From assembly GCA_958295785.1 (NCBI GenBank), contig OY282377.1:4404896-4468895 (forward strand): a DNA stretch of 64,000 nt, read 5' to 3'. Below are positions 1 to 64,000 of the stretch, one piece after another (the stretch's first letter is position 1; the number at the start of each line of letters is the position of its first letter). The DNA comes from an uncultured Latescibacterota bacterium (GTDB lineage Bacteria; Latescibacterota; UBA2968). A program made the translations under genes and the position numbers. The notes below the pieces were generated by a model. The model saw only the letters and a program-made list of their open reading frames with translations. It was not told the origin of the DNA and made no database searches.

Positions 1-812
1 AAATCGTCGCCCGATATATGGCCGAGCGCGGCGTGCCCATTCTCTATCGCGTCCACGAACCGCCCGATAGCGAGAAACTCGCCTCGTTTTGCGACTTGGG
101 CAGAGCCTTGGGCTATGGCCTGTCAAACCCCGCGCAACCGGGCAACATCCAGCAGTTTCTCGAGGGGTTCAAGGGTGAACCCCTCGGCCATATCTTGAGC
201 AACCGCTTGTTGCGCTCGATGAAAAAAGCGGTCTATACGCCCGTCAACCGCGGTCATTTTGGGTTGGCCTGCGATACCTATACGCACTTCACATCGCCAA
301 TTCGCCGCTATCCCGATCTGTTGCTCCACCGCGCCTTGCGCGCCGCGCTCAACAATGCGACCACGCCCGACAGTATGGCGCGCCGCGCCCGTCGCCTGCC
401 CGATATTGGGGATTTGACAACAGAGCGCGAAATCGCCGCGCAAAAAGCCGAATGGGATGCGGTTAAGTGGATGCAAATTCGCTATCTCGAAAACAAAATA
501 GGCCAGTGTTTTGATGCCACCATCGTGGATGTGCGCCCCATCGGCTTTTTTGTTCAACTTTGCGATGTGCTCCTCGAGGGCTTGGTTCACGTCAAATATC
601 TCTACGGCGATTATTATATTTACCGCGAATTGCAAGGCGCGCTCGTTGGCGACCACACCGGGACGACCTTCCGAATCGGGGATGCGGTTCGCGTGCAACT
701 CGCCCAACTCGACCCCCAACGCCTGCGGATCGATTTTCACCTTTTGTCGCACAGGGGAAAGGATCATTCCAAGCGCGGTCGGAATAGACGCAGGGGCAGG
801 TCCCAATTTTGA
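1..812 (+). CDS. rnr: Ribonuclease R, C-terminal part (gene starts upstream of window)
   Basis: 3'-5' exoribonuclease of the RNase II/R family that degrades structured RNA in the cytoplasm. The frame is open to the window edge, and codons before the first ATG (position 18) still read like the family, so the N-terminal cold-shock and most of the RNB domain lie outside. The RNB hallmark HFTSPIRRYPDLLLHR is visible around residues 91-106 counted from that ATG. An S1 RNA-binding domain follows at roughly residues 165-248, with a basic tail typical of RNase R. The assignment to R rather than RNase II rests on the tail and is less certain than the family. Confidence 0.9.
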   Translation, partial: IVARYMAERGVPILYRVHEPPDSEKLASFCDLGRALGYGLSNPAQPGNIQQFLEGFKGEPLGHILSNRLLRSMKKAVYTPVNRGHFGLACDTYTHFTSPIRRYPDLLLHRALRAALNNATTPDSMARRARRLPDIGDLTTEREIAAQKAEWDAVKWMQIRYLENKIGQCFDATIVDVRPIGFFVQLCDVLLEGLVHVKYLYGDYYIYRELQGALVGDHTGTTFRIGDAVRVQLAQLDPQRLRIDFHLLSHRGKDHSKRGRNRRRGRSQF

Positions 813-819
813 ACCTTTT

Positions 820-848
820 TTGTCTTCAAACATTAAAAACCGTATATT
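820..848 (+). promoter_or_regulatory. Putative sigma-70 type promoter
   Basis: TTGTCT at 820-825 and TATATT at 843-848 are separated by 17 bases, shortly after the RNase R stop and 25 bases before the next start. Prediction from sequence only. Confidence 0.4.
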
Positions 849-872
849 TGCAAATTCAGTATAACCTCTTGC

Positions 873-1269
873 GTGCGATACCGAATCCTCGCCTGCGCTG
901 TGGGTCTCATCATGACTATCGCGGCGTGCAACCCGACCGGGCCGAGCGAATCGGACGAAGGGGAACACAGCGAATCCGGCGTGCAGTATAGGCTGTCAGA
1001 GACGGTCACAGAGACCCGAAGCGGGGTCGTTCTGGTCATTCGCTACAACGCGCCGCAAAAGGCCGTTCATCGGAACAGTGACCAACACGACGAACGCGAA
1101 CGTCTCGGATGTCCGCGTTGAAGTTCACTTGTCCAACGGAATTGAACTCGGCCCTACCCCCAGGGTGAATTTGACACAGGGACAGATGAGTGCCGTCAGG
1201 CTTGACGCCAGCGGGCAGAGTTTTACCCGGTGGAGCGTCCATGTCGAGCTCGGATCGGCCGCATCCTAA
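873..1269 (+). pseudogene. FxLYD-like secreted lipoprotein, frameshifted
   Basis: The first frame starts with GTG at 873 and encodes a lipoprotein signal peptide ending in the lipobox-like IAAC. It then reads QYRLSETVTETRSGVVLVIRY. From about 1057-1060 (an AAAA run) the conserved sequence continues one base later as RPFIGTVTNTTNANVSDVRV to a stop at 1267-1269. Removing one A would join the two parts into a single protein of about 130 residues. The second part resembles the FxLYD-type beta domain seen in secreted bacterial proteins. No clear ribosome-binding site precedes the GTG. It could be a true pseudogene or a homopolymer sequencing error. Confidence 0.6.
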
Positions 1270-1383
1270 TAGGTGCAAACCGCGAGTGTCACACATCGCC
1301 GCGCTTCGCAAAGGGGATTAGGGGCCGCGTGAACACCGATAAAACGCGCCTACAATGGTCTTGGGGTCGCAACGAGGGAGTAA

Positions 1384-1764
1384 ATGATGACAACGAGACT
1401 TTTGGTCGTATTCGTTTTGATGTTGTTTTCAGGTGTTGCTTTTGGTGCTTCATCTAATCCAAATGTTGAAGAAAGATTGGCAATACTCGAGACAAAATTT
1501 GATGCGTTGGGCAAACAGATTGAGGCCAATCGCCAGTCCACACTCAAATTGATTGAAGTGACGAATGAAGCAACGAATAAGCGGATTGATACCTTGAATA
1601 ATTGGGGGATTGCTCTATTCGCGGGTATATTGGCGTGGATTGGGGTTTTCATAACGCATGCGTTGGGGTTTTGGGACATTTCTAAGCGGGATAAAACTGT
1701 GACAACGACAACAGAAGCCGATGGGCCAGAAGCGGGCCCTGTGATGCAATCCGTTGATGCCTGA
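1384..1764 (+). CDS. Hypothetical membrane protein with signal peptide and coiled coil
   Basis: A 126-residue protein of unknown function. It has an N-terminal signal sequence (residues 1-22), a predicted coiled-coil stretch (about 27-70, EERLAILETKFDALGKQIEA), and one transmembrane helix near residues 73-95, followed by a short charged tail. GAGGGAG lies just upstream of the ATG. The stop overlaps the next start (TGATG), so the two genes are probably translated together. Layout resembles small membrane-anchored coiled-coil proteins, but no family was recognised. Confidence 0.6.
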   Translation: MMTTRLLVVFVLMLFSGVAFGASSNPNVEERLAILETKFDALGKQIEANRQSTLKLIEVTNEATNKRIDTLNNWGIALFAGILAWIGVFITHALGFWDISKRDKTVTTTTEADGPEAGPVMQSVDA

Positions 1765-3026
1765 TGGTGATTTCCATGTTTTTTCAATCAGCCAAAATTT
1801 TCGCCGCGCTTTTGGTCTTCGCGCTTTCGTCCGCATGGGCTGCCAGCACCAAAGATCTCCTCAACGCAGATCACCTAGGCGAGCACCTCAAGGCTACAGG
1901 CGATCAAAAAGAACACATTGCCAAACACGTCGCCGCGCTTCGCAACATCGTGGTGGCCTATCAAACCGAACGCGCCCGCCGAACCAACGAAGCCCTGTTG
2001 TGGCAAGGACATATTCCCAAGCTCAAAGACCTGAAAAGCCTACGCAAAAGTGCCAATGACAGTGCCAGTGCCGCGTTTGACGCGCTCAAAACCGCGCTCA
2101 ACAACAAGCAAATTGAACGCTTGGACAAACTCATCGGCAAAGGCGATGTTTTTGCCATTCCCATCGCCCAACACCCCTATTATCACGTTCAGAACTCCCC
2201 GCTCTTTCCCGAGTTTTCGGGAAAAAAAACCGCCTATAAACTCACCTTGCCCTCACAACCCGATCCGGCCAACACTTGGACGTATGCCCAAATGCTCAAA
2301 ATTTGGACCGTGCGGAACTTCATGCCCTCGGTGCGTCCCATAGACGATTTGCAACACGCGCCGAGCATTGCCGCGCATCCGGATTGGCAAACCCGCGAAG
2401 TGTCGGTTTCCGACCGCTATCGCCTCGTGCGCTCTCCGCTGCTCATTTCGGCCACGCTGTACGTGCCGGATTTGGTGCGCTCAGAATTTGACATGCTGCA
2501 AACCCACTACGACAGTCTTTTTGCCCGCACTTGGGACGACTATGCCGCGCAAAACCGCCTCGACAGCGACATTCAAATCCGCTTAAAATTCAATACCATT
2601 TACGACAAAGCGTATCTCGACCTCAACCGCTGGACCATCTATCTCGAAGACAGCGAAGAAATCGGGTATGAACCCAACAAAATTGAAGAACGGGCATTTT
2701 ATCCGCTCGAGGCACTCAAGGTCTCCGTGCCGGGCAGGGAAATCGAAGTCACCGATGTCTTTGGCACGTACATTTCTCCCACTTATACGCCCGGTGAAAA
2801 AGCGCGCTATTTTGCAGAACCGCCCACGGAAATGACCTACTTGGGGAATGAAAAATTGCTCGTCCTCTATTTTCCGGCGCAAACCGTTATGGGCACTCCC
2901 GTTATTTCAGCCCGGACAAAGCATCTCAAACTCATCGTCCAGTCTCACGAAACCGATTTTGGGCGCTGCGAACTCATGTGGGCGTTCAAAAAACCCAAAT
3001 CAGAAGTTCGCCCGCCCAAGGATTGA
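1764..3026 (+). CDS. Secreted protein of unknown function
   Basis: About 420 residues. A hydrophobic signal peptide (KIFAALLVFALSSAWAA) is followed by a helical, lysine- and alanine-rich region (about 30-125) and then a mixed beta-rich region. The ATG at 1764 overlaps the previous stop by one base; an ATG at 1776 would give a more typical signal peptide and may be the true start. Nothing in the protein points to an enzyme class. It ends four bases before the TPR lipoprotein gene, so these genes look like one transcription unit. Function unknown. Confidence 0.7.
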   Translation: MVISMFFQSAKIFAALLVFALSSAWAASTKDLLNADHLGEHLKATGDQKEHIAKHVAALRNIVVAYQTERARRTNEALLWQGHIPKLKDLKSLRKSANDSASAAFDALKTALNNKQIERLDKLIGKGDVFAIPIAQHPYYHVQNSPLFPEFSGKKTAYKLTLPSQPDPANTWTYAQMLKIWTVRNFMPSVRPIDDLQHAPSIAAHPDWQTREVSVSDRYRLVRSPLLISATLYVPDLVRSEFDMLQTHYDSLFARTWDDYAAQNRLDSDIQIRLKFNTIYDKAYLDLNRWTIYLEDSEEIGYEPNKIEERAFYPLEALKVSVPGREIEVTDVFGTYISPTYTPGEKARYFAEPPTEMTYLGNEKLLVLYFPAQTVMGTPVISARTKHLKLIVQSHETDFGRCELMWAFKKPKSEVRPPKD

Positions 3027-3030
3027 CACC

Positions 3031-4944
3031 ATGCGTTATACATCCATCCTGTTGCTCGCACTGCTCGCAGGCTGTGTGACGGCGCAACAGCCGCAAATTA
3101 CCCTGCGTGCGATCCCCAAAAAAACAGCCCCCGACCCCCGCGCTGTCACGCATTTTTTGCGCGCGCGATTTGCAGAAACCGCGGGGCAACGCGATCATGC
3201 AATTGACGAACTGCAAGTTGCCGTGCAATACGACTCGACCTCTGCGACGCTCTACGGCGCACTCGCGCGCAATCTCAATGCGGTTCGGCGGTTTCAAGCC
3301 GCCGTAGAACCCGCACGCCGCGCAGTTCGCCTCAATCCCAAAAATGTGCCAAACCGCTGGCTGTATTATCACGCCCTTATCCGAGGCCCGCGCGACACCA
3401 CCGCGGCTATCGACCAGTTAAACGCCATTGCGCGCCTCGCGCCCGCAGACCTCACTGCCCATCATCACCTGCTCCAAATTTACAGCACGCGCGGGCAGCG
3501 CGCCCAAGCCATCGCGGCACTCGACAGCATCGTCGCCATCGCCGGCCACGATGCACGCGCAAAGCTCTTTGCCGCCGAGAACTACAACCGGCAGCGCGCC
3601 TTTGACAAAGCAGCGCGGATCTACGGCGAAATGCTCGAAAGCGAACCCGACAACGCGGATATCTCTTTTAAGCTGGGCATCACGCATCTCTCTCGGGCTG
3701 ATACCCTATCTGCCGAACAAAACTTCCGGCACCTCATCGCGCGGCAGGATTACACCGTCACCGAGCAAACCGTTCCGGTTTGGGTGCAACTGGTACACAT
3801 TTATAGCCGCGAACGCCATCTCAATCGCCTCCTTGAAGAAACGCCGGGGGACGCGCGCCTGATCAATCGGTTGGGCCAGGTGCTCATCCGAATGGCGAGA
3901 GGGCGGCACGAGCGCGACGAGAAAGTGCTATTTGCCAACAGGGCCGAGCGCGTTCTGGATCACCAGTTGCAAAGCGATCCCGAAAACCAGCCCTTGCTGG
4001 GCGCAAAAGCCCGCTTGCTCCTCGATACCAACCGCCCGGCAGACGCGCGCAAAACCTATCGCCTCGCCAACTTGCAGGGGGAAAAGATCGAATATCACCT
4101 GGGCATCGCCCAGTCGTATCGGGCCGAAGAAAACTGGGCGAGCGCGCAACAGATCTTGGAACAACTCCATCGGGACGCACGCCCCAAAGACAGGTATTAC
4201 GATCAAATCGCGTTTGACCTCGCCCGCGTTTATCTGCGCCAAAACGAAATTGCCCACGCCCGCGCTGTTTATCAACAAGCCGTTGACGCCAAGCCAGAAC
4301 ACGCGGGTTTTCGCTATGAACTCGCGCGCACATATCTTTTTGATCGCAACTGGGAACAAGCCGTTTCTCTGCTCGAGCCCCTCGTCAACGACACCGAAGA
4401 CAACCCCGCATTTCTCGATGCTGTACTTTTTGATCTGGGGCGCAGCCTTGAACGGGTGGGGCAATTCGAGCGCGCTGTCGCAATTTTCCAACGCCTTTTG
4501 GTGCTCAACGAGGATCACGCAGAGGCCAGCAACTATTTGGGTTATATGCTCGCCGAGCGCGGTGAACGCCTTGTCGAAGCCAAAAAATTGATCGAACGCG
4601 CCCTGAAAATCGACCCGGAAAATGGCGCGTATCTCGACAGCCTCGGCTGGGTGCATTACCAACTCAAACAGTACGACGATGCCATGCGCTGGCTCGACAG
4701 GGCACTCGCCGTCGAAGAAGAAGCCCTTCGCCGGGCCGACCCCAATTCTCCCTCAGTGGAGGGGTTGCGCGAAAACCTCGCGGTCATCCACGAACACGCA
4801 GGCGATGCGGCGCAAAAAATGGGCAACCTCGCACGCGCAAGCCGCCACTATGAACGCGCCCTGGAATTTGATCCCGACAACCAAACCCTGCGGGAAAAAT
4901 TCAACAACCTCTCCAAAGACGCCAGTTCGTCCGATCCCCAATGA
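3031..4944 (+). CDS. TPR-repeat outer-membrane-type lipoprotein
   Basis: 637 residues starting with the lipoprotein signal MRYTSILLLALLAGC, so the mature protein should be lipid-anchored. Tetratricopeptide repeats fill the rest, recognisable by spaced A-x3-P and Y-x-LA patterns; the best are near the C-terminus (ASNYLGYMLAERGERLVEAK, GAYLDSLGWVHYQLKQYDDA). TPR lipoproteins usually act as scaffolds for envelope complexes. The open frame extends upstream inside the previous gene, but the lipobox fixes the start at 3031. The stop overlaps the following lipoprotein start (ATGA), suggesting coupled expression. Confidence 0.88.
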   Translation: MRYTSILLLALLAGCVTAQQPQITLRAIPKKTAPDPRAVTHFLRARFAETAGQRDHAIDELQVAVQYDSTSATLYGALARNLNAVRRFQAAVEPARRAVRLNPKNVPNRWLYYHALIRGPRDTTAAIDQLNAIARLAPADLTAHHHLLQIYSTRGQRAQAIAALDSIVAIAGHDARAKLFAAENYNRQRAFDKAARIYGEMLESEPDNADISFKLGITHLSRADTLSAEQNFRHLIARQDYTVTEQTVPVWVQLVHIYSRERHLNRLLEETPGDARLINRLGQVLIRMARGRHERDEKVLFANRAERVLDHQLQSDPENQPLLGAKARLLLDTNRPADARKTYRLANLQGEKIEYHLGIAQSYRAEENWASAQQILEQLHRDARPKDRYYDQIAFDLARVYLRQNEIAHARAVYQQAVDAKPEHAGFRYELARTYLFDRNWEQAVSLLEPLVNDTEDNPAFLDAVLFDLGRSLERVGQFERAVAIFQRLLVLNEDHAEASNYLGYMLAERGERLVEAKKLIERALKIDPENGAYLDSLGWVHYQLKQYDDAMRWLDRALAVEEEALRRADPNSPSVEGLRENLAVIHEHAGDAAQKMGNLARASRHYERALEFDPDNQTLREKFNNLSKDASSSDPQ

Positions 4945-5774
4945 TTTTTGTTGCCAAACACATGAACAAAGCCCTTTGCTGCTCGCCTTTGGGGTTGCGG
5001 CAAAGGGCTTTTTTGTGTTGCGCGATTTTATTCGCACTCGGCGGTTGCGCGGCCTATCGCCCCGCGCTGCCCGTGTTGCCGCCCATTGCGTCTGCGACTG
5101 AATTTATCCATCTCACCGCCGCGCGCTACGACAGCCTGCGCGATCAAGAAGTTCGCGCCACCATTGACCTCACCATCGACGGGGTGCGCGAACGCAGAGC
5201 ACGCGCCCTCGTGCGCCACCGATCCCCTTCTGATCTCAAGCTCATCGCTGGGGGCATGGGATACGTGATCATGGCCGCGCGCGCCCAACGCGATACCCTC
5301 TATGTTCACCTGCCCCGGCAGAACCACTATCTCGTCGGTCATCCCGAAGATGTGCTCTACACACTCACGGGCGTGGATCTGTCTTATTACGCGGTTGACC
5401 GCACCATTCTCGGCCTGCCCAATATTTCACCGCTCGATATCTCCCGCACGAGACGTTTTGAACCCGGGCGAGAACACATCTTTCTCGAAGTGCAACATCC
5501 CCGCTATATGCGCCGCCTTTGGATCGAAACGCGCACGGGTCTCTTGCGCGAGGAAAAAATCTATCGCGCCGATAGGCAACTCGTATCCGTCCGCCGCCTG
5601 TCTGATTACCGCATGGAAAACGGCTTTGCCCTGCCTCGACACATCGAAATCCAACAGGGCGAGGATGTCATTCTCATCCAAGTCGAATCGCGCGCCATCA
5701 ATGCGGGCTTGTCCGACAAGGACTTTGATCTGCCCGTTCCCAAAGACGCCACGCGCTATGACATCGGACATTAA
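4941..5774 (+). CDS. Outer-membrane lipoprotein, LolB/DUF4292-like
   Basis: 277 residues with lipobox ALGGC near residue 36. The mature part is rich in beta strands with motifs such as VRATIDLTIDGVRERRARAL and LKLIAGGMGYVIM, a pattern found in the LolA/LolB-like lipid-binding half barrels and DUF4292 proteins. It probably binds or passes lipids or lipoproteins at the outer membrane; this is inference from fold. The ATG at 4941 overlaps the TPR gene stop; ATG 4962 is an alternative. A terminator-like hairpin lies inside the signal-peptide codons (4968-5014), which is odd. Confidence 0.72.
   Translation: MIFVAKHMNKALCCSPLGLRQRAFLCCAILFALGGCAAYRPALPVLPPIASATEFIHLTAARYDSLRDQEVRATIDLTIDGVRERRARALVRHRSPSDLKLIAGGMGYVIMAARAQRDTLYVHLPRQNHYLVGHPEDVLYTLTGVDLSYYAVDRTILGLPNISPLDISRTRRFEPGREHIFLEVQHPRYMRRLWIETRTGLLREEKIYRADRQLVSVRRLSDYRMENGFALPRHIEIQQGEDVILIQVESRAINAGLSDKDFDLPVPKDATRYDIGH
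4968..5014 (+). terminator. Intrinsic-terminator-like hairpin inside a coding sequence
   Basis: A perfect 12-base stem (AAAGCCCTTTGC at 4968-4979 with its complement at 5000-5011) is followed by six T residues at 5009-5014. It sits within the signal-peptide region of the downstream lipoprotein gene. Confidence 0.6.
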
Positions 5775-5844
5775 TCGGGATTTTCAGGATGGAAGGCAAT
5801 CGGAGGAGCGATGCCCCCGTGCCCGCCCGAAGTAGATTCGCAAC

Positions 5845-8496
5845 CTATTCTTCGCGCAACGTGCTGTGGCTGATGGTGGGGCCGAAAAAGAGGGCGTTGG
5901 CAAGGAGTTTTTGGGTGCCGTACCAATAGGCGCGAAAGGTGGGATTGTCGAGCATGAGGATGACGCGCCCATTGCCCTGTTTGCCCACGCGCACAGATGC
6001 AGATTCGGCGATGTGCTGGTGGTTTTGATCGGAGATATAACCCGCGAGCAAGGGCTGTTTGGCGTATTGCAATGGGGTGGCATAGGGGCTTGTTGTGGGG
6101 TGCAAAAAAAGTGTGCTGCGCCGAAAGACCGGCAGGCTGTTTTCGCCATATCCATAAACGAGGGGGTGTGTGCGGTCGAGTTGAACCCGAAAGATGGCGC
6201 CGCCGAGAATTTGCGCCCCGTGATCCCTGGCCGCGTCGAGATAGGCTTTGCGCTCCCTGCGGTTGTCGCGGTCTCGCGCGGCGAATTGGGCGTCGTCGTT
6301 GAGTTGACCATAAGTCCACGTTTCCCGGTTGTCTCGATTGCGTGCGACGAATTGGGCATTGGCGAGGTTGCAATTGATGGCCCAGCGAACCGCGCTGTCC
6401 AAGGCGATGAGTGTATTGCCCCGGCGAACCCACTGTTTCAGGGCATTGACGCCCATCGAGTCGAGGCCCGCATAAGTGCCCCCTGCTGCGATTATCGCGT
6501 TGTACCGATTGAGGTCCATATCGCGCACCTGCCCGGCATCGACGAGGCTGACGGCCATATCGTAGCGTTGGTCTAAGAGATGCCACACTTCGCCGGCGTT
6601 GTAAGCGTTCGCGCCATTGCCAATTAAAAGGGCTATTTGCGGCATTTTGAGCGGGACAAAGCCCGGGCTGCCCAGATCGATGCCGCTGTTGACCTGTCCG
6701 GTGGAAACGGCAAATACGTCGAGGGCATCTTCGCGTGCGATGGTTTGCATGAGGGCGCGGATCGCGTGGGGATCATTTTTTTGAACGCCCATAGGGACGA
6801 GAATGCTGCCGTAGTCAAACGAGCGCGCATCTCCCGAATTTGCCCCTGAGGGGGCCATGCGAAACTGCCGCGAAGCCACTTTGGTTCGCACGCCGGCTCT
6901 TTGCAGGCGGTACAGGGCGCGCGGCGCGTAATGCCCACGCCATTCAAAAAGGTAGGCATAGGCCACGGGCGCGTCAGACAAGCGGGCGCGGGGAAATGTG
7001 GTGGCGGGGAGCAAATCGCCGATAAATTCCTGGGATGAGGATTTGAGTTCGGCCATGGGCATGTTAAATGCCAGAGGCAATGTCCAAGCTGAAACACCGT
7101 AAAACAAGCTGTCTGGAAAAGTCGTGCGGCGTTCAAACATGCCGGTGAGCAATCGGTATTGCGGTTGCGCGGTCGGGATGATATAAGCCGAGCCGGGCGC
7201 GAACGTCTGGTTGCCCACGCGAATGGGCCGCGCGAGGTCGTAGATCCGGATGCGATGGCGCTGGATCAGATCGAGAAAATGATGCGTGCGCGCAGGGTCT
7301 TGCGGATCGCCAAAAACGTATGCTTTGACATCGGCGCGCTGGGCTTCTTGCCGCGCGGAAAGATAGAAGTCGCGCTGATGAGACAGCAGTTCGAAGCGCA
7401 GTTCATGTGCGGCACGCAGGGTTGAAAGGGAGGTTCTGACTTGATTGCGTATGGCAAAGTGAAAAGAGATCGGCCCGTGAACGCTGTCTTGCATCAGGCC
7501 GCGCGTGCTGGCCTGTTCCAGCAACAGGCCCACGCCGCCATTGAGATCGGGATAGGTCGATCCCTTGCCGATGTAAAAGTCGTCGAAAAACTCCCGCGTG
7601 TAATAGAGGCTGCCGATTTTGTTGAGCGCGTTGGCGTGGCGTTGGGCAATTGCAGCGGTGAGTTGATAGGTGCGCGGCGGGGTGAGCGGATTGTTGCGCG
7701 AGGGAATGCCCGGAGAAAAAAAGAAGGTGGAATTGGTGTTCATTTCGTGGTGGTCCGCGAGGACATTGGGTTTCCATGCGTGGTATATCTCGATCCGCCC
7801 CCGGCTTTCGGGCTGCTGGAGAAATAGCCAATCGCGGTTGAGGTCAAACCAGTAGTGGTTGGTGCGCCCGCCCGGCCAGACTTCGCGGTGCTCTCGGTGT
7901 TGGGGGTCGGCAACGAGGTGTTTGCTGCGGTGGGCATTGGCCCAGTGTGCAAAGCGACTGAAGCCATCGGGGTTCAATACGGGATCGAGCAAGATGATGG
8001 CGTTGGCGAGGAGGCTGTCTATGGCAACACCTTGGGCCGCGGCCAAGTGATAGGCCACCAATGGCGCGGCATTGCCGCCGCTGGGTTCATTGCCGTGGAT
8101 GCTATATCCCATATACACGACCACGGGCATGGTGTCGAGCGCGGGCGGCTGGTCTGGGTGTGTAAGTTGCTGGTGTCGCGCCTGTATCGCGGCGAGGTTC
8201 TGGTGGTTTTCCGGCGATGTGATGGTGAGCACCACCAAGGGCCGTTTCTGATGCGTTTGCGCGTATTCCGCGATGGCAACGCGGTCGGATTGTTGCGCCA
8301 AGGCGTGCATGTAGCTCGTGATGAGATCGTGCCTGAGATGCCAGTCCCCAATTTGAAATCCAAAAAACGCTTCGGGTGTGGGAATATCGGGGTTATAGGT
8401 CATCTCGTCGGACAAGTAGTAGGCGAGGTCAACGCGAGCAGATGCCGGGAGACTCAGCCCGATCCATGCGATGAGGACGAGAGACAAGCGTATCAT
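5845..8496 (-). CDS. Secreted M14-family zinc carboxypeptidase
   Basis: 883 residues with a signal peptide (LSLVLIAWIGLSLPASA). The M14 metal motif is visible: H134 and E137 in SIHGNEPSGG, an NRDW segment, and DHHEM further on as the probable third ligand. A long C-terminal part after the peptidase domain resembles the large M14 peptidases of Bacteroidetes-like bacteria, with a glutamine-amidotransferase-like Rossmann portion (IALLIGNGANAYNAGEVWHLLD). Likely exported to hydrolyse peptides. The start is at 8496, where GAGG precedes ATG and the signal peptide begins; a longer frame upstream lacks support. Residues coded near 6260-6360 contain a small internal duplication. Confidence 0.85.
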   Translation of the reverse strand: MIRLSLVLIAWIGLSLPASARVDLAYYLSDEMTYNPDIPTPEAFFGFQIGDWHLRHDLITSYMHALAQQSDRVAIAEYAQTHQKRPLVVLTITSPENHQNLAAIQARHQQLTHPDQPPALDTMPVVVYMGYSIHGNEPSGGNAAPLVAYHLAAAQGVAIDSLLANAIILLDPVLNPDGFSRFAHWANAHRSKHLVADPQHREHREVWPGGRTNHYWFDLNRDWLFLQQPESRGRIEIYHAWKPNVLADHHEMNTNSTFFFSPGIPSRNNPLTPPRTYQLTAAIAQRHANALNKIGSLYYTREFFDDFYIGKGSTYPDLNGGVGLLLEQASTRGLMQDSVHGPISFHFAIRNQVRTSLSTLRAAHELRFELLSHQRDFYLSARQEAQRADVKAYVFGDPQDPARTHHFLDLIQRHRIRIYDLARPIRVGNQTFAPGSAYIIPTAQPQYRLLTGMFERRTTFPDSLFYGVSAWTLPLAFNMPMAELKSSSQEFIGDLLPATTFPRARLSDAPVAYAYLFEWRGHYAPRALYRLQRAGVRTKVASRQFRMAPSGANSGDARSFDYGSILVPMGVQKNDPHAIRALMQTIAREDALDVFAVSTGQVNSGIDLGSPGFVPLKMPQIALLIGNGANAYNAGEVWHLLDQRYDMAVSLVDAGQVRDMDLNRYNAIIAAGGTYAGLDSMGVNALKQWVRRGNTLIALDSAVRWAINCNLANAQFVARNRDNRETWTYGQLNDDAQFAARDRDNRRERKAYLDAARDHGAQILGGAIFRVQLDRTHPLVYGYGENSLPVFRRSTLFLHPTTSPYATPLQYAKQPLLAGYISDQNHQHIAESASVRVGKQGNGRVILMLDNPTFRAYWYGTQKLLANALFFGPTISHSTLREE

Positions 8497-8629
8497 GTTA
8501 AGTGCCTCGTTGTGTGGTGAACGGGCAACGCGCTTTTGACCCCGCGTGCCCATGACGTTTGCAAAAATAACAATGAAACAAATATCCCAAAAAGTCAAAT
8601 GAGAACAGCGGCGGATGGAAAAAAATAAA

Positions 8630-8658
8630 TTGCATCAAAACTCAAAATTTTCTATATT
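8630..8658 (+). promoter_or_regulatory. Putative promoter of the DUF2089/DUF4097 pair
   Basis: TTGCAT (8630-8635) and TATATT (8653-8658) with a 17-base spacer, in an AT-rich stretch 52 bases before the DUF2089 start. Confidence 0.5.
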
Positions 8659-8709
8659 TTTGTGAAACATTTTGTCTCAAACAATGTCTTAAAACAAAAA
8701 AGGAACAAT

Positions 8710-9093
8710 ATGCGTAAAATTCTTGAGAAATGCCCTGCTTGTCAAAATGACGTGATCGTCACCCACCTTCGCTGCACGCGGTGTACCTGTGAAGTCATCG
8801 GACAATTTCAGCCGACAATTTTTAACCGCCTGTCGCCCGAAAGCTTGGCCTTTGTCGAAACCTTTGTCCGGTTGCGCGGCAACATCAAAGAGATGGAACG
8901 CGAACTCGGCTTACCATACAGCACCATTCGCAATCGCTTGGATGATGTGATCACAGAACTCGGTTTTGTGACCGGGGATCACTCCGAATTGGAGGCCGCA
9001 CAATCAGCGTCTCGGCGAGATGTGCTCGACCGTCTCGAATCCGGTGAGATTACAGCGGGAGATGCAGCGGAGGAACTGAGGCGGATGAAGTAG
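8710..9093 (+). CDS. DUF2089 family protein (zinc ribbon plus helix-turn-helix)
   Basis: 127 residues. An N-terminal zinc ribbon has two CxxC pairs (CPAC, CTRC). It is followed by a helix-turn-helix-like region (ETFVRLRGNIKEMERELGLPYSTIRNRLDD), as in DUF2089 proteins, which suggests a DNA-binding regulator. The C-terminus ends in a short bi-helical motif (LDRLESGEITAGDAAEELRR) that is repeated at the N-terminus of the next protein. AGGA precedes the ATG at 8710; an upstream in-frame start lacks a ribosome-binding site. It probably regulates or partners with the DUF4097 gene 57 bases downstream. Confidence 0.85.
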   Translation: MRKILEKCPACQNDVIVTHLRCTRCTCEVIGQFQPTIFNRLSPESLAFVETFVRLRGNIKEMERELGLPYSTIRNRLDDVITELGFVTGDHSELEAAQSASRRDVLDRLESGEITAGDAAEELRRMK

Positions 9094-9150
9094 GTTTATG
9101 CGGGTAAAAAGGAAGTTGACCGCGACTCGTAACCAGGAAAGGAGAATATC

Positions 9151-10851
9151 GTGAAAGAAGAACGCATGAAAATCCTCAAAATGCTTCAAGATGGGAAAAT
9201 CACAGCAGAAGATGCGATGAAATTGCTCGAAGCACTCGGGGATACCGAAGAAGAGCCGCAACGCCAAACGCTGCGGCGTCAACGCCGGCGCAATCGCCAA
9301 AGGGGCGCGGGCATTCAGGAAGAGCCGATTCCACCCGCACCGCCCGCACCGCCGAGGGTTCAGGAAGAAGTGCAAGAACGCATCCGCGAAGCGCGGGCAA
9401 CCCTGCGCGCATCTATGCCCAAAGTCAAAAACGCCGTGCGCGAAGCCATGCCAAATGTCAATCGCATCGTGCGCGAAGTGTCCATTCCCAATGTGGGCAC
9501 CATCATCCAAGAAGCCATGCAAACCGCATCCGACGCCTTTTCGGAGTGGGCGGAAAAGAGCGATACACAGCATCCGGAAAAAGCGGTAAGCCAACTCGTT
9601 GAAACAACGCCGATTCAGGCATCTGATCGCCTGTCCATCTCCACGCCGAAAGGCCATGTTGCTTCCGAGATTTGGGATCGCGATGAGGTGCAAGTCGATG
9701 CGGCCATCGCGGTTTGGGGCACGGATGAAGCCGCCGTGAATGCCTTTGCCGAGCAAATTGACATTCACATCCGGCGCGAATCCGACAGCGTGCGAATCCA
9801 ACCCCGCGTGCCCAAACGGGAAAAAGACGACCCCGTGCAATCTGTGCGTATTGATTTCAAGTTGCGCCATCCCCAAAAAGTCGATCTCGATGTGCGGGCG
9901 GCACACGGAAATATCACCCTGCCCGAAATTGATGGCGCCGCAATCCTGAACAATCGCCACGGCAAAACGGTCTTTGAAGGCGCGTCTGGCAATGTGCAGA
10001 TCGAGCAGCACCGCGGCGACATCGCGGTTCAGCGGGCCGGGGGCGATTTGTCCCTTGACGCACACCACAGCGAGATGCGCGTCAATGCCGTGTCGGGTTC
10101 GGTGACCGTACACGCGCATTACGGCGCGCTCGACATCGATCACATTGGCGGCAATACCGCAGTGGATACGCGCCACAGTCCCGTCACCATCCGCGAAATT
10201 GGCGGCAACCTCGCCATAAAATCCGGGCATAGCGCGATTCGGGTTGATCGCACAGATGGCAATGTACAAGTCGAAAATAGCCATGCCCCCATTGTGGTTC
10301 GAGAAATTGGGGGCGAGTTTATCGCGGAAAACAGGCACAGTTCGATCAAAGCCGACCGGATCGGTGGCCGCGCAGTTGCGAAAAACAAACGCGGCAACAT
10401 TGCACTTCGCAATGTGGGAAGCGATGTTGCCGTGAAAAACGGGCCCGGCGCGACGCACCTCGAAAATATCGCAGGGCCGATCAGCCTGCGTGCGGATCGG
10501 GGAACTGTGACCATTGAAAACCCCGAAGCCGGTGTGATGATACAAAGTCGCGGCGGACGCATTGCAGTGCGACCACACAAACCCATTGGCGGTGACTATG
10601 CGATCCAAAACAAACAGGGCGAGATTGAACTCGCGATCCCCAAGGGATCGGCGGTCGATATTCACGGTTATGTCGGGCGCGGGCAGATCCAAACCGATCT
10701 GCCCCTGTCCCTGACCGGCACTTCGCGCACCTCACAGGTCGTCTCGGGCCCACTCAATGGCGGTGGTGCCAGAATTGCCCTTGAACTCGACCGAGGCAAT
10801 CTGATCTTGCGTTCAAGTGAAGGGGTTGGGAAAGACGAATCCGACGCGTAA
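9151..10851 (+). CDS. DUF4097 beta-helix protein with YvlB/LiaX-like N-terminal motif
   Basis: 566 residues, GTG start at 9151 behind a strong AGGAAAGGAG site. The N-terminus (MLQDGKITAEDAMKLLEAL) is the short helical domain seen in YvlB/LiaX-type proteins. A basic and proline-rich linker and an amphipathic region follow. From about residue 150 the protein is made of repeated strands with G-N-x-hydrophobic patterns (GNITLPEIDGAAIL, GGNLAIKSGHSAI), typical of the DUF4097 adhesin-like beta helix. There is no signal peptide. In Firmicutes such proteins take part in envelope-stress responses; whether that holds here is unknown. Confidence 0.82.
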   Translation: MKEERMKILKMLQDGKITAEDAMKLLEALGDTEEEPQRQTLRRQRRRNRQRGAGIQEEPIPPAPPAPPRVQEEVQERIREARATLRASMPKVKNAVREAMPNVNRIVREVSIPNVGTIIQEAMQTASDAFSEWAEKSDTQHPEKAVSQLVETTPIQASDRLSISTPKGHVASEIWDRDEVQVDAAIAVWGTDEAAVNAFAEQIDIHIRRESDSVRIQPRVPKREKDDPVQSVRIDFKLRHPQKVDLDVRAAHGNITLPEIDGAAILNNRHGKTVFEGASGNVQIEQHRGDIAVQRAGGDLSLDAHHSEMRVNAVSGSVTVHAHYGALDIDHIGGNTAVDTRHSPVTIREIGGNLAIKSGHSAIRVDRTDGNVQVENSHAPIVVREIGGEFIAENRHSSIKADRIGGRAVAKNKRGNIALRNVGSDVAVKNGPGATHLENIAGPISLRADRGTVTIENPEAGVMIQSRGGRIAVRPHKPIGGDYAIQNKQGEIELAIPKGSAVDIHGYVGRGQIQTDLPLSLTGTSRTSQVVSGPLNGGGARIALELDRGNLILRSSEGVGKDESDA

Positions 10852-10936
10852 TTGATCCACGAAGGAGACGGGGCGGTGTACAACTGCCACGCCTCACCCG
10901 CAGTTCACGGCACGCAGAAAGATGCAAAAATAAAAC

Positions 10937-11047
10937 GTAGGGGCGGTGCCCCCGTGCCCGCCCGAAAAGGCAAGATACAAGAAAGGCGAGGGCAAAGTGC
11001 AGGGTGCAGAGGAAAAAAATGTAGGGGCGCGGCCCCTGTGCCCGCCC
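10937..11047. repeat. Two copies of a dispersed GC-rich intergenic repeat
   Basis: Units at 10937-10963 and 11021-11047 share the pattern GTAGGGGCG-(G)-GCCCC-(Y)GTGCCCGCCC. Related copies occur near 5811, 33731, 51067, 52090, 58034, 58833, 61782, 62028, 62127 and 63852. The gap 10852-11310 otherwise holds only a hairpin (11118-11157) and one arm of a long inverted repeat. Confidence 0.7.
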
Positions 11048-11117
11048 ATTGTCTGAATCGGGATTTTAGGATTGGAGGATTTTCAGGATTGGGTTCTGCG
11101 GTAGGATGAAAAAAAAT

Positions 11118-11157
11118 AAAAGCCCCGACGATACAAAAATCGTCTGGGCTTTTGTTT
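11118..11157 (+). terminator. Intrinsic terminator
   Basis: AAAAGCCC-c-GACGAT pairs with ATCGTC-t-GGGCTTTT around a six-base loop, followed by GTTTT. Confidence 0.65.
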
Positions 11158-11173
11158 TACAAGTTGTCTAAAA

Positions 11174-11290
11174 ATTAAGAAGCCCTAACAAAAAGAAATC
11201 AAGCATCTGAAACAGATGAGCGAACACCCGCAGGAATGCCTCAAAGTCGGCCTCTCACAAATCCAGGTCAACTCTTTTTGTTTGGGACTC
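11174..11290 (+). repeat. Left arm of a 117-bp inverted repeat
   Basis: This stretch is the reverse complement of 15633-15749 with about seven mismatches (roughly 94 percent identity). Both arms begin at the outside with ATTAAGAAGCCCTAACA and end at the inside with GGGACTC. They bracket the PutAbiC, HicBA and hsd remnants. Confidence 0.8.
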
Positions 11291-11310
11291 AAAAAATAAA
11301 GGAGGGTAAG

Positions 11311-11749
11311 ATGAGCAAGACTTCTGATGATGCCGGGAAGGTTTGGCCGCGGATTTTGTCGATAATTTTAGGGATAATCGTTGTTTGGGGAGGCGTGACT
11401 CTCTTTGTATTTCCGATGTTTGTTAGTAAAGTTGAGAAGAGAGGACAATGGGGAGATTCGTTCGGGATGATCAATGCCCTGTTTGCTGGACTGGCCTTTG
11501 CAGGCGTTATTTGGGCGATAATACTTCAGAAAAAGGAACTTGCGCTTCAGCGGGAGGAATTAGCGAATACACGAAAAGAAATCAAGGGACAAAAGGAACA
11601 ACTTGAGGCTCAGAACCAAACGCTTCAGAAGCAGAATTTTGATAGTTCTTTCTTTCAACTTCTCGGCCTGCACAATGATATTGTCAATTCAATGAAAACA
11701 TCGATGGGTTTCTATTCCGGACGGCAATGCTTTGGTGAATTACTTAATA
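11311..11749 (+). pseudogene. Putative phage abortive infection protein (PutAbiC-like), N-terminal fragment
   Basis: GGAGGG precedes ATG at 11311. The product has two transmembrane helices (RILSIILGIIVVWGGVTLF and MINALFAGLAFAGVIWAIIL), a coiled coil (LALQREELANTRKEIKGQKE), then FFQLLGLHNDIVNSM, the hallmark of PutAbiC-like membrane proteins linked to phage exclusion. The frame enters an IS701-type element after GELLN. It resumes at 12848 as IWREKHWKNKKISEI and, after an IS630-type element, as NELFTAFMPSFDHYFRH at 14087. Removing both elements with one copy of each target duplication gives a continuous frame to the stop at 14429-14431, so the gene was intact before the insertions. Confidence 0.8.
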
Positions 11750-12841
11750 TAGGACTTACGCATGCTGAGTTAAAAAAGGGTGCAATTCCGTAAAATTTAT
11801 CACTTTGAGGAGGTGTCAATGCGCCACCCGACGCGTTTGGATTACTGTCAGTATCTGCTTAGCAGTCCCCTCAACTATACGCTGACCCATTTCGCCGACC
11901 ATAGCGAAGGGTTCAGTCATGATATGATCAACCGCTATCTCGCCGGTGCGCGTATCCCACCCCGCTTGGTGTGGGAACACGTCAAAGACCACATCGCGCT
12001 GACGCCTAAAGGCTATGTGATCTTTGATGACACGGTTTTAGACAAGCGACACGCGCGCAAGATCGCGTTAGTGCGTCGTCAATATAGCGGCAACGCCCAA
12101 GGCGTCATCAACGGCATCGGGGTGGTCACATGTGTCTATGTCAATCCGCAACAGGATCGGTTCTGGCTGATTGACTATCGGATTTATGACCCGCAAGGCG
12201 ATGGCAAAACCAAATTGGATCATCTCAAGGACATGCTCTCTGGGTTGGTCTATCAGAAGGACCTTCCTTTTACCGGGGTCTTGATGGACAGTTGGTATGC
12301 GACCAAAACGGTCATGCGACACATAGAGCAGATGCAAAAAACCTATTATTGTCCCCTCAAGACGAACCGGCGCGTGGACTATGAGGCAGGCACAATCCCC
12401 TACCAGCGCGTAGATAGCTTAACTTGGACTCAAGCGGATCGCAAACAAGGCAAGTCCATTAAAATCAGAGGGTTTCCCAAAGACCACAAAGTGAAATTAT
12501 TCCGGGTGGCGTCTTCTGCCAGACGCACGGCGTATGTCGTAACCAACGACCATGCTCAAAACGATTCTTCAGTGGTACAACAGGTGTGTCACAGGCGATG
12601 GAAAATTGAGCAATTTCACCGCGAAGTCAAACAGGTAACCGGGCTTGAAAAGTGTCAATGTCGGTTGGCACGCATTGTACGAAATCATATTGGGTGTGCG
12701 ATGTTAGTTTGGATTCGACTCGAGCAAGTGGCCTATCAAACAGGACAAACCATTTATCAAGTCAAATACCGGGGGGTGGCTGACTTCTTGAGACAACAAC
12801 TCAAAGCACCTCATATTCCAATGGTGATTGCGTAAGTCCTA
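11750..12841 (+). mobile_element. IS701-type insertion sequence, copy 1
   Basis: 1,092 bp with 13-bp terminal inverted repeats TAGGACTTACGCA. It is flanked by TTAATA on both sides (11744-11749 and 12842-12847) and inserted in the PutAbiC gene. Copies 2 and 3 lie at 26989 and 49932. Confidence 0.88.
11819..12835 (+). CDS. IS701 family transposase (copy 1, intact)
   Basis: 338 residues, a DDE transposase that cuts and joins the ends of its element. Candidate catalytic residues are in IFDDTVLDKR, GVLMDSWYATK and WKIEQFHRE. The ATG at 11819 follows GAGGAGG by six bases; an upstream GTG in the same frame is less likely. The frame is uninterrupted and nearly identical to the copy at 50001, so this element may still be active. 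Confidence 0.9.
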   Translation: MRHPTRLDYCQYLLSSPLNYTLTHFADHSEGFSHDMINRYLAGARIPPRLVWEHVKDHIALTPKGYVIFDDTVLDKRHARKIALVRRQYSGNAQGVINGIGVVTCVYVNPQQDRFWLIDYRIYDPQGDGKTKLDHLKDMLSGLVYQKDLPFTGVLMDSWYATKTVMRHIEQMQKTYYCPLKTNRRVDYEAGTIPYQRVDSLTWTQADRKQGKSIKIRGFPKDHKVKLFRVASSARRTAYVVTNDHAQNDSSVVQQVCHRRWKIEQFHREVKQVTGLEKCQCRLARIVRNHIGCAMLVWIRLEQVAYQTGQTIYQVKYRGVADFLRQQLKAPHIPMVIA

Positions 12842-12904
12842 TTAATATTTGGAGAGAAAAACATTGGAAAAATAAAAAAATATCTGAAATAAATACTCTG
12901 TAAA

Positions 12905-13612
12905 TTAAGTTATTCTAAGTTTTGAATTGTCTGGATAAACGCGTTGATAATGGGCATTCATCTTGTCTCTGGCCTTGGGCAAAGTGAACTGCCAATTCAA
13001 GGGGATGCCCTTGGCCTCCCGCTCCTGGAAAAAGGCCAAAACTTCTCGGCGTAGTTCCGCCTGCGTCGCAATGCGCCTATTCAAACATCCTCGCGCCAGA
13101 GCCGAAAATTCGATCTCGATCATGTTGAGCCAACTCGCCGACTTGGGGGTAAAGAAGAACTCAAACTTCTGCGCGAGGGCAAACGCCTCATCGGCCGGCA
13201 AGTAACGATAGAAGGCATGGCGGGTATGCGTATTGAGATTGTCTTGCACCAAGCGGATTTTCTCCGCTTGTGGCCAATGCTGTGTCAGCGCCTGACAAAA
13301 GTGGGTGTATTCCTTCATCGTGCGCCGAGGATAGATTTCGGCAAGCCGTTTGCCGGTTAAAGGCTCAATGGCGGCCAACAGCGCACACGAGCCGTGTTTG
13401 GTATAGGCATCATGTTCTTTGGTCACTTGGCCTGTTGTTAGGGGCAAGGGATCAAGGACTTGTCCGATGAGAAAACAAGGACGTTCATCAAAGCAGACCC
13501 CAGGAACGTTGGGATCATAAGGTTGGTCATACAGCCAAAGCAAGGCTTCCATGCGTGCGAGAAAGGACGCATCCACTTTGCTGATGCACCATGTTTTCTT
13601 CAAGTGGGCTTC
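12905..13612 (-). pseudogene. IS630 transposase, C-terminal ORF (copy 1, broken)
   Basis: Encodes the DDE catalytic half (CFDERP, LVQDNLNTH, NMIEIEFS). In copy 2 this half is reached from the first ORF by a -1 shift on an A8 run and reads KKNELKPHLKRTW. Here one C is missing just after the A8 run (GCCCA instead of GCCCCA, near 13610), so the -1 frame runs into a stop. A +1 shift could still connect the halves, but the copy-2 comparison argues that this copy is dead. Confidence 0.75.
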
Positions 13613-14033
13613 AATTCGTTTTTTTTAGAATCGTCTTGACATGCGTGTGTGAGAGATGCTCACAATAGCCCAATGCCACGCAGTGATCCGCCAAGAGGCG
13701 CAACGTCCATCTGCCATGGCCTGCCGGGGGGGTTGAACAGGCCAAGGCGGTGATTTGGGCCCGTTGCTTGCCGGTCATCTCCACCGGGCGTCCCGGCCGC
13801 GGGGCATCTTTGAGGCTGTCCAAGCCGAGGGTGCGGTATTTCTTTGCCCAATGACTCAGGGTCTGCCCGGTCATGCCGAGGGTTTGAGCCACTTGGGTGT
13901 AGGTTTTGCCTCGGTCAAGTTCAAGCAAGCCCAAGGCGCGTTTGTAGATTCGGGCTTTTTGGTCTCCTTTGGTGATCAAGGCGGTCAAAGTGTCTCGGTC
14001 TGTGGGGGTGAGTTGGACGTGTTGTTTGGGCAT
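13611..14033 (-). CDS. IS630 transposase, N-terminal helix-turn-helix ORF (copy 1)
   Basis: 140 residues from the ATG at 14033, which follows GGAGGCG. It holds the DNA-binding part: a helix-turn-helix (KTYTQVAQTLGMTGQTLSHWAKKY) and a second winged-helix-like region ending at an A8 run (LKKTN). The run is the likely ribosomal slippage site for making the full transposase. Confidence 0.8.
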   Translation of the reverse strand: MPKQHVQLTPTDRDTLTALITKGDQKARIYKRALGLLELDRGKTYTQVAQTLGMTGQTLSHWAKKYRTLGLDSLKDAPRPGRPVEMTGKQRAQITALACSTPPAGHGRWTLRLLADHCVALGYCEHLSHTHVKTILKKTN

Positions 14034-14086
14034 GAGAACGCCTCCTTGAAATAATTGAAATTCCAAATTATTTAATTTACAGAGTA

Positions 14087-14431
14087 ATAAATGAATTATT
14101 TACTGCATTTATGCCGTCTTTTGATCATTACTTTCGGCATCTATGCAATATCGTCAAATTCGTTCACCAAAGCGATTTTCTCGACAAAGATGCAAAGAAA
14201 TACTACGCCAACTTCATCTGTGGACAACTATCGACCGATGAGTTAGGTCTTCTCTTTTTTTTTGGCTTGACTGACCGAGGAGCAGAGTTCAAAAAGTTAG
14301 TGGAACACTACGCTCTTTTTGAGGATATGCCTTCTGAAAAACTTATATGTGAAGGTACAACTTTTGAAGAACTTACAAGTAAAGAATACAGGAATCTCTA
14401 CGACAAAAGTGCTTATGGAGAATCCGAGTGA
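14087..14431 (+). pseudogene. PutAbiC-like abortive infection protein, C-terminal fragment
   Basis: Reads NELFTAFMPSFDHYFRH, then YYANFICGQLSTDELGLLFF and FKKLVEHYALFEDM, matching the C-terminal half of PutAbiC-like proteins. It belongs to the gene that starts at 11311 and was separated from it by two insertion sequences. The last codons (NLYDKSAYGESE) and the following leader sequence recur at 28.2 kb. Confidence 0.8.
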
Positions 14432-14540
14432 AGGGATGCGAGAAACTTGCGGGCGGTGGCATGTTTGGCTACCTTGTTCAACAAGTGCCTGGGCAAAAAA
14501 ATGATCGAGGTGGAAACGACAACATTCAATGGAGGCGACC
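14428..14540 (+). promoter_or_regulatory. Repeated leader sequence, copy 1 (before hicB)
   Basis: About 105 bases beginning GAGTGAAGGGATGCGAGAAA and ending in GAAACGACAACATTCA plus a ribosome-binding site. It is nearly identical to 15337-15440 and 28222-28334. All three copies lie immediately upstream of a small gene. Function unknown; could be an untranslated regulatory leader or simply duplicated DNA. Confidence 0.55.
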
Positions 14541-14543
14541 TGC

Positions 14544-14765
14544 ATGAGCCATATCAAATTCAGAGTTCGCATTGAACAAGATGAGGATGGCGTTTTTGTG
14601 GCCGAAGTACCCGCATTACCAGGGTGCATTTCGCAAGGGCAGACTCGGGATGACGCCTTGGCAAATGCCGAAGAAGCAATTGCCCTGTACATAGAAAGTC
14701 TGGAAGCCCATGGCGATCCCATTCCTCCATCAATTACAGAAGAAATTGTCGAGGTAGAGATTTGA
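14544..14765 (+). CDS. hicB: HicB-family antitoxin
   Basis: 73 residues with the HicB partial RNase-H-like fold signature: RVRIEQDEDGVFVAEVPALPGC, SQGQTRDDALANAEEAI and a short acidic tail. HicB proteins neutralise the mRNA-cleaving HicA toxin and often repress their own promoter. GGAGG precedes the ATG at 14544, which is preferred over an upstream in-frame ATG. The stop overlaps the hicA start (TGATG). Because hicA is broken, this antitoxin may be an orphan. No C-terminal DNA-binding domain is present, so it is the short HicB type. Confidence 0.85.
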   Translation: MSHIKFRVRIEQDEDGVFVAEVPALPGCISQGQTRDDALANAEEAIALYIESLEAHGDPIPPSITEEIVEVEI

Positions 14766-14986
14766 TGCCACTTCCAGTTGTTGCAGGCCGCGATGTTGTT
14801 AAGGCGTTGGGGAAAATTGGCTATGTTTTTGACTGACAACGCGGAAGCCATATCATCCTGCGACTGAATCGAGAACCCCATCGTCGCATTGTCGTGCCGA
14901 GACATAAGGAAGTTGCCAAAGGGACTTTACGAGCGATTATTCGAGAGGCAGGTCTGACTGTTCAAGCGTTCAGAATCCTCTTGTAA
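14765..14986 (+). pseudogene. hicA: HicA-family toxin with in-frame stop
   Basis: The frame encodes MPLPVVAGRDVVKALGKIGY, then VFD, then TGA at 14834-14836, then QRGSHIILRLNREPHRRIVV and GTLRAIIREAGLTVQAF. The catalytic histidine motif GSHxxL lies after the stop, so a truncated product would lack the active site. The codon is usually R, W or K in the family, and one base change (CGA or TGG to TGA) explains it. Either a toxin inactivated by mutation or a sequencing error. Confidence 0.8.
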
Positions 14987-15004
14987 GTTCGGCGAGATAT
15001 GACA

Positions 15005-15330
15005 ATGACCACCAAACCCACCTCGGAAAGAGATTTTGAGAACGCGATTGAAGCGCGGCGGATGGAACGGGTCGGCTACACCCGCGTTGACAATCGCCAA
15101 TTCGACCCGGCACTCGCCATCAACAAACACACCCTGCTCGGCTTTCGAGACACAGCCCGCCGCTTTGGACGCCCTCAAGCGCAGCGGCGGCAGCAATGTT
15201 GAGCAGGCCGTCGTCCATGAGGAAATTTGAGATGACGATTGGGTTGCTCAAGGAACGCCTAACCACGCTCATCGCCGTAGCGGTGACGGGGGAGATTGAT
15301 GGGCGAAATTCGAGCACGCGGAACGCCAGA
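15005..15330 (+). pseudogene. Type I restriction remnant: HsdR N-terminus joined to HsdS C-terminus
   Basis: The first part reads MTTKPTSERDFENAIEARRM and GYTRVDNRQFDPALAI, the start of type I restriction subunit R. It then shifts frame to PAALDALKRSGGSNVEQAVV and stops. From about 15220 another frame reads IGLLKERLTTLIAVAVTGEI, which matches the C-terminal end of specificity subunits (HsdS). A deletion between hsd genes would explain the fusion. A second HsdR remnant with the same first residues is at 29258. Confidence 0.7.
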
Positions 15331-15336
15331 GCGGAT

Positions 15337-15440
15337 CCGAGTGAAGGGATGCGAGAAACTTGCGTGAGGTGGCATGTTCAACAAGTGCTGATCAGCGAAA
15401 AATGATCGAGGTGGAAACGACAACATTCATTAGGAGGAGC
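15337..15440 (+). promoter_or_regulatory. Repeated leader sequence, copy 2
   Basis: Same leader as 14428-14540 and 28222-28334, but 13 bases (TTTGGCTACCTTG) are missing after GGTGGCATG. It ends in ATTAGGAGGAGCC directly before the ATG at 15442. Confidence 0.55.
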
Positions 15441-15441
15441 C

Positions 15442-15618
15442 ATGGCTAAGAACGCATCGGAAGAAGGGCTGAAGATATACGTGACCTCAAGGGGCGGCGT
15501 GTATGTCAAAGCAGATGAATTGCTTGCCAATCCCAAGGTGCGCGAATTAATCAGAAAAATGGCTGAGATTTCCATTAGGCGGAAGGCATCTGACATGTCT
15601 CAAAAAGATCGCACATAG
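15442..15618 (+). CDS. Small protein of unknown function, copy 1
   Basis: 58 residues (MAKNASEEGLKIYVTSRGGV, then YVKADELLANPKVRELIRKM) with a strong AGGAGG site six bases upstream. A second copy at 28336 differs at only three residues, and the shared upstream leader is also conserved. The N-terminal half looks beta-like and the C-terminal half helical. No family recognised. Its place among toxin-antitoxin and restriction remnants hints at a role in the island, but this is guesswork. Confidence 0.6.
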   Translation: MAKNASEEGLKIYVTSRGGVYVKADELLANPKVRELIRKMAEISIRRKASDMSQKDRT

Positions 15619-15632
15619 AAAATCGATAATTA

Positions 15633-15749
15633 GAGTCCCTAACAAAAAGCGTTGACATGGATTTGTGAGAGGCCGACTTTGAGGCGTTCCTGCGAGTGTT
15701 CACTCATCTGTTTCAGATGCTTGATTTCTTTATGTTAGGGCTTCTTAAT
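15633..15749 (-). repeat. Right arm of a 117-bp inverted repeat
   Basis: Reverse complement of 11174-11290. It abuts a fragment of a membrane protein gene (15745-15834) whose intact relative is at 28548. Confidence 0.8.
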
Positions 15750-15834
15750 AATTGTTTTCCTTCTCAATTCCCTGCTTCCCCGTGTCGGCGAAATGTGGGA
15801 CGCTACGGCGAAGCATGTGCTGACACGGGATTAG
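15745..15834 (+). pseudogene. Fragment of the 28548-type membrane protein
   Basis: The frame reads LIIVFLLNSLLPRVGEMW to a stop at 15832-15834. It aligns with LIIVFLLNPYLPCISEIW inside the protein encoded at 28548-29231. Only about 30 codons remain, cut on the left by the inverted-repeat arm. Confidence 0.6.
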
Positions 15835-15839
15835 TTAAA

Positions 15840-16668
15840 ATGAAAAAAAGACGCTTAAAAATAATCGATCTATTCAGCGGTGCTGGTGGATTTGGTTTGG
15901 GTGCGAAACGAGCCGGGTTCGATATAGCGGGGTCAGTAGAGATCGATCCGCAGGCGGTTTCAGTCCACGAGCAAAACTTCCCAAAATCGCCGCTTTGGGA
16001 GAAAGATATATCCACCATCTCGGGAACTGAAATGGTGCAAGCATTCGGCCTCAAGGTTAGTGAGGTTGATGGCATCATTGGCGGCCCCCCGTGTCAGGGC
16101 TTTAGCCATATAGGTCATAGAGATACAGATGACCCGCGCAATCAATTGTTCATCCACTTTTTTGAAATCGTCGACGATGCAACCCCAAAATTCTTTCTCG
16201 CTGAGAATGTACCGGGAATTTTAAGCAAAAAGAACGCTCAAATTATCGAACAGGCTCTGTCTCAAGTGGCGCGTAAATACGAAATTTTGCCACCTATAAA
16301 ACTCGTTGCCACGCAATTCGGAGTTCCCACGACGCGAGAAAGAGTATTTTTCTTTGGTTACTTAAAAGATCAAATGAGGCCAATTCGGACGACAGATTTT
16401 GTACCAAAAAATGCGAAACCCGTCTATGTGCAAGATGCTTTGAAAGGTCTGCCAAAAAAGATAGACCCTTTTTGGCTTCGGGAAGAGGATGGATGGAAAA
16501 AAATAAAAAAGGTCGTGGAAGGCGTTTTTGGGAAGAATTTGTACGGCCGAATCCCCGATGGAGTTGGGCACAAAGAAGCAATTATACGTCTAAAAGAAAA
16601 GAGTGAAGTATAGGGATGTCTCGGAACACGCCATACCAAAGAAGTAGCGGACAGATACGCTAAAATTG
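15840..16668 (+). pseudogene. C5-cytosine DNA methyltransferase (dcm-like), 5' part
   Basis: From ATG 15840: motif I DLFSGAGGFG (residues 10-19), the catalytic PC motif GGPPCQGFSH (Cys85), ENV in FFLAENVPG, and TTRERVFFFGY. A TAG at 16611-16613 interrupts the frame before the still recognisable GCLGTRHTKEVADRYAKI. The frame then runs into a transposon at 16669. Joining 16668 to 26494 gives AKIEQGRVDRVSKSYRLEYN and continues to the conserved C-terminus. So an intact methyltransferase was first interrupted by the transposon and probably acquired the stop codon afterwards. No clear ribosome-binding site precedes the ATG. Confidence 0.9.
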
Positions 16669-16918
16669 GGGAATTATATACAAAGTGGCCGGAAATTTCC
16701 TGTTACGTACAATACAATCGGCTACTTACACGATCCTTGGCCTATCTCCACTTCACCTAACACAATACCCATTCCCTACCTACATCCCCTTACAAGCCAT
16801 ACATTTATTGTTTCATTGGATAGTCACAACTAATTCTACAAGAGATCCATGACCTGCTTTCAAACTCCCTGCTGAAAGTGCCTCGAAATTTCTGGCCTCT
16901 CCCGATGATCGGACAAAG

Positions 16919-17140
16919 TTAATTGTGCCATTGTGTTTTCCTAACACAGCGTTGATCCATACCTATCAACCCCTCACAAATCATTTGGTGGAATAGGTCA
17001 AGCAGTTTTGGCTTTAACAACCAAACATTTTTGTTATCAGCATCCCCAATAACAAACATAACAACGACCACAACAACGCCCCCAACAACCATTTGATTAT
17101 TTCTTTTTTCTTGGGATTGCGTCCTTTTCAATGAGGCCAT
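16919..17140 (-). CDS. Small membrane protein, hypothetical
   Basis: 73 residues with one very hydrophobic segment (MVVGGVVVVVVMFVIGD) near the N-terminus. Its start lies inside the last codons of the preceding 175-residue gene, so it may be translated by coupling. No family recognised and codon use is not strongly informative; it could be a chance frame. The 250 bases between it and the transposon end show no gene. Confidence 0.35.
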   Translation of the reverse strand: MASLKRTQSQEKRNNQMVVGGVVVVVVMFVIGDADNKNVWLLKPKLLDLFHQMICEGLIGMDQRCVRKTQWHN

Positions 17141-17655
17141 TCAATCTTTATTTTTGCAAGAGTAATTTGGCTTAAATTTCTTGCATCCCATGAAATCTTA
17201 CCTTGTCCCAAATTGCAGTGTCCCAGAGGAAATCCTATGACATCTTTCCACGCATACATTATGGCCTCTGCTTCAGAAGACAAGCCCGACAAATGCACTT
17301 TTTTCCCTTTGTATAGTGTAAAAATGTTATTGCTACATACCACACTGTATTTTGTAGGCCAGCCGAAAATACGTTCTTGGTAAAAACGCTTTTCTGGCAA
17401 ACCCAAACCAATGTACTGTTGCCACCTTCCATAAGCCGCTATCTCTATCCATAACGATATATCCTTTTTAAATCCATGATGAATAACCGTTCTAAAATGC
17501 CTATTTCGTACTTTCCTCAGCCCCTTTTTTCCATCGAGTTTTTCATACAGTACAGACTTGTTTCCTTTTTTTTCAATATAATAGGAGTACCGAGGATGAA
17601 CATACTCACCGGTTCTTTCCAACTTAATGGGGTTCAAACTTATTTTTTGTAACAT
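17128..17655 (-). CDS. Hypothetical transposon cargo protein
   Basis: 175 residues with a good AGGAG site before ATG 17655. Basic and aromatic-rich, with YSYYIEKKGNKSVLYEKLDG and ISLWIEIAAYGRWQQYIGLG among the notable stretches. No transmembrane segment or known motif was found. It lies just inside the left end of the IS1595-type transposon. Function unknown. Confidence 0.55.
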   Translation of the reverse strand: MLQKISLNPIKLERTGEYVHPRYSYYIEKKGNKSVLYEKLDGKKGLRKVRNRHFRTVIHHGFKKDISLWIEIAAYGRWQQYIGLGLPEKRFYQERIFGWPTKYSVVCSNNIFTLYKGKKVHLSGLSSEAEAIMYAWKDVIGFPLGHCNLGQGKISWDARNLSQITLAKIKIEWPH

Positions 17656-17676
17656 AGCTATCTCCTATTGAAAATG

Positions 17677-17717
17677 AAGCCAGCACGTCTTTGAGGGGGC
17701 CTGCTGGCTTTATTTTT
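17677..17717. terminator. Terminator-like hairpin
   Basis: Nine-base stem AAGCCAGCA/TGCTGGCTT followed on the plus strand by TATTTTT. It lies between the 175-residue gene and the methyltransferase remnant. The following 250 bases (to 17967) show no convincing gene. Confidence 0.45.
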
Positions 17718-17967
17718 GTGACATATTATTTTTTGTATGGTGTTGCCAACCAATGGCTATGTATTTGTACCCCGTGAGGATCGCCGTATTCCATCTACAT
17801 CTATATACACCGAAAAAAAAGAAAACTTTGACCACTTCTCAGGCATTTTTTTACCCATTTCACCATCTTTTTCTACACACACAAAAAAATACCTATGGCG
17901 ATACACACCACAGCATCTCTTCCACTATTGGGGCCGGTTGCTATCACCGACCCCATGCTGACTTTAC

Positions 17968-18767
17968 CTACGCAACAAGTTTCAATCTCCGCAACTTTGC
18001 CATCAGTTCTGCTTGCGTTCCCGCCCCTTTCTGGCTATTACACGCCCCGCACAATAGTTGCAAATTCCCCTTATGATTTCCACCCCCCTTAGACTGAGGA
18101 ATGATATGATCCACCGTCATATTACGAAACGGAAAGTGAATACCACATCCACCACACGTTCCCTTCTGCTCGCCATACAGCACATGCTTGTGACTCCTGT
18201 AATCAGGCAACGCCTCTATATCCGTACGGCAAGGAATATCCTCACGCACTATGACATCAGGCAATCCACCCTTGAACAATGCACCCTCATCTGACGCACG
18301 CTCCAAACGCTGTCTCACCAACGTACTCGCCAACGGACTCAAATCTATGCCCACCCAATCACGACCCAACCTCTCCGCCGCAACACACGTCGTCGCGCAA
18401 CCACAAAACGGATCCAACACAACATCACCCTCTACACTACTTGCCTTGATAATGCGCTCCAGTAACGCCAATGGCTTCTGAGTAGGATAACCACAACGCT
18501 CTTGGTGGATACGTCCCGCAGGACTAATATCAACCCACCAATCTTCAATCACTTTACCCCTTTTCCGAAACACATCAACATTCTCTGGTGTCAATTCCCT
18601 CCAATACCACCTCCGCCGGTTTTTCTGTGTTGCACATTCAGTTTTTTGTATGGCACACGCACGGCATCCCTATTAAAAATAGCAATTTCAGACTTCACAT
18701 AAAACAACAATGTATCATGTTTACGCGGAAACCATCGCTTAGTATTACTAGGCCCCGTGTATCCCCA
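17968..18767 (-). pseudogene. DNA methyltransferase fused to HNH nuclease, middle and C-terminal part
   Basis: Read on the minus strand, 18767 to about 18591 encodes WGYTGPSNTKRWFPRKHDTL and VPYKKLNVQHRKTGGGG. After a one-base frame change in a G-rich stretch (about 18590-18606), the sequence continues LTPENVDVFRKRGKVIEDWW, GYPTQKPLALLERII and motif I DVVLDPFCGCATT. The C-terminal domain is an HNH nuclease: CGGC, VDHIIPQSKGG and LLCGACN. Its N-terminal third is at 24332-24775, beyond the type III restriction-modification block. The gene is therefore split by an insertion and additionally frameshifted. Confidence 0.8.
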
Positions 18768-18768
18768 A

Positions 18769-19262
18769 TCAATGTCGGAGAATGACAATGTGAATTACTT
18801 CCCGTTCCGCAAAGCGTATAGACTCAGCAAATGGATCGCCACGGGGAGGAAGTGTGTCAGCAAATCGTCGAAATGCAGTGTGATAGAAATTCCTGAGAAT
18901 GAAATCAATAAACCAAAACGGCGTCATGGGGCCGTCATCGGGATGCGGCAGTGCTCGTATTGACCGAGCGTCAGATGGGACTTGGGATGGTCCAAATCCT
19001 GCTGATCGTCTTGAGCATGATAGTCGAAACGCACGGGGAACGGAACGATGTTCTTGGCGACCACGTCGGCATAAATCGCATCTTCGAGGTAAATGTCCGG
19101 AATGTTTTGAAACTCTTCGGGGTGCGGCGCAGGGAAAAATGCAAGGCGATGGCGTTGCAATGTCGCGCCAACAAATTCGTACATCATCTGAATCAACGCG
19201 CCGTCGAGCATTTTTACGTTGTACGCACGCGCTTGCGAGGCGGTGGGGCAGTGGGGACTGAC
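18769..19262 (-). pseudogene. DUF2290 family protein, N-terminally truncated and frameshifted
   Basis: The minus strand encodes AYNVKMLDGALIQMMYEFVG, LAFFPAPHPEEFQNIPDIYL and HPKSHLTLGQYEHCRIPM, typical of DUF2290. A missing base in GCCCC (about 18926-18930) shifts the frame. The conserved sequence continues LTP-like as MTPFWFIDFILRNFYHTAF to a stop at 18769. The first part of the family, about 70 residues, is absent; upstream lies a CAGTTGTCAGT-type repeat that may mark the deletion. Function of DUF2290 is unknown; here it follows res. Confidence 0.65.
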
Positions 19263-19282
19263 AACTGACGACTTGTTTTGCT

Positions 19283-22207
19283 CTACATCCCGACCTGATC
19301 AAGTGCTGTCACCACGTCGTAATCGACGCCGAGTTCTCTGAAGTGCCCTTGTCCACAAGCAATTTTCCAATTTTCCCCAAGCCTGCGATCCTCAAAATCG
19401 AGTGTGCTCTTGGTCTCGCGCACAAAATAGAGCTTCTCATCGCGCTCGGTGACAAAAGCCCAGTCGGGATTGTACGGCCCAATGGGCGTGTCTATCGTGA
19501 ACCATGAAGGGAGTTTCAGGAACAGCCTGACGTTTTCATGCGTATCCAAGTCTCGTGCAAATCGCCGCTCCACCTCGGATTCGTACTCTACGGCGTTGAA
19601 AAGGGTCTTGTCCGCGCTCTGGACCTGATACAAGTTGTGCAGATAGCGGACGATGCCCTCTGCCGCCTCCTTTTCAATGCGATTCATCTCCCAGTACTGG
19701 CCTTCGATCTTTTTATATTGAATGCCTGCGAGCGTCAGATCGCGCATGGCCCGAGCAATCTCTTTTGCCACCGCCATCATAAAAACTTGTGGATTGCGCC
19801 CAAACTCACTCAGGCGTCCCGACAGTTTCAGTATTTTGACGAGGGCGTGGCGCGTGAGCTCGGTCTCCTTCTGGAGAAAAGTCAGAATATCCGGCAATAT
19901 GGCGACGGGATGAATATCTCGGTGGTGCGTTGCAAGTTGCCTATCAGCCGAAATGCCCGTCGCCGAAATACCGACCTCGACGATAGTCGTCGCGATTTCA
20001 GGCGGCTTGATGGGGTTGAGTTTTTTGATGCGTGCAATGGCTTTGGCAATCAGTTCGTCGGTAGCAAACGCCAAGCGATAGCGCGTGCGGTGCTTAATTT
20101 TGTCCCAAAGTGCCCTAAAGTCCTCGCTGAGGTACACTTCCTTTCTAAATTCAAGCTCTCTGCGCTCGTGGGCATTCACCATGCGGTTTTTGAAGACCTT
20201 CTGGTTCATCACGTCGATAATCTCAGGCACTAGGTCCTCGAACTCGTCAGCTATCAAAAGCCGAAAATGCGATGCCCTTGGATCGAACTTGTCTAGAATT
20301 TTACCCTGTGCATTCAGATACCCGTTGGCGACCAACTCTGTCCAGATTCTGGCCGACGTCTCCTGGCCAATCTCACGTCCTGCCCGAACCAATTTGGCGA
20401 AGGCGATCTTCTCGACCACGCCAAAGCGAATCCCGAACTCTTCTTCAAACTCCGATTGCAGGGTACTGGCAAATTCCTCATAGGATTCATTGGCGATCAC
20501 AGTCAGCCTGTTGACGGCTTCGTCGCGAATGCGCTCGCCGTTCTGATTCACCGGCAAACGCAGTCCTCGACCGATTTCCTGACGCTTTTTTTCAAAGGAG
20601 TGCGTCTCGTTGAGCGTACAAATTTGAAAGACATTGGGATTGTCCCACCCCTCTCGCAACGCCGAGTGCGAAAAGATAAAACGAAGCGGTTCCTGGGGAT
20701 CGAGCAGGCGTTCCTTTTCCTTCATGATCAGGTTATAGGTATCTTCGTCCGTCTTCGTATTGCCCCGCGTATCCTTAATCCTGCCCTGCTTGTCCAGAGA
20801 GAAGTAGCCGTTGTGGATTTTGGAGAGGTCTTGAAAGGCGAATGTCCTGTAAGCCGGTCTGGCCGTCAGTTCCCGGTAGGCATCCTCAAACCATTGTCCA
20901 ATTTTGCCGATGCCCATCGTGCCATCGGCGTTGTATATGCGGTAATTCGACACTCGGTCAACAAAAAAAAGCGAGAGCACTTTGATGCCTTTTCCCATCA
21001 GAGTACGCTCCTTTTGCAGGTGTCGCTCGACCGTCTCATAGATCTGAGCCTGCATGATCTCGTCGCCTATGCCCCCGACTTCCTGCTCGATTTCCAACAT
21101 GTGTCCGCCCGTGAACTTGACATGTTCCACGGTCGGCGTGCAATCAATCCCTTGAACGATATACCCCTGTCGATAAATTTCTCGTCGGCCGGATTTGATA
21201 TACAAATCATCGCCCAGCTTGACCCAAATTTTGGTGGCTCTTGGGCTTTTCGCACCCTCCTTGTGAATTTCTACCTGCGCCTTGATGCCCTTCGTGTTAT
21301 CGGTCTTCAGCAACTTGACATAAGCCTCGTTGAAACTGTCATCCGAACGCACGGAGGCGACCTCGATGCGCTTTACCAAACGCATGTCATAAGCCTTAAT
21401 CGGGTCGAGTTTGTACAGGAGATTGTAGGGGTTGCGATGCGTGGCACTGTAACGCAATGTGGCCGCCGGATTTAGGTTGGCAATCGCCCGCTTCGATTTG
21501 GGCGTATTATCCACACTCTGCGGCTCGTCAATAATGACGATGGGGTTTGTCCCTTGGATGAACTCAATGGGGCGGCGGCCGGACATGCGGTCGTTTTCGC
21601 GGTTGATGACATTGAGTTTTTTTGATTCGTCTTCCGTCATGTCCGCAAGTGATTTGTCGGCAATATCCTTCTGAAAGGACTGAATGTTGATGATCATAAT
21701 CTGGATTTGATTGCTCGTGGCGAATTGCCGCACGCGCCCGAGTCTTTTGGAATCATAGACGAAGTAATCAAATGGCTCATTGTCGTAGAACGTGCTGAGA
21801 TGCGCCCGAGTCATCTCAATGCTCTTGAGCACGGTCTCGCGGATGGCGACGCTGGGCACTACAATGATAAATTTCACAAAGCCGTAAGCCTTGTTCAACT
21901 CGAAAATTGTGCGGAGATAAACGTAGGTCTTACCGGTGCCCGTCTCCATCTCAATGGAAAATGCCCGTCCCTGAAGCGCGGGCACTTTCTCAATACCGTT
22001 GGCATCCTGTATCCTGTGGACATTGGCGAGGATCGCGTCGTCGCTGAGTGCGAAGTAATTTGCCACGCCGAGTTCAGACTGAAAAAATTCAGTGGCGAGG
22101 TGCAACGCAAAGTCGGTCTGCGCGATGGGCTGTCCGTCGAACACGCCTACAATGGCGTCAATTGCATCGCGCTGATAGTCCAATGACGGATCGAATTTGA
22201 GTTTCAT
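19283..22207 (-). CDS. res: Type III restriction enzyme, Res subunit
   Basis: 974 residues, about the usual length. Superfamily 2 helicase motifs are present: Walker A ETGTGKT (88-94), motif II DEPQ (IVIIDEPQSVD), SAT-like LRYSATHR, and motif VI QEIGRGLRLPVN. Near the C-terminus NPDWAFVTERDEKLYFVRET is the PD-(D/E)xK nuclease motif. Res translocates ATP-dependently from unmethylated sites and cleaves DNA with Mod. It starts 14 bases after mod and no interruption is visible, so the system may be functional. Confidence 0.93.
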   Translation of the reverse strand: MKLKFDPSLDYQRDAIDAIVGVFDGQPIAQTDFALHLATEFFQSELGVANYFALSDDAILANVHRIQDANGIEKVPALQGRAFSIEMETGTGKTYVYLRTIFELNKAYGFVKFIIVVPSVAIRETVLKSIEMTRAHLSTFYDNEPFDYFVYDSKRLGRVRQFATSNQIQIMIINIQSFQKDIADKSLADMTEDESKKLNVINRENDRMSGRRPIEFIQGTNPIVIIDEPQSVDNTPKSKRAIANLNPAATLRYSATHRNPYNLLYKLDPIKAYDMRLVKRIEVASVRSDDSFNEAYVKLLKTDNTKGIKAQVEIHKEGAKSPRATKIWVKLGDDLYIKSGRREIYRQGYIVQGIDCTPTVEHVKFTGGHMLEIEQEVGGIGDEIMQAQIYETVERHLQKERTLMGKGIKVLSLFFVDRVSNYRIYNADGTMGIGKIGQWFEDAYRELTARPAYRTFAFQDLSKIHNGYFSLDKQGRIKDTRGNTKTDEDTYNLIMKEKERLLDPQEPLRFIFSHSALREGWDNPNVFQICTLNETHSFEKKRQEIGRGLRLPVNQNGERIRDEAVNRLTVIANESYEEFASTLQSEFEEEFGIRFGVVEKIAFAKLVRAGREIGQETSARIWTELVANGYLNAQGKILDKFDPRASHFRLLIADEFEDLVPEIIDVMNQKVFKNRMVNAHERRELEFRKEVYLSEDFRALWDKIKHRTRYRLAFATDELIAKAIARIKKLNPIKPPEIATTIVEVGISATGISADRQLATHHRDIHPVAILPDILTFLQKETELTRHALVKILKLSGRLSEFGRNPQVFMMAVAKEIARAMRDLTLAGIQYKKIEGQYWEMNRIEKEAAEGIVRYLHNLYQVQSADKTLFNAVEYESEVERRFARDLDTHENVRLFLKLPSWFTIDTPIGPYNPDWAFVTERDEKLYFVRETKSTLDFEDRRLGENWKIACGQGHFRELGVDYDVVTALDQVGM

Positions 22208-22221
22208 TTTTTGCTTTCAGT

Positions 22222-24108
22222 CTAAATGGTCTTAAACACCATCTCGGTTTCGTTGGCGGTTGCATAGAATTTGAAAATCACGCCCGCATTGACTTTGAGT
22301 TCGTCGTTGAGATAAAAAGCCTCGTCCAAGCAGATGACCTGCGACGGACTGGCCTTGGCAAGCGCGTCGAAAAGCTCGGTCGTAAGTTCACGTTCAAGGC
22401 ACACCCTAATCTCGCCATCCGCGATGGAAAACACCTCTTTCTCTTCCACGACCTGCTTTTCAATTTTGGCTGTCAGAGGGAGTCCCGCATTCAGGAGAAT
22501 TTCATACAGAATATCCTCGGCACTGCCCTCCTTGTCAATGCGGTCAACCTGAAGTTCAAGTTGCTCGATGAGGGCGTCTGTATCTTCGACATCGCCATCC
22601 CATATCCTGAAGTTGGACGAGTCGAGTTTGAATGCCTTGAAGCCGAGATCGAGTTGACCATTGCCATTCAGGTCGAGTTGACCGTTTAACTCGTCCTCAA
22701 TTTTCGCCGCTGCACGGCGGATGCGTTCTTTGGCAATATCGGCAATCGTTTCATAGCCCGCTTTATGGGCTTCCGACTTTTCGTTCGTCGGCTCGGGAAG
22801 TTGCACGCAGATGTATTTGCGCTTGCCCCCGTCTTCGGCGTTGAGTTGCATGACAGCGTGGGCCGTGGTGGCCGAGCCGGCGAAAAAGTCAAGGACAATG
22901 TAGCTTTTATCCGATGCGATGGAGATAATCTTTTTTAGTAGAGAAATCGGTTTGGGATTGTCAAAGATCGACCGGCATTCGGGAAAAAGTTCCGCTAACT
23001 CTCCACTCGCGGAATCATTGGTTCCCGCATCATCCCAAACGCTGCGCGTATTTACACCGCGATGATCGAATAAAAACCGTTTTCTCTTTGGTTCTTTAGC
23101 TAAACCATCCTTTCCCCACCAAACAAGTCCGTTGCGTTCATTTTCCTTATGAACGTTTTTTTCACATCCCCAAACCCTTGTAGATTTGGTATGAGTATCT
23201 GGAAAAATTTTTTCCTTGGTGTTGGGTTGAGTTATCGCGTAGTAGAGATTGGGTCGTTCGTTCTTCGTCCATCGACTTCGATAATCGGTCTGTGCCCAAT
23301 CACCACGCGGATCGTTATCGGGATTCTTATATTGCAATCTTTGAGGACCAGTAAGCCTAACTCGCGGCAATTGATTGCTCGTTTTTCCGTAGATAACAAT
23401 GTTGTCATGCGTGAAAGCAAAAGACGGTTTGTTATCCCCACTGGTTTTTTTCCAAGCGATATTGCCAACAAAATTCTCCTCCCCAAAAATCAAATCCATG
23501 ACCATCCGCAGATGGTGAACCTCATTGTCGTCTATATTGACAAAAATCACCCCGTCTTCGCGTAGCAAATTGCGGGCGATATAGAGGCGCGGATACATCA
23601 TATTCAACCAACGCGAATGATAGCGACCATCGGTATCTACATTCGTCGAGAACTTGCGCCCATCTCCATCGACCTGTCCGGTGTAGGCCAGATACGTTTT
23701 CAGTTCCTCACAATACTTATCGGGATAGATGAACTCCTTGCCCGTGTTGTAGGGCGGGTCAATGGAGATCATTTTGACTTTGCCGAAGTACGCCCTCTGC
23801 AACAGCTTGAGCACCTCCAGGTTTTCGCCTTCAATGAACAGGTTTTCCGTCGCGTCGAAATGGACGGATTCATCCCGCAGGGGCTTCAACGTGGCACTAC
23901 TCGGCTTTTGAATGATTTTCATACACTCGGCCTTGCCCGGCCAGTTCAAACCAAAGCGTTCCGCATCAGAGGCTACCCAATCGCCCAAAACGCGCTTGAG
24001 TTGGTCAAAGTCAATGCGCTCCTCAGAAAAGACTTCTGGAAATATCCTCTTGAGATCCTCGCGCTTGTGTTCCGCGATATCCATTGAAGCCAGCGTCATT
24101 TTTTTCAT
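22222..24108 (-). CDS. mod: Type III adenine-N6 DNA methyltransferase, Mod subunit
   Basis: 628 residues. Motif IV DPPYNTG (117-123) comes before motif I (DFFAGSATTAHAV, about 400), which is the beta-class order typical of Mod proteins. The middle holds the target-recognition region. The ATG at 24108 follows AGGAGG. Near residue 480 a short repeat (NGQLDLNGNGQLDLG) may be a small expansion. Mod recognises and methylates the site and is needed for cleavage by Res, whose gene follows directly. Confidence 0.93.
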   Translation of the reverse strand: MKKMTLASMDIAEHKREDLKRIFPEVFSEERIDFDQLKRVLGDWVASDAERFGLNWPGKAECMKIIQKPSSATLKPLRDESVHFDATENLFIEGENLEVLKLLQRAYFGKVKMISIDPPYNTGKEFIYPDKYCEELKTYLAYTGQVDGDGRKFSTNVDTDGRYHSRWLNMMYPRLYIARNLLREDGVIFVNIDDNEVHHLRMVMDLIFGEENFVGNIAWKKTSGDNKPSFAFTHDNIVIYGKTSNQLPRVRLTGPQRLQYKNPDNDPRGDWAQTDYRSRWTKNERPNLYYAITQPNTKEKIFPDTHTKSTRVWGCEKNVHKENERNGLVWWGKDGLAKEPKRKRFLFDHRGVNTRSVWDDAGTNDSASGELAELFPECRSIFDNPKPISLLKKIISIASDKSYIVLDFFAGSATTAHAVMQLNAEDGGKRKYICVQLPEPTNEKSEAHKAGYETIADIAKERIRRAAAKIEDELNGQLDLNGNGQLDLGFKAFKLDSSNFRIWDGDVEDTDALIEQLELQVDRIDKEGSAEDILYEILLNAGLPLTAKIEKQVVEEKEVFSIADGEIRVCLERELTTELFDALAKASPSQVICLDEAFYLNDELKVNAGVIFKFYATANETEMVFKTI

Positions 24109-24188
24109 TGTAACCTCCTATTTTGGGAACGGGTGCTCGCCTATTTCTTCAGCCTTGAGCACAGAGACTTTTCATCTCTCTACAAACC

Positions 24189-24216
24189 AATATAGTCACA
24201 AAATGGCAATTTGCAA
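24189..24216 (-). promoter_or_regulatory. Putative promoter of mod-res
   Basis: On the minus strand TTGCAA (24211-24216) and TATATT (24189-24194) are 16 bases apart, 80 bases before the mod start. The remainder up to 24331 contains a hairpin (GGGCGTAAA/TTTACGTCCC) but no gene. Confidence 0.4.
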
Positions 24217-24331
24217 GGTCAAGTAGGGAGGCTAAGACAAAGGGCGTAAAAACAAGACTTTACGTCCCTACGTACCTTTCATCCGCGTTCACCGCGTTTA
24301 TCTGTGGTTGCTTTTCGCCTTTTCACCGCTA

Positions 24332-24775
24332 TACAATTTCATTCCTGAAATTATCTCTCCCAAAGACAGCATCCATAATCAGTTTCAAATAGTGGCTTGC
24401 CGTTGGATCCACATGCAAATAAATACTCCCAGTATCCCTCATAACCCGGTGCAACTCCATAATACGAATTGCCATAAATGCCAAATACGACTTCATCCCC
24501 TGACTATGGGCAAGCTCCGCCGTTTGACAAATCGCATACACCGCAGGGTATTGCTCTGCGATGATGCCCAGCCACGCCTCGTCAATATCATCAAGCGTCC
24601 ACGCATCCTTGAAACTCGCACCCGCAACTTCGCTCCCAATAGGCGCACTATAATTCCGATTGCTGTTGAACGGCGGATCCAAATACACCAAATCAACACT
24701 CGCACTGTTCAAACCACGCAACACATCCAAATTATCGCCCTCAAAAACAGTCCGATTCTTACAATTCAACGACAT
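24332..24775 (-). pseudogene. DNA methyltransferase-HNH, N-terminal part
   Basis: ATG 24775 follows AGGAG by nine bases. The product begins MSLNCKNRTVFEGDNLDVLR and contains motif IV DLVYLDPPFNSNRNY, then YPAVYAICQTAELAHSQG and GSIYLHVDPTASHYLKLIMD. It stops after FRNEIV. The expected continuation WGYTGPSN is found at 18767 on the same strand, 5,564 bases away. Joining CCCCA (18763-18767) with TACAATTTC (from 24332) on the plus strand gives an exact in-frame junction. Confidence 0.8.
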
Positions 24776-24923
24776 AATACACTCGCTCCTAAGATAATGA
24801 AAGGGCACATGGCTTTCACCACATGCCCTTTTTCTTTTTCTCTGACGGCACCGGGAATTGCACATAGTTCTCTCTATATGCAATCAAATACTTGCAATTC
24901 ACGCTAAAAACGCAAAAAAAACA

Positions 24924-24964
24924 TTGACTTTTAAGCATTTTTTACATATATTTCCGATATGTAA
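24924..24964 (+). promoter_or_regulatory. Transposase promoter overlapped by an inverted repeat
   Basis: TTGACT (24924-24929), 17-base spacer, TATATT (24947-24952). A 9-bp perfect inverted repeat (TTTACATAT/ATATGTAAA) overlaps the -10 region and could be an operator. Confidence 0.55.
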
Positions 24965-25035
24965 ATAGCAATAATAACAACATTTTACATCAAATTTCAC
25001 AGTATCTTTTAGGACTAACTTTTAGGGGTAATACA

Positions 25036-25986
25036 ATGGCACAAAATGCACCAGGCAAGCACTTCAGAAAAGGCATCTCACTCATTGAGTTGTTCAAAAA
25101 AATTCCCGATGATCACACAGCAGAAAAATGGTTTATCAAAACCCGATGGCCTGACGGCATAGCCTGTCCGCGTTGCGGCTCTCTAAATGTGAATGAAAGA
25201 ACGTCTGATAAAGTCAGACCACATCGTTGTCGTGATTGCGATAGACGCTTTTCCGTCAGACTCGGAACAGTTATGGAAAGTTCAAAACTGGGCTATCAGG
25301 TGTGGGCTATTGGCATTTATCTTATGTCCACAAGTCTTAAAGGTATTTCTTCCATGAAACTGCACAGAGACTTGAATATCACACAAAAAACCGCATGGCA
25401 TCTCGCACATAGAATACGAATAGCCCTATTAGAAAATCCAATTGAAGATACACTTTTCAAAGGCCCTGTTGAAGTTGACGAAACTTATATAGGCGGTAAA
25501 GAAGGCAACAAACACGCTTCCAAAAAACTGAAAGCAGGACGCGGGACCGTTGGAAAAATTGCCGTCGCCGGCATAAAAGATCGCAAAACCAAAAAAGTAT
25601 CAGCAAAGGTTGTTGAAAAAGTAAATTCTACCACCTTGCAAGACTTCATTGCTGACAATGTAGAAAGTGAATCAACTGTATATACCGACGAAGCCACCGT
25701 ATATAACCATCTAACAGACTTTAACCACAAATCCGTAAAACATAGCGTTGGAGAATACGTGCGCTTACAAGCCCATACAAACGGCATAGAATCGTTTTGG
25801 TCTATCCTGAAACGAGGACATTATGGCGTCTATCACAAAATGAGCGCAAAACATCTTAACAAATATGTTTCCGAATTTGTAGGGAGACAAAATATGCGAT
25901 CCAAAGACACACTTGACCAAATGAAATTGTGTGTCGAAAATATGAACAATAAAAGACTTCGCTATCAAGACCTGATAGTAGAGTAA
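25036..25986 (+). CDS. IS1595 family transposase (ISXO2-like)
   Basis: 316 residues. The N-terminal zinc ribbon (CPRCGS, HRCRDCDRR) and the ISXO2-like catalytic domain are visible: VEVDETYIGGKEGNKH, STVYTDEATVY and HTNGIESFWSILKRG. AGGGG lies eight bases before the ATG. This enzyme should mobilise the whole 9.8-kb element, since its expected 8-bp duplication matches the element's flanks. The frame is intact, so movement may still be possible. Confidence 0.92.
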   Translation: MAQNAPGKHFRKGISLIELFKKIPDDHTAEKWFIKTRWPDGIACPRCGSLNVNERTSDKVRPHRCRDCDRRFSVRLGTVMESSKLGYQVWAIGIYLMSTSLKGISSMKLHRDLNITQKTAWHLAHRIRIALLENPIEDTLFKGPVEVDETYIGGKEGNKHASKKLKAGRGTVGKIAVAGIKDRKTKKVSAKVVEKVNSTTLQDFIADNVESESTVYTDEATVYNHLTDFNHKSVKHSVGEYVRLQAHTNGIESFWSILKRGHYGVYHKMSAKHLNKYVSEFVGRQNMRSKDTLDQMKLCVENMNNKRLRYQDLIVE

Positions 25987-25994
25987 AAAGTTAG

Positions 25995-26165
25995 TTAGGA
26001 CATTCCGAGTCTCTTTTTTGCTTCCTTTGACTTGATCGGTGTCACAACCGCTTTGACAAGTTGCTCCACTGTATAAGGGAACTGTTCAGGCCACTGTTCA
26101 GAACTTTGCCCATCATCTTTCGACTCTTCATTCCGTAATGGTTTCCTTCCTTTTTTCTTTTTCAT
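25995..26165 (-). CDS. Small basic protein, antisense to the transposase end
   Basis: 56 residues (MKKKKGRKPLRNEESKDDGQ, then FPYTVEQLVKAVVTPIKSKE) with an AGGAG site six bases before the ATG. It is convergent with the transposase and has its own TTGACA promoter. A 16-bp hairpin lies in its leader. The protein is too short for domain assignment. It may help or regulate transposition, or be an independent passenger. Confidence 0.5.
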   Translation of the reverse strand: MKKKKGRKPLRNEESKDDGQSSEQWPEQFPYTVEQLVKAVVTPIKSKEAKKRLGMS

Positions 26166-26207
26166 ATTGTTCTCCTATCATAGATAGTTCCAACAAGCCT
26201 AAAAGAC

Positions 26208-26250
26208 CTGCCTTGTTTCTTTATCCCATTATACTAAAGAAACAAGGCAG
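26208..26250. other. Perfect 16-bp hairpin
   Basis: CTGCCTTGTTTCTTTA pairs with TAAAGAAACAAGGCAG around an 11-base loop. It lies between the promoter and the 56-residue gene. Only short T runs follow on either strand, so it may be an attenuator-like or protective structure rather than a classical terminator. Confidence 0.5.
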
Positions 26251-26400
26251 AATTGTTTTAAGTTTTAACAAGACAAGCAGACAGAGCAACGACTCAGTCA
26301 GTGACTTGTAACCTTCCGACTCAAATCTGACCTTACATACTGACTATTGTATTCAGCAGATACCCGACATAACAAGTACCGCTTGACTGTTAACAAAAAA

Positions 26401-26428
26401 GATATAATAGTATAATATACTTTGTCAA
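26401..26428 (-). promoter_or_regulatory. Putative promoter reading inward from the transposon right end
   Basis: On the minus strand, consensus TTGACA (26423-26428), 16-base spacer, TATATC (26401-26406). Confidence 0.45.
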
Positions 26429-26485
26429 TGGTTTTTTTAGCTCGCTTCCTATCCAAACCCCACGGCCACTTTGTATATAATTCCC

Positions 26486-26783
26486 TAAAATTGAGCAGGG
26501 AAGAGTTGATCGGGTTTCAAAAAGCTACCGCTTGGAATACAATGGATTCTGTCGAACTTTAAGGGCCGGTACGGGCAACGACAAGGGCAGTTATCAAGCG
26601 GTTCGTCCATTACACCCTACGGAGAACCGAGTGATAACCCCCAGAGAAGCGGCAAGACTACAAGGCTTTCTCGATTGGTTTCAATTCCACCCCACGAAAT
26701 GGCACAGCTTTAGGCAAATCGGAAACAGCGTCAGTCCTATTCTTGCAGAACATATCTTACGTGTCATCAAAAACGCATTCTAA
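26486..26783 (+). pseudogene. C5-cytosine DNA methyltransferase (dcm-like), 3' part
   Basis: Continues the gene starting at 15840. It reads YNGFCRTLRAGTGNDKGSYQ, NRVITPREAARLQGF (motif IX) and FRQIGNSVSPILAEHIL (motif X). The first eight bases are the right copy of the transposon target duplication. The stop is 11 bases before the next gene, indicating a former operon with the GHKL ATPase. Confidence 0.9.
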
Positions 26784-26794
26784 AGGAGGTCGAG

Positions 26795-26988
26795 ATGGCA
26801 AACAAGTACGAGGCGGTTGATGCCACTCCTGTCAAGTCGTTTTTTGTTGAAATGTTGACCAGAGACATCGAATTGGTGGATGCAATTCTAGATTTACTGG
26901 ACAACTGCGTCGATGGAATTTTGCGCGAAAAGAAAACCAGTTCATGTGAAAAGCCTTACGCGGGTTTTAAGGCTAAAATAGAATTTGA
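26795..26988 (+). pseudogene. GHKL ATPase (MutL/MORC/Hsp90-like), N-terminal fragment
   Basis: AAGGAGG precedes ATG 26795. About 65 codons remain: MANKYEAVDATPVKSFFVEM, then VDAILDLLDNCVDGILR, which fits the Bergerat-fold N-box (D-x3-DN). The frame is cut by an IS701 copy at 26989. GHKL ATPases beside C5 methyltransferases are known from restriction-modification operons, so the lost part probably encoded the rest of such a system. Confidence 0.7.
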
Positions 26989-28081
26989 TAGGACTTACGC
27001 ATGCTAAGTTAAAAAAGGGTGCAATTCCGTAAAATGAATCACTTTGAGGAGGTGTCAATGCGCCACCCGACGCGTTTGGATTACTGTCAGTATCTGCTTA
27101 GCAGTCCCCTCAACGATACCCTGCCCCATTTCGCCGACCATAGCGAAGGGTTCAGTCATGATATGATCAACCGCTATCTCGCCGGTGAGCGTATCCCCCC
27201 CCCGCTTGGTGTGGGAACACGTCAAAGACCCCATCGCGTTGACGCCTGAAGGCGATGTGATCTTTGATGACACGGTTTTAGACAAGCGACACGCGCGCAA
27301 GATCGCGTTAGTGCGTCGTCAATAGAGCGGCAACGCCCAAGGCGTCATCAATGGCATTGGGGTGGTTACATGTGTCTATGTCAATCCGCAACAGGATCGG
27401 TTCTGGCTGATTGACGATCGGATTTATGACCCGCAAGGCGATGGCAAAACCAAATGGGATCCTCTCAAGGACATGCTCTCTGTGTTGGTCTATCAGAAGG
27501 GCCTCCCTTTTACCGGGGTCTTGATGGACAGTTGGTATGCGACCAAAACGGTCATGCGACACAGAGAGCAGATGCAAAAAACCTATTATTGTCCCCTCAA
27601 GACGAACCGGCGCGTGGACGATTCGGCAGGCACAACCCCCTACCAGCGCGTAGATAGCTTAACTTGGACTCAAGCGGAGCGCAAACAAGGCAAACCAATT
27701 AAAATCAGAGGGTTTCCCAAAGACCACAAAGTGAAATTATTCCGGGTGGCGTCTTCTGATAGACGCACGGCGTATGTCGTGACCAACGACCATGCTCAAA
27801 ACGATTCTTCAGGGGTACAACAGGTGTGTCACCAACGATGGAAAATTGAGCCCTTTCACCGCGAAGTCAAACAAGTGACCGGGCTTGAAAAGTGTCAATG
27901 TCGGTTGGCACGCATGGTACGAAATCATATTGGGTGTGCGATGTTAGTTTGGATAAGACTCGCGCAGGTGGCCTATCAAACAGGACAAACCATTTATCAA
28001 GTCAAATACCGGGGGCTGGCTGACTTCTTGAGACAACAACTCAAAGCACCTCATATTCCAATGGAAATTGCGTAAGTCCTA
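26989..28081 (+). mobile_element. IS701-type insertion sequence, copy 2 (inactive)
   Basis: 1,093 bp with the same TAGGACTTACGC ends. The flanks do not match each other, unlike copies 1 and 3: left is the GHKL gene, right is a PutAbiC tail. This suggests recombination between two copies with loss of the intervening DNA. Confidence 0.85.
27058..28075 (+). pseudogene. IS701 transposase, inactivated (copy 2)
   Basis: Compared with copies 1 and 3, an extra C in a C9 run near 27194-27202 shifts the frame. A TAG at about 27323-27325 replaces the TAT of the VRRQYSGN motif. The remaining sequence from 27362 is still open and similar to the other copies but carries many substitutions. Confidence 0.88.
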
Positions 28082-28083
28082 TA

Positions 28084-28225
28084 CAATTGTCTGAGTGACC
28101 GAGGAGCCAAGTTCAAAAAGTTGGTTGAGAAATACGCTCTGCTTAAGGATATGGATTTCAAAGTACTTATCAATGAGGAACACAAGAATCTCTACGACAA
28201 AAGTGCTTATAGAGAATCCGAGTGA
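28084..28225 (+). pseudogene. PutAbiC-like protein, second C-terminal remnant
   Basis: Reads NCLSDRGAKFKKLVEKYALL, then NLYDKSAYRESE, paralogous to the tail of the gene ending at 14431 (DRGAEFKKLVEHYALF, NLYDKSAYGESE). Only about 46 codons are left after the IS701 copy. Confidence 0.7.
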
Positions 28226-28334
28226 AGGGATGCGAGAAACTTGCGTGAGGTGGCATGTTTGGCTACCTTGTTCAACAAGTGCTGATCAGCGAAAAATGAT
28301 CGAGGTGGAAACGACAACATTCATTAGGAGGAGC
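28222..28334 (+). promoter_or_regulatory. Repeated leader sequence, copy 3
   Basis: Full-length version of the leader seen at 14428 and 15337, starting at the PutAbiC stop and ending at the AGGAGG site of the 58-residue gene. Confidence 0.55.
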
Positions 28335-28335
28335 C

Positions 28336-28512
28336 ATGGCTAAGAACGCATCGGAAGAAGGGCTGAAGATATACGTAACCTCAAGGGGCGGTCAGTATGT
28401 CAAAGCAGATGAATTGCTTGCCAATCCCAAGGTGCGCGAATTAATCAGAAAAATGGCTGAGATTTCCACTAGGCGGAAGACATCTGACATGTCTCAAAAA
28501 GATCGCACATAG
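28336..28512 (+). CDS. Small protein of unknown function, copy 2
   Basis: 58 residues, almost identical to the product of 15442-15618 (three substitutions: V20Q, I45T, A49T by my reading). The DNA identity extends from the leader to just past the stop. The retention of an intact frame in both copies within a decayed island suggests recent duplication or selection. Confidence 0.6.
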   Translation: MAKNASEEGLKIYVTSRGGQYVKADELLANPKVRELIRKMAEISTRRKTSDMSQKDRT

Positions 28513-28547
28513 AAAACCGATAATCAGTCTATCAAGAGGTATTTCCA

Positions 28548-29231
28548 TTGGGCCTTGGATTACTTTTTATTCCCACTCTCGGCGGGTATTGGTTTCTGAC
28601 GCGCCTGTACTATACGCGCTACGGTGTGCTCCGGGATTCGGGTTATCATGTCTTGTTTAAGTCTGCTATTGCAGGTTGCTCTTTGGTCGTCGTTGCACGC
28701 TTGATAATTGTTTTCCTTCTCAATCCCTATCTTCCTTGTATCAGCGAAATATGGAAATCCCAGGTTCCATTTGATTACTATGGCACGGCAGTGCTAAGTG
28801 CCCTGTTGGGTGTTGTGTTGCCGATTGTGATCAATTGGTTTTACGCCGAAGAAAAGGCAATGCGACGAACGGCAAGGGAAAGTGGTAATCTCATCGAACT
28901 GCTAATCAGGGAAAATAACGAAAGTGGAAAGTTGGTTGAACTTTCGCTAAGAAGTGGGAAATCCTATATTGGTTTCGTTTTTGAGAGCGGAATTGCAAGG
29001 CATGGCGAGTCTGATGTCGCACTCCTGCCCATGGCAAGCGGTTATCGAAAAGAAGATACCCGCGAGTTGGAACTCACGACTAATTATGCCCCTGTGCTTA
29101 GGAAGTCCCTTGAAGAGTTATCGAGTTTGGTTAATGAGGATTTTCGAATCGTGATCCCTATGTCCGAAATTGTAACCGCCCGCATTTTCGATCCTGACGT
29201 GTATGAACTGTTTAAGTCAGACAATCCCTAA
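28548..29231 (+). CDS. Membrane protein with cytoplasmic C-terminal domain, unknown function
   Basis: 227 residues, apparently starting with TTG at 28548 behind AGAGG. Three hydrophobic segments occupy about residues 1-17, 36-58 and 75-96. A soluble part follows, with VELSLRSGKSYIGFVFESGI and VALLPMASGYRKEDTRELEL, resembling small beta-barrel sensor domains. A 30-codon remnant of a paralogue lies at 15745-15834. Its island position suggests a defence or accessory role, not proven. Confidence 0.6.
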   Translation: MGLGLLFIPTLGGYWFLTRLYYTRYGVLRDSGYHVLFKSAIAGCSLVVVARLIIVFLLNPYLPCISEIWKSQVPFDYYGTAVLSALLGVVLPIVINWFYAEEKAMRRTARESGNLIELLIRENNESGKLVELSLRSGKSYIGFVFESGIARHGESDVALLPMASGYRKEDTRELELTTNYAPVLRKSLEELSSLVNEDFRIVIPMSEIVTARIFDPDVYELFKSDNP

Positions 29232-29257
29232 AATTACAGGTAGGTTAAGGCATTGCA

Positions 29258-29648
29258 ATGACCACCAAACCCACCTCGGAAAGAGCCTTTGAGAGCGCGA
29301 TTGAAGCGTGGTTGTTGGAGCAGGCCGGCTACACCCGCGCCGCTATCGGTCATTATCGAAACCATCAACGAGCGGTTTGGCACGCATTGGACCACCGAAG
29401 ATAAACTGCTGTTCGATCAAATATCGGGCGATATGGCCCAAAACACCCATCTCGCCGAACAGGCCAAGGCCAACGCCATTGGGCAGTTTAAGTAGGTTTT
29501 TGAACCCGAAGTAACGAGGGCTTTTGCGCGGCGGCAGGGTCGAAACCAAAAGATCATAAACGATTTCATGGCCGACAAAGCCCGGCGCGACATCATCTTG
29601 GACGCCTTGCTCAAGCGGGTCTATCGCACGGCCAGAAAGCGATATTGA
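29258..29648 (+). pseudogene. Type I restriction HsdR remnant with internal deletion
   Basis: Starts MTTKPTSERAFESAIEAWLL, then GYTRA, and jumps in another frame to LSVIIETINERFGTHWTTED and ISGDMAQNTHLAEQAKANAI, which is the C-terminal region of HsdR. A TAG follows and the last codons read DKARRDIILDALLKRVYRTA. Almost the entire helicase-nuclease core is missing. Confidence 0.7.
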
Positions 29649-29719
29649 CAAAGCGAACAAAAACCATTTTCTTCTCTCAAACCATTGTTGTCCACCAAAA
29701 ATCGCAGAGGAACTCGATC

Positions 29720-30880
29720 GTGGCATTTCAAGATCACTTTGGTTATTACGGCCCCACGCGGCTCGTCATGGGGCGCGGTACGGTCGGCGAGATTCCGCAA
29801 ATCGTGCGTGAAGCGCGGGTGCAAAAGGCGCAGATCGTCACGGATGAGGGCTTGGTCGCGGCAGGCGTCGTGGCTCGCGTCGCGCAGGTGCTCGACCATG
29901 CGCGCATCGCGTACAGCATCTACGACGGCGTTGAACCCAATCCGCCCATTCGCAATGTGGAAGCATGCGCGGCGCAATACGGGGCGGAAAACTGCGATTT
30001 TCTACTCGCCATAGGCGGCGGCTCTTCGATGGATGTCGCCAAAACCGCGGGCGTGCTCGTCAATCACGGCGGCAAAATCACCGATTATTTTATTGGGGAA
30101 AAACCCGTTCCCGGCCCCATTCCCTTTTTGTTGTGCGTGCCCACCACGTATGGCACGGCCAGCGAAGTCACGCCCTTTGCCGTGATTACAGACGACAACC
30201 ACTTCAAAGGCACTGTGCCAGGCCCGCATGTGATGCCCAACGTGGGCATTCTCGACGCGGACATGGCCGTTGCCTTGCCCCTGCCCATTGCCGCAGCAAC
30301 CGGCATGGACGCCCTCACACACGCCATTGAATCCTATGTTTCGCTGCTGTCCAACCCCATTTCCGAAGGCATGGCCCTGCACGCCATTCGCCTCATCTCG
30401 CAAAATTTGCGCCGTGCCGCGTACAGCGACCACAACCACGAAGCCACGCAAAATATGCTCGCGGCCAGCACCATGGCCGGGTTTGCCTTTTCGCAAACGC
30501 GCCTGGGCAATGTCCATGCGATGTCGCATCCGGTCAGCGGTCACTACGGCGTGCCGCACGGCGTTGCCAACGCGATTTTGCTCACGCGCATCATGGCGTA
30601 TAACCGCTATGCCTGCCCGGAAAAATTCGCCGATATCGCCGCTGCGATGGGCGAAGATGTCACTGGCTTAAGCGCGGTTGACGCCTCGTTGCTCGCGGTT
30701 GAAGCCGTGCAAAACCTGTCTGACGACGTGGGCATTCCCGCCACATTGGGCGACGCCGGCGCCAAAGCCGAAGGCATCGGGATGATGGCCGAAGACGCGA
30801 TGAAAAGCGGCAATATTCAAGTCAACCCCCGCAAAACCGCGATCAAAGACGTGATCGCCCTGTACGAAGCATCCATGTAA
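29720..30880 (+). CDS. Iron-containing alcohol dehydrogenase
   Basis: 386 residues of the group III (Fe-ADH) family, NAD(P)-dependent oxidation or reduction of an alcohol/aldehyde. GTG at 29720 follows AGAGGA; the upstream in-frame extension lies over the HsdR remnant and is unlikely. The nucleotide motif AIGGGSSMDVAKT is near residue 95. Metal ligands are in GMDALTHAIESYVS and NVHAMSHPVSGHYGVPHG. The next gene, a LarA/DUF2088-like protein, begins 13 bases later, so both may act on a related hydroxy compound. Substrate unknown. Confidence 0.9.
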   Translation: MAFQDHFGYYGPTRLVMGRGTVGEIPQIVREARVQKAQIVTDEGLVAAGVVARVAQVLDHARIAYSIYDGVEPNPPIRNVEACAAQYGAENCDFLLAIGGGSSMDVAKTAGVLVNHGGKITDYFIGEKPVPGPIPFLLCVPTTYGTASEVTPFAVITDDNHFKGTVPGPHVMPNVGILDADMAVALPLPIAAATGMDALTHAIESYVSLLSNPISEGMALHAIRLISQNLRRAAYSDHNHEATQNMLAASTMAGFAFSQTRLGNVHAMSHPVSGHYGVPHGVANAILLTRIMAYNRYACPEKFADIAAAMGEDVTGLSAVDASLLAVEAVQNLSDDVGIPATLGDAGAKAEGIGMMAEDAMKSGNIQVNPRKTAIKDVIALYEASM

Positions 30881-30893
30881 TGGAGGATCAACC

Positions 30894-32201
30894 ATGCCGA
30901 CTTACCCAAACATGTTCCGCATTCGCCAGCACTTTGACGCGCCGCGCATTGACGACATCGCGTCTGCTGTGCGCGATGAAATCGCCAAAATCGACCCTCG
31001 CGCCACCATCAAACCCGGTCAAACCGTGGCCATCACCGCGGGCAGCCGGGGCGTGGCGAACATCGACACCATCATCAAAACCACCGTGGAAGAAATGCAG
31101 GCCATTGGCGCGGCCCCGTACATCGTGCCCGCGATGGGATCGCACGGCGGCGGCACAGCCGAAGGCCAAACCCAAGTCTTGGCCGGCTATGGCATCACCG
31201 AGCGCGCTATGGGCTGCCCGATCAAATCGTCCATGGCGGTCGTGCAAATCGGGGTGTCGGATTTTGGCATGCCCATCTACTTTGACCGCTATGCCTCTGA
31301 AGCCGATCACATTGTCGTGGTCAACCGCATCAAGCCGCACACGGGATTTGCCGGCGAAATTGAGAGCGGGCTGATGAAAATGATGCTGATCGGCCTGGGC
31401 AAACACAAAGGCGCGGCGGTGTATCACCGCGCCATCATCCACCACTCGTTTGACAAAATCGTGCGCTTGGTCGGCGAGGTCGTGTGCCGAGAAATGCCCA
31501 TTGCCTTTGGCGTGGCAACCCTGGAAAACGGCTATGACGAAACCGCGCTCATCGAAGCCATCCCCGCATCGGACTTTGAAGCGCGCGAAAAAGTGCTTCA
31601 GGCTCAATCCAAAGTGTGGTGCCCGTCGTTGCCCTTTGACGATGTCGATCTGCTCATCATCGACGAAATGGGCAAAGACATTTCCGGCGCGGGCATGGAT
31701 ACCAACGTCATTGGGCGCAAGCGCAACGACCGCCGCGCAATGGGCGAGGAAACCCCGCGCGTTTTGCGTATTTTCGTGCGCGACCTCACCGAAGCCACGC
31801 ACGGCAATGCCACGGGCTTGGGCATGGCCGAATTTACCACGCGCCGCCTCGTGGATAAAATCGACTATCACGCCACCTATACCAATGTCATCACCGGGCA
31901 GCACGTTTCCGCAGGGGCGATTCCCTTGCACTGCGACACCGATGCCGAAGTCCTCGATATCGCCCTCGAATCCATTGGTCTCATCGCGCCGGAAGACGCC
32001 CGGGTTTTGTGGATTCCCAACACCCTCAACTTGGGCGAAGTCGAGGCATCTGAAGCCTATTTGACACAAACCGAAATCCGAGACGACCTCGAAATCCTCA
32101 CGGACTTGCGCCCCCTCGAAACCGAAGCCGACGGCAACCTCCCGCCTATTGAAGCCTACCGCGCCCATATCCCCATGCCCGCCCTCGCGTATGGAGATTA
32201 A
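30894..32201 (+). CDS. LarA/DUF2088 domain protein
   Basis: 435 residues behind a GGAGG site. It contains PAMGSHGGGTAEGQ, VVVNRIKPHTGFAGEIESGL and MKMMLIGLGKHKGA, as in proteins annotated as lactate-racemase (LarA) N-domain or DUF2088. True LarA uses a nickel-pincer cofactor made by LarB, LarC and LarE; none of those genes is nearby, so racemase activity is unproven. It forms an operon with the Fe-dependent alcohol dehydrogenase and is followed by a good terminator. Confidence 0.82.
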   Translation: MPTYPNMFRIRQHFDAPRIDDIASAVRDEIAKIDPRATIKPGQTVAITAGSRGVANIDTIIKTTVEEMQAIGAAPYIVPAMGSHGGGTAEGQTQVLAGYGITERAMGCPIKSSMAVVQIGVSDFGMPIYFDRYASEADHIVVVNRIKPHTGFAGEIESGLMKMMLIGLGKHKGAAVYHRAIIHHSFDKIVRLVGEVVCREMPIAFGVATLENGYDETALIEAIPASDFEAREKVLQAQSKVWCPSLPFDDVDLLIIDEMGKDISGAGMDTNVIGRKRNDRRAMGEETPRVLRIFVRDLTEATHGNATGLGMAEFTTRRLVDKIDYHATYTNVITGQHVSAGAIPLHCDTDAEVLDIALESIGLIAPEDARVLWIPNTLNLGEVEASEAYLTQTEIRDDLEILTDLRPLETEADGNLPPIEAYRAHIPMPALAYGD

Positions 32202-32239
32202 AAAATGCGCCGCATTGAATTAAATGCAGCAAAAAAACA

Positions 32240-32280
32240 AAACCCGCTCGGTATCTTGAACACTGAGCGGGTTTGTTGTT
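32240..32280 (+). terminator. Intrinsic terminator of the ADH-LarA-like operon
   Basis: Ten-base stem AAACCCGCTC/GAGCGGGTTT (32240-32249, 32265-32274), followed by a T-rich tail. Confidence 0.8.
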
Positions 32281-32333
32281 GTGGATTGCGTTTTAGCTTA
32301 ATCAACCAGACCGAGTTGCTGTTGGAAATCCGC

Positions 32334-32362
32334 TTGACACATCCATATCTCGCCGATACTTT
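32334..32362 (+). promoter_or_regulatory. pyrC promoter, probably giving a leaderless mRNA
   Basis: TTGACA (32334-32339), 17-base spacer, TACTTT (32357-32362). The pyrC ATG is only eight bases after the -10 box and no ribosome-binding site precedes it. Confidence 0.6.
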
Positions 32363-32370
32363 TCACGCAA

Positions 32371-33657
32371 ATGACCGATCTCCTGATCAAAAATGGGCGC
32401 ATCCTCGACCCTGCCAATCGCCGCGATGAAACAGCCGACCTGCTCATTCAGAACGGCCGCATCGCGTGCATTGAACCCGACCTCGCCATCAAAGGCGTGG
32501 AAACCATCGACGCTTCGGGCAAGATCGTCTCGCCCGGGCTCGTGGATATGCACGTCCACCTGCGCGATCCGGGCTTTCCAAAAAAAGAAACCATTCAAAC
32601 CGGATGCCGAGCCGCCGCCGCGGGGGGGTTCACATCCGTGGCCTGTTTGCCCAATACGGACCCGCCGATAGACAGCCCGGAAATTGTCCAATACATCGCC
32701 CAACGGGCAAAACACGCGGATGCGCGCGTGTATCCCATCGCGTGTGCGACCGAAAAAATGCAGGGCGAAAAACTCGCGGACACGGACGCGCTTCTCAACG
32801 CGGGGGCCATTGGCTTTTCCGACGATGGCCTCCCCATTGAATCAACCGCCTTGATGCGCGAACTCTTGGCGCGCGCTGAGGCCCGTGGCTTTGCCGTGTA
32901 TCCCCACGCCGAGGTTTTTGCACTCACGCGCGGCGGGCACATGCACAAAGGCGCGGTCTCGTGCGAACTCGGCTTGAAAGGCATGCCCGCAGAGGGCGAA
33001 GCCGGCATGGTCGAGCGCGATATCGACCTCGTGCGTCAAACCGGCGGGCGTCTGCACATCTTGCACATAAGCGTGAAACGCGCTGTCAAACTCGTGCGGC
33101 GAGCCAAAGCCGAGGGTCTGCCCGTCACCTGCGAAGCCTCGCCCCATCACATTGCATTGACCGACGAAGACGTGCGTATCTTGGGCACCGCGGGCAAAAT
33201 GAGTCCGCCACTGCGTTCCAAAGAAGATCGAGATGCGGTGATCCAGGGCTTGCAGGATGGCAGCATCGACGCGCTCGCCACGGACCACGCACCCCATACG
33301 ACACAAGAAAAATTGCGCGCATTTGCCGACGCCCCCAACGGCATCGTCGGTCTTGAAACCGCAGTCGGCGTTCTGCTGACCCACCTCGTCCACACCGGCC
33401 TGCTCTCTCTTTCAGATGTCATTGCCAAGCTCACGGCAGAACCCGCGCACATTCTCGGCATTGACGGGGGCAATCTCTCGGAGGGCAAGCCCGCGGATAT
33501 CGCGGTCATTGACCCGGACCTCGAATGGATTGCAAATGCCAATTTGTTCAAATCCAAATCGCGCAACACGCCTTTTCACGGGTGGACACTAAAAGGCCGG
33601 GCCGTGATGACGGTATTGGGCGGGCGCGTCACATACCAAACGATTGGGAAGAGGTGA
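32371..33657 (+). CDS. pyrC: Dihydroorotase
   Basis: 428 residues; cyclises N-carbamoyl-aspartate to dihydroorotate in pyrimidine synthesis. Metal-site motifs are DMHVHLRDPG (residues 59-68) and LATDHAPHT, with GFSDDG and the SPHH segment also present, typical of the class I enzymes. The length is usual. The ATG at 32371 begins almost at the predicted transcription start. carA, which supplies carbamoyl phosphate, follows after 189 bases, so pyrimidine genes are grouped here, though carB is not adjacent. Confidence 0.95.
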   Translation: MTDLLIKNGRILDPANRRDETADLLIQNGRIACIEPDLAIKGVETIDASGKIVSPGLVDMHVHLRDPGFPKKETIQTGCRAAAAGGFTSVACLPNTDPPIDSPEIVQYIAQRAKHADARVYPIACATEKMQGEKLADTDALLNAGAIGFSDDGLPIESTALMRELLARAEARGFAVYPHAEVFALTRGGHMHKGAVSCELGLKGMPAEGEAGMVERDIDLVRQTGGRLHILHISVKRAVKLVRRAKAEGLPVTCEASPHHIALTDEDVRILGTAGKMSPPLRSKEDRDAVIQGLQDGSIDALATDHAPHTTQEKLRAFADAPNGIVGLETAVGVLLTHLVHTGLLSLSDVIAKLTAEPAHILGIDGGNLSEGKPADIAVIDPDLEWIANANLFKSKSRNTPFHGWTLKGRAVMTVLGGRVTYQTIGKR

Positions 33658-33730
33658 GAAGGCCGCCCCTCCCCATCAACCGTAGGAATAAGCCACTACG
33701 AAAAACGAAAAAAAGTCCCCCCCCCGAGCC

Positions 33731-33757
33731 GTAGGGACAGGCCCCTGTGCCTGTCCG
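33731..33757. repeat. Dispersed GC-rich repeat unit
   Basis: GTAGGGACAGGCCCCTGTGC followed by CTGTCCG, a variant of the family also seen at 51067 and 52090. It occupies the pyrC-carA gap. Confidence 0.7.
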
Positions 33758-33846
33758 AATAGGGGTCAGCCATCAGCCCCTTCCCATTCGCCCAAAGCGA
33801 TGGGCTGATCGCTTGTTTTTCATCGTTCATTGACCGAGGCGCGTTC

Positions 33847-34971
<1,125 letters not shown>

Positions 34972-35687
34972 GCGCGACAGACAGGCATAACCCCATGTCA
35001 CGCTGAAAAAGACAATAGTTGGTGGAATGAGGGAAGATGGTATTGAAGCAATGAGCCATGAAGCGAATTGGTATTATACCAATTTGATTTCAAGTTGTCC
35101 GTATCTTGCCTCCCATCAGAGAGGAATGAGGAATGAGAAACAGACGTTCCGTAGCACTCAGGCGTTGCTTGTCTCAAGCGTTTGGTCCTAACTCCTCGTG
35201 GGTTGCCTTTGATGCCTTGGCTACGCCTGTGCCTACGGCGTGCGGCGACCTACTTTTTTTTAACAGCAAAAAAAAGTAGGCGAGCGGGGTACAACTGCCC
35301 CAGCAGTTCAAAAATGCCGCTCTCATGCGCCGAGAGGCTTGCACAGCGCAAATCGCTTTTGTAGTAGTACGACATGCGTTGGCCTGCGAGGTGGGTTGCA
35401 AGATGGCTGTTGGTTGCGAGATGGCCTTGCGCGCTGTGCGTGATGGCTTTATCTGGTGATATTTTGGGATGGCATTTTGCCAGGGCTTATTTGACGTACT
35501 GCGTAACGGCAAGAGGATCATTTGCAGGGAGCATATCGCATCACATCAGGCCAACAGCTATTCAATTTGGTATTAGACCGTTGCGTTAAACAAAAAAAGA
35601 GGTTCTTTCAGACTCGCTGGAAGAACCTCTCGGTTTTATACTGTGCGGGCAGAAAAGCCCACTTCCACTTTTGCCGCGAGTATCAAC
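34972..35687. other. Gene-poor stretch with MITE-like inverted repeat
   Basis: No supported gene. Near-complementary 18-base ends (GGTATTATACCAATTTGA at 35070-35087, TCAATTTGGTATTAGACC at 35562-35579) bracket about 510 bp. Inside is a perfect 13-bp hairpin (35249-35280, CCTAC-T8 with A8-GTAGG). This could be a decayed miniature transposable element. Confidence 0.45.
35598..35637 (+). terminator. Hairpin with weak T tract
   Basis: AGAGGTTCTT/AAGAACCTCT ten-base stem, then CGGTTTT, 50 bases before the M16 peptidase start. Confidence 0.5.
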
Positions 35688-37055
35688 ATGAAAAAAACAT
35701 CAACTCTCATTGCGGTCATCGCGTGCGTCTTGTCGAATACCTGCGATGCCTACCAGCTTATCGGAACGGAAGCATTATCCGAAGAACTCGTCGCGCAACA
35801 TTACACCATCAACCCCAACCTCGACGCCGTCATCGTCGTAGATAGAACCATCCCGACCTTTGAGTACCAGACCTTCTATGCCGCCGGTTCGGCAGATGAA
35901 GCGGAGGGACAACAGGGACAGATACACTTTTTAGAGCATATCATATCGGGTACGGGAAGCCATGAACCGGGCAAACTCAACCAAATCATCATGAAAAATG
36001 GCGGGCAAAAAAACGCCGCTACTTCTTCTCATTTTACGCGCTTCATCCTCAGATTTCCAAAGGACAAACTCGACCTTGCCGTTGAGATAGACAAGGGCAG
36101 ATTTTACAATACCACGATCAATGAAGAAGTGGTTAAACGCGAAAAGAAAATCGTATTGACGGAAAGAAGTCGCAGACTATCAAGCCTAACGCGGAGATTT
36201 ACGTATCATTTTTTTGGTTTGGTCTATGGCAAGAAGAATTTTAATGGCCTTGGATCTGAGGCTTTTATCGAGCAACTCGAACCCGATGATTTGAAAGCCT
36301 ATTACGAGAATTTCCTGCGTTTGCAAAGGAGATTGATCGTCGTCATCGGCGATGTGGATGTTGGCTATGTTCTTGCGAAATTAGATGAGGCTTATGGCAA
36401 TGATCAAAGACCGAGCGCGTTGTCGAGTGAAGTGCCCGCGCCTCAAGTTCCCAACCCCGACGTGCTGGGCAAAAAGTTCAACCTGACTTTGAGCAAACTC
36501 AGTCTTGCCAAGTTTAGGAAAAGCTGGACCACGCCCGGCTTAGGCCATCGGGACTATGCGGGGTTGCTCATTCTGACCCGCATGTTGAACAAAATCGCAA
36601 ATTCATTGAGATCTCATATTGTTGATTCTGGACTTGCGCGGGTTTTCAGTGTGAGCCTTAGCCACTATGAAGGATTCGGGCTTATGAGTTGCTATGCCGA
36701 CCTGCCGCATAATACGTCCTTAGATGCTGTCCATGCCCTTATTCTCGTAGAACTCATGAAACTGAAATCGATCTCCGAAGAAGACCTCAATGCCGCCCGA
36801 AATGAACTGTTGTATAGCATGTATTCCGGTTTTTATGACCGATCTGGAATGGCCTATCAGTTCGGGCGAGCATTCGCCCACGCCAGTGATCCCATGCTGT
36901 ATCCGAAATTGATACGAGATATGAAATCCATTCGCGCAGAAGACATCCCGCGCCTCATCGATCAATACCTGACGAATGACAATTCGATAACCCTCTCCCT
37001 AACATTAAAACAGGAAAACAAAAGCGATCTTCAAGAAAAGGGAGACAAAAAATGA
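35688..37055 (+). CDS. M16 family zinc peptidase, secreted
   Basis: 455 residues from ATG 35688, which begins a signal peptide (STLIAVIACVLSNTCDA). The inverted zinc motif HxxEH is present as HFLEH (about residue 87), and the distal glutamate is in EEVVKREKKIVLTE, so this subunit should be catalytic. M16 enzymes often act as pairs with a second, non-catalytic subunit, and the next gene (overlapping by ATGA) is just that. Proximity to a C39-peptidase exporter suggests processing of a secreted peptide, which is inference. Confidence 0.85.
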   Translation: MKKTSTLIAVIACVLSNTCDAYQLIGTEALSEELVAQHYTINPNLDAVIVVDRTIPTFEYQTFYAAGSADEAEGQQGQIHFLEHIISGTGSHEPGKLNQIIMKNGGQKNAATSSHFTRFILRFPKDKLDLAVEIDKGRFYNTTINEEVVKREKKIVLTERSRRLSSLTRRFTYHFFGLVYGKKNFNGLGSEAFIEQLEPDDLKAYYENFLRLQRRLIVVIGDVDVGYVLAKLDEAYGNDQRPSALSSEVPAPQVPNPDVLGKKFNLTLSKLSLAKFRKSWTTPGLGHRDYAGLLILTRMLNKIANSLRSHIVDSGLARVFSVSLSHYEGFGLMSCYADLPHNTSLDAVHALILVELMKLKSISEEDLNAARNELLYSMYSGFYDRSGMAYQFGRAFAHASDPMLYPKLIRDMKSIRAEDIPRLIDQYLTNDNSITLSLTLKQENKSDLQEKGDKK

Positions 37056-38380
37056 ATATGTTTCTGAAAGTGATGCGTAACCTCGTCCTGTGTTCTTTGA
37101 TTGGCGTTCTCCCCGCTTCTGCGGAAATCCCCAACCACCACATTTTTTATCGCAGTGACAAACGCGCTCCGATCACCAAAATTGAGATCGTCTTCCTCGG
37201 CGCGGGCAGAAACCAAGAACAACCTTCGCAGATTGGCCTTGCAGAAACGGCTTCATGGTTAATTCGGGAATACGCCAAAAAGCATGGGTACATGGATCGA
37301 CTCTCCGCATTAGGTGCCCGTCTAAATGGCATCACCGGTACACATTATCATAGAATCGCCATTTCTACCCTGTCCGAGAACTGTGGTAAATCCGTAGAAA
37401 TCGTTTGCGATCTCACACGCAACCTCGCGTTCTCTGAGTCCGACTTGAAACACGTCAAAAAACTAAAGATCGCCGATTACCAAAATGACCTGCGGAGAAA
37501 CACATCTGCGCTTATGAGAAATTTCGCAATTTCAAAAACAAAAGGGATAAAGAAACTCAATTCCCTAAAATCGCTCAAAAAACTTTCGTTACAAGACATC
37601 GAACAATATCATGATCGGCTTCTGAAAACAGAGGTGGTGTTTTTCAAGGTGATCTCCGACCGAGATTCTGCCGAGGTTGCCAAGCTATTGCGGCCATTCA
37701 TAGATGGACGGCAGACGGGTGGATTTGGGCATTCATTGGCGCGAGTCGCCGATTCTAAAGTTGGCCCTACGGCGTTTGTCTATACGAATTATTCAACGAT
37801 AAAGAGCGTTTTCGGTCATTGGGTGATCCCCTGCGGCAGTGTCGGCGAAGACGATTATATTCCCAACCTCATATCCGATACGCTGAGAGGGGATGCCCGA
37901 GGGCTCATCTATCGGTATTTCCGCGAAGAATTGGGGTTGGTCTATGGACCTTCTTGTCAGGTGCGATCATCCGGAGGGGTCAGGTATCTCAACATCTACG
38001 CGGATCCGCGGCTCGATAACAGCGAGGAACTGATTGGGAAAATGTCCGATTTCATCCAAGGGCTGTCCGACAACCCGCGCTTTTGGGCGGCACTGAAAGA
38101 GCGGCGCGAGATTCTCAAGGTATCTGATGTCCACAATCAGACGCCTCAACGGAGCCTCAACCGCGAGGTAAGCCGCGCCATTTACAACAGACCGATCCGC
38201 GAGGACGGCTACGATTCAGTCACCGATGCCGAGGTGCGATCCTTCCTCAAAAAATACTTCGTCTCGCAAAATCTCATCATGATCTTCGTCGGTCCGAAGG
38301 ATCACATCATCGACATCCTGAACACCCAATGGCCCGAAGCCGAGGTTCATGTGCAAAGCGTGCGGAGTTTGATCGAATAA
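37052..38380 (+). CDS. M16-like protein without zinc motif
   Basis: 442 residues with a signal peptide (NLVLCSLIGVLPASA). It has the M16 fold pattern, but the expected HxxEH position reads GLAETASW, so metal binding is lost. The C-terminal half contains FREELGLVYGPSCQ, the R/Y-type substrate motif of M16 beta subunits. Overlaps the preceding catalytic subunit gene by four bases, which fits a heterodimer with one active and one structural subunit. Confidence 0.8.
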   Translation: MNMFLKVMRNLVLCSLIGVLPASAEIPNHHIFYRSDKRAPITKIEIVFLGAGRNQEQPSQIGLAETASWLIREYAKKHGYMDRLSALGARLNGITGTHYHRIAISTLSENCGKSVEIVCDLTRNLAFSESDLKHVKKLKIADYQNDLRRNTSALMRNFAISKTKGIKKLNSLKSLKKLSLQDIEQYHDRLLKTEVVFFKVISDRDSAEVAKLLRPFIDGRQTGGFGHSLARVADSKVGPTAFVYTNYSTIKSVFGHWVIPCGSVGEDDYIPNLISDTLRGDARGLIYRYFREELGLVYGPSCQVRSSGGVRYLNIYADPRLDNSEELIGKMSDFIQGLSDNPRFWAALKERREILKVSDVHNQTPQRSLNREVSRAIYNRPIREDGYDSVTDAEVRSFLKKYFVSQNLIMIFVGPKDHIIDILNTQWPEAEVHVQSVRSLIE

Positions 38381-38483
38381 ACCGTCAGAAGCGGGATGGT
38401 AAGAATAGAAGAATGAACGGGATGAAACCCGTAGGGCATAAGGCGTAGCAAAGCGCGATAACCACTGACATGGAGAACTGACT

Positions 38484-39086
38484 GTGGAAGCGTTTATTAT
38501 TTTACTCACCGTCGTTATCGCAGTCCTCGTACTCGCTGGCCGGTGGGCAAAGAAGACCTTTGGTTGCTGTTGTCATGAGTGTGGCTCCAAAATGCAACCA
38601 TTTGAAAAATTGTCCGATGGTGACAAATCCGAAATTCTGGAGTACTTCAGGCGTTTTGAGGACCGAGAGCCAGACGAGAAGGGCATTTTCGCGTGTGGGA
38701 ATTGTCGAATAGTGTACGATGACTTTTCGGGTGAAAAGCAAACGATGGATGGTGACGAAAGATCGTTCTGCAAGGTGTGCAACTCTTCAGGTGTATGGTA
38801 TATAGGCTCCATCGTATCTCCTGGTGAATTGGCGAAATTCCGAGAAGAAAACAAAAACCTGATTGAACAAATTGAGTGCCTGCGATGCCAAAGGAAGCCT
38901 TTGGGGTTTTGGGACTGCATCCCTTGCGACACAGAGATCAAGATAACGGCTTGCCGAGGTTGCTACTCCGTTTATGCCTGGATGCCTTTTGGCAAAAGTC
39001 AATACAGGTTTCATGTCCTGCTTTCGGACAAGACAGTAATCAAGAAGTCGCCCGACTCAAAGTGGGGACTATTTGAAGCTGAGTAA
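38484..39086 (+). CDS. Membrane-anchored zinc-ribbon protein, hypothetical
   Basis: 200 residues from a GTG at 38484, with GGAG eight bases upstream. An N-terminal transmembrane helix (FIILLTVVIAVLVLAG) is followed by several CxxC pairs (CHEC, CGNC, CKVC, CLRC, CIPC, CRGC), so it probably binds two or more zinc ions. No enzymatic motif. Located between the M16 pair and the exporter, but whether it belongs to that system is unknown. Confidence 0.6.
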   Translation: MEAFIILLTVVIAVLVLAGRWAKKTFGCCCHECGSKMQPFEKLSDGDKSEILEYFRRFEDREPDEKGIFACGNCRIVYDDFSGEKQTMDGDERSFCKVCNSSGVWYIGSIVSPGELAKFREENKNLIEQIECLRCQRKPLGFWDCIPCDTEIKITACRGCYSVYAWMPFGKSQYRFHVLLSDKTVIKKSPDSKWGLFEAE

Positions 39087-39150
39087 ACGACCATCTGCAT
39101 CCATCTCCCTCTGTATCAGTATTAGGTGGTGTTTATCTGTTGGGAACATC

Positions 39151-39747
39151 ATGAAACGAACCGATCTATACGCCTTTCTGAAACCGCACGCAGAAGAAGT
39201 GCGGGCCGATCTTGGCGAGGTCTTGTTCCGCGAAGGCGATCCCGGGGATTGCTTTTACTACGTCGTCTCTGGACAACTCAGAGCTTTCACGAGAAGCAGC
39301 GATAATCAGGTACAGACCTTGGGCTATCTCTTTCCCGGCGACCACTGCGGCGAAGGCGCGTTGATCACGGGCAAGACGCACAGGGCAACGGTGCGGGCGG
39401 TTGACCCCTCAACCCTGCTGAAAATCCCTCAAAGCGGCTTTCGCGCACTCGCATCAGAACATCGGGAACTGATCGCTTACCTGCGCGATCAAGTCCACGA
39501 CATCGCCTATCGGAACTTCACGAAATTCTTACAACTAGACATCGTCAACCTCCAAGAGGGCATGCAACTTTTTTTTCAAGGTCTGGAGAGAAAGGTCATT
39601 GCCGCGGATCAAAAAGTGATCTTAAAAGGGGACACAACAAAGGACCTGTACCTCGTTGGCCGCGGCACCTTGCGATTGAGCACATCCGGTCAGCCCGCCA
39701 AAATGCACGCGGCGAGCGACTTTTTTTCCTCCAGATCAAAGGGATGA
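39151..39747 (+). CDS. Exporter N-terminal part: two cyclic-nucleotide-binding-like domains (frameshifted from ABC part)
   Basis: From ATG 39151 the product has a CNBD-like domain (GEVLFREGDPGDCFYYVVSG, then GDHCGEGALITGKTHRATV) and the start of a second (LILKGDTTKDLYLVGRG-like). The frame leaves the conserved sequence at a run of seven T (39721-39727). With six T the protein would continue DFFPPDQRDEIAIETETEVV into the C39-ABC part, giving about 990 residues like HetC/SunT-type exporters with CNBDs. Either a frameshift mutation, a phase-variable tract or a sequencing error. Confidence 0.7.
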   Translation: MKRTDLYAFLKPHAEEVRADLGEVLFREGDPGDCFYYVVSGQLRAFTRSSDNQVQTLGYLFPGDHCGEGALITGKTHRATVRAVDPSTLLKIPQSGFRALASEHRELIAYLRDQVHDIAYRNFTKFLQLDIVNLQEGMQLFFQGLERKVIAADQKVILKGDTTKDLYLVGRGTLRLSTSGQPAKMHAASDFFSSRSKG

Positions 39748-39772
39748 AATCGCCATAGAAACAGAAACCGAA

Positions 39773-42121
39773 GTGGTCCTTTACGCGCTCTCGCATGCCG
39801 ATTTCGTCCGAGTACTCGAAAAAGCACCGCAGATCATTCGGGTTTTCGAGGAGACCACGCAAAATGAACCCGAACCCGAGGCATTGCCTCAAAATGGTCG
39901 GATCGACATTCTAAAAATCGAGCCAGAACTTCGCATTGCGGATCAAAGCCCGCGAAAATTGCGAGACTACATCACCTTTCCATACATCAAGCAACGCGAT
40001 GAAACCGATTGCGGCGCGGCTTGTCTCGGCATGATCTGTCAGTATTACGGGCAATCCATCGGCCTCAATCGCCTGCGGGATATGGCCAATGTCTCGCGGG
40101 AGGGCACATCCCTATCCGCGCTTGCCGAAGCCGCTGAAAATTTGGGCTTTTTGGCGCGTGGCGTGCGAGTCGGATACGAAGAACTCGGCGACAGAGACCT
40201 GCCGCTCATCGCGCATTGGGAAGGCTACCACTTTGTCGTTCTGTTTCGGGTCAATTCAAAATACGCTTGGATCGCCGATCCCGCGCTCGGGCGCAGAAAA
40301 ATTCCCCGCAAAGAGTTTGAGGAAAAGTGGTCCAATCTCGCCCTCCTGCTCGACTATACGGAAAAGGTGTCGAGATATCGGCAAAGAAGATCATCATTCA
40401 GGCGGTTTTTTCCGTTTGCCCGTCCCTATTTCGGTATCCTCGCCGAAATCATGATCGCCTCCCTCGTCCTCAGTCTGTTCGGCCTCGCCTCTCCCTTATT
40501 CACACAGATGATCCTCGATCAAGTGCTCGTCCATCAAGATACCCGCCTGCTCAATCTCTTGCTGATGGGCATGATCATGATCGCCTTATTTCGCATCGCC
40601 ACCTCTGCCTTGCGGAACTACCTGATTGGCTATGTGGGAGCGCGAATCAGCATCTCGATGTTGTCACATATTTACCATCATCTCCTCCGGTTGCCCATGC
40701 GGTTTTTCGCCCTCCGCAGAACCGGCGAAATCATGACGCGATTTCGAGAGAGCGAATATTTGAGGAGCTTATTGACGGAAACGGCCATTTCAGCCGTCTT
40801 AGATGCGATTATGATCGTCGTCTATTTGGGCTTGATGTTCTATTACCACACTTCTATGACCTTTTGGGTTTTGGCGTTCATTCCGATCAGCGTTGTCCTC
40901 ACCCTCATCTACACACCCATCCTCAAGTCCATCAACCAGCGATCTTTTCTCGCACGCTCGGAATGGTCATCTGTGCTCATCGATTCGCTACGCGGCGTTG
41001 AAGTCATCAAAACACTGGCAGTCGAAAGGGCTACGCGATGGTTGTGGGAAGAACGGTTGACCCGCGAAATAAAAATCGGTTTTGGCGCGATAAAAATAAA
41101 TATGCTATTTGGGTCTTTGGGACAGTTGAACAGCGTGTTGGGTAGCACGGTTGTGCTCTGGTATGGCGCGAATCTGGTCATTCAGGGCGAATTATCGGTC
41201 GGGCAATTGATCGCATTCAACATGCTCAGCGGCAGGGTACTGGGGCCTATTATGGGATTGATCAACCTATGGCCGCAGATTCAACTGGCAAAATTGGGGC
41301 TGGATCGGTTAAACGATATTTTCGAGATGCGAACCGAATCATCGCGCAATCGCAACTATTCGGTGCAATTAACGGAGGTAGAGGGAAGGATAACTTATGA
41401 AAACGTGTTTTTTCGGTACGGATCGGGATCGACAGAACCCCATGTTTTAAGCGATATCAATTTGGAAATATCGCCCGGACAGAAGGTCGCCATTGTCGGA
41501 CGCAGCGGCGCGGGAAAAACAACCCTGGTCAAACTCATCCCCCGGCTCTTTGATCCCACAGAGGGTTGCGTCACCTTCGATGGCACGAACCTGCGCGAAT
41601 TTGATCCCGGATGGTTGCGGCGTCAGGTGGGCATGGTTTTGCAAGAACCGATCATGTTTAATGCCACCATTGCGGAAAACATCGCCATGGGGATCAAAGA
41701 CATCGATATGGACCGTTTGATCGAAGTTTCCAAACTCGCTTACGCCCACGAGTTTATCAAAGATCTACCAATGGGCTACGAAACCAAAATCCGGGAACAG
41801 GGGGTTGGGCTTTCCGGCGGTCAGCGGCAACGCTTGTCCATTGCCCGAGCACTGTATGGCGATCCCAAAGTTCTCATCTTTGACGAAGCGACAAATGCCT
41901 TGGATTCAGAGTCTGAGCAAGCGATACAGGAAGGGTTAGACGGCATGTTGGAAGGCAAAACCGCGTTTATTATTGCACACCGATTGAGCACGGTAAAAGA
42001 TGCGGATTTGATCATCGTATTGGACGATGGCAATATTGTTGAACGGGGAACGCACGATGCGCTCATCAAAGAAAAAGGGCTTTATTACGCGCTCTCAGGC
42101 CAACAACTACAGGTTGTGTAA
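39773..42121 (+). CDS. C39 peptidase-containing ABC exporter (bacteriocin/peptide type)
   Basis: 782 residues in the frame after the T7 run. The C39 cysteine protease domain has DETDCGAACLGMICQYYG (catalytic Cys), HWEGYHFVVLF (His) and ADPALGR (Asp). Six transmembrane helices follow, then the ATPase: Walker A GRSGAGKTT, signature LSGGQRQRL, Walker B VLIFDEATNALD, and H-loop IIAHRLST. Such exporters cut a double-glycine-type leader and export the peptide. They work with HlyD-type adaptors, and one follows. The N-terminal CNBDs are encoded in the previous frame. Confidence 0.9.
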   Translation: MVLYALSHADFVRVLEKAPQIIRVFEETTQNEPEPEALPQNGRIDILKIEPELRIADQSPRKLRDYITFPYIKQRDETDCGAACLGMICQYYGQSIGLNRLRDMANVSREGTSLSALAEAAENLGFLARGVRVGYEELGDRDLPLIAHWEGYHFVVLFRVNSKYAWIADPALGRRKIPRKEFEEKWSNLALLLDYTEKVSRYRQRRSSFRRFFPFARPYFGILAEIMIASLVLSLFGLASPLFTQMILDQVLVHQDTRLLNLLLMGMIMIALFRIATSALRNYLIGYVGARISISMLSHIYHHLLRLPMRFFALRRTGEIMTRFRESEYLRSLLTETAISAVLDAIMIVVYLGLMFYYHTSMTFWVLAFIPISVVLTLIYTPILKSINQRSFLARSEWSSVLIDSLRGVEVIKTLAVERATRWLWEERLTREIKIGFGAIKINMLFGSLGQLNSVLGSTVVLWYGANLVIQGELSVGQLIAFNMLSGRVLGPIMGLINLWPQIQLAKLGLDRLNDIFEMRTESSRNRNYSVQLTEVEGRITYENVFFRYGSGSTEPHVLSDINLEISPGQKVAIVGRSGAGKTTLVKLIPRLFDPTEGCVTFDGTNLREFDPGWLRRQVGMVLQEPIMFNATIAENIAMGIKDIDMDRLIEVSKLAYAHEFIKDLPMGYETKIREQGVGLSGGQRQRLSIARALYGDPKVLIFDEATNALDSESEQAIQEGLDGMLEGKTAFIIAHRLSTVKDADLIIVLDDGNIVERGTHDALIKEKGLYYALSGQQLQVV

Positions 42122-42156
42122 AGCACGCCCGCCCCACAATGATCTACGGAGTTCCA

Positions 42157-42267
42157 ATGGCTGAATCTCAAATTAAAAAACCGCTTGAGAACGAAGTTGA
42201 TTTGGCCGAGAGCACAATCGAATTTTTAGGGTCTTTACGTCCCTTTTTTAGCCGGGCACTGATTTAT
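42157..42267 (+). pseudogene. HlyD-family adaptor, N-terminal fragment
   Basis: Starts MAESQIKKPLENEVDLAEST and reads SLRPFFSRALIY before the IS630-type element. With the element and one TTTAT copy removed, the frame continues directly as YLLLLFIALTLVWAWYGQVD. The gene begins 35 bases after the exporter stop. Confidence 0.75.
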
Positions 42268-42278
42268 TACTCTGTAAA

Positions 42279-42989
42279 TTAAGTTATTTTAAGTTTTGAA
42301 TTGTCTGGATAAACGCGTTGATAATGGGTATTCATCTTGTCTCTGGCCTTGGGCAAAGTGAACTGCCAATTCAAGGGGATACCCTTGGCCTCTCGCTCCT
42401 GAAAGAAGGCCAAAACTTCCCGGCGCAGTTCCGCCTGCGTCGCGATGCGCCTATTCAAACATCCTCGCGCCAGAGCCGAAAACGCAATCTCGATCATGTT
42501 GAGCCAACTCGCCGACTTGGGAGTAAAGAAGAACTCAAACTTCTGCGCGAGGGCAAACGCCTCATCGGCTGGCAAGGAACGATAGAAGGCATGGCGGGTA
42601 TGCGTGTTGAGATTGTCTTGCACCAAGCGGATTTTCTCCGCTTGTGGCCAATGCTGTGTCAGGGCCTGACAAAAGTGGGTGTATTCCTTCATCGTGCGCC
42701 GAGGATAGATTTCGGCAAGCCGTTTGCCGCTTAAAGGCTCAATGGCAGCCAACAGCGCACGCGAGCCGTGTTTGGTGTAAGCATAATGTTCTTTGGTCAC
42801 TTGGCCTGTTGTCAGGGGCAAGGGATCCAGGACTTGTCCGATGAGAAAACAGGGACGTTCATCAAAGCAGACCACAGGAACATTGGGATCATGAGGGTGG
42901 TCATACAGCCAAAGCAAGGCTTCCATGCGTGCGAGAAAGGACGCATCCACTTTGCTGATACACCATGTTCTCTTCAAGTGGGGCTTCAA
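42279..42989 (-). CDS. IS630 transposase, C-terminal catalytic ORF (copy 2, intact)
   Basis: DDE half with CFDERP, LVQDNLNTH and NMIEIAFS. It is expected to be made as a fusion with the preceding ORF by a -1 slip on an A8 run, giving KKNELKPHLKRTWCIS. It is open throughout, unlike copy 1. Confidence 0.85.
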   Translation of the reverse strand: MKPHLKRTWCISKVDASFLARMEALLWLYDHPHDPNVPVVCFDERPCFLIGQVLDPLPLTTGQVTKEHYAYTKHGSRALLAAIEPLSGKRLAEIYPRRTMKEYTHFCQALTQHWPQAEKIRLVQDNLNTHTRHAFYRSLPADEAFALAQKFEFFFTPKSASWLNMIEIAFSALARGCLNRRIATQAELRREVLAFFQEREAKGIPLNWQFTLPKARDKMNTHYQRVYPDNSKLKIT

Positions 42990-43408
42990 TTCGTTTTTTT
43001 TAGAATCGTTTTAACATGCGTGTGTGAGAGATGCTCACAAGAGCCCAATGCCACGCAGTGATCCGCCAAGAGGCGCAACGTCCATCTGCCATGGCCTGCC
43101 GGGGGGGTTGAACAGGCCAAGGCGGTGATTTGGGCCCGTTGCTTGCCCGTCATCTCCACCGGGCGTCCTGGCCGCGGGGCATCTTTGAGGCTGTCCAAGC
43201 CGAGGGTGCGGTATTTCTTTGCCCAATGACTCAGGGTCTGCCCGGTCATGCCGAGGGTTTGAGCCACTTGAGTGTAGGTTTTGCCTCGGTCGAGTTCAAG
43301 CAAGCCCAAAGCGCGTTTGTAGATTCGGGCTTTTTGGTCGCCTTTGGTGATCAAGGCGGTCAAAGTGTCTCGGTCTGTGGGGGTGAGTTGGACGTGTTGT
43401 TTGGGCAT
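42986..43408 (-). CDS. IS630 transposase, N-terminal helix-turn-helix ORF (copy 2)
   Basis: 140 residues from ATG 43408 behind GGAGGCG. Nearly identical to the copy at 13611-14033. It ends right after the A8 slippage run that links to the catalytic ORF. Confidence 0.82.
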   Translation of the reverse strand: MPKQHVQLTPTDRDTLTALITKGDQKARIYKRALGLLELDRGKTYTQVAQTLGMTGQTLSHWAKKYRTLGLDSLKDAPRPGRPVEMTGKQRAQITALACSTPPAGHGRWTLRLLADHCVALGSCEHLSHTHVKTILKKTN

Positions 43409-43461
43409 CAGAACGCCTCCTTGAAATAATTGAAATTCCAAATTATTTAATTTACAGAGTA

Positions 43462-44693
43462 TTTATCTTTTGCTGCTTTTTATTGCACTAACGCTGGTTT
43501 GGGCCTGGTACGGGCAGGTAGATATTGTCGCAACGGCTCCATTTCGTCTGGTTCCATTGGGAAAAGTTCAAAATATCCAAGCCTCGCGTTCGGGTGAGAT
43601 CCAAGAAATTGCCATCACTGCGGGAGATCGCATTGCCGAAGGGCAAATATTATTTTGGCTCCACTCACGAGAAACACTCCAAGAGTTCCGCGAATTGGAA
43701 CAGGCAGAAATCGCTTTCAAACGAGCTGAATTTGATTTGCAACAAACCTTGCCAAAAAAAAGAATTTTGGCAAAGGAGACCATTTCTGCCCTCGAGCATC
43801 GCGTTCGCGTCATGCAAACAGTCATGCAGACTTACAAAGAAGCACTTGGAAACCATATTGAAACACGGGATACGACATCCCATACCCCCGACCTCGAGTT
43901 GGAAATTCAGTTCAGATCTGCCGAAGTAGAGCATTTGAAACAGCGATATGAGCAAAACCAACAATTGTACGAAAAACGGCTCATCAGCCTTGCAGCACGC
44001 AATGAAGCCAAAGTTCGCTATCTCGGCGCATTGGCAGAACTGCCCGCACGGATGGCTGAAATTAACCGTTACGAGGTTTCCCTAAAGGAATTAAAACGCC
44101 AAATTTTAGAAGAGCAACTCGAAATCCAACGCACGGTAGCCGACTTCCAAAATGCTCATGACATTGCATCGGTCAGGCTCAAAAGGGCGAAACAAGCTGT
44201 GAACCGATCCGTGGATGCGGACCTCGATCTCATTCTCACACCCGAGGCAGGTGTTGTAACGCAAGTTTTGGTCAATACCCCTGGGCAGGTGGTCAATAAA
44301 GGCCAGACACTGGTAACAATCGCCCCTGCTTCTACCCCAATAGTGGCCGAAGCCCTAATCCTCAACAAAGATGTCGGTCTGTTGACATCTGGACAAAAGG
44401 TAAAGCTCAAATTCGAGGCATTTCCGTTTCAGGATTACGGCATCCAACACGGCTATTTGAGGCAGATTTCGCCCGATGCAATGGGCGATGAGCTTTCGGG
44501 GATTGTGTTTAGAGGGATCATCGATCTGGAGAAGACGATCCTCCATGTCCACGGTGAGGAAAAAGCGTTCAGGTTCGGCATGAAGGGCACGGCTGAAATC
44601 GTAACAGATCGCCAGTCCATTTTGATGCTCGCGCTCAAACCTTTGCGACAATTGCGCGAGTTAACCGCGTTTTCTCCAGAGGCAGATGAGTAG
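43462..44693 (+). pseudogene. HlyD-family periplasmic adaptor, main part
   Basis: Encodes the transmembrane helix (LLLLFIALTLVWAWYG), a beta-barrel/lipoyl half (GKVQNIQASRSGEIQEIAIT), a long coiled coil (about 43680-44200), the second lipoyl half (DLDLILTPEAGVVTQVLVNT) and the barrel strands GQKVKLKFEAFPFQDYGIQH. It would bridge the ABC exporter and the outer membrane. The gene is cut from its first 37 codons by the IS630-type element. A TTG at 43470 could still start a nearly complete protein including the membrane helix, so residual function is possible. Confidence 0.82.
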
Positions 44694-45521
44694 ATGGTTG
44701 AGGCGACAGATCCCATCTTAATTGAGGTAAATGGAACGCCTGTCCGCTTGTCCCATATCGTCAAATCAATGCGAGCGGCGGGAAAGGACAACTTGCACGA
44801 TTTCTTCACGCAACGCTGTCTGGTCTTTCAGATTGCTCAGCGAGAAAATATTGCGATTCCCCGAGATGAACTGCAAAACAAAATTGATCAATGGCGGTAC
44901 AAAAACAGATTGGAAAGTGTCGAGGATACAGAACGCTGGCTCTCTCAACGCCATATCTCCTTTGCCGATATGGCATTGGAAATTGAATACCAGATTCTCC
45001 GTGAGCGGCTGAAATCACAAATTACCACAGAGCAGATTCGAGCTTACTTCGGAAGCCGAAAACTGGCGTTTGAACGGCGGGAAATATGTTGGATTTTGGT
45101 CAATGAAATGGATATTGCCGAGGAAATTGCAACACAAGCAAGGGATGGTGGGCGAGATTTTCACGCCCTAGCACGTCACTATTCGCGTGATGAAAACACG
45201 CGGCCTGCCAGCGGGTATCTCGGTTGCTTGGCACGGCGAGATTTGCCCCCAGATATTGCGTCCTTACTTTTTGCGGCGTCTGTAGGCGAGGTGATTGGCC
45301 CCATAAAAATATCCTCCCATTATGAACGGGAGGAGACAGGCTACGCGCTATACCATATTCAACGCCACCGTCCCGCCGTGCTCGATGGCCCCACAAAAGC
45401 GCGTTGTGTGCAAAAACTCTACCACCTTCGCTTGAGACGCGAAGCAAAACGTAGCCATATATCGCATCCGTTCTTAAATTCAATATGCACAGCACACCCG
45501 CTTCCCCAAGGGGATGCGTAG
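44694..45521 (+). CDS. PpiC/SurA-like peptidyl-prolyl isomerase
   Basis: 275 residues, start directly after the adaptor stop (TAGATG). The N-terminal half is helical like SurA (HIVKSMRAAGKDNLHDFF). The parvulin-like domain contains RREICWILVNEMDIAEEIAT, DFHALARHYSRDENTRPASG and GYLGCLARRDLPPDI. PPIases of this type accompany peptide exporters with C39 domains and HlyD adaptors, probably aiding folding of exported peptides or proteins. No signal peptide is visible, so it may be cytoplasmic. Followed by a terminator. Confidence 0.8.
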   Translation: MVEATDPILIEVNGTPVRLSHIVKSMRAAGKDNLHDFFTQRCLVFQIAQRENIAIPRDELQNKIDQWRYKNRLESVEDTERWLSQRHISFADMALEIEYQILRERLKSQITTEQIRAYFGSRKLAFERREICWILVNEMDIAEEIATQARDGGRDFHALARHYSRDENTRPASGYLGCLARRDLPPDIASLLFAASVGEVIGPIKISSHYEREETGYALYHIQRHRPAVLDGPTKARCVQKLYHLRLRREAKRSHISHPFLNSICTAHPLPQGDA

Positions 45522-45553
45522 ATCAGGCTAAGGACTTGCGACTTGTAAACAGA

Positions 45554-45588
45554 AACGCCATCGGCAAATCGCCAATGGCGTTCTTTTT
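45554..45588 (+). terminator. Intrinsic terminator of the exporter operon
   Basis: AACGCCAT/ATGGCGTT stem extended by GGC/GCC after one mismatch, followed by TTCTTTTT. Confidence 0.75.
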
Positions 45589-45614
45589 GTACGCAGTTTG
45601 CGGGATCCGCGTCA

Positions 45615-47483
45615 TTATGCTTCGGGTTGCTTTTCGTTTTCGACCAATGACAAAGACCGCGTGTTTGCAATGTGGCGCAAGAGGGCCTCAAACGCTGTGA
45701 CCGGCATCGCGTTTAAGTTTTCGCCACTGCGTAGGCGCACGGATACGGATTCGCCTTGCACCTCGCGGTCGCCCACGACGAGCATATAGGGGATTTTCCG
45801 CAGTTGCGCGTTGCGAATTTTGGCATTGATGCGGTTGTTGCTCTCGTCGATCTCCACGCGAAAGCCGGCTTGGGCAAGGCGCGCTGTGACCTGCTGTGCG
45901 TAGGCGATATGCCGGTCGGAAATCGGAATCAAAACCGCTTGGATGGGCGCGAGCCAAACCGGAAATGCCCCCGCGTACAATTCGATGAGATAGGCGACCA
46001 TCCGCTCCATTGTGCTGAGGACGCCCCGGTGAATGATCACGGGATGGCATTCGCGGTCATCTCGATCAATGTATGTCAGATCGAACTGATTGGGCAGGTG
46101 AAAGTCAATTTGAATGGTGGAATACGTCTCTTCGCGGCCCAACACATCGCGGAATTGAATGTCGAGTTTGGGGCCGTAAAATGCCGCTTCGCCGGGCACT
46201 TCGACATAGGGGAGATCGAGGGCGTCCATTGTCTCGCGCAACATATCCTCGGCCATATCCCACATGGCGTCGTTATCGACGTATTTTTCGCTGTCCGCTT
46301 TGTCTCGCAGCGAAAGCCGGTACGCATAATCCGCAATGCCCAAGGTGCGATAGGCGCGTTCAACCAAGCGCATCACATTGGCAAATTCCTCTTTGACTTG
46401 GCTCGGGGAGCAAAAAATGTGCGCGTCGTTCAAGGTCATCGCACGCACGCGGCTCAGGCCGCCCATCTTACCGGATTTTTCAAACCGGTACATGGTGCCC
46501 AATTCGGCGATGCGGATCGGCAAATCCCGATAGCTGTGGAGCTTTGACGCATAGATCAAGATGTGATGCGGGCAGTTCATCGGGCGCAACACCAAGTTTT
46601 CATTTTTCAATTCAATGGGCGGAAACATCTCGTCCTTGTAGTGCTCCCAATGCCCCGATTTTTCGTACAGCTCTTGTTTCCCCAAGTGCGGGGAATAGAC
46701 GTGCATATAACCCGCTTTGCGCTCTTCTTCCTCGATATATTCCTCAATCAGCCGCCGCACCGTGGCGCCATTAGGTAGCCATATCGGAAGCCCTGTGCCG
46801 ATAAATTCGTGGCCCATAAAGAGTTCGAGTTCGCGGCCCAATCGCCGGTGATCGCGCCTTTGGGCTTCCTCGAGGCGTTTGAGGTGGGCATGGAGTTCGG
46901 TCTTGTCGCGCCAAGCCGTGCCGTAAATGCGCGTGAGCATGGGATTTTGTTCATCGCCGTGCCAGTACGCGCTCGACACGTTCATCAGCTTGAAGGCGTT
47001 GAATTTTATCTCGCCGGTATGCTCCATGTGCGGCCCGCGACACAGATCGAGAAAGGTGTCTTGTCGATAGACCGTAATTGCGGTCTGCTGCGCGTCTGGC
47101 AACGCATTGCCGTATTCGTCATATCCGCCCTGGGTCAGGCCCTCGACGAGTTCGAGTTTATACGGATTATCCCGAAAAAGTTCGCGTGCTTCATCCGGCC
47201 CGACTTCTCGAACGCGAAAGGAATGGCGACCGCGGATGATCTCTTTCATCCTGTTCTCAATCCCCTTCAGATCTTCTTCTCCCAACTTATCGGGCAAATC
47301 GAAGTCGTAATAAAACCCGTTTTCTATGGGCGGGCCAATCGCCGTCATGGTTCCCGGATATCGCTCGATCACCGCTTGCGCCATGATGTGCGCGAGTGAA
47401 TGGCGGATGCGATACAGATCGGGATCATAGCCTTCCGGTATGTTCTGATCTGCTTGGGCTTTTAGATCGTTTTCCGCGTTCAT
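45615..47483 (-). CDS. thrS: Threonyl-tRNA synthetase, without N-terminal TGS domain
   Basis: 622 residues. It charges tRNA-Thr. The editing domain starts almost at the N-terminus (RHSLAHIMAQAVIERYPG and ENGFYYDFDLP) with only about 25 residues before it, so the usual 60-residue TGS domain is missing. Catalytic class II core: zinc ligands in RPMNCPHHI, LNDAHIFC and VIIHRGVLST; motif 2 around MYRFEKSGKMGGLSRVR. A C-terminal anticodon-binding domain is present (QAVLIPISDRHIAYAQQVTA). Otherwise complete. Confidence 0.93.
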   Translation of the reverse strand: MNAENDLKAQADQNIPEGYDPDLYRIRHSLAHIMAQAVIERYPGTMTAIGPPIENGFYYDFDLPDKLGEEDLKGIENRMKEIIRGRHSFRVREVGPDEARELFRDNPYKLELVEGLTQGGYDEYGNALPDAQQTAITVYRQDTFLDLCRGPHMEHTGEIKFNAFKLMNVSSAYWHGDEQNPMLTRIYGTAWRDKTELHAHLKRLEEAQRRDHRRLGRELELFMGHEFIGTGLPIWLPNGATVRRLIEEYIEEEERKAGYMHVYSPHLGKQELYEKSGHWEHYKDEMFPPIELKNENLVLRPMNCPHHILIYASKLHSYRDLPIRIAELGTMYRFEKSGKMGGLSRVRAMTLNDAHIFCSPSQVKEEFANVMRLVERAYRTLGIADYAYRLSLRDKADSEKYVDNDAMWDMAEDMLRETMDALDLPYVEVPGEAAFYGPKLDIQFRDVLGREETYSTIQIDFHLPNQFDLTYIDRDDRECHPVIIHRGVLSTMERMVAYLIELYAGAFPVWLAPIQAVLIPISDRHIAYAQQVTARLAQAGFRVEIDESNNRINAKIRNAQLRKIPYMLVVGDREVQGESVSVRLRSGENLNAMPVTAFEALLRHIANTRSLSLVENEKQPEA

Positions 47484-47513
47484 ATTTTTTCCTTTTTCTG
47501 TGTGTGAAAGTGG

Positions 47514-49919
47514 TCAGTGGTTGCTTTTCCCCGCGTGTTGCCAAGCGAGTTCTGCCCGCAATGCGGCTTCGGTGGTTTCGGTAGCAACGAAAAAATTTGC
47601 TGGATAACGCGCATATTCCAAAAGCGACGTGTAAATCGCATCTGCCTCATAGCGATTCAACCCCAAGCCCGCCAAATATTGGAGGCGCGAATTGCGATCC
47701 AAATTGATCTCGGCACCCGCGAGCCAGTCGCCGAGGTCAGGGGCGCGCCCGGCATAGGTTGACAGCAGCGCGATAGCCGATCCCAAAGACACCTCGCCAA
47801 GCGACGCCCAGACCTCGGTGTGATCGTCTCTGTCCAACCGCGCTTGAAGGGCGTCCACGTCAATGACCCGTTGCGATTTTGTGCCCATGAGGACGACGTC
47901 ATATCCCTCGCCTTCGTCCTGATTGCCCCAAATTGTCCCGTGCGGAAACACCTGAAAAAAGGTCGCGATTTCGCTTTTGACCGCATCTATCCGCGATTCG
48001 TATAGGGGCACCCACTGCGTCACAACCCCGCCGGGGTTCAGGTGTTTTTTGCACAGCGCGAAATACTCTTTTGAATACAGCGCGCCGGCGCCCTTCACCC
48101 AAGGGTGGATGGGGTCGGACGTAATAATATCAAATTTCTCATCTGTTGTCACCAGATAATGCCGCGCATCGTCGAGCACGACCTCTACGCGGGGGTCTTG
48201 CAAGACCGCGTAATTTTCAGGGCCAAAATACGTCTTGGCAACAGGCGGGATCAGCGGCTCGATCTCGCAGATCACAATGCGTTCAACACTCGGATGCAGA
48301 AGAAATGTTCCTGCTGTCACGCCTGCGCCACACCCCACCACGAGAACGGATCGCGGCTCTGGGTGCATCAGCGCAGAGAGGTGCCCCAGCAGGCGCTGCA
48401 AGCGCATATCTTGGGGTTCGCTGGACGCGACAATTTTTCCACTGACGTGAAAATTGCGAACGCCCGTGTCCAACTCGGACACGGCTATTGATGCGTTCAT
48501 CCCCTCGCCCACATAGAGATAACGGGCCTCATCGCCCCAATCGAGAAGCGAGCGACCATAAGCGATCAGCGCGGGCGGTGGCGCGGGCAGGTACCATATC
48601 AGCAGGGCGACGCCCACCACAACGGCAACCCAGCGATCTGATCGGACGGGCTGACCTCGGTTGCGCGCCTGCCACAGCCTTTGCCCAAACATCAACGCGG
48701 CCGCGCAGGCGGACAGGACGAGCAGAACTCGCTGTGCGGTTTGCGTTCCCAAAAGCGCGATCACCACCACGCTAAAACCGAGCGCCCCCACAATGGCGCC
48801 CGCGGTATTGGCCGCGTACACGTTGCCGGCGAGCGCGCCCGGATCGCGGTCTTGCGTACTCGCCGCTGCAAGGGCCAGCGGAAAACTCATGCCCCACAGC
48901 ACTGTTGCCGGGAAAATTGCGACAAAACAACGCAGCAAGTCCAACTGAAATCGCACGGCAACGGTTCCGCCCGGCGTCCAGTAGGGAAGCAGTTGGGAAA
49001 GCGCGTAAGCCGCCCATGCAATCGCCCCCACGAGAAGGAGTTGGCACCACCCCAGCGCGATTTTGGGATTAAATTTTCCCTGCGAAAGATAGGCGCCCGC
49101 GCTGCTGCCCGCGCCCAGCCCGATCAGAAAGACGCCCAAGATGATCGAAAACGCATATACGGTCGCGCCCATCATCAGGGCCAGCAACCGCGTCCAGATT
49201 ACCTGCGCGCCGAGGGCACACGCGCCGGACATGGCGATGGCGACATAGACGCGCCATGCGTTTGCGATCCACAAATTGCGCGTGGGGGGCTCCGATGCGG
49301 CGTATTCGGCGCGGCGCGCCAAGCCATATCCGATGAGTGCTACGGCGATGTTCAACGCGACTGCCACATAAGTCGCTGTGACCACGTCGTAGAGGCGCAG
49401 GAGGTAAAACCCGGCGAACAAACAACCGCACACTGCGCCCACGATATTGCCGCCGTAAAAAAAACCGAGCCATGAAACGCCACGCGGGGTCGACGTGGTC
49501 CACCGCGCTATCGCGGGCAGGGTCGCGCCCATCAACACTGTGGGCGGAAAGAGGCAGAACGCGCAGACCATTCCGCGCAAGAGATGCCCCCACAAGCCCT
49601 GCGTTGCCGCGCCGATGTAGAATTTGCCGATCAGTGGCAACACGGACAGCAAGACGATGCCCATGATGCCGATGCCCAGTTCCAACAGCGCATAGACCCG
49701 CAAGGGATGGTGGCGCGTTGAAATGACGCGCGAAAGCATCACGCTGCCCACGCACATCCCGCCCATGAACGTGCCGAGCAAGATACCGAGGGAAATGGCC
49801 GAGGATCCGATAACGAGTTGCAGCATCTGAAACCAGACGATTTCGTAAATGAGCGCGGCGCATCCACTGCCCACGAACAGAACCACGAGCAGGGACAGAA
49901 ATTTTGGGTTTGTGTTCAT
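47514..49919 (-). CDS. Membrane-anchored spermidine-synthase-like protein
   Basis: 801 residues. The N-terminal half has many transmembrane helices (for example FVGSGCAALIYEIVWFQMLQ and LGFFYGGNIVGAVCGCLFAG). The C-terminal half is a class I methyltransferase/spermidine-synthase fold with SVLVVGCGAGVTAGTFLLHP, VICEIEPLIPPVAKTYF, VEVVLDDARHYL and SDPIHPWVKGAGALYSKEYF. Such fusions are common in bacteria, and their substrate is uncertain. An IS701 copy begins its left end 12 bases upstream of the ATG, and no ribosome-binding site is visible there. Confidence 0.83.
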   Translation of the reverse strand: MNTNPKFLSLLVVLFVGSGCAALIYEIVWFQMLQLVIGSSAISLGILLGTFMGGMCVGSVMLSRVISTRHHPLRVYALLELGIGIMGIVLLSVLPLIGKFYIGAATQGLWGHLLRGMVCAFCLFPPTVLMGATLPAIARWTTSTPRGVSWLGFFYGGNIVGAVCGCLFAGFYLLRLYDVVTATYVAVALNIAVALIGYGLARRAEYAASEPPTRNLWIANAWRVYVAIAMSGACALGAQVIWTRLLALMMGATVYAFSIILGVFLIGLGAGSSAGAYLSQGKFNPKIALGWCQLLLVGAIAWAAYALSQLLPYWTPGGTVAVRFQLDLLRCFVAIFPATVLWGMSFPLALAAASTQDRDPGALAGNVYAANTAGAIVGALGFSVVVIALLGTQTAQRVLLVLSACAAALMFGQRLWQARNRGQPVRSDRWVAVVVGVALLIWYLPAPPPALIAYGRSLLDWGDEARYLYVGEGMNASIAVSELDTGVRNFHVSGKIVASSEPQDMRLQRLLGHLSALMHPEPRSVLVVGCGAGVTAGTFLLHPSVERIVICEIEPLIPPVAKTYFGPENYAVLQDPRVEVVLDDARHYLVTTDEKFDIITSDPIHPWVKGAGALYSKEYFALCKKHLNPGGVVTQWVPLYESRIDAVKSEIATFFQVFPHGTIWGNQDEGEGYDVVLMGTKSQRVIDVDALQARLDRDDHTEVWASLGEVSLGSAIALLSTYAGRAPDLGDWLAGAEINLDRNSRLQYLAGLGLNRYEADAIYTSLLEYARYPANFFVATETTEAALRAELAWQHAGKSNH

Positions 49920-49931
49920 AAAGTAAATATT

Positions 49932-51023
49932 TAGGACTTACGCATGCTGAGTTAAAAAAGGGTGCAATTCCGTAAAATGAATCACTTTGAGGAGGTGTCA
50001 ATGGACCGACCGACGCGTTTGGATTACTGTCAGTATCTGCTTAGCAGTCCCCTCAACTATACCTTGACCCATTTCGCCGACCATAGCGAAGGGTTCAGTC
50101 ATGATATGATCAACCGCTATCTCGCCGGTGATCGTATCCCACCCCGCTTGGTGTGGGAACACGTCAAAGACCACATCGCGTTGACGCCTGAAGGCTATGT
50201 GATCTTTGATGACACGGTTTTAGACAAGCGACACGCACGCAAGATCGCGTTAGTGCGCCGTCAATATAGCGGCAACGCCCAAGGCGTCATCAATGGCATT
50301 GGGGTGGTCACATGTGTCTATGTCAATCCGCAAGAGGATCGGTTCTGGCTGATTGACTATCGGATTTATGACCCGCAAGGCGATGGCAAAACCAAATTGG
50401 ATCCTCTCAAGGACATGCTCTCTGCGTTGGTCTATCAGAAGCGCCTTCCTTTTACCGGGGTCTTGATGGACAGTTGGTATGCGACAAAAACGGTCATGCG
50501 ACACATAGAGCAGATGCAAAAAACCTATTATTGTCCCCTCAAGACGAACCGGCTCGTGGACGATTCGGCAGGCACAACCCCCTACCAGCGCGTAGATAGC
50601 TTAACTTGGACGAAAGCGCAACGCAAACAAGGCAAGTCAATTAAAATCAGAGGGTTCCCCAAAGACCACAAAGTGAAATTATTCCGGGTGGCGTCTGCTG
50701 CCAGACGCACGGCGTATGTCGTAACTAACGACCATGCTCAAAACGATTCTTCAGTGGTACAACAGGTGTGTCACCAAAGATGGAAAATTGAGCAATTTCA
50801 CCGCGAAGTCAAACAAGTGACCGGGCTTGAAAAGTGTCAATGTCGATTGGCACGCATTGTACGAAATCATATTGGGTGTGCGATGTTCGTTTGGATAAGA
50901 CTCGAGCAGGTGGCCTATCAAACAGGACAAACCATTTATCAAGTCAAATACCGGGGGATGGCTGACTTCTTGAGACAACAACTCAAAGCACCTCATATTC
51001 CAATGGAGATTGCGTAAGTCCTA
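49932..51023 (+). mobile_element. IS701-type insertion sequence, copy 3
   Basis: 1,092 bp, ends TAGGACTTACGC, flanked by TATT on both sides (49928-49931, 51024-51027). It lies between the start of the spermidine-synthase-like gene and the dioxygenase cluster. Confidence 0.88.
50001..51017 (+). CDS. IS701 family transposase (copy 3, intact)
   Basis: 338 residues, ATG 50001 behind GAGGAGG. Differs from copy 1 at a modest number of positions. DDE candidates IFDDTVLDKR, GVLMDSWYATK and WKIEQFHRE are conserved, so it is presumably functional. Confidence 0.9.
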   Translation: MDRPTRLDYCQYLLSSPLNYTLTHFADHSEGFSHDMINRYLAGDRIPPRLVWEHVKDHIALTPEGYVIFDDTVLDKRHARKIALVRRQYSGNAQGVINGIGVVTCVYVNPQEDRFWLIDYRIYDPQGDGKTKLDPLKDMLSALVYQKRLPFTGVLMDSWYATKTVMRHIEQMQKTYYCPLKTNRLVDDSAGTTPYQRVDSLTWTKAQRKQGKSIKIRGFPKDHKVKLFRVASAARRTAYVVTNDHAQNDSSVVQQVCHQRWKIEQFHREVKQVTGLEKCQCRLARIVRNHIGCAMFVWIRLEQVAYQTGQTIYQVKYRGMADFLRQQLKAPHIPMEIA

Positions 51024-51066
51024 TATTCAAAGGAGAGACGGGAGACGGCCGCCCGGCCCCATCTCC

Positions 51067-51117
51067 GTAGGGACAGGCCCCCGTGCCTGTCCTTGCACCT
51101 AGCGGCGCGGCGGGGGC
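51067..51117. repeat. 51-bp repeat upstream of a dioxygenase gene, copy A
   Basis: GTAGGGACAGGCCCCCGTGC unit plus a tail (TTGCACCTAGCGGCGCGGCG) that recurs at 52090-52140 upstream of the next dioxygenase gene with one or two differences. Confidence 0.75.
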
Positions 51118-51126
51118 ATATAGTGA

Positions 51127-51155
51127 TTGTCTCTAAACTTCACTTTTCTTAAATT
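51127..51155 (+). promoter_or_regulatory. Putative promoter of first phytanoyl-CoA dioxygenase-like gene
   Basis: TTGTCT (51127-51132), 17-base spacer, TAAATT (51150-51155), 50 bases before the ATG. Confidence 0.5.
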
Positions 51156-51204
51156 CAACAACCGACTGCGACTTTGTGCAACCCTATTTTTGAAGGAGTT
51201 CGTC

Positions 51205-51978
51205 ATGCAACTCACGACCGAACAAATCCGCGAATTTTACGACCGCGGGTATGTCAAAATCCCCGGTGCCATCTCAAAAGCGATGGTTGACACGGCGCGT
51301 CAGGCCGTGAACCATTCGATTGGCACATTGGGGCCAAATGGCGAGGACATGTCCAAGCATCGCGCAGCGCAGTATTGCCGGGACTTGAATGGCAGTCCCG
51401 TGATTATGGACTTGTTCAACAACAGCCCGATCATTGCCCTTGCCGAATCGTTGATGGGGGAAGGCAATTTGCAAAAACCCATCCGAGGCGCGCAGGTGGC
51501 TCCGCGTTTTCCCAATGTCATCGGCGAAGATCCGCCCGAACCGCGTGGGCATCTCGACGGCATGGGCACGGGCACGAATGGCATGCCCAAAGGCGTGTAC
51601 CGCCGCGGGTTCACATGTTTTGCCGTCATCTATCTAGCCGATGTGCCCGAACCCTTCAGCGGCAATTATACGGTCTGGCCGGGGTCTCATCGCTTTTTTG
51701 AATCCTACTTCAAGCGCGAGGGCCTCGAAGTCCTCTCCAATGGTACGCCGCGCATTGACTTGCCCGAAGGCCCTGACATGATCACCGGCAACGCGGGCGA
51801 TCTCGTTCTCGCACACCACCAGATGGTCCACGGCGCCGGCCCGAATGCGTCTCCCAATATTCGCTACGCGGCCATTGCCCGCCTTCGCCACGTCAATTGC
51901 GATGAAAACGGCAATAAGGGCTTCCTCGACATCTGGCGCGAATTTCCCCGAGTGCGCGAAGTGCTCGCAGCGGCATGA
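51205..51978 (+). CDS. Phytanoyl-CoA dioxygenase (PhyH) family protein 1
   Basis: 257 residues, ATG after GAAGGAG. Non-haem Fe(II)/2-oxoglutarate oxygenase fold. The facial-triad HxD is likely in PRGHLDGMGTGTNG. The distal His and the 2-oxoglutarate-binding Arg are likely in MVHGAGPNASPNIRYAAIAR. LADVPEPFSGNYTVWPGSHR is the typical strand pair before the distal His. It is closely similar to protein 2 downstream, a tandem duplication. Substrate unknown; such oxygenases in marine bacteria may act on lipids or natural products. Confidence 0.88.
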   Translation: MQLTTEQIREFYDRGYVKIPGAISKAMVDTARQAVNHSIGTLGPNGEDMSKHRAAQYCRDLNGSPVIMDLFNNSPIIALAESLMGEGNLQKPIRGAQVAPRFPNVIGEDPPEPRGHLDGMGTGTNGMPKGVYRRGFTCFAVIYLADVPEPFSGNYTVWPGSHRFFESYFKREGLEVLSNGTPRIDLPEGPDMITGNAGDLVLAHHQMVHGAGPNASPNIRYAAIARLRHVNCDENGNKGFLDIWREFPRVREVLAAA

Positions 51979-52089
51979 GAAACAGCAACCACAGATGAAC
52001 GCGGATGAGATGTGAGACGGGAGACGACCGCACGGCCCCAGTCCCCAAGTAGTCAGTTGTCAGTTGTCAGTCTGCCCGGTCCCATCTCC

Positions 52090-52140
52090 GTAGGGACAGG
52101 CCCCTGTGCCTGTCCTTGCACCTAGCGGCGCGGCGGGGGC
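52090..52140. repeat. 51-bp repeat upstream of a dioxygenase gene, copy B
   Basis: Near-identical to 51067-51117. Just before it a short GTCAGTT tandem (about 52051-52070) is present. Confidence 0.75.
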
Positions 52141-52160
52141 TGAAAGCTCATTATGATGGC

Positions 52161-52189
52161 TTGACAGTTTGGGGTCGTACTGGTATTGT
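52161..52189 (+). promoter_or_regulatory. Putative promoter of second phytanoyl-CoA dioxygenase-like gene
   Basis: Consensus TTGACA (52161-52166), 17-base spacer, TATTGT (52184-52189), 78 bases before the ATG. Confidence 0.6.
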
Positions 52190-52267
52190 TTAGAAACGAT
52201 TAGCTGAATGCTTGGGGGCTGAGGGGACGGGCGGACTGACCGCTGACCACCAACAGAGAGGTTCACC

Positions 52268-53035
52268 ATGTCCATTACCGATGCACAAAAACGCCAATTC
52301 GTCGAGGAAGGCTATCTCAAAATCCCAGGTGTTGTGCCCAAAAGCATGATCGAAACCGCCTGTCGCGCGGTCAATCATTCCATTGGCAATGTGGGCATTG
52401 GCGGTGAAAACACTGCAAAACACCGCTCGGGATTTTTTTGCGCCGAACTTTTGGATGCGCCGTTCATCCTCGACATGTATAACGAGACGCCGGTGATGCA
52501 GATCGCCGAAGCCCTGATGGGCACGGGCAATGTCCTGCCGGTTGAACGCGCCAAAACCTATCCGCGCTTTCCAATGCCCCTAGGGGCAGAACCATCGCCA
52601 CCGCGCGGCCATATTGACGGCATTGGCAGCGGCACCAACGGCACGGCCAAGGGCGATTACAAGCGCGGCTTCACGGCCTTTGCCGTTATCTATCTCGCCG
52701 ATGTGCCCGAACCCTTCAGCGGCAATTTCACGGTTTGGCCCAAGTCCCATCGCTTTTTCGCGGACTATTTCAAATCGCACGGCCACGGCGTGCTCGCCCA
52801 GGGCATGCCCCGACCCGATTTGCCAGAAGACCCGGTGATGATCACCGGCAATGCGGGCGACCTCATTCTCGCACATCATCAGGTCGTCCACGGCGCGTGT
52901 CTCAACGCATCGCCCAATGTGCGCTTGGCGACCATCTCTCGCCTCAAGCACAAAGATGCCGATACAATCGGCAATGATGCGTACACAGACATCTGGCGCG
53001 AATGGCCCGGTCTTCACGACGCGCTCGAGAGTTGA
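52268..53035 (+). CDS. Phytanoyl-CoA dioxygenase (PhyH) family protein 2
   Basis: 255 residues. Iron-site motif PRGHIDGIGSGTNGTAKGDY and distal VVHGACLNASPNVRLATISR. Shares LADVPEPFSGNFTVWPKSHR and MITGNAGDLILAHHQ with protein 1, so the two arose by duplication. The stop overlaps a possible ATG (53035) of the next gene, indicating an operon with protein 3. Confidence 0.88.
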   Translation: MSITDAQKRQFVEEGYLKIPGVVPKSMIETACRAVNHSIGNVGIGGENTAKHRSGFFCAELLDAPFILDMYNETPVMQIAEALMGTGNVLPVERAKTYPRFPMPLGAEPSPPRGHIDGIGSGTNGTAKGDYKRGFTAFAVIYLADVPEPFSGNFTVWPKSHRFFADYFKSHGHGVLAQGMPRPDLPEDPVMITGNAGDLILAHHQVVHGACLNASPNVRLATISRLKHKDADTIGNDAYTDIWREWPGLHDALES

Positions 53036-53058
53036 TGGCAAATTTGAATGGGGTACCC

Positions 53059-53847
53059 ATGTCTATCGCCATTACCGAAACGCAGAAACGACAATACAGG
53101 GACGAAGGCTATTTTATCCTCGAAGCCGTTATTCCCGATCACCATCTCGAACTCTTGCGCGGGGAGTGCCAGACCTTTATCGACCAAATGCACGCACGTA
53201 TGGATGAGCAGGGCACGGACACCATTGGCATCAACCACCGCAACAAACGCTATTTTGTCTCCAACTGCTTTCGCCAGCAACCGCGCCTTCGCGCCTTTCT
53301 TTTTTCCGACCTCATGGCCGATATATGCCGCGCGACTTTGGGCGACAACGCGTACCTCTTTTGGGAACAGTACGTCGTCAAAGGTGCGGAAACCGGCATG
53401 AAATTTTCATGGCATCAGGACTCGGGCTATGTGGGGTATCCGGACCACAAACCCTATCTCACCTGCTGGTGCGCGCTGGATGATATGCGCGAAGAAAACG
53501 GCACCATTCACCTCTTGCCCTATTCGCGCAGTGGCATTCGCTCGTGGGTGCAACACATCGCGGAAGAAGGCAGCAACGACAAAGTCGGCTATTTTGGCGA
53601 CGACCCCGGCCTGATTGCAGAAGTGCCCTCGGGCAGCATTGTCGCCTTCTCCAGCCTTGTCTTTCACAGCAGCAGCCCCAACACCACCCCAAATTTGAGA
53701 CGTGCGTATCTCGGACAATACTCCTGTGAACCCATCCTCTCGCCCGATGGCAACAAACTCTGGGGCAACGCCGAACCCTTCCTCCGCAATGGGCAATCCG
53801 CAGTCGGCAACCCCTCGCCCAACTTCCCGTCGCGGCTGGATGCGTAA
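53059..53847 (+). CDS. Phytanoyl-CoA dioxygenase (PhyH) family protein 3
   Basis: 262 residues from ATG 53059; ATG 53035, overlapping the previous stop, is an alternative. Iron-site motif SWHQDSGYVGYPDHKPYLTC (HxD), then EENGTIHLLPYSRSG, distal His in SLVFHSSSPNTTPNLRRAYL. More distant from proteins 1 and 2 and closer to classical phytanoyl-CoA hydroxylases. Its stop is only six bases from the stop of convergent protein 4. Confidence 0.87.
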   Translation: MSIAITETQKRQYRDEGYFILEAVIPDHHLELLRGECQTFIDQMHARMDEQGTDTIGINHRNKRYFVSNCFRQQPRLRAFLFSDLMADICRATLGDNAYLFWEQYVVKGAETGMKFSWHQDSGYVGYPDHKPYLTCWCALDDMREENGTIHLLPYSRSGIRSWVQHIAEEGSNDKVGYFGDDPGLIAEVPSGSIVAFSSLVFHSSSPNTTPNLRRAYLGQYSCEPILSPDGNKLWGNAEPFLRNGQSAVGNPSPNFPSRLDA

Positions 53848-53853
53848 CGCCAG

Positions 53854-54702
53854 TTAGGAACTCGGATGCCCTGCCTCATCCATCAGCCGCAACCAATCCT
53901 CATGGCCTTTTGCTACCCGATCCGGGGCTATCGCGCTTTTGGCGACAAAGCCGGGCACCTGGTCGCGCCCGGTTGGCAATCTGTAATCGCTGTATCGAAT
54001 GTCCAGACTCCAGCGGATGTGGTCGGATTGATTTGGAAATGAGCGATGGACGGTCTTGTGCTGAATCAGGGCCGCGCCACCGGCTGGCAACACGGACAAA
54101 ACCCGGGGGGCCGGCGGCAACTGCGCCTCTGGAATTTCCAACTCGGACGCCACTTTTTGGTGGGGAATCATCCCACACTTATGGCTTCCGGCCAAAATTT
54201 CCAAACAGCCATTTTTCACATTGGTAGGGACCAGCGGCACCCAAAAGTTGATCATAAACGTATCTTCCACCTCTGGATCTAAAAACGCGATGTCCTGATG
54301 CCACGCCACTTCCGCTTCGCCGGGCATTTTTGCGCGGACGTTAAACTGCGGATGCACCAGAATTTCCGGGCCAATAATCGACTCGACCACGTTCAGGATG
54401 GCGGGATGGGTGAGCAAATAAAACAATCCCGCAGTCTTGTGGTCCTTGCCCAAAATCTCGCCGACAAAACGCTTGTCCGTTCCCATTGCCGCACAGAGAA
54501 GTGCCAACCGCTGATCAAATGGCGCGTCTTCAAACAGATCCTCCAATTGACCGCGCGCCTGGGCTTCCCGCGCCCTGCGTTCAATCGCCGCATGAAACTC
54601 ATCCACCAGCGGCTGATACGCCTCCACGGGCAGACATTCGTCCAGCAACAAATATCCCTCTGCTTTGTAAAAAGCAATCTGATCCTCTGTCAAACCAGCC
54701 AT
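53854..54702 (-). CDS. Phytanoyl-CoA dioxygenase (PhyH) family protein 4
   Basis: 282 residues, GGAGG before ATG 54702. Motifs: AWHQDIAFLDPEVEDTFMIN (HxD), ENG-like VKNGCLEILAGSHKCGMIPH, distal HKTVHRSFPNQSDHIRWSLD with the 2-oxoglutarate Arg. Lies downstream of protein 5 and the sulfatase on the same strand, with short spacings that indicate one transcript. Confidence 0.87.
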   Translation of the reverse strand: MAGLTEDQIAFYKAEGYLLLDECLPVEAYQPLVDEFHAAIERRAREAQARGQLEDLFEDAPFDQRLALLCAAMGTDKRFVGEILGKDHKTAGLFYLLTHPAILNVVESIIGPEILVHPQFNVRAKMPGEAEVAWHQDIAFLDPEVEDTFMINFWVPLVPTNVKNGCLEILAGSHKCGMIPHQKVASELEIPEAQLPPAPRVLSVLPAGGAALIQHKTVHRSFPNQSDHIRWSLDIRYSDYRLPTGRDQVPGFVAKSAIAPDRVAKGHEDWLRLMDEAGHPSS

Positions 54703-54717
54703 CGTTCACCTCCTGTT

Positions 54718-55497
54718 TTATTTTTGAAAATCCCTATCGCCTTTGAACGGCATGTTCTCACCCGGAATATATTTTGGGCGCGGCGCGTAGGCATTTTTGA
54801 CATCGGGGTCGGCTTTGCCGCGTACGAGGATGTTTTCGTGGTTTTCCTTTTTTACCCAGGTGGTCGTTGGAATATAGCGCAGGGTGAGGCCAACGCGCCA
54901 TTGGTCGGATGTGTTGGCGTTGGAGCCGTGGATGATATTGGGATTGTGGATTGAGACGTCGCCTGCGTTGAGTTCGAGATCGACCGCGTCTGAATCGTCG
55001 ATCTGATCGGGGCGAATGCCCACGCCGAGTACGTACTTTTCCGAGTCCAAGTCAATGAGTTCGCGGCGTTTGTGCAAGTGCGCGTTCTGCGTGCCGGGCA
55101 AAACGCGCATGCAGCCATTTTCAATTGTCGATGCCGTGCCCGCAACCCAGAGGGTGGTCACTTCCATCGGCTCGAGGGGCCAGTAAGAGCCGTCTTGATG
55201 CCACTGCACGGCCCGCCCATCGCCAGGGGGTTTGGCGATGTAATGGGCCGCAAACAGTGCGATGTTGGGGCCGAGGAATTGTTCGGCCATGTCTGCGAGG
55301 CGTTCATCGCCCACGAGCCGGTGCATAAAGGGATCGCGTGCCAGCAAATGGTGGTGCAGGTGTTCTGGACGCACGCCGGGGTTTCTTTTGCAAAGCCAGT
55401 GGACGTGTTGCACGGTTTCTGCGGCGAGCGCTGGATCGATGGCTTTTCGCGCGATCACATAGCCTTGTTGGTCGTATTCGCGGCGTAAGTTTTTCAT
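54718..55497 (-). CDS. Phytanoyl-CoA dioxygenase (PhyH) family protein 5
   Basis: 259 residues. VQWHQDGSYWPLEPMEVTTL holds the iron HxD, IENGCMRVLPGTQNAHLH precedes the distal region, and NIIHGSNANTSDQWRVGLTL carries the distal His and Arg. The ATG overlaps the sulfatase stop by four bases. The coupling suggests that the sulfatase and oxygenase act on the same compound, for instance a sulfated lipid or polysaccharide breakdown product; that is inference. Confidence 0.88.
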   Translation of the reverse strand: MKNLRREYDQQGYVIARKAIDPALAAETVQHVHWLCKRNPGVRPEHLHHHLLARDPFMHRLVGDERLADMAEQFLGPNIALFAAHYIAKPPGDGRAVQWHQDGSYWPLEPMEVTTLWVAGTASTIENGCMRVLPGTQNAHLHKRRELIDLDSEKYVLGVGIRPDQIDDSDAVDLELNAGDVSIHNPNIIHGSNANTSDQWRVGLTLRYIPTTTWVKKENHENILVRGKADPDVKNAYAPRPKYIPGENMPFKGDRDFQK

Positions 55498-56987
55498 CGC
55501 GCGTGCTCCTGATGTCGCGGTGTCGTGCGTTGGCCTGATCGGATGTCTCGCAGCCGGTTCGCCATTTGATCCGCGATATCCGGATGGGCTGACGCCACAT
55601 TTTCGATCTGCCCAATGTCGCCCGACAGGTCGTAGAGTTGTGGAGCAGAGGAATTGCCGGTTTCGATATTGACATTGGTGTTCACCGGCGGGCCCTCATG
55701 GGGCGGAATGAAAACCCAGTTGCCCTGCCGCAAAACGGTTTTTGCCTGAATGCCTTCCAAGACGATCTCGGCGCGGCCCTCATCGGTTTGACCCAACAGC
55801 GCGTCGAGCACGTTCGCGCTGTCGGGGCCTGCGTCAGAACCGAGCGCAACGCCGGTCAGTGCGGCAAAGGAGGCGAGGAAATCGACCTGGCTGACCAGAG
55901 CTCGCGATGCGCCGGGGTTGACCCCGCCGGGCCAGGACAGGATGAAGGGCACGCGGGTGCCGCCGTCATACATGCTGTATTTGCCGCCGCGCAACGGACC
56001 TGCCGGGCGATGGTTGCCGCCGCGTTCAACGGCTTGGTCGCAGTACCCGTCGTTGAGCACCGGGCCGTTGTCACTGGAAAAGACCACTATCGTATTTTCT
56101 TTGAGACCGTGCCGGTCGAGCGCGTCGAGCATTTCGCCGACGCACCAATCCATTTCCACAATGGCATCGCCGCGCGGCCCCAGTGCTGTGCTGCCCACAA
56201 ACCGGGGATGGGGCAGGCGCGGGACATGGGGTTGGTGGAAAGCGTAGTACAAGAAAAAGGGGGTGTTTTTGTTTTGTTCGACGAATGAGAGGGCTTTTTC
56301 GAGAAAGACATCGGCCATTTCTTCATCGACCCAAAGCGCTGCGTCGCCGCCTTTCATGTAGCCAATGCGGCTCACGCCATTGACAATGCTCATGTCGTGC
56401 CCGTGGTGGTATTTCATTTTGAGCAATTCGGGATTGTCTTTTCCCGTAGGCAGGCCGGGAAAGGGCTTGTTTCTGTCGTACTCGACTTCGATGGGATCGG
56501 CTGGATCCAGGCCGACGACATTTCTGCCATCGAGGTACACGCAGGGCACGCGGTCATTGGTTGCGGCCATGATGTAGGAAGTGTCAAATCCAATGTCGAG
56601 CGGGGTTCCGGGCAGGGGCGCGTTCCAATTTTGATCGCCCGCGCCAATGCCGAGGTGCCATTTGCCCACAACGGCCGTTGCATAGCCGGCCCGTTTGAGC
56701 ATCGAAGGCAAGGTGCATGTATCGGGATCGATGATGAGGGGCGCGTCGCCGGGCAAGATGTGTGCGCGTTCATTGCGCCAAGAATAAGACCCCGTGAGCA
56801 GGCTGTAGCGCGAGGGGGTACACGTCGCGGCGGTGGCATACCCATTGTGAAACACCAACCCCTCGGCGGCGAGGCGGTCAATATTGGGCGTGTCGAGTGC
56901 CGTGGCACCGTAACAGCCCACATCGCCAAAACCGAGATCATCGGCGTACATAACAATGATATTGGGACATTTTGTCGAATCGGTCAT
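55494..56987 (-). CDS. Sulfatase (arylsulfatase type)
   Basis: 497 residues. The active-site signature CTPSR lies in ATAATCTPSRYSLLTGSY; the cysteine is converted to formylglycine in active enzymes by a maturase not seen here. Metal-binding residues are in ADDLGFGDVGCYG and SSDNGPV. There is no signal peptide, so it may be cytoplasmic, unusual for sulfatases that attack extracellular polymers. First gene of the sulfatase-PhyH5-PhyH4 operon. Confidence 0.9.
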   Translation of the reverse strand: MTDSTKCPNIIVMYADDLGFGDVGCYGATALDTPNIDRLAAEGLVFHNGYATAATCTPSRYSLLTGSYSWRNERAHILPGDAPLIIDPDTCTLPSMLKRAGYATAVVGKWHLGIGAGDQNWNAPLPGTPLDIGFDTSYIMAATNDRVPCVYLDGRNVVGLDPADPIEVEYDRNKPFPGLPTGKDNPELLKMKYHHGHDMSIVNGVSRIGYMKGGDAALWVDEEMADVFLEKALSFVEQNKNTPFFLYYAFHQPHVPRLPHPRFVGSTALGPRGDAIVEMDWCVGEMLDALDRHGLKENTIVVFSSDNGPVLNDGYCDQAVERGGNHRPAGPLRGGKYSMYDGGTRVPFILSWPGGVNPGASRALVSQVDFLASFAALTGVALGSDAGPDSANVLDALLGQTDEGRAEIVLEGIQAKTVLRQGNWVFIPPHEGPPVNTNVNIETGNSSAPQLYDLSGDIGQIENVASAHPDIADQMANRLRDIRSGQRTTPRHQEHAR

Positions 56988-57187
56988 GGTTTGTTCTGTC
57001 CTTTCTCAAACCAAAATTTGTTTGCAATAATCGGGTTGGCAATATAGGGCGTTGTCCAAATGGCAAGCAAGCAGAAAGACGCAGACGCACTGTAGAGCGG
57101 CGTCAGATTTTGCGTTAGAAGATGAAACAAAAAGCGGATTCTGACGTAAAAGGCGGTGAGACAGCAAATTTACACAAAGGAGGAAAT

Positions 57188-57988
57188 ATGGTTGCGCGAT
57201 TGGCGGTTGTTGCCGCGTTGTTGAGTTGGGCGGCCCAGAACGCCGCGGCGGAAACCTATCCGGCGGCAGAGGGATTTGATCGGGCGGGGTCAGATGCAAA
57301 AGCCATTGAGATTGCCGATGCGGTGATGAAAAAAATGGGCGGGTGGCAGAATTGGGATCAGACGCGGTATCTTACATGGCGTTTTTTTGGAAGGCGTTTG
57401 CATGTGTGGGACAAGTGGACGGGCAATCTGCGGTATGAAGACCGGGAGACGCTCATTTTGATGAATCTCAAGACCAAAAAAGGCCGCGTGTGGTTTGGCG
57501 GCGCAGAGGAGACAAATGTCGATTCCGTAAAAAAGTACGTGAATCAGGGGTACAGGCGGTGGATCAATGATTCGTATTGGCTGGTGATGCCCTATAAGTT
57601 GAAGGATTCGGGCGTGACATTAACATACGGCGGCGATGATAAAACGCAGGATGACCGCCCCGCGCATAAATTGACCCTGACTTTTGCGGATGTGGGGGTT
57701 ACGCCGCAAAACAAATACGATGTCTGGGTGGATAAAGAGCACAATCTGGTGACGGAGTGGGCGTTTTATCGCAATGCCTCAGATGCAGAACCCCGTTTCC
57801 GCAACCCGTGGACAAATTGGACAAAGCACGGCAATATCCTGCTTTCCGATGGCCGAGGATCCACGCGCCGAGGCGAACGCAAGCACTCGGATATCGCGGT
57901 TTTTGATGCGTTGCCGGCATCGGTCTTTGAGAGTCCCGATTCCGTGGATCTGATGGCGTTGAAAAATCGGCAAGGCCGTGGTCAGTAG
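57188..57988 (+). CDS. Secreted protein of unknown function
   Basis: 266 residues with a signal peptide (MVARLAVVAALLSWAAQNAA) and a strong AGGAGG site. The mature part is rich in Trp and Tyr (RYLTWRFFGRRLHVWDKWTG, RRWINDSYWLVMPYKLKDSG), resembling periplasmic LolA-like or DUF6503-like proteins. No enzyme motif seen. Stand-alone gene ending before a strong terminator; a 190-base gap separates it from the sulfatase start. Confidence 0.7.
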   Translation: MVARLAVVAALLSWAAQNAAAETYPAAEGFDRAGSDAKAIEIADAVMKKMGGWQNWDQTRYLTWRFFGRRLHVWDKWTGNLRYEDRETLILMNLKTKKGRVWFGGAEETNVDSVKKYVNQGYRRWINDSYWLVMPYKLKDSGVTLTYGGDDKTQDDRPAHKLTLTFADVGVTPQNKYDVWVDKEHNLVTEWAFYRNASDAEPRFRNPWTNWTKHGNILLSDGRGSTRRGERKHSDIAVFDALPASVFESPDSVDLMALKNRQGRGQ

Positions 57989-58065
57989 TCAGCCCCTGCC
58001 CTTCCACCTCCCCAAAATCGAGACGTGCAAATGTAGGGGCGTGGCCCCTGTGTCCGCCCGAAAGA

Positions 58066-58099
58066 ATCCCGCACTTCATGGCGAAGTGCGGGATTTTAT
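58066..58099. terminator. Intrinsic terminator
   Basis: Perfect 13-base stem (AATCCCGCACTTC with its complement), four-base loop, then TTTTATT. Lies after a dispersed GC-rich repeat at 58034-58060. Confidence 0.8.
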
Positions 58100-58119
58100 T
58101 TGTCGTCTAAAAATAACAC

Positions 58120-58153
58120 AAATCCCCGTTAAAATTTCTAATGGGGATTTTTC
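58120..58153. terminator. Bidirectional terminator between convergent genes
   Basis: AAATCCCC/GGGGATTT stem with extra TTA/TAA pairing. T-rich on both strands. It serves the SRPBCC gene ending at 58152 on the minus strand. Confidence 0.65.
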
Positions 58154-58595
58154 ATTTTGCGAGGATGTCTTTCAGCGAGTCAAATCCGCCTTGAAAGACC
58201 CCATTGCCGATGAAATCGACGAGTTCCTCTTCCTCGTCTGGTGGACAGGCAAATTCCGCGGTCCATTGGATGTACGTGCGATTGCCGTCTGTAACCGGCG
58301 TCAATCGCAATGTCGCCACGTAGTTTTCAACGGCCATGGGCGATTCGAGGATGGAATACGTACACGTAAAGGTGGCGTCGCTCAGGGTGAGCAGTTGTTC
58401 GCGGATATTGCCACCATCTTTGAGATTGAAATTGCGAATGCAGCCCACTTTGTCGCTGGGTTGGTCGCCTTCAATATGGCTGTTTGCAACTGCGGGGTGC
58501 CAGTCGGGCAGGGCATTAAAATCGCGGATTTTCGCCCACACATCGTCTATGGATGCGTCGAGAACCGAACTGACAAAAACACTGGCCTTGGCCAT
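58152..58595 (-). CDS. SRPBCC (START-like) family protein
   Basis: 147 residues. It begins with the typical VSSVLDASIDDVWAKIRDFN (polyketide-cyclase/START-like fold), with a central GCIRNFNLKDGG and a long C-terminal helix (LVDFIGNGVFQGGFDSLKDI). A hydrophobic-cavity fold that binds small lipophilic ligands. AGGAGG precedes ATG. Substrate unknown. The gap 58596-58936 upstream contains no gene, only a 23-bp palindrome. Confidence 0.8.
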   Translation of the reverse strand: MAKASVFVSSVLDASIDDVWAKIRDFNALPDWHPAVANSHIEGDQPSDKVGCIRNFNLKDGGNIREQLLTLSDATFTCTYSILESPMAVENYVATLRLTPVTDGNRTYIQWTAEFACPPDEEEELVDFIGNGVFQGGFDSLKDILAK

Positions 58596-58832
58596 CTCAT
58601 CCTCCTTTAGGTGCGATCAATGGCGTCACGGGCTATTTTGAATGACTTCGAGATGTTTCAAAATTTGCCACAAAATCGCAAGTGCCCAATAACACGGGTT
58701 GCGATTAACCCGTTAAACCATCGTCTATCGGTTTTGAGTTCATTTTTCAAGCGGTAGATGTCGGCTTTCAACTCACTTTTCACACTGTTAAAACCCGCAT
58801 CCATGCGATCAATTATTCGTCTATTCGGGCGG

Positions 58833-58855
58833 GTGTAGGGGCGCCGCCCCTACAC
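58833..58855. repeat. Perfect 23-bp palindrome of the GC-rich repeat family
   Basis: GTGTAGGGGCG and its complement around one central C, in the gap 58596-58936. Confidence 0.7.
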
Positions 58856-58936
58856 CCTTGCCTTTCTTCGCGCCCCTTCGTGCCGTGAACTGCTATCGCA
58901 GTTGTACGCCGCCCGTGGATCGTGCCGCTCGCCTTT

Positions 58937-61204
58937 TCATCTGCGGATGCTTCTCGCCTTTGGCTGTTGGCGTTTGAGCGCGAAGACCATATCGAGGGCT
59001 TGCAACTGCTCGGTCAGTTTGTCCAAGGCCGTGAGGTCGGGCAGATCGACCGGCTCGCGTATGATGCGCTGAATGTCCGGATGGTCAAAAATGCGCTGTG
59101 ATGTAGCCTCGTATCCCTCGGCTTCTACGCGAATCCGGCTCGTCGCGGGCACCCAAATTTGAAATGTATTGTCCCGCGTCTCGGTCTCTAAGACCGTGCG
59201 GCCAATTGGGTCGATCACCTTCACGACAGCACGGGATACGGAAGAACCGTCGGCCCCTTCAATTGTGCCGCGCACAACAGCCTGAACCGGTTGGGGAGGC
59301 ACAAAATTTTTTGTTTGAAAAAAAATCGGATTCGTCAGTGCCACATGCGACGTATCTGCCCCATAGCACCGGGCGAGATACCAGCACTTGACCGAATCCT
59401 CAAGGGTCGTCGAGATCCGATATTGCCGGGGCTGATCGTCCAAATCCCAACTTTGGATCACCTCGGCATTGCGGATGAGTTCAATGCGCGTCAAATACGC
59501 ATCGGGATCTGCCGCTGCCCAAGCGCGAATGGTTGCCCGCCTTTTGCGCCCCGCGGGCAGTTGGTCGCCGGGGCCTGCTGCAAAAACAGAGAACGCGATC
59601 AAAGGTCCGTTGGTGATCGTATTTTGTCCATTGGCTATCGCGCGCATCAGCCTATCGGCGGTCAGGTCGCCGGGCACTTGTGTGTACGTGCGAAAACGTC
59701 TATCGGTCAAAAATGCGGTCCCTGCAATGCGGTAGCCCCGGTTGAGCAGTGCAAACCACGCCGCTCGTGCATTGGGATGCGCGACATTGAGCGCGTCAAA
59801 AGTCGGGCCGGCGAGCACATCAAACGCCAAACTGGTGCTGCCCGATGTCCCCAAAAGGTCTATATATCCCACAATGCCGCGATCTAAATGCGCCCGAGCA
59901 TGCACGTCAAACCCGGGGGTCTCAGGGCCAAAAATGCCCGTGGTGCCCAACACCCATTGTTTTCCCCAACGGCTTTCAACGAATTTGCCGCGCAGGGTCG
60001 GGATCAAATCGCCATTCACATGCGCGGGCAAAGCTGCCCAGTCGAGTCCGCGTGCCCGCGCAGCCGTGGGCGTGCCGCGAACAAAATCGCCACTTACCCA
60101 CCCCCGTGCGCGGAGGTCTGCCCATGGTTCAAAGGGCAATAATACCAAGTGTTCTTCGCCGCGCACGAGGTGCAAAACCCGCGGTTCTGGCGGCTGGTGC
60201 GTAAAATCGCGCCTTGCCGATACAGTGACGTTTCCGGGCGGGATGTCGATCACAAACGCGCTGTCGGCAACAAAACCGCGTTCCGTGCCAAAGCCCGTCT
60301 GCAAAACAGAACCCAGAGAATCCGCGACAATGATCTGCCCGGACAAGGGGTGTCCAGTATCGGCATCAAAAAGGCGACCGCGCAATCGGGCGGCGTTTTG
60401 ATCGCCCACATAAGCGCGGGCGACGAGATGGGCGAATCGCGCCCGCACCCAGACGCCGCCCACATGGTCGTCGGCGTCGCGCAATCGGGCTGTCGCAGTG
60501 CCGTTTTTTACCCGCGCCCAGGGATCTATTTGCCCGCGACTCGCTTGAAAAATAACCGCGGCCCCGTCATATCCCGCCCTGTTCTGTCCCGCGGCCTGCG
60601 CGGTGCGATTCATCACAACACTGTCTTGTAGGGTCACGCGCACCTTTGCAACACGCGGGCCACGCAAGGAAAAATCCGTTGCCTCCAACTGAAGGCCAGC
60701 GGGCATGGAGGTTGCCATTTGGTGCAAACGCACATCGTCAAAAGCCGCTTTTTCGCCATTTACAAGACACATCACACGGCCAAACGCGGCCTTTGGCGGC
60801 GCGACAAAAGCCCCTGCCCATTGCGCCCACGCCGCGCTCGTCACCTCGGTTGTCGCGCTGCTTTCATCCACAGCGGTCTGATCGTCTGCCAACCATCGGA
60901 TGCGTGCAAAGGCCCGACCGCTGTCAACCCGCGCCCAGCCCATTAGGACGTACACAGCCCCCGCCTGAACCGCTATGGCATCGCCGATCAATCCGGCGGG
61001 ATACCCAGACATCAGGACGGAAATTTCGCCGCTGTGGACGCTGTCTCGCGTGACCACAACCCGCGCAGAATCGGGCAGGGGTGCCCACGCAACGGGCATC
61101 TGCGATTCTGTGAGGCGTTCAAACCCGCCATTGAGCACCTCGGCCTGAAGGCGTCCCAAAAAAAGGAAAACCAAAAGACAAAACAGGCCCTGCACACGTA
61201 TCAT
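58937..61204 (-). CDS. CehA/McbA-like secreted protein with degenerate metal site
   Basis: 755 residues from ATG 61204, which begins a signal peptide (GLFCLLVFLFLGRLQA). A carbohydrate-binding-like jelly-roll region (about 20-170) is followed by a carboxypeptidase-regulatory-like domain and a PHP-like part. The family signature GW.SGD.H.H appears as GWVSGDFVRGTP, with both histidines gone. The NGPLIAFSVFA-type segment near the C-terminus is retained. It may bind but not hydrolyse substrate. Its ATG overlaps the preceding gene's stop (ATGA). Confidence 0.65.
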   Translation of the reverse strand: MIRVQGLFCLLVFLFLGRLQAEVLNGGFERLTESQMPVAWAPLPDSARVVVTRDSVHSGEISVLMSGYPAGLIGDAIAVQAGAVYVLMGWARVDSGRAFARIRWLADDQTAVDESSATTEVTSAAWAQWAGAFVAPPKAAFGRVMCLVNGEKAAFDDVRLHQMATSMPAGLQLEATDFSLRGPRVAKVRVTLQDSVVMNRTAQAAGQNRAGYDGAAVIFQASRGQIDPWARVKNGTATARLRDADDHVGGVWVRARFAHLVARAYVGDQNAARLRGRLFDADTGHPLSGQIIVADSLGSVLQTGFGTERGFVADSAFVIDIPPGNVTVSARRDFTHQPPEPRVLHLVRGEEHLVLLPFEPWADLRARGWVSGDFVRGTPTAARARGLDWAALPAHVNGDLIPTLRGKFVESRWGKQWVLGTTGIFGPETPGFDVHARAHLDRGIVGYIDLLGTSGSTSLAFDVLAGPTFDALNVAHPNARAAWFALLNRGYRIAGTAFLTDRRFRTYTQVPGDLTADRLMRAIANGQNTITNGPLIAFSVFAAGPGDQLPAGRKRRATIRAWAAADPDAYLTRIELIRNAEVIQSWDLDDQPRQYRISTTLEDSVKCWYLARCYGADTSHVALTNPIFFQTKNFVPPQPVQAVVRGTIEGADGSSVSRAVVKVIDPIGRTVLETETRDNTFQIWVPATSRIRVEAEGYEATSQRIFDHPDIQRIIREPVDLPDLTALDKLTEQLQALDMVFALKRQQPKARSIRR

Positions 61205-61752
61205 GCCGTCGCATCCCTTTCTCTGTCGCGCAGGGTTTTCATCGCGTTGCGGTACTCTTTGAGTGTTTCCGCCAGATGTGCAACCATTGTCTGGGTGATT
61301 TGCCACACAATTTTGAAACCCAACTGCGGCGAATGATCGATCAAGTCCATCAAATCGGGTCGAAAAAAACACAGGGTTTGCGTGTGTTCTCGAGCAATGA
61401 CCGTGGCGATTCGAACCGTGCCGTTTAGCAGTGACAATTCGCCAAAGAACTGTTGTTCGCGCAGGGTCGCAAAATGGAAGGTCTCGCCATCGGCTGTTTC
61501 AATTCGCGCATCTGCGCTGCCCGACAAGATGATGTACATGCCTCCACCGGGCGCGCCTTGGCGCACAATGGTCTCATGGGGCAGAAAAGACCGCTTGTGC
61601 AAAATGGGGGCAATCCGTTTCAATTCATCTGCGGTCAGCGCTTCAAAAATCCGCACGCCGGCCAATACCTCGTGAACATCGCGCACGCGCTGTTGGTCGC
61701 GCCACAAATCAGAAGTCCATTCTTCATCCGCAACCATTTTGATTTTTTGCAT
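61201..61752 (-). CDS. Cyclic-nucleotide-binding-domain protein
   Basis: 183 residues from ATG 61752 (an upstream in-frame extension lies over a dispersed repeat and is unlikely). It holds one CNBD: GVRIFEALTADELKRIAPIL, TIVRQGAPGGGMYIILSG, FGELSLLNGTVRIATVIA, with the phosphate-binding cassette FFGELSLLNGTVRIA. There is no helix-turn-helix, so it is not a Crp-type DNA binder. The overlap with the CehA-like gene suggests it regulates or pairs with that protein. Confidence 0.75.
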   Translation of the reverse strand: MQKIKMVADEEWTSDLWRDQQRVRDVHEVLAGVRIFEALTADELKRIAPILHKRSFLPHETIVRQGAPGGGMYIILSGSADARIETADGETFHFATLREQQFFGELSLLNGTVRIATVIAREHTQTLCFFRPDLMDLIDHSPQLGFKIVWQITQTMVAHLAETLKEYRNAMKTLRDRERDATA

Positions 61753-61781
61753 CTGTTCCAAAACTTGCCTCTTGCATTTTC

Positions 61782-61900
61782 GGGCGAGCACGGGGGCATC
61801 GCCCCTACACACACGGCTTGCCTTTTGTGCCTTTGAACGGGCTGTCGCTCGTTGTACTTCACTCGTGTTTTTTTGGCTAAACTTACATCTTGCCTCTTGT
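61782..61900. repeat. 119-bp dispersed repeat, copy A
   Basis: Nearly identical to 63852-63970, starting GGGCGAGCACGGGGGC and ending TTACATCTTGCCTCTTGT. The gap 61753-62190 holds this repeat, a 7-bp tandem array and two more GC-rich units (62028, 62127), and no gene. Confidence 0.8.
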
Positions 61901-61905
61901 TTCTT

Positions 61906-61964
61906 AGCAATCAGCAATCAGCGGTCAGCGGTCAGCAGTCAGCAGTCAGCGGTCAGCGGTCAGC
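61906..61964. repeat. 7-bp tandem repeat array
   Basis: About eight consecutive units of AGCRRTC (AGCAATC, AGCGGTC, AGCAGTC). Similar short arrays appear near 52051 and 63976. Confidence 0.8.
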
Positions 61965-62190
61965 AAAAGAAGCGGTAAGTCCATACATCGCTTTGAGAGG
62001 GGCTAATAGCTGATTGTATCTGGTATCTTCGGGCGAGCACGGGGGGCCTCTCGCTTCTCGTCTATTACCCGCTACGCTGCGTTGTAGGCTACGCCTGTGC
62101 GTTGATTCGTCTTGTATCTTGCATTTTCGGGCGGGCACGGGGGCACCGCCCCTACGTTTCTATCCTCGCATCTTTCTTCTGCGGATACCC

Positions 62191-63771
62191 TCACACAGGC
62201 CCTGCGTGCAGGATTTCATCGCGGACGCCATCTTCAAATTGCGCGAAGTTTTCCTTGAATAGCCGGGCCAAGTGCGCGGCTCTGGCGTCGTATGCGGCCG
62301 GGTTGGGCCATGTGGTGCGCGGCGACAAAATGCTGCCCGTGACATCTGGACAGGTTTTGGGGACGCTGAAGCCAAAGCGCGGATCGGTTTCGCATGGGAT
62401 ATTTGCCAGCGCGCCGTTGTGTATGGCCCGAATGATCGACCGGGTATTGGTCAGGGTAATGCGTTTGCCAACGCCGTACCCGCCGCCCGACCAACCGGTG
62501 TTGACCAGCCACACATCCGAGTTGTGTTGCTGAATTTTTTTTGCGAGTTGCTCGGCGTATTTTCCCGGATGCCATGCGAGAAAGGGCGCGCCAAAGCAGG
62601 CCGAAAAAGACGCCTGTGGCTCGGTAATGCCCATTTCCGTTCCCGCGACTTTGGCCGTGTAACCGCTGATAAAGTGGTACATCGCTTGTGCGGGGGTGAG
62701 TTTGCTCACCGGCGGCAAGACGCCAAAGGCATCGCAGGTCAAAAAAATGATGTTTTTGGGATGACCGCTCACGCAGGGAATTTGTGCATTGGGAATATAT
62801 TCGATGGGATAGGCCGCACGGGTGTTTTCCGCAATGGCATCATCGTCGTAATTCACCACGCGGGTTTTGCTGTCAAAAACGACATTTTCGAGCACGGTTC
62901 CAAAGCGGATGGCGTTGTAAATTTCGGGTTCACGCGCGCGAGAAAGGCCGATGCACTTGGCATAACAACCGCCTTCAAAGTTGAAGATGCCGCGGTCGCT
63001 CCAACCGTGCTCATCATCGCCGATGAGGCTGCGCTGTGGGTCGGCAGAAAGGGTGGTTTTTCCCGTGCCAGAGAGACCAAAAAAGAGTGCCGTATCGCCC
63101 TTGGCACCCACGTTGGCCGAGCAGTGCATGGACAAAACATTTTGTTTGGGCAAGATATAATTGAGAACGGTAAAGATGCCTTTTTTCATTTCGCCCGCGT
63201 ATTCTGTGCCCAAAATGACCATCTCTCGAAATTCAAAGCTCAGGTTTACGCTGGTGGTCGAGGTCATTTTGGCGGTGTATAGATTGGCGGGAAATCGCCC
63301 GGCATTGATGATGGTGTAATCCGGTTCGCCGAAATTTTCGAGTTCTGTGCGCGAGGGCCGCATGAGCATGTTGTGCATGAACAGGGCGTGGTACGCACGG
63401 GCGCAAATCACGCGCACTTTAATGCGGTATTTGGGGTCCCAGCCCGCGTATCCATCCACGACATAGATGCGGTCACAAACGTTGAGATAGTCAATGGCGC
63501 GCACTCTGTTGACGAGAAACGTGTGCTCGTCGAGTTTGATGTTGACCTCACCCCACCAGATGTCGCCTGCGCTGTCCGGGTGTTCCACGATTCGCTTGTC
63601 CCCTGGGCTGCGTCCGGTTTTTTCTCCCGACCGCACGACCAACGCCCCTGTGTTGGTGATGGCCGATCCGGTTTCATGGGTGAGGGCTCCTTCGTAGAGC
63701 ACCGCGGGCGAGGCGTTGCGTAAAACCTTTGGCTTGGTGATGTTGTAGCGTTCCAAACTGAGTTCTGTCAT
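62191..63771 (-). CDS. pckA: Phosphoenolpyruvate carboxykinase (ATP)
   Basis: 526 residues. Converts oxaloacetate and ATP to phosphoenolpyruvate, the first committed step of gluconeogenesis. Kinase loop [16 protein letters not shown], metal and substrate motifs GDDEHGWSD and NFEGGCYAK, and [16 protein letters not shown] near the N-terminus. Complete, with GGAG before the ATG at 63771. The upstream gap to the window end contains tandem GTGAGACG repeats and the 119-bp dispersed repeat. Confidence 0.95.
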
Positions 63772-63851
63772 TTACGCGCTCCTTTTGGGTGTGAGACGTG
63801 AGACGTGAGACGGAAGACGCGAGGAGATGCCTTCTTGTATCTTGTATCTTT

Positions 63852-63970
63852 GGGCGAGCACGGGGGCGCCGCCCCTACACACACGGCTTGCCTTTTGTGC
63901 CTTTGAACGGGCTGTCGCTCGTTGTACCCCACTCGTGTTTTTTTGGCTAAACTTACATCTTGCCTCTTGT
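63852..63970. repeat. 119-bp dispersed repeat, copy B
   Basis: See 61782-61900. It precedes a short GGTCAGC tandem at the window end. The rest of 63772-64000 shows no gene. Confidence 0.8.
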
Positions 63971-64000
63971 GTCTTGGTGGTCAGCGGTCAGCGGTAAGCA

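Follow-up and report, generated by a model that had tools for sequence, protein, structure and literature searches.

Among the solved enzymes that share the PhyH fold, SnoK, SnoN and HygX act on sugar moieties, and SyrB2-like halogenases lack the Asp ligand. The closest described sulfatases to the one considered here are those of the S1_15 group. In the BT3333 paper, as far as its accessible text goes, residues D173, R174 and H225 are reported to contact O4 and O3 of GalNAc6S, and the accessible portion of a review describes the same D/R/H triad for galactose- and GalNAc-6-sulfatases of S1_15. An expansion of phyH genes of the kind seen in the present genome is described, in the available part of the report, for the Poribacteria, a phylum of sponge symbionts (PMC3909097). 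The available part of a reef demosponge paper reports 44 Latescibacterota metagenome-assembled genomes from sponges. No published description of a PhyH-sulfatase gene block was found in the open-access literature searched.

The DNA analyzed here comes from an uncultured Latescibacterota bacterium (UBA2968) whose whole genome is a single contig of 5.66 Mb (GCA_958295785.1, contig OY282377.1). The window, the whole stretch of 64,000 nucleotides that was analyzed, covers forward positions 4,404,896-4,468,895. At positions 51205-56987 lie five genes for PhyH-type oxygenases and one for a sulfatase. They form two convergent groups: PhyH1, PhyH2 and PhyH3 are read on the plus strand, and the sulfatase, PhyH5 and PhyH4, in that order, on the minus strand (Table 1). 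These identities had been proposed in a preliminary description and were confirmed by Pfam matches and by the identity between PhyH1 and PhyH2. A longer start for PhyH3 at 53002 is less likely than the 53059 ATG, since the genus orthologues align from the latter. Promoter and terminator scans gave results near the shuffled level, and the gene block showed no transporter, glycosidase or sugar kinase.

Table 1. Features of the PhyH-sulfatase locus and its flanks (positions in the window)
Feature	Position	Strand	Assignment and remarks
Insertion sequence	49931-51024	+	DDE transposase at 49962-51017; adjoins PhyH1, at the PhyH6 place of relatives
PhyH1	51205-51978	+	Fe(II)/2OG oxygenase, divergent PhyH subfamily; PF05721, 27.4 bits
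PhyH2	52268-53035	+	PhyH1 paralogue, 57% identical
PhyH3	53059-53847	+	PF05721, 80.8 bits
PhyH4	53854-54702	-	PF05721, 84.4 bits
PhyH5	54718-55497	-	Class-wide PhyH; PF05721, 111.7 bits
Sulfatase	55494-56987	-	S1_15-type, predicted formylglycine enzyme; C56-T-P-S-R60; triad D145/R146/H197; without signal peptide
Flanking gene	57122-57988	+	Genus-conserved neighbour; L030 orthologue matches DUF6503
Flanking SRPBCC protein	58152-58595	-	Polyketide_cyc2; genus-conserved neighbour

The gene block is real and under selection. The preliminary description had staked its reading on neighbours that stay together in relatives, and the locus is co-conserved in all ten genus relatives compared, as far as their contigs reach. 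In full, the genus arrangement runs PhyH6-PhyH1-PhyH2-PhyH3 facing GWxTD-PhyH4-PhyH5-sulfatase, with the 57122-type gene and then the SRPBCC gene beyond the sulfatase, and it is complete in G029, G031, G034 and G038 (loci L049, L051, L047 and L030). The relatives are draft genomes, so that some of the losses seen elsewhere could be assembly faults: PhyH2 is missing from G035 (L054) and G036 (L052), PhyH4 is missing from G032 and split in two in G036, PhyH3 is reduced to a fragment in G030, and G033 is without PhyH3 and PhyH4 and has its GWxTD gene reduced to 34 residues. G037 is broken across contigs, which makes its PhyH1-3 unreadable, and the PhyH2 place of G032 falls between contigs. The order and strand of the remaining genes are kept across the genus genomes, and all 11 of these have both the sulfatase and PhyH5. 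The close coupling of these two genes, as first described, also holds: they overlap by ATGA in the window, and of the nine genus relatives in which the gap was measured, seven have 1-4 nt and the remaining two have 125 and 173 nt (the G030 value was taken from the printed sequence). The six bases between the convergent stops of PhyH3 and PhyH4 (53848-53853) are likewise as first reported, but this spacing is derived, since in relatives a GWxTD-domain gene occupies that place. The window's genome has no GWxTD orthologue (best match 44%), and PhyH6 has no match in it at 1e-10, while the same query matches the loci of eight relatives. Compared with two relatives, all six genes of the block have dN/dS values of 0.04-0.13, ratios that are rough since dS exceeds 1 for several pairs; these values indicate purifying selection, and the remaining genes of the block are therefore maintained in the window's genome.

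The insertion sequence beside PhyH1 has matching ends, TAGGACTTACGCA and TGCGTAAGTCCTA, and is flanked by TATT at either end (both judged by eye). This pattern suggests a simple insertion rather than a deletion between copies, and the idea that the element caused the loss of PhyH6 was set aside. The same element has at least 40 matches in the genome at 96-100% identity (best 40 of 132 candidates scored), and stretches of it occur in the window at 49931-51024, 11780-12835 and 27019-28072, one of the three in two pieces. A restriction-modification island also occupies 15696-24108 of the window, where G+C is lower, with a C-5 cytosine methylase (15696-16613), a type III restriction-like gene (19283-22207) and an N6/N4 DNA methylase (22222-24108). 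Genes for a Peptidase-C39 ABC exporter, an HlyD protein and a PPIase at 39773-45521 resemble a bacteriocin-type or peptide secretion locus.

The assignment of the sulfatase to the S1_15 type is well supported by its sequence. Aligned over nearly its full length, it scores 481-578 bits (E < 1e-140) against eight solved chains of S1_15 or S1_15-like type, and its CTPSR maturation motif is intact, with C56 and P58-R60 invariant in a 16-row alignment. Its D145, R146 and H197 align with D175, R176 and H225 of the BT3333 chain and are invariant in the same 16 rows; the numbering of the Asp-Arg dyad in the chain is shifted by 2 from that of the BT3333 paper (D173/R174), and H225 is the same in both. 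These residues point to galactose- or GalNAc-6-sulfate as the probable substrate class. The PF00884 match begins at residue 8, which leaves no room for a signal peptide, and an ATG lies at the same place in six genus orthologues (L025, L027-L031). For these two reasons the sulfatase is most likely cytoplasmic, as the preliminary description had held. Its closest named relatives, at 85-87% identity, lie on seven contigs, six from Latescibacterota/Latescibacteria and one from Gemmatimonadota. In the sulfatase tree the genus gene groups with one Latescibacterota and one Sumerlaeota row (support 88/87; long branches flagged). No shared partner was found near sulfatase homologues outside the class (10 proteins, 7 loci scanned).

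The five oxygenases belong to four lineages. Only PhyH1 and PhyH2 are close, at 57% identity; the others reach 19-26% in their longer alignments, and tandem duplication as the origin of all five was rejected on this ground. PF05721 is above its cut-off in PhyH1, PhyH3, PhyH4 and PhyH5; PhyH2 has no Pfam match at 1e-3, yet it is the close paralogue of PhyH1. The HxD...H Fe(II) ligands and the 2OG-binding Arg are invariant for all five (alignments A1-A4): H116, D118, H209 and R220 in PhyH1 (24 rows of A2, in which PhyH2 is also aligned), H119, D121, H203 and R214 in PhyH3 (7 rows), H135, D137, H219 and R230 in PhyH4 (7 rows), and H100, D102, H190 and R201 in PhyH5 (23 rows). None of the five therefore looks dead. 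The structure comparison called for in the preliminary description was run for PhyH1 and PhyH5, and both models match solved PhyH enzymes. The nearest solved folds to the PhyH1 model (pLDDT 87) are GriE, SnoK and SnoN, with FtmOx1, MysH and HygX also found, and those nearest to the PhyH5 model (pLDDT 87.7) are SyrB2, ThoJ and SnoN, followed by SnoK, MysH and PHYHD1; the best PDB sequence match of PhyH4 is 6zyk. With fold identities of about 15-24%, the reaction class, that of an Fe(II)/2OG oxygenase, is clear and the substrate is not transferable, the nearest folds equally including amino-acid hydroxylases, halogenases and terpene or alkaloid enzymes. The PhyHs fell below the NCBIfam cut-offs for ectoine hydroxylase (best 32.4 of 336.5 bits), methylphosphonate hydroxylase (30.8 of 500 bits) and chlorinating enzyme (63.9 of 226.3 bits).

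Outside the genus the two conserved partners are distributed differently. Across the 64 phylum genomes searched (sulfatase E <= 1e-100, PhyH5 E <= 1e-60), the sulfatase occurs in 14, comprising 11/11 in the genus, 0/36 in the rest of the class and 3/17 elsewhere, and PhyH5 occurs in 40, of which 29 are among the 36 genomes of the rest of the class; at most the best 24 sulfatase and 41 PhyH5 candidates per genome were scored, and the absences rest on that ranking. Of these 29 PhyH5 loci outside the genus, 20 were inspected; none of the 20 has an S1_15 orthologue, and three show weaker matches to other sulfatases. PhyH5 is thus kept in the class without an S1_15 gene, and its job is therefore independent of the sulfatase. 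The same 20 loci have no constant PhyH5 partner, their neighbours being varied; the commonest neighbour cluster (9/20 loci) resembles, by eye, another PhyH.

Both families are numerous in the window's genome, which has 93 PhyH matches in 5.7 Mb, about 90 sulfatase matches and 17 FGE-domain matches. A class relative, G049 (6.3 Mb), has 152 PhyH and 55 sulfatase matches. When 95 PhyH genes (the 93 found by search plus PhyH1 and PhyH2, which the search missed) were placed uniformly over 5.66 Mb, five in a row with gaps below 1.5 kb arose in 0 of 5000 placements. Of 93 PhyH, 12 have a sulfatase neighbour on the same strand within 1.5 kb; circular shifts give a mean of 3.1, with 2 of 2000 shifts as high. 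With this cluster left out, the count is 10 of 90 against a mean of 3.0 (8/2000 shifts). The test took 90 of 93 sulfatase rows (three were omitted, two of which scored below the cut-off) and counted split genes twice. The trend is weaker in G049, where 7 of the 150 PhyH used (of 152 matches) have such a neighbour against a mean of 2.8 (38/1000 shifts). Neither genome shows a significant excess when the limit is set at 1 kb and both strands are counted. Across the genome, PhyH genes therefore tend only mildly to pair with sulfatase genes. In both genomes most PhyH genes have no sulfatase nearby.

The formylglycine maturase for which the preliminary description recommended a search is encoded in the genome: a canonical FGE with paired Cys lies at C1:592932 (L017 ORF; site GGSYLCHDSYCNRYR) and matches 6s07 with 410 bits. 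Separate from it, a run of FGE-sulfatase-domain matches at G000:C1:4210618-4229453 (G000 being the window's genome) holds 8 of the 17 matches in 19 kb, and two of these share one 936-residue frame. The bacterium is probably a sponge symbiont, a view that draws on the Latescibacterota genomes reported from reef demosponges.

The reading tentatively preferred here, and held with slightly less than balanced confidence, is that of a genus-specific block for the cytoplasmic 6-O-desulfation of imported galactosides combined with PhyH oxidation of the same or related molecules. Small sulfated glycosides would be taken up from the host or sea water, and the S1_15 exo-sulfatase, activated by the FGE in the cytoplasm, would strip 6-O-sulfate from small galactose- or GalNAc-type sugars or glycosides. 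The co-encoded PhyHs of four lineages would use Fe(II), O2 and 2-oxoglutarate to oxidize C-H bonds in these small molecules or in related ones, for instance by removing an O-methyl group from the sugar or hydroxylating the aglycone, so that the products could enter central metabolism. That the PhyHs share the substrate of the sulfatase is a guess, as are the reactions they may run. The sugar-acting SnoK, SnoN and HygX among the nearest solved folds and the excess of PhyH-sulfatase neighbours in the window's genome speak for the preferred reading; the weaker trend in G049 and a block in which no transporter, glycosidase or sugar kinase was seen speak against it. A single shared pathway for the block is unproven. 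Two observations weaken it: PhyH2, PhyH3 and PhyH4 can each be absent from a relative that retains the sulfatase, and PhyH5 is widespread in the class where this S1_15 sulfatase does not occur. A more specific form of the proposal is a hitherto undescribed aerobic route in sponge-symbiont Latescibacterota, in which galactosides with a 6-sulfate, perhaps also O-methylated, would lose the sulfate in the cytoplasm and five to six distinct PhyHs would then oxidize them stepwise. This form is speculative and unlikely.

Almost as likely as PhyHs that share the sulfatase's molecules is an arrangement of independent neighbours, in which an S1_15 sulfatase was gained or kept in the genus alone beside PhyHs with separate jobs and the clustering reflects the presence of about 90 members of each family. 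The abundance of both families (93 PhyH and about 90 sulfatase matches) fits such an arrangement, as do the piecemeal loss of PhyH2, PhyH3 and PhyH4, the occurrence of PhyH5 in 40/64 genomes against 14/64 for the sulfatase (best <=41 and <=24 candidates per genome) and the lack of a constant sulfatase neighbour at 20 PhyH5 loci outside the genus. However, a five-PhyH run is unexpected by chance (0/5000), the order and strand of the remaining genes are kept in the genus, and the sulfatase-PhyH5 spacing is 1-4 nt in 7/9 relatives.

The nature of the sulfatase bears on two further proposals. Catabolism of host chondroitin sulfate, with the enzyme acting on GalNAc6S from glycosaminoglycan in the manner of BT3333, is suggested by the presence of BT3333 among its S1_15 matches and by the accessible parts of a review and a research paper, which place BT3333 at the last step of chondroitin use. 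This proposal is improbable: no GH88 (PF07470) was found in the genome, although controls matched in three named genomes, which disfavours the Bacteroides chondroitin route, and Trp 207 of the BT3333 chain, at a guess the N-acetyl-binding Trp of the review, corresponds to Leu 179 in the sulfatase. The lipid pathway ventured in the preliminary description, in which sulfated lipids or algal metabolites would be desulfated and then hydroxylated by phytanoyl-CoA-type enzymes, draws on the name of the PhyH family and on PHYHD1 and human PHYH among the matches. It is very hard to sustain, and a sulfated-lipid substrate was dropped, given a sulfatase of the sugar-type S1_15 group with a galactose-recognition triad; in addition, bacterial PhyH members act on many small molecules, as the solved folds and the available part of the Poribacteria report (PMC3909097) indicate.

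If the more specific, stepwise form of the galactoside reading is true, it would provide the first clue to what the many PhyHs of such symbionts act on. A PhyH-sulfatase block whose sulfatase has a predictable sugar specificity makes a concrete and cheap substrate screen possible, and the block is a substrate lead for an enzyme family that is unusually numerous in these bacteria.

Compared with known systems, the sulfatase is like the S1_15 exo-6-O-sulfatases (BT3333, PDB 6s20; Pseudoalteromonas S1_15A/B, PDB 9bas/9bau) in its whole-length similarity, its CTPSR motif and its D/R/H triad. The characterized S1_15 enzymes are exported, being periplasmic or having signal peptides according to the accessible text of their reports, whereas this sulfatase is without a signal peptide; it also neighbours oxygenases and no glycosidases, unlike those enzymes. 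The locus PhyHs share the fold and the Fe(II)/2OG ligands of ThoJ (6zyk/6zyl), SyrB2, SnoN/SnoK, GriE, MysH and PHYHD1, at only about 15-24% identity in fold alignments, and they possess the Asp ligand, unlike the SyrB2-like halogenases. The phyH expansion of the Poribacteria (PMC3909097, available part) likewise comprises very many diverse PhyH genes, mostly of undescribed function. The Poribacteria are another phylum, and the same part of that report suggests phosphonate use (phnY) for some of their PhyHs, whereas the PhyH group described here is tied to a sulfatase.
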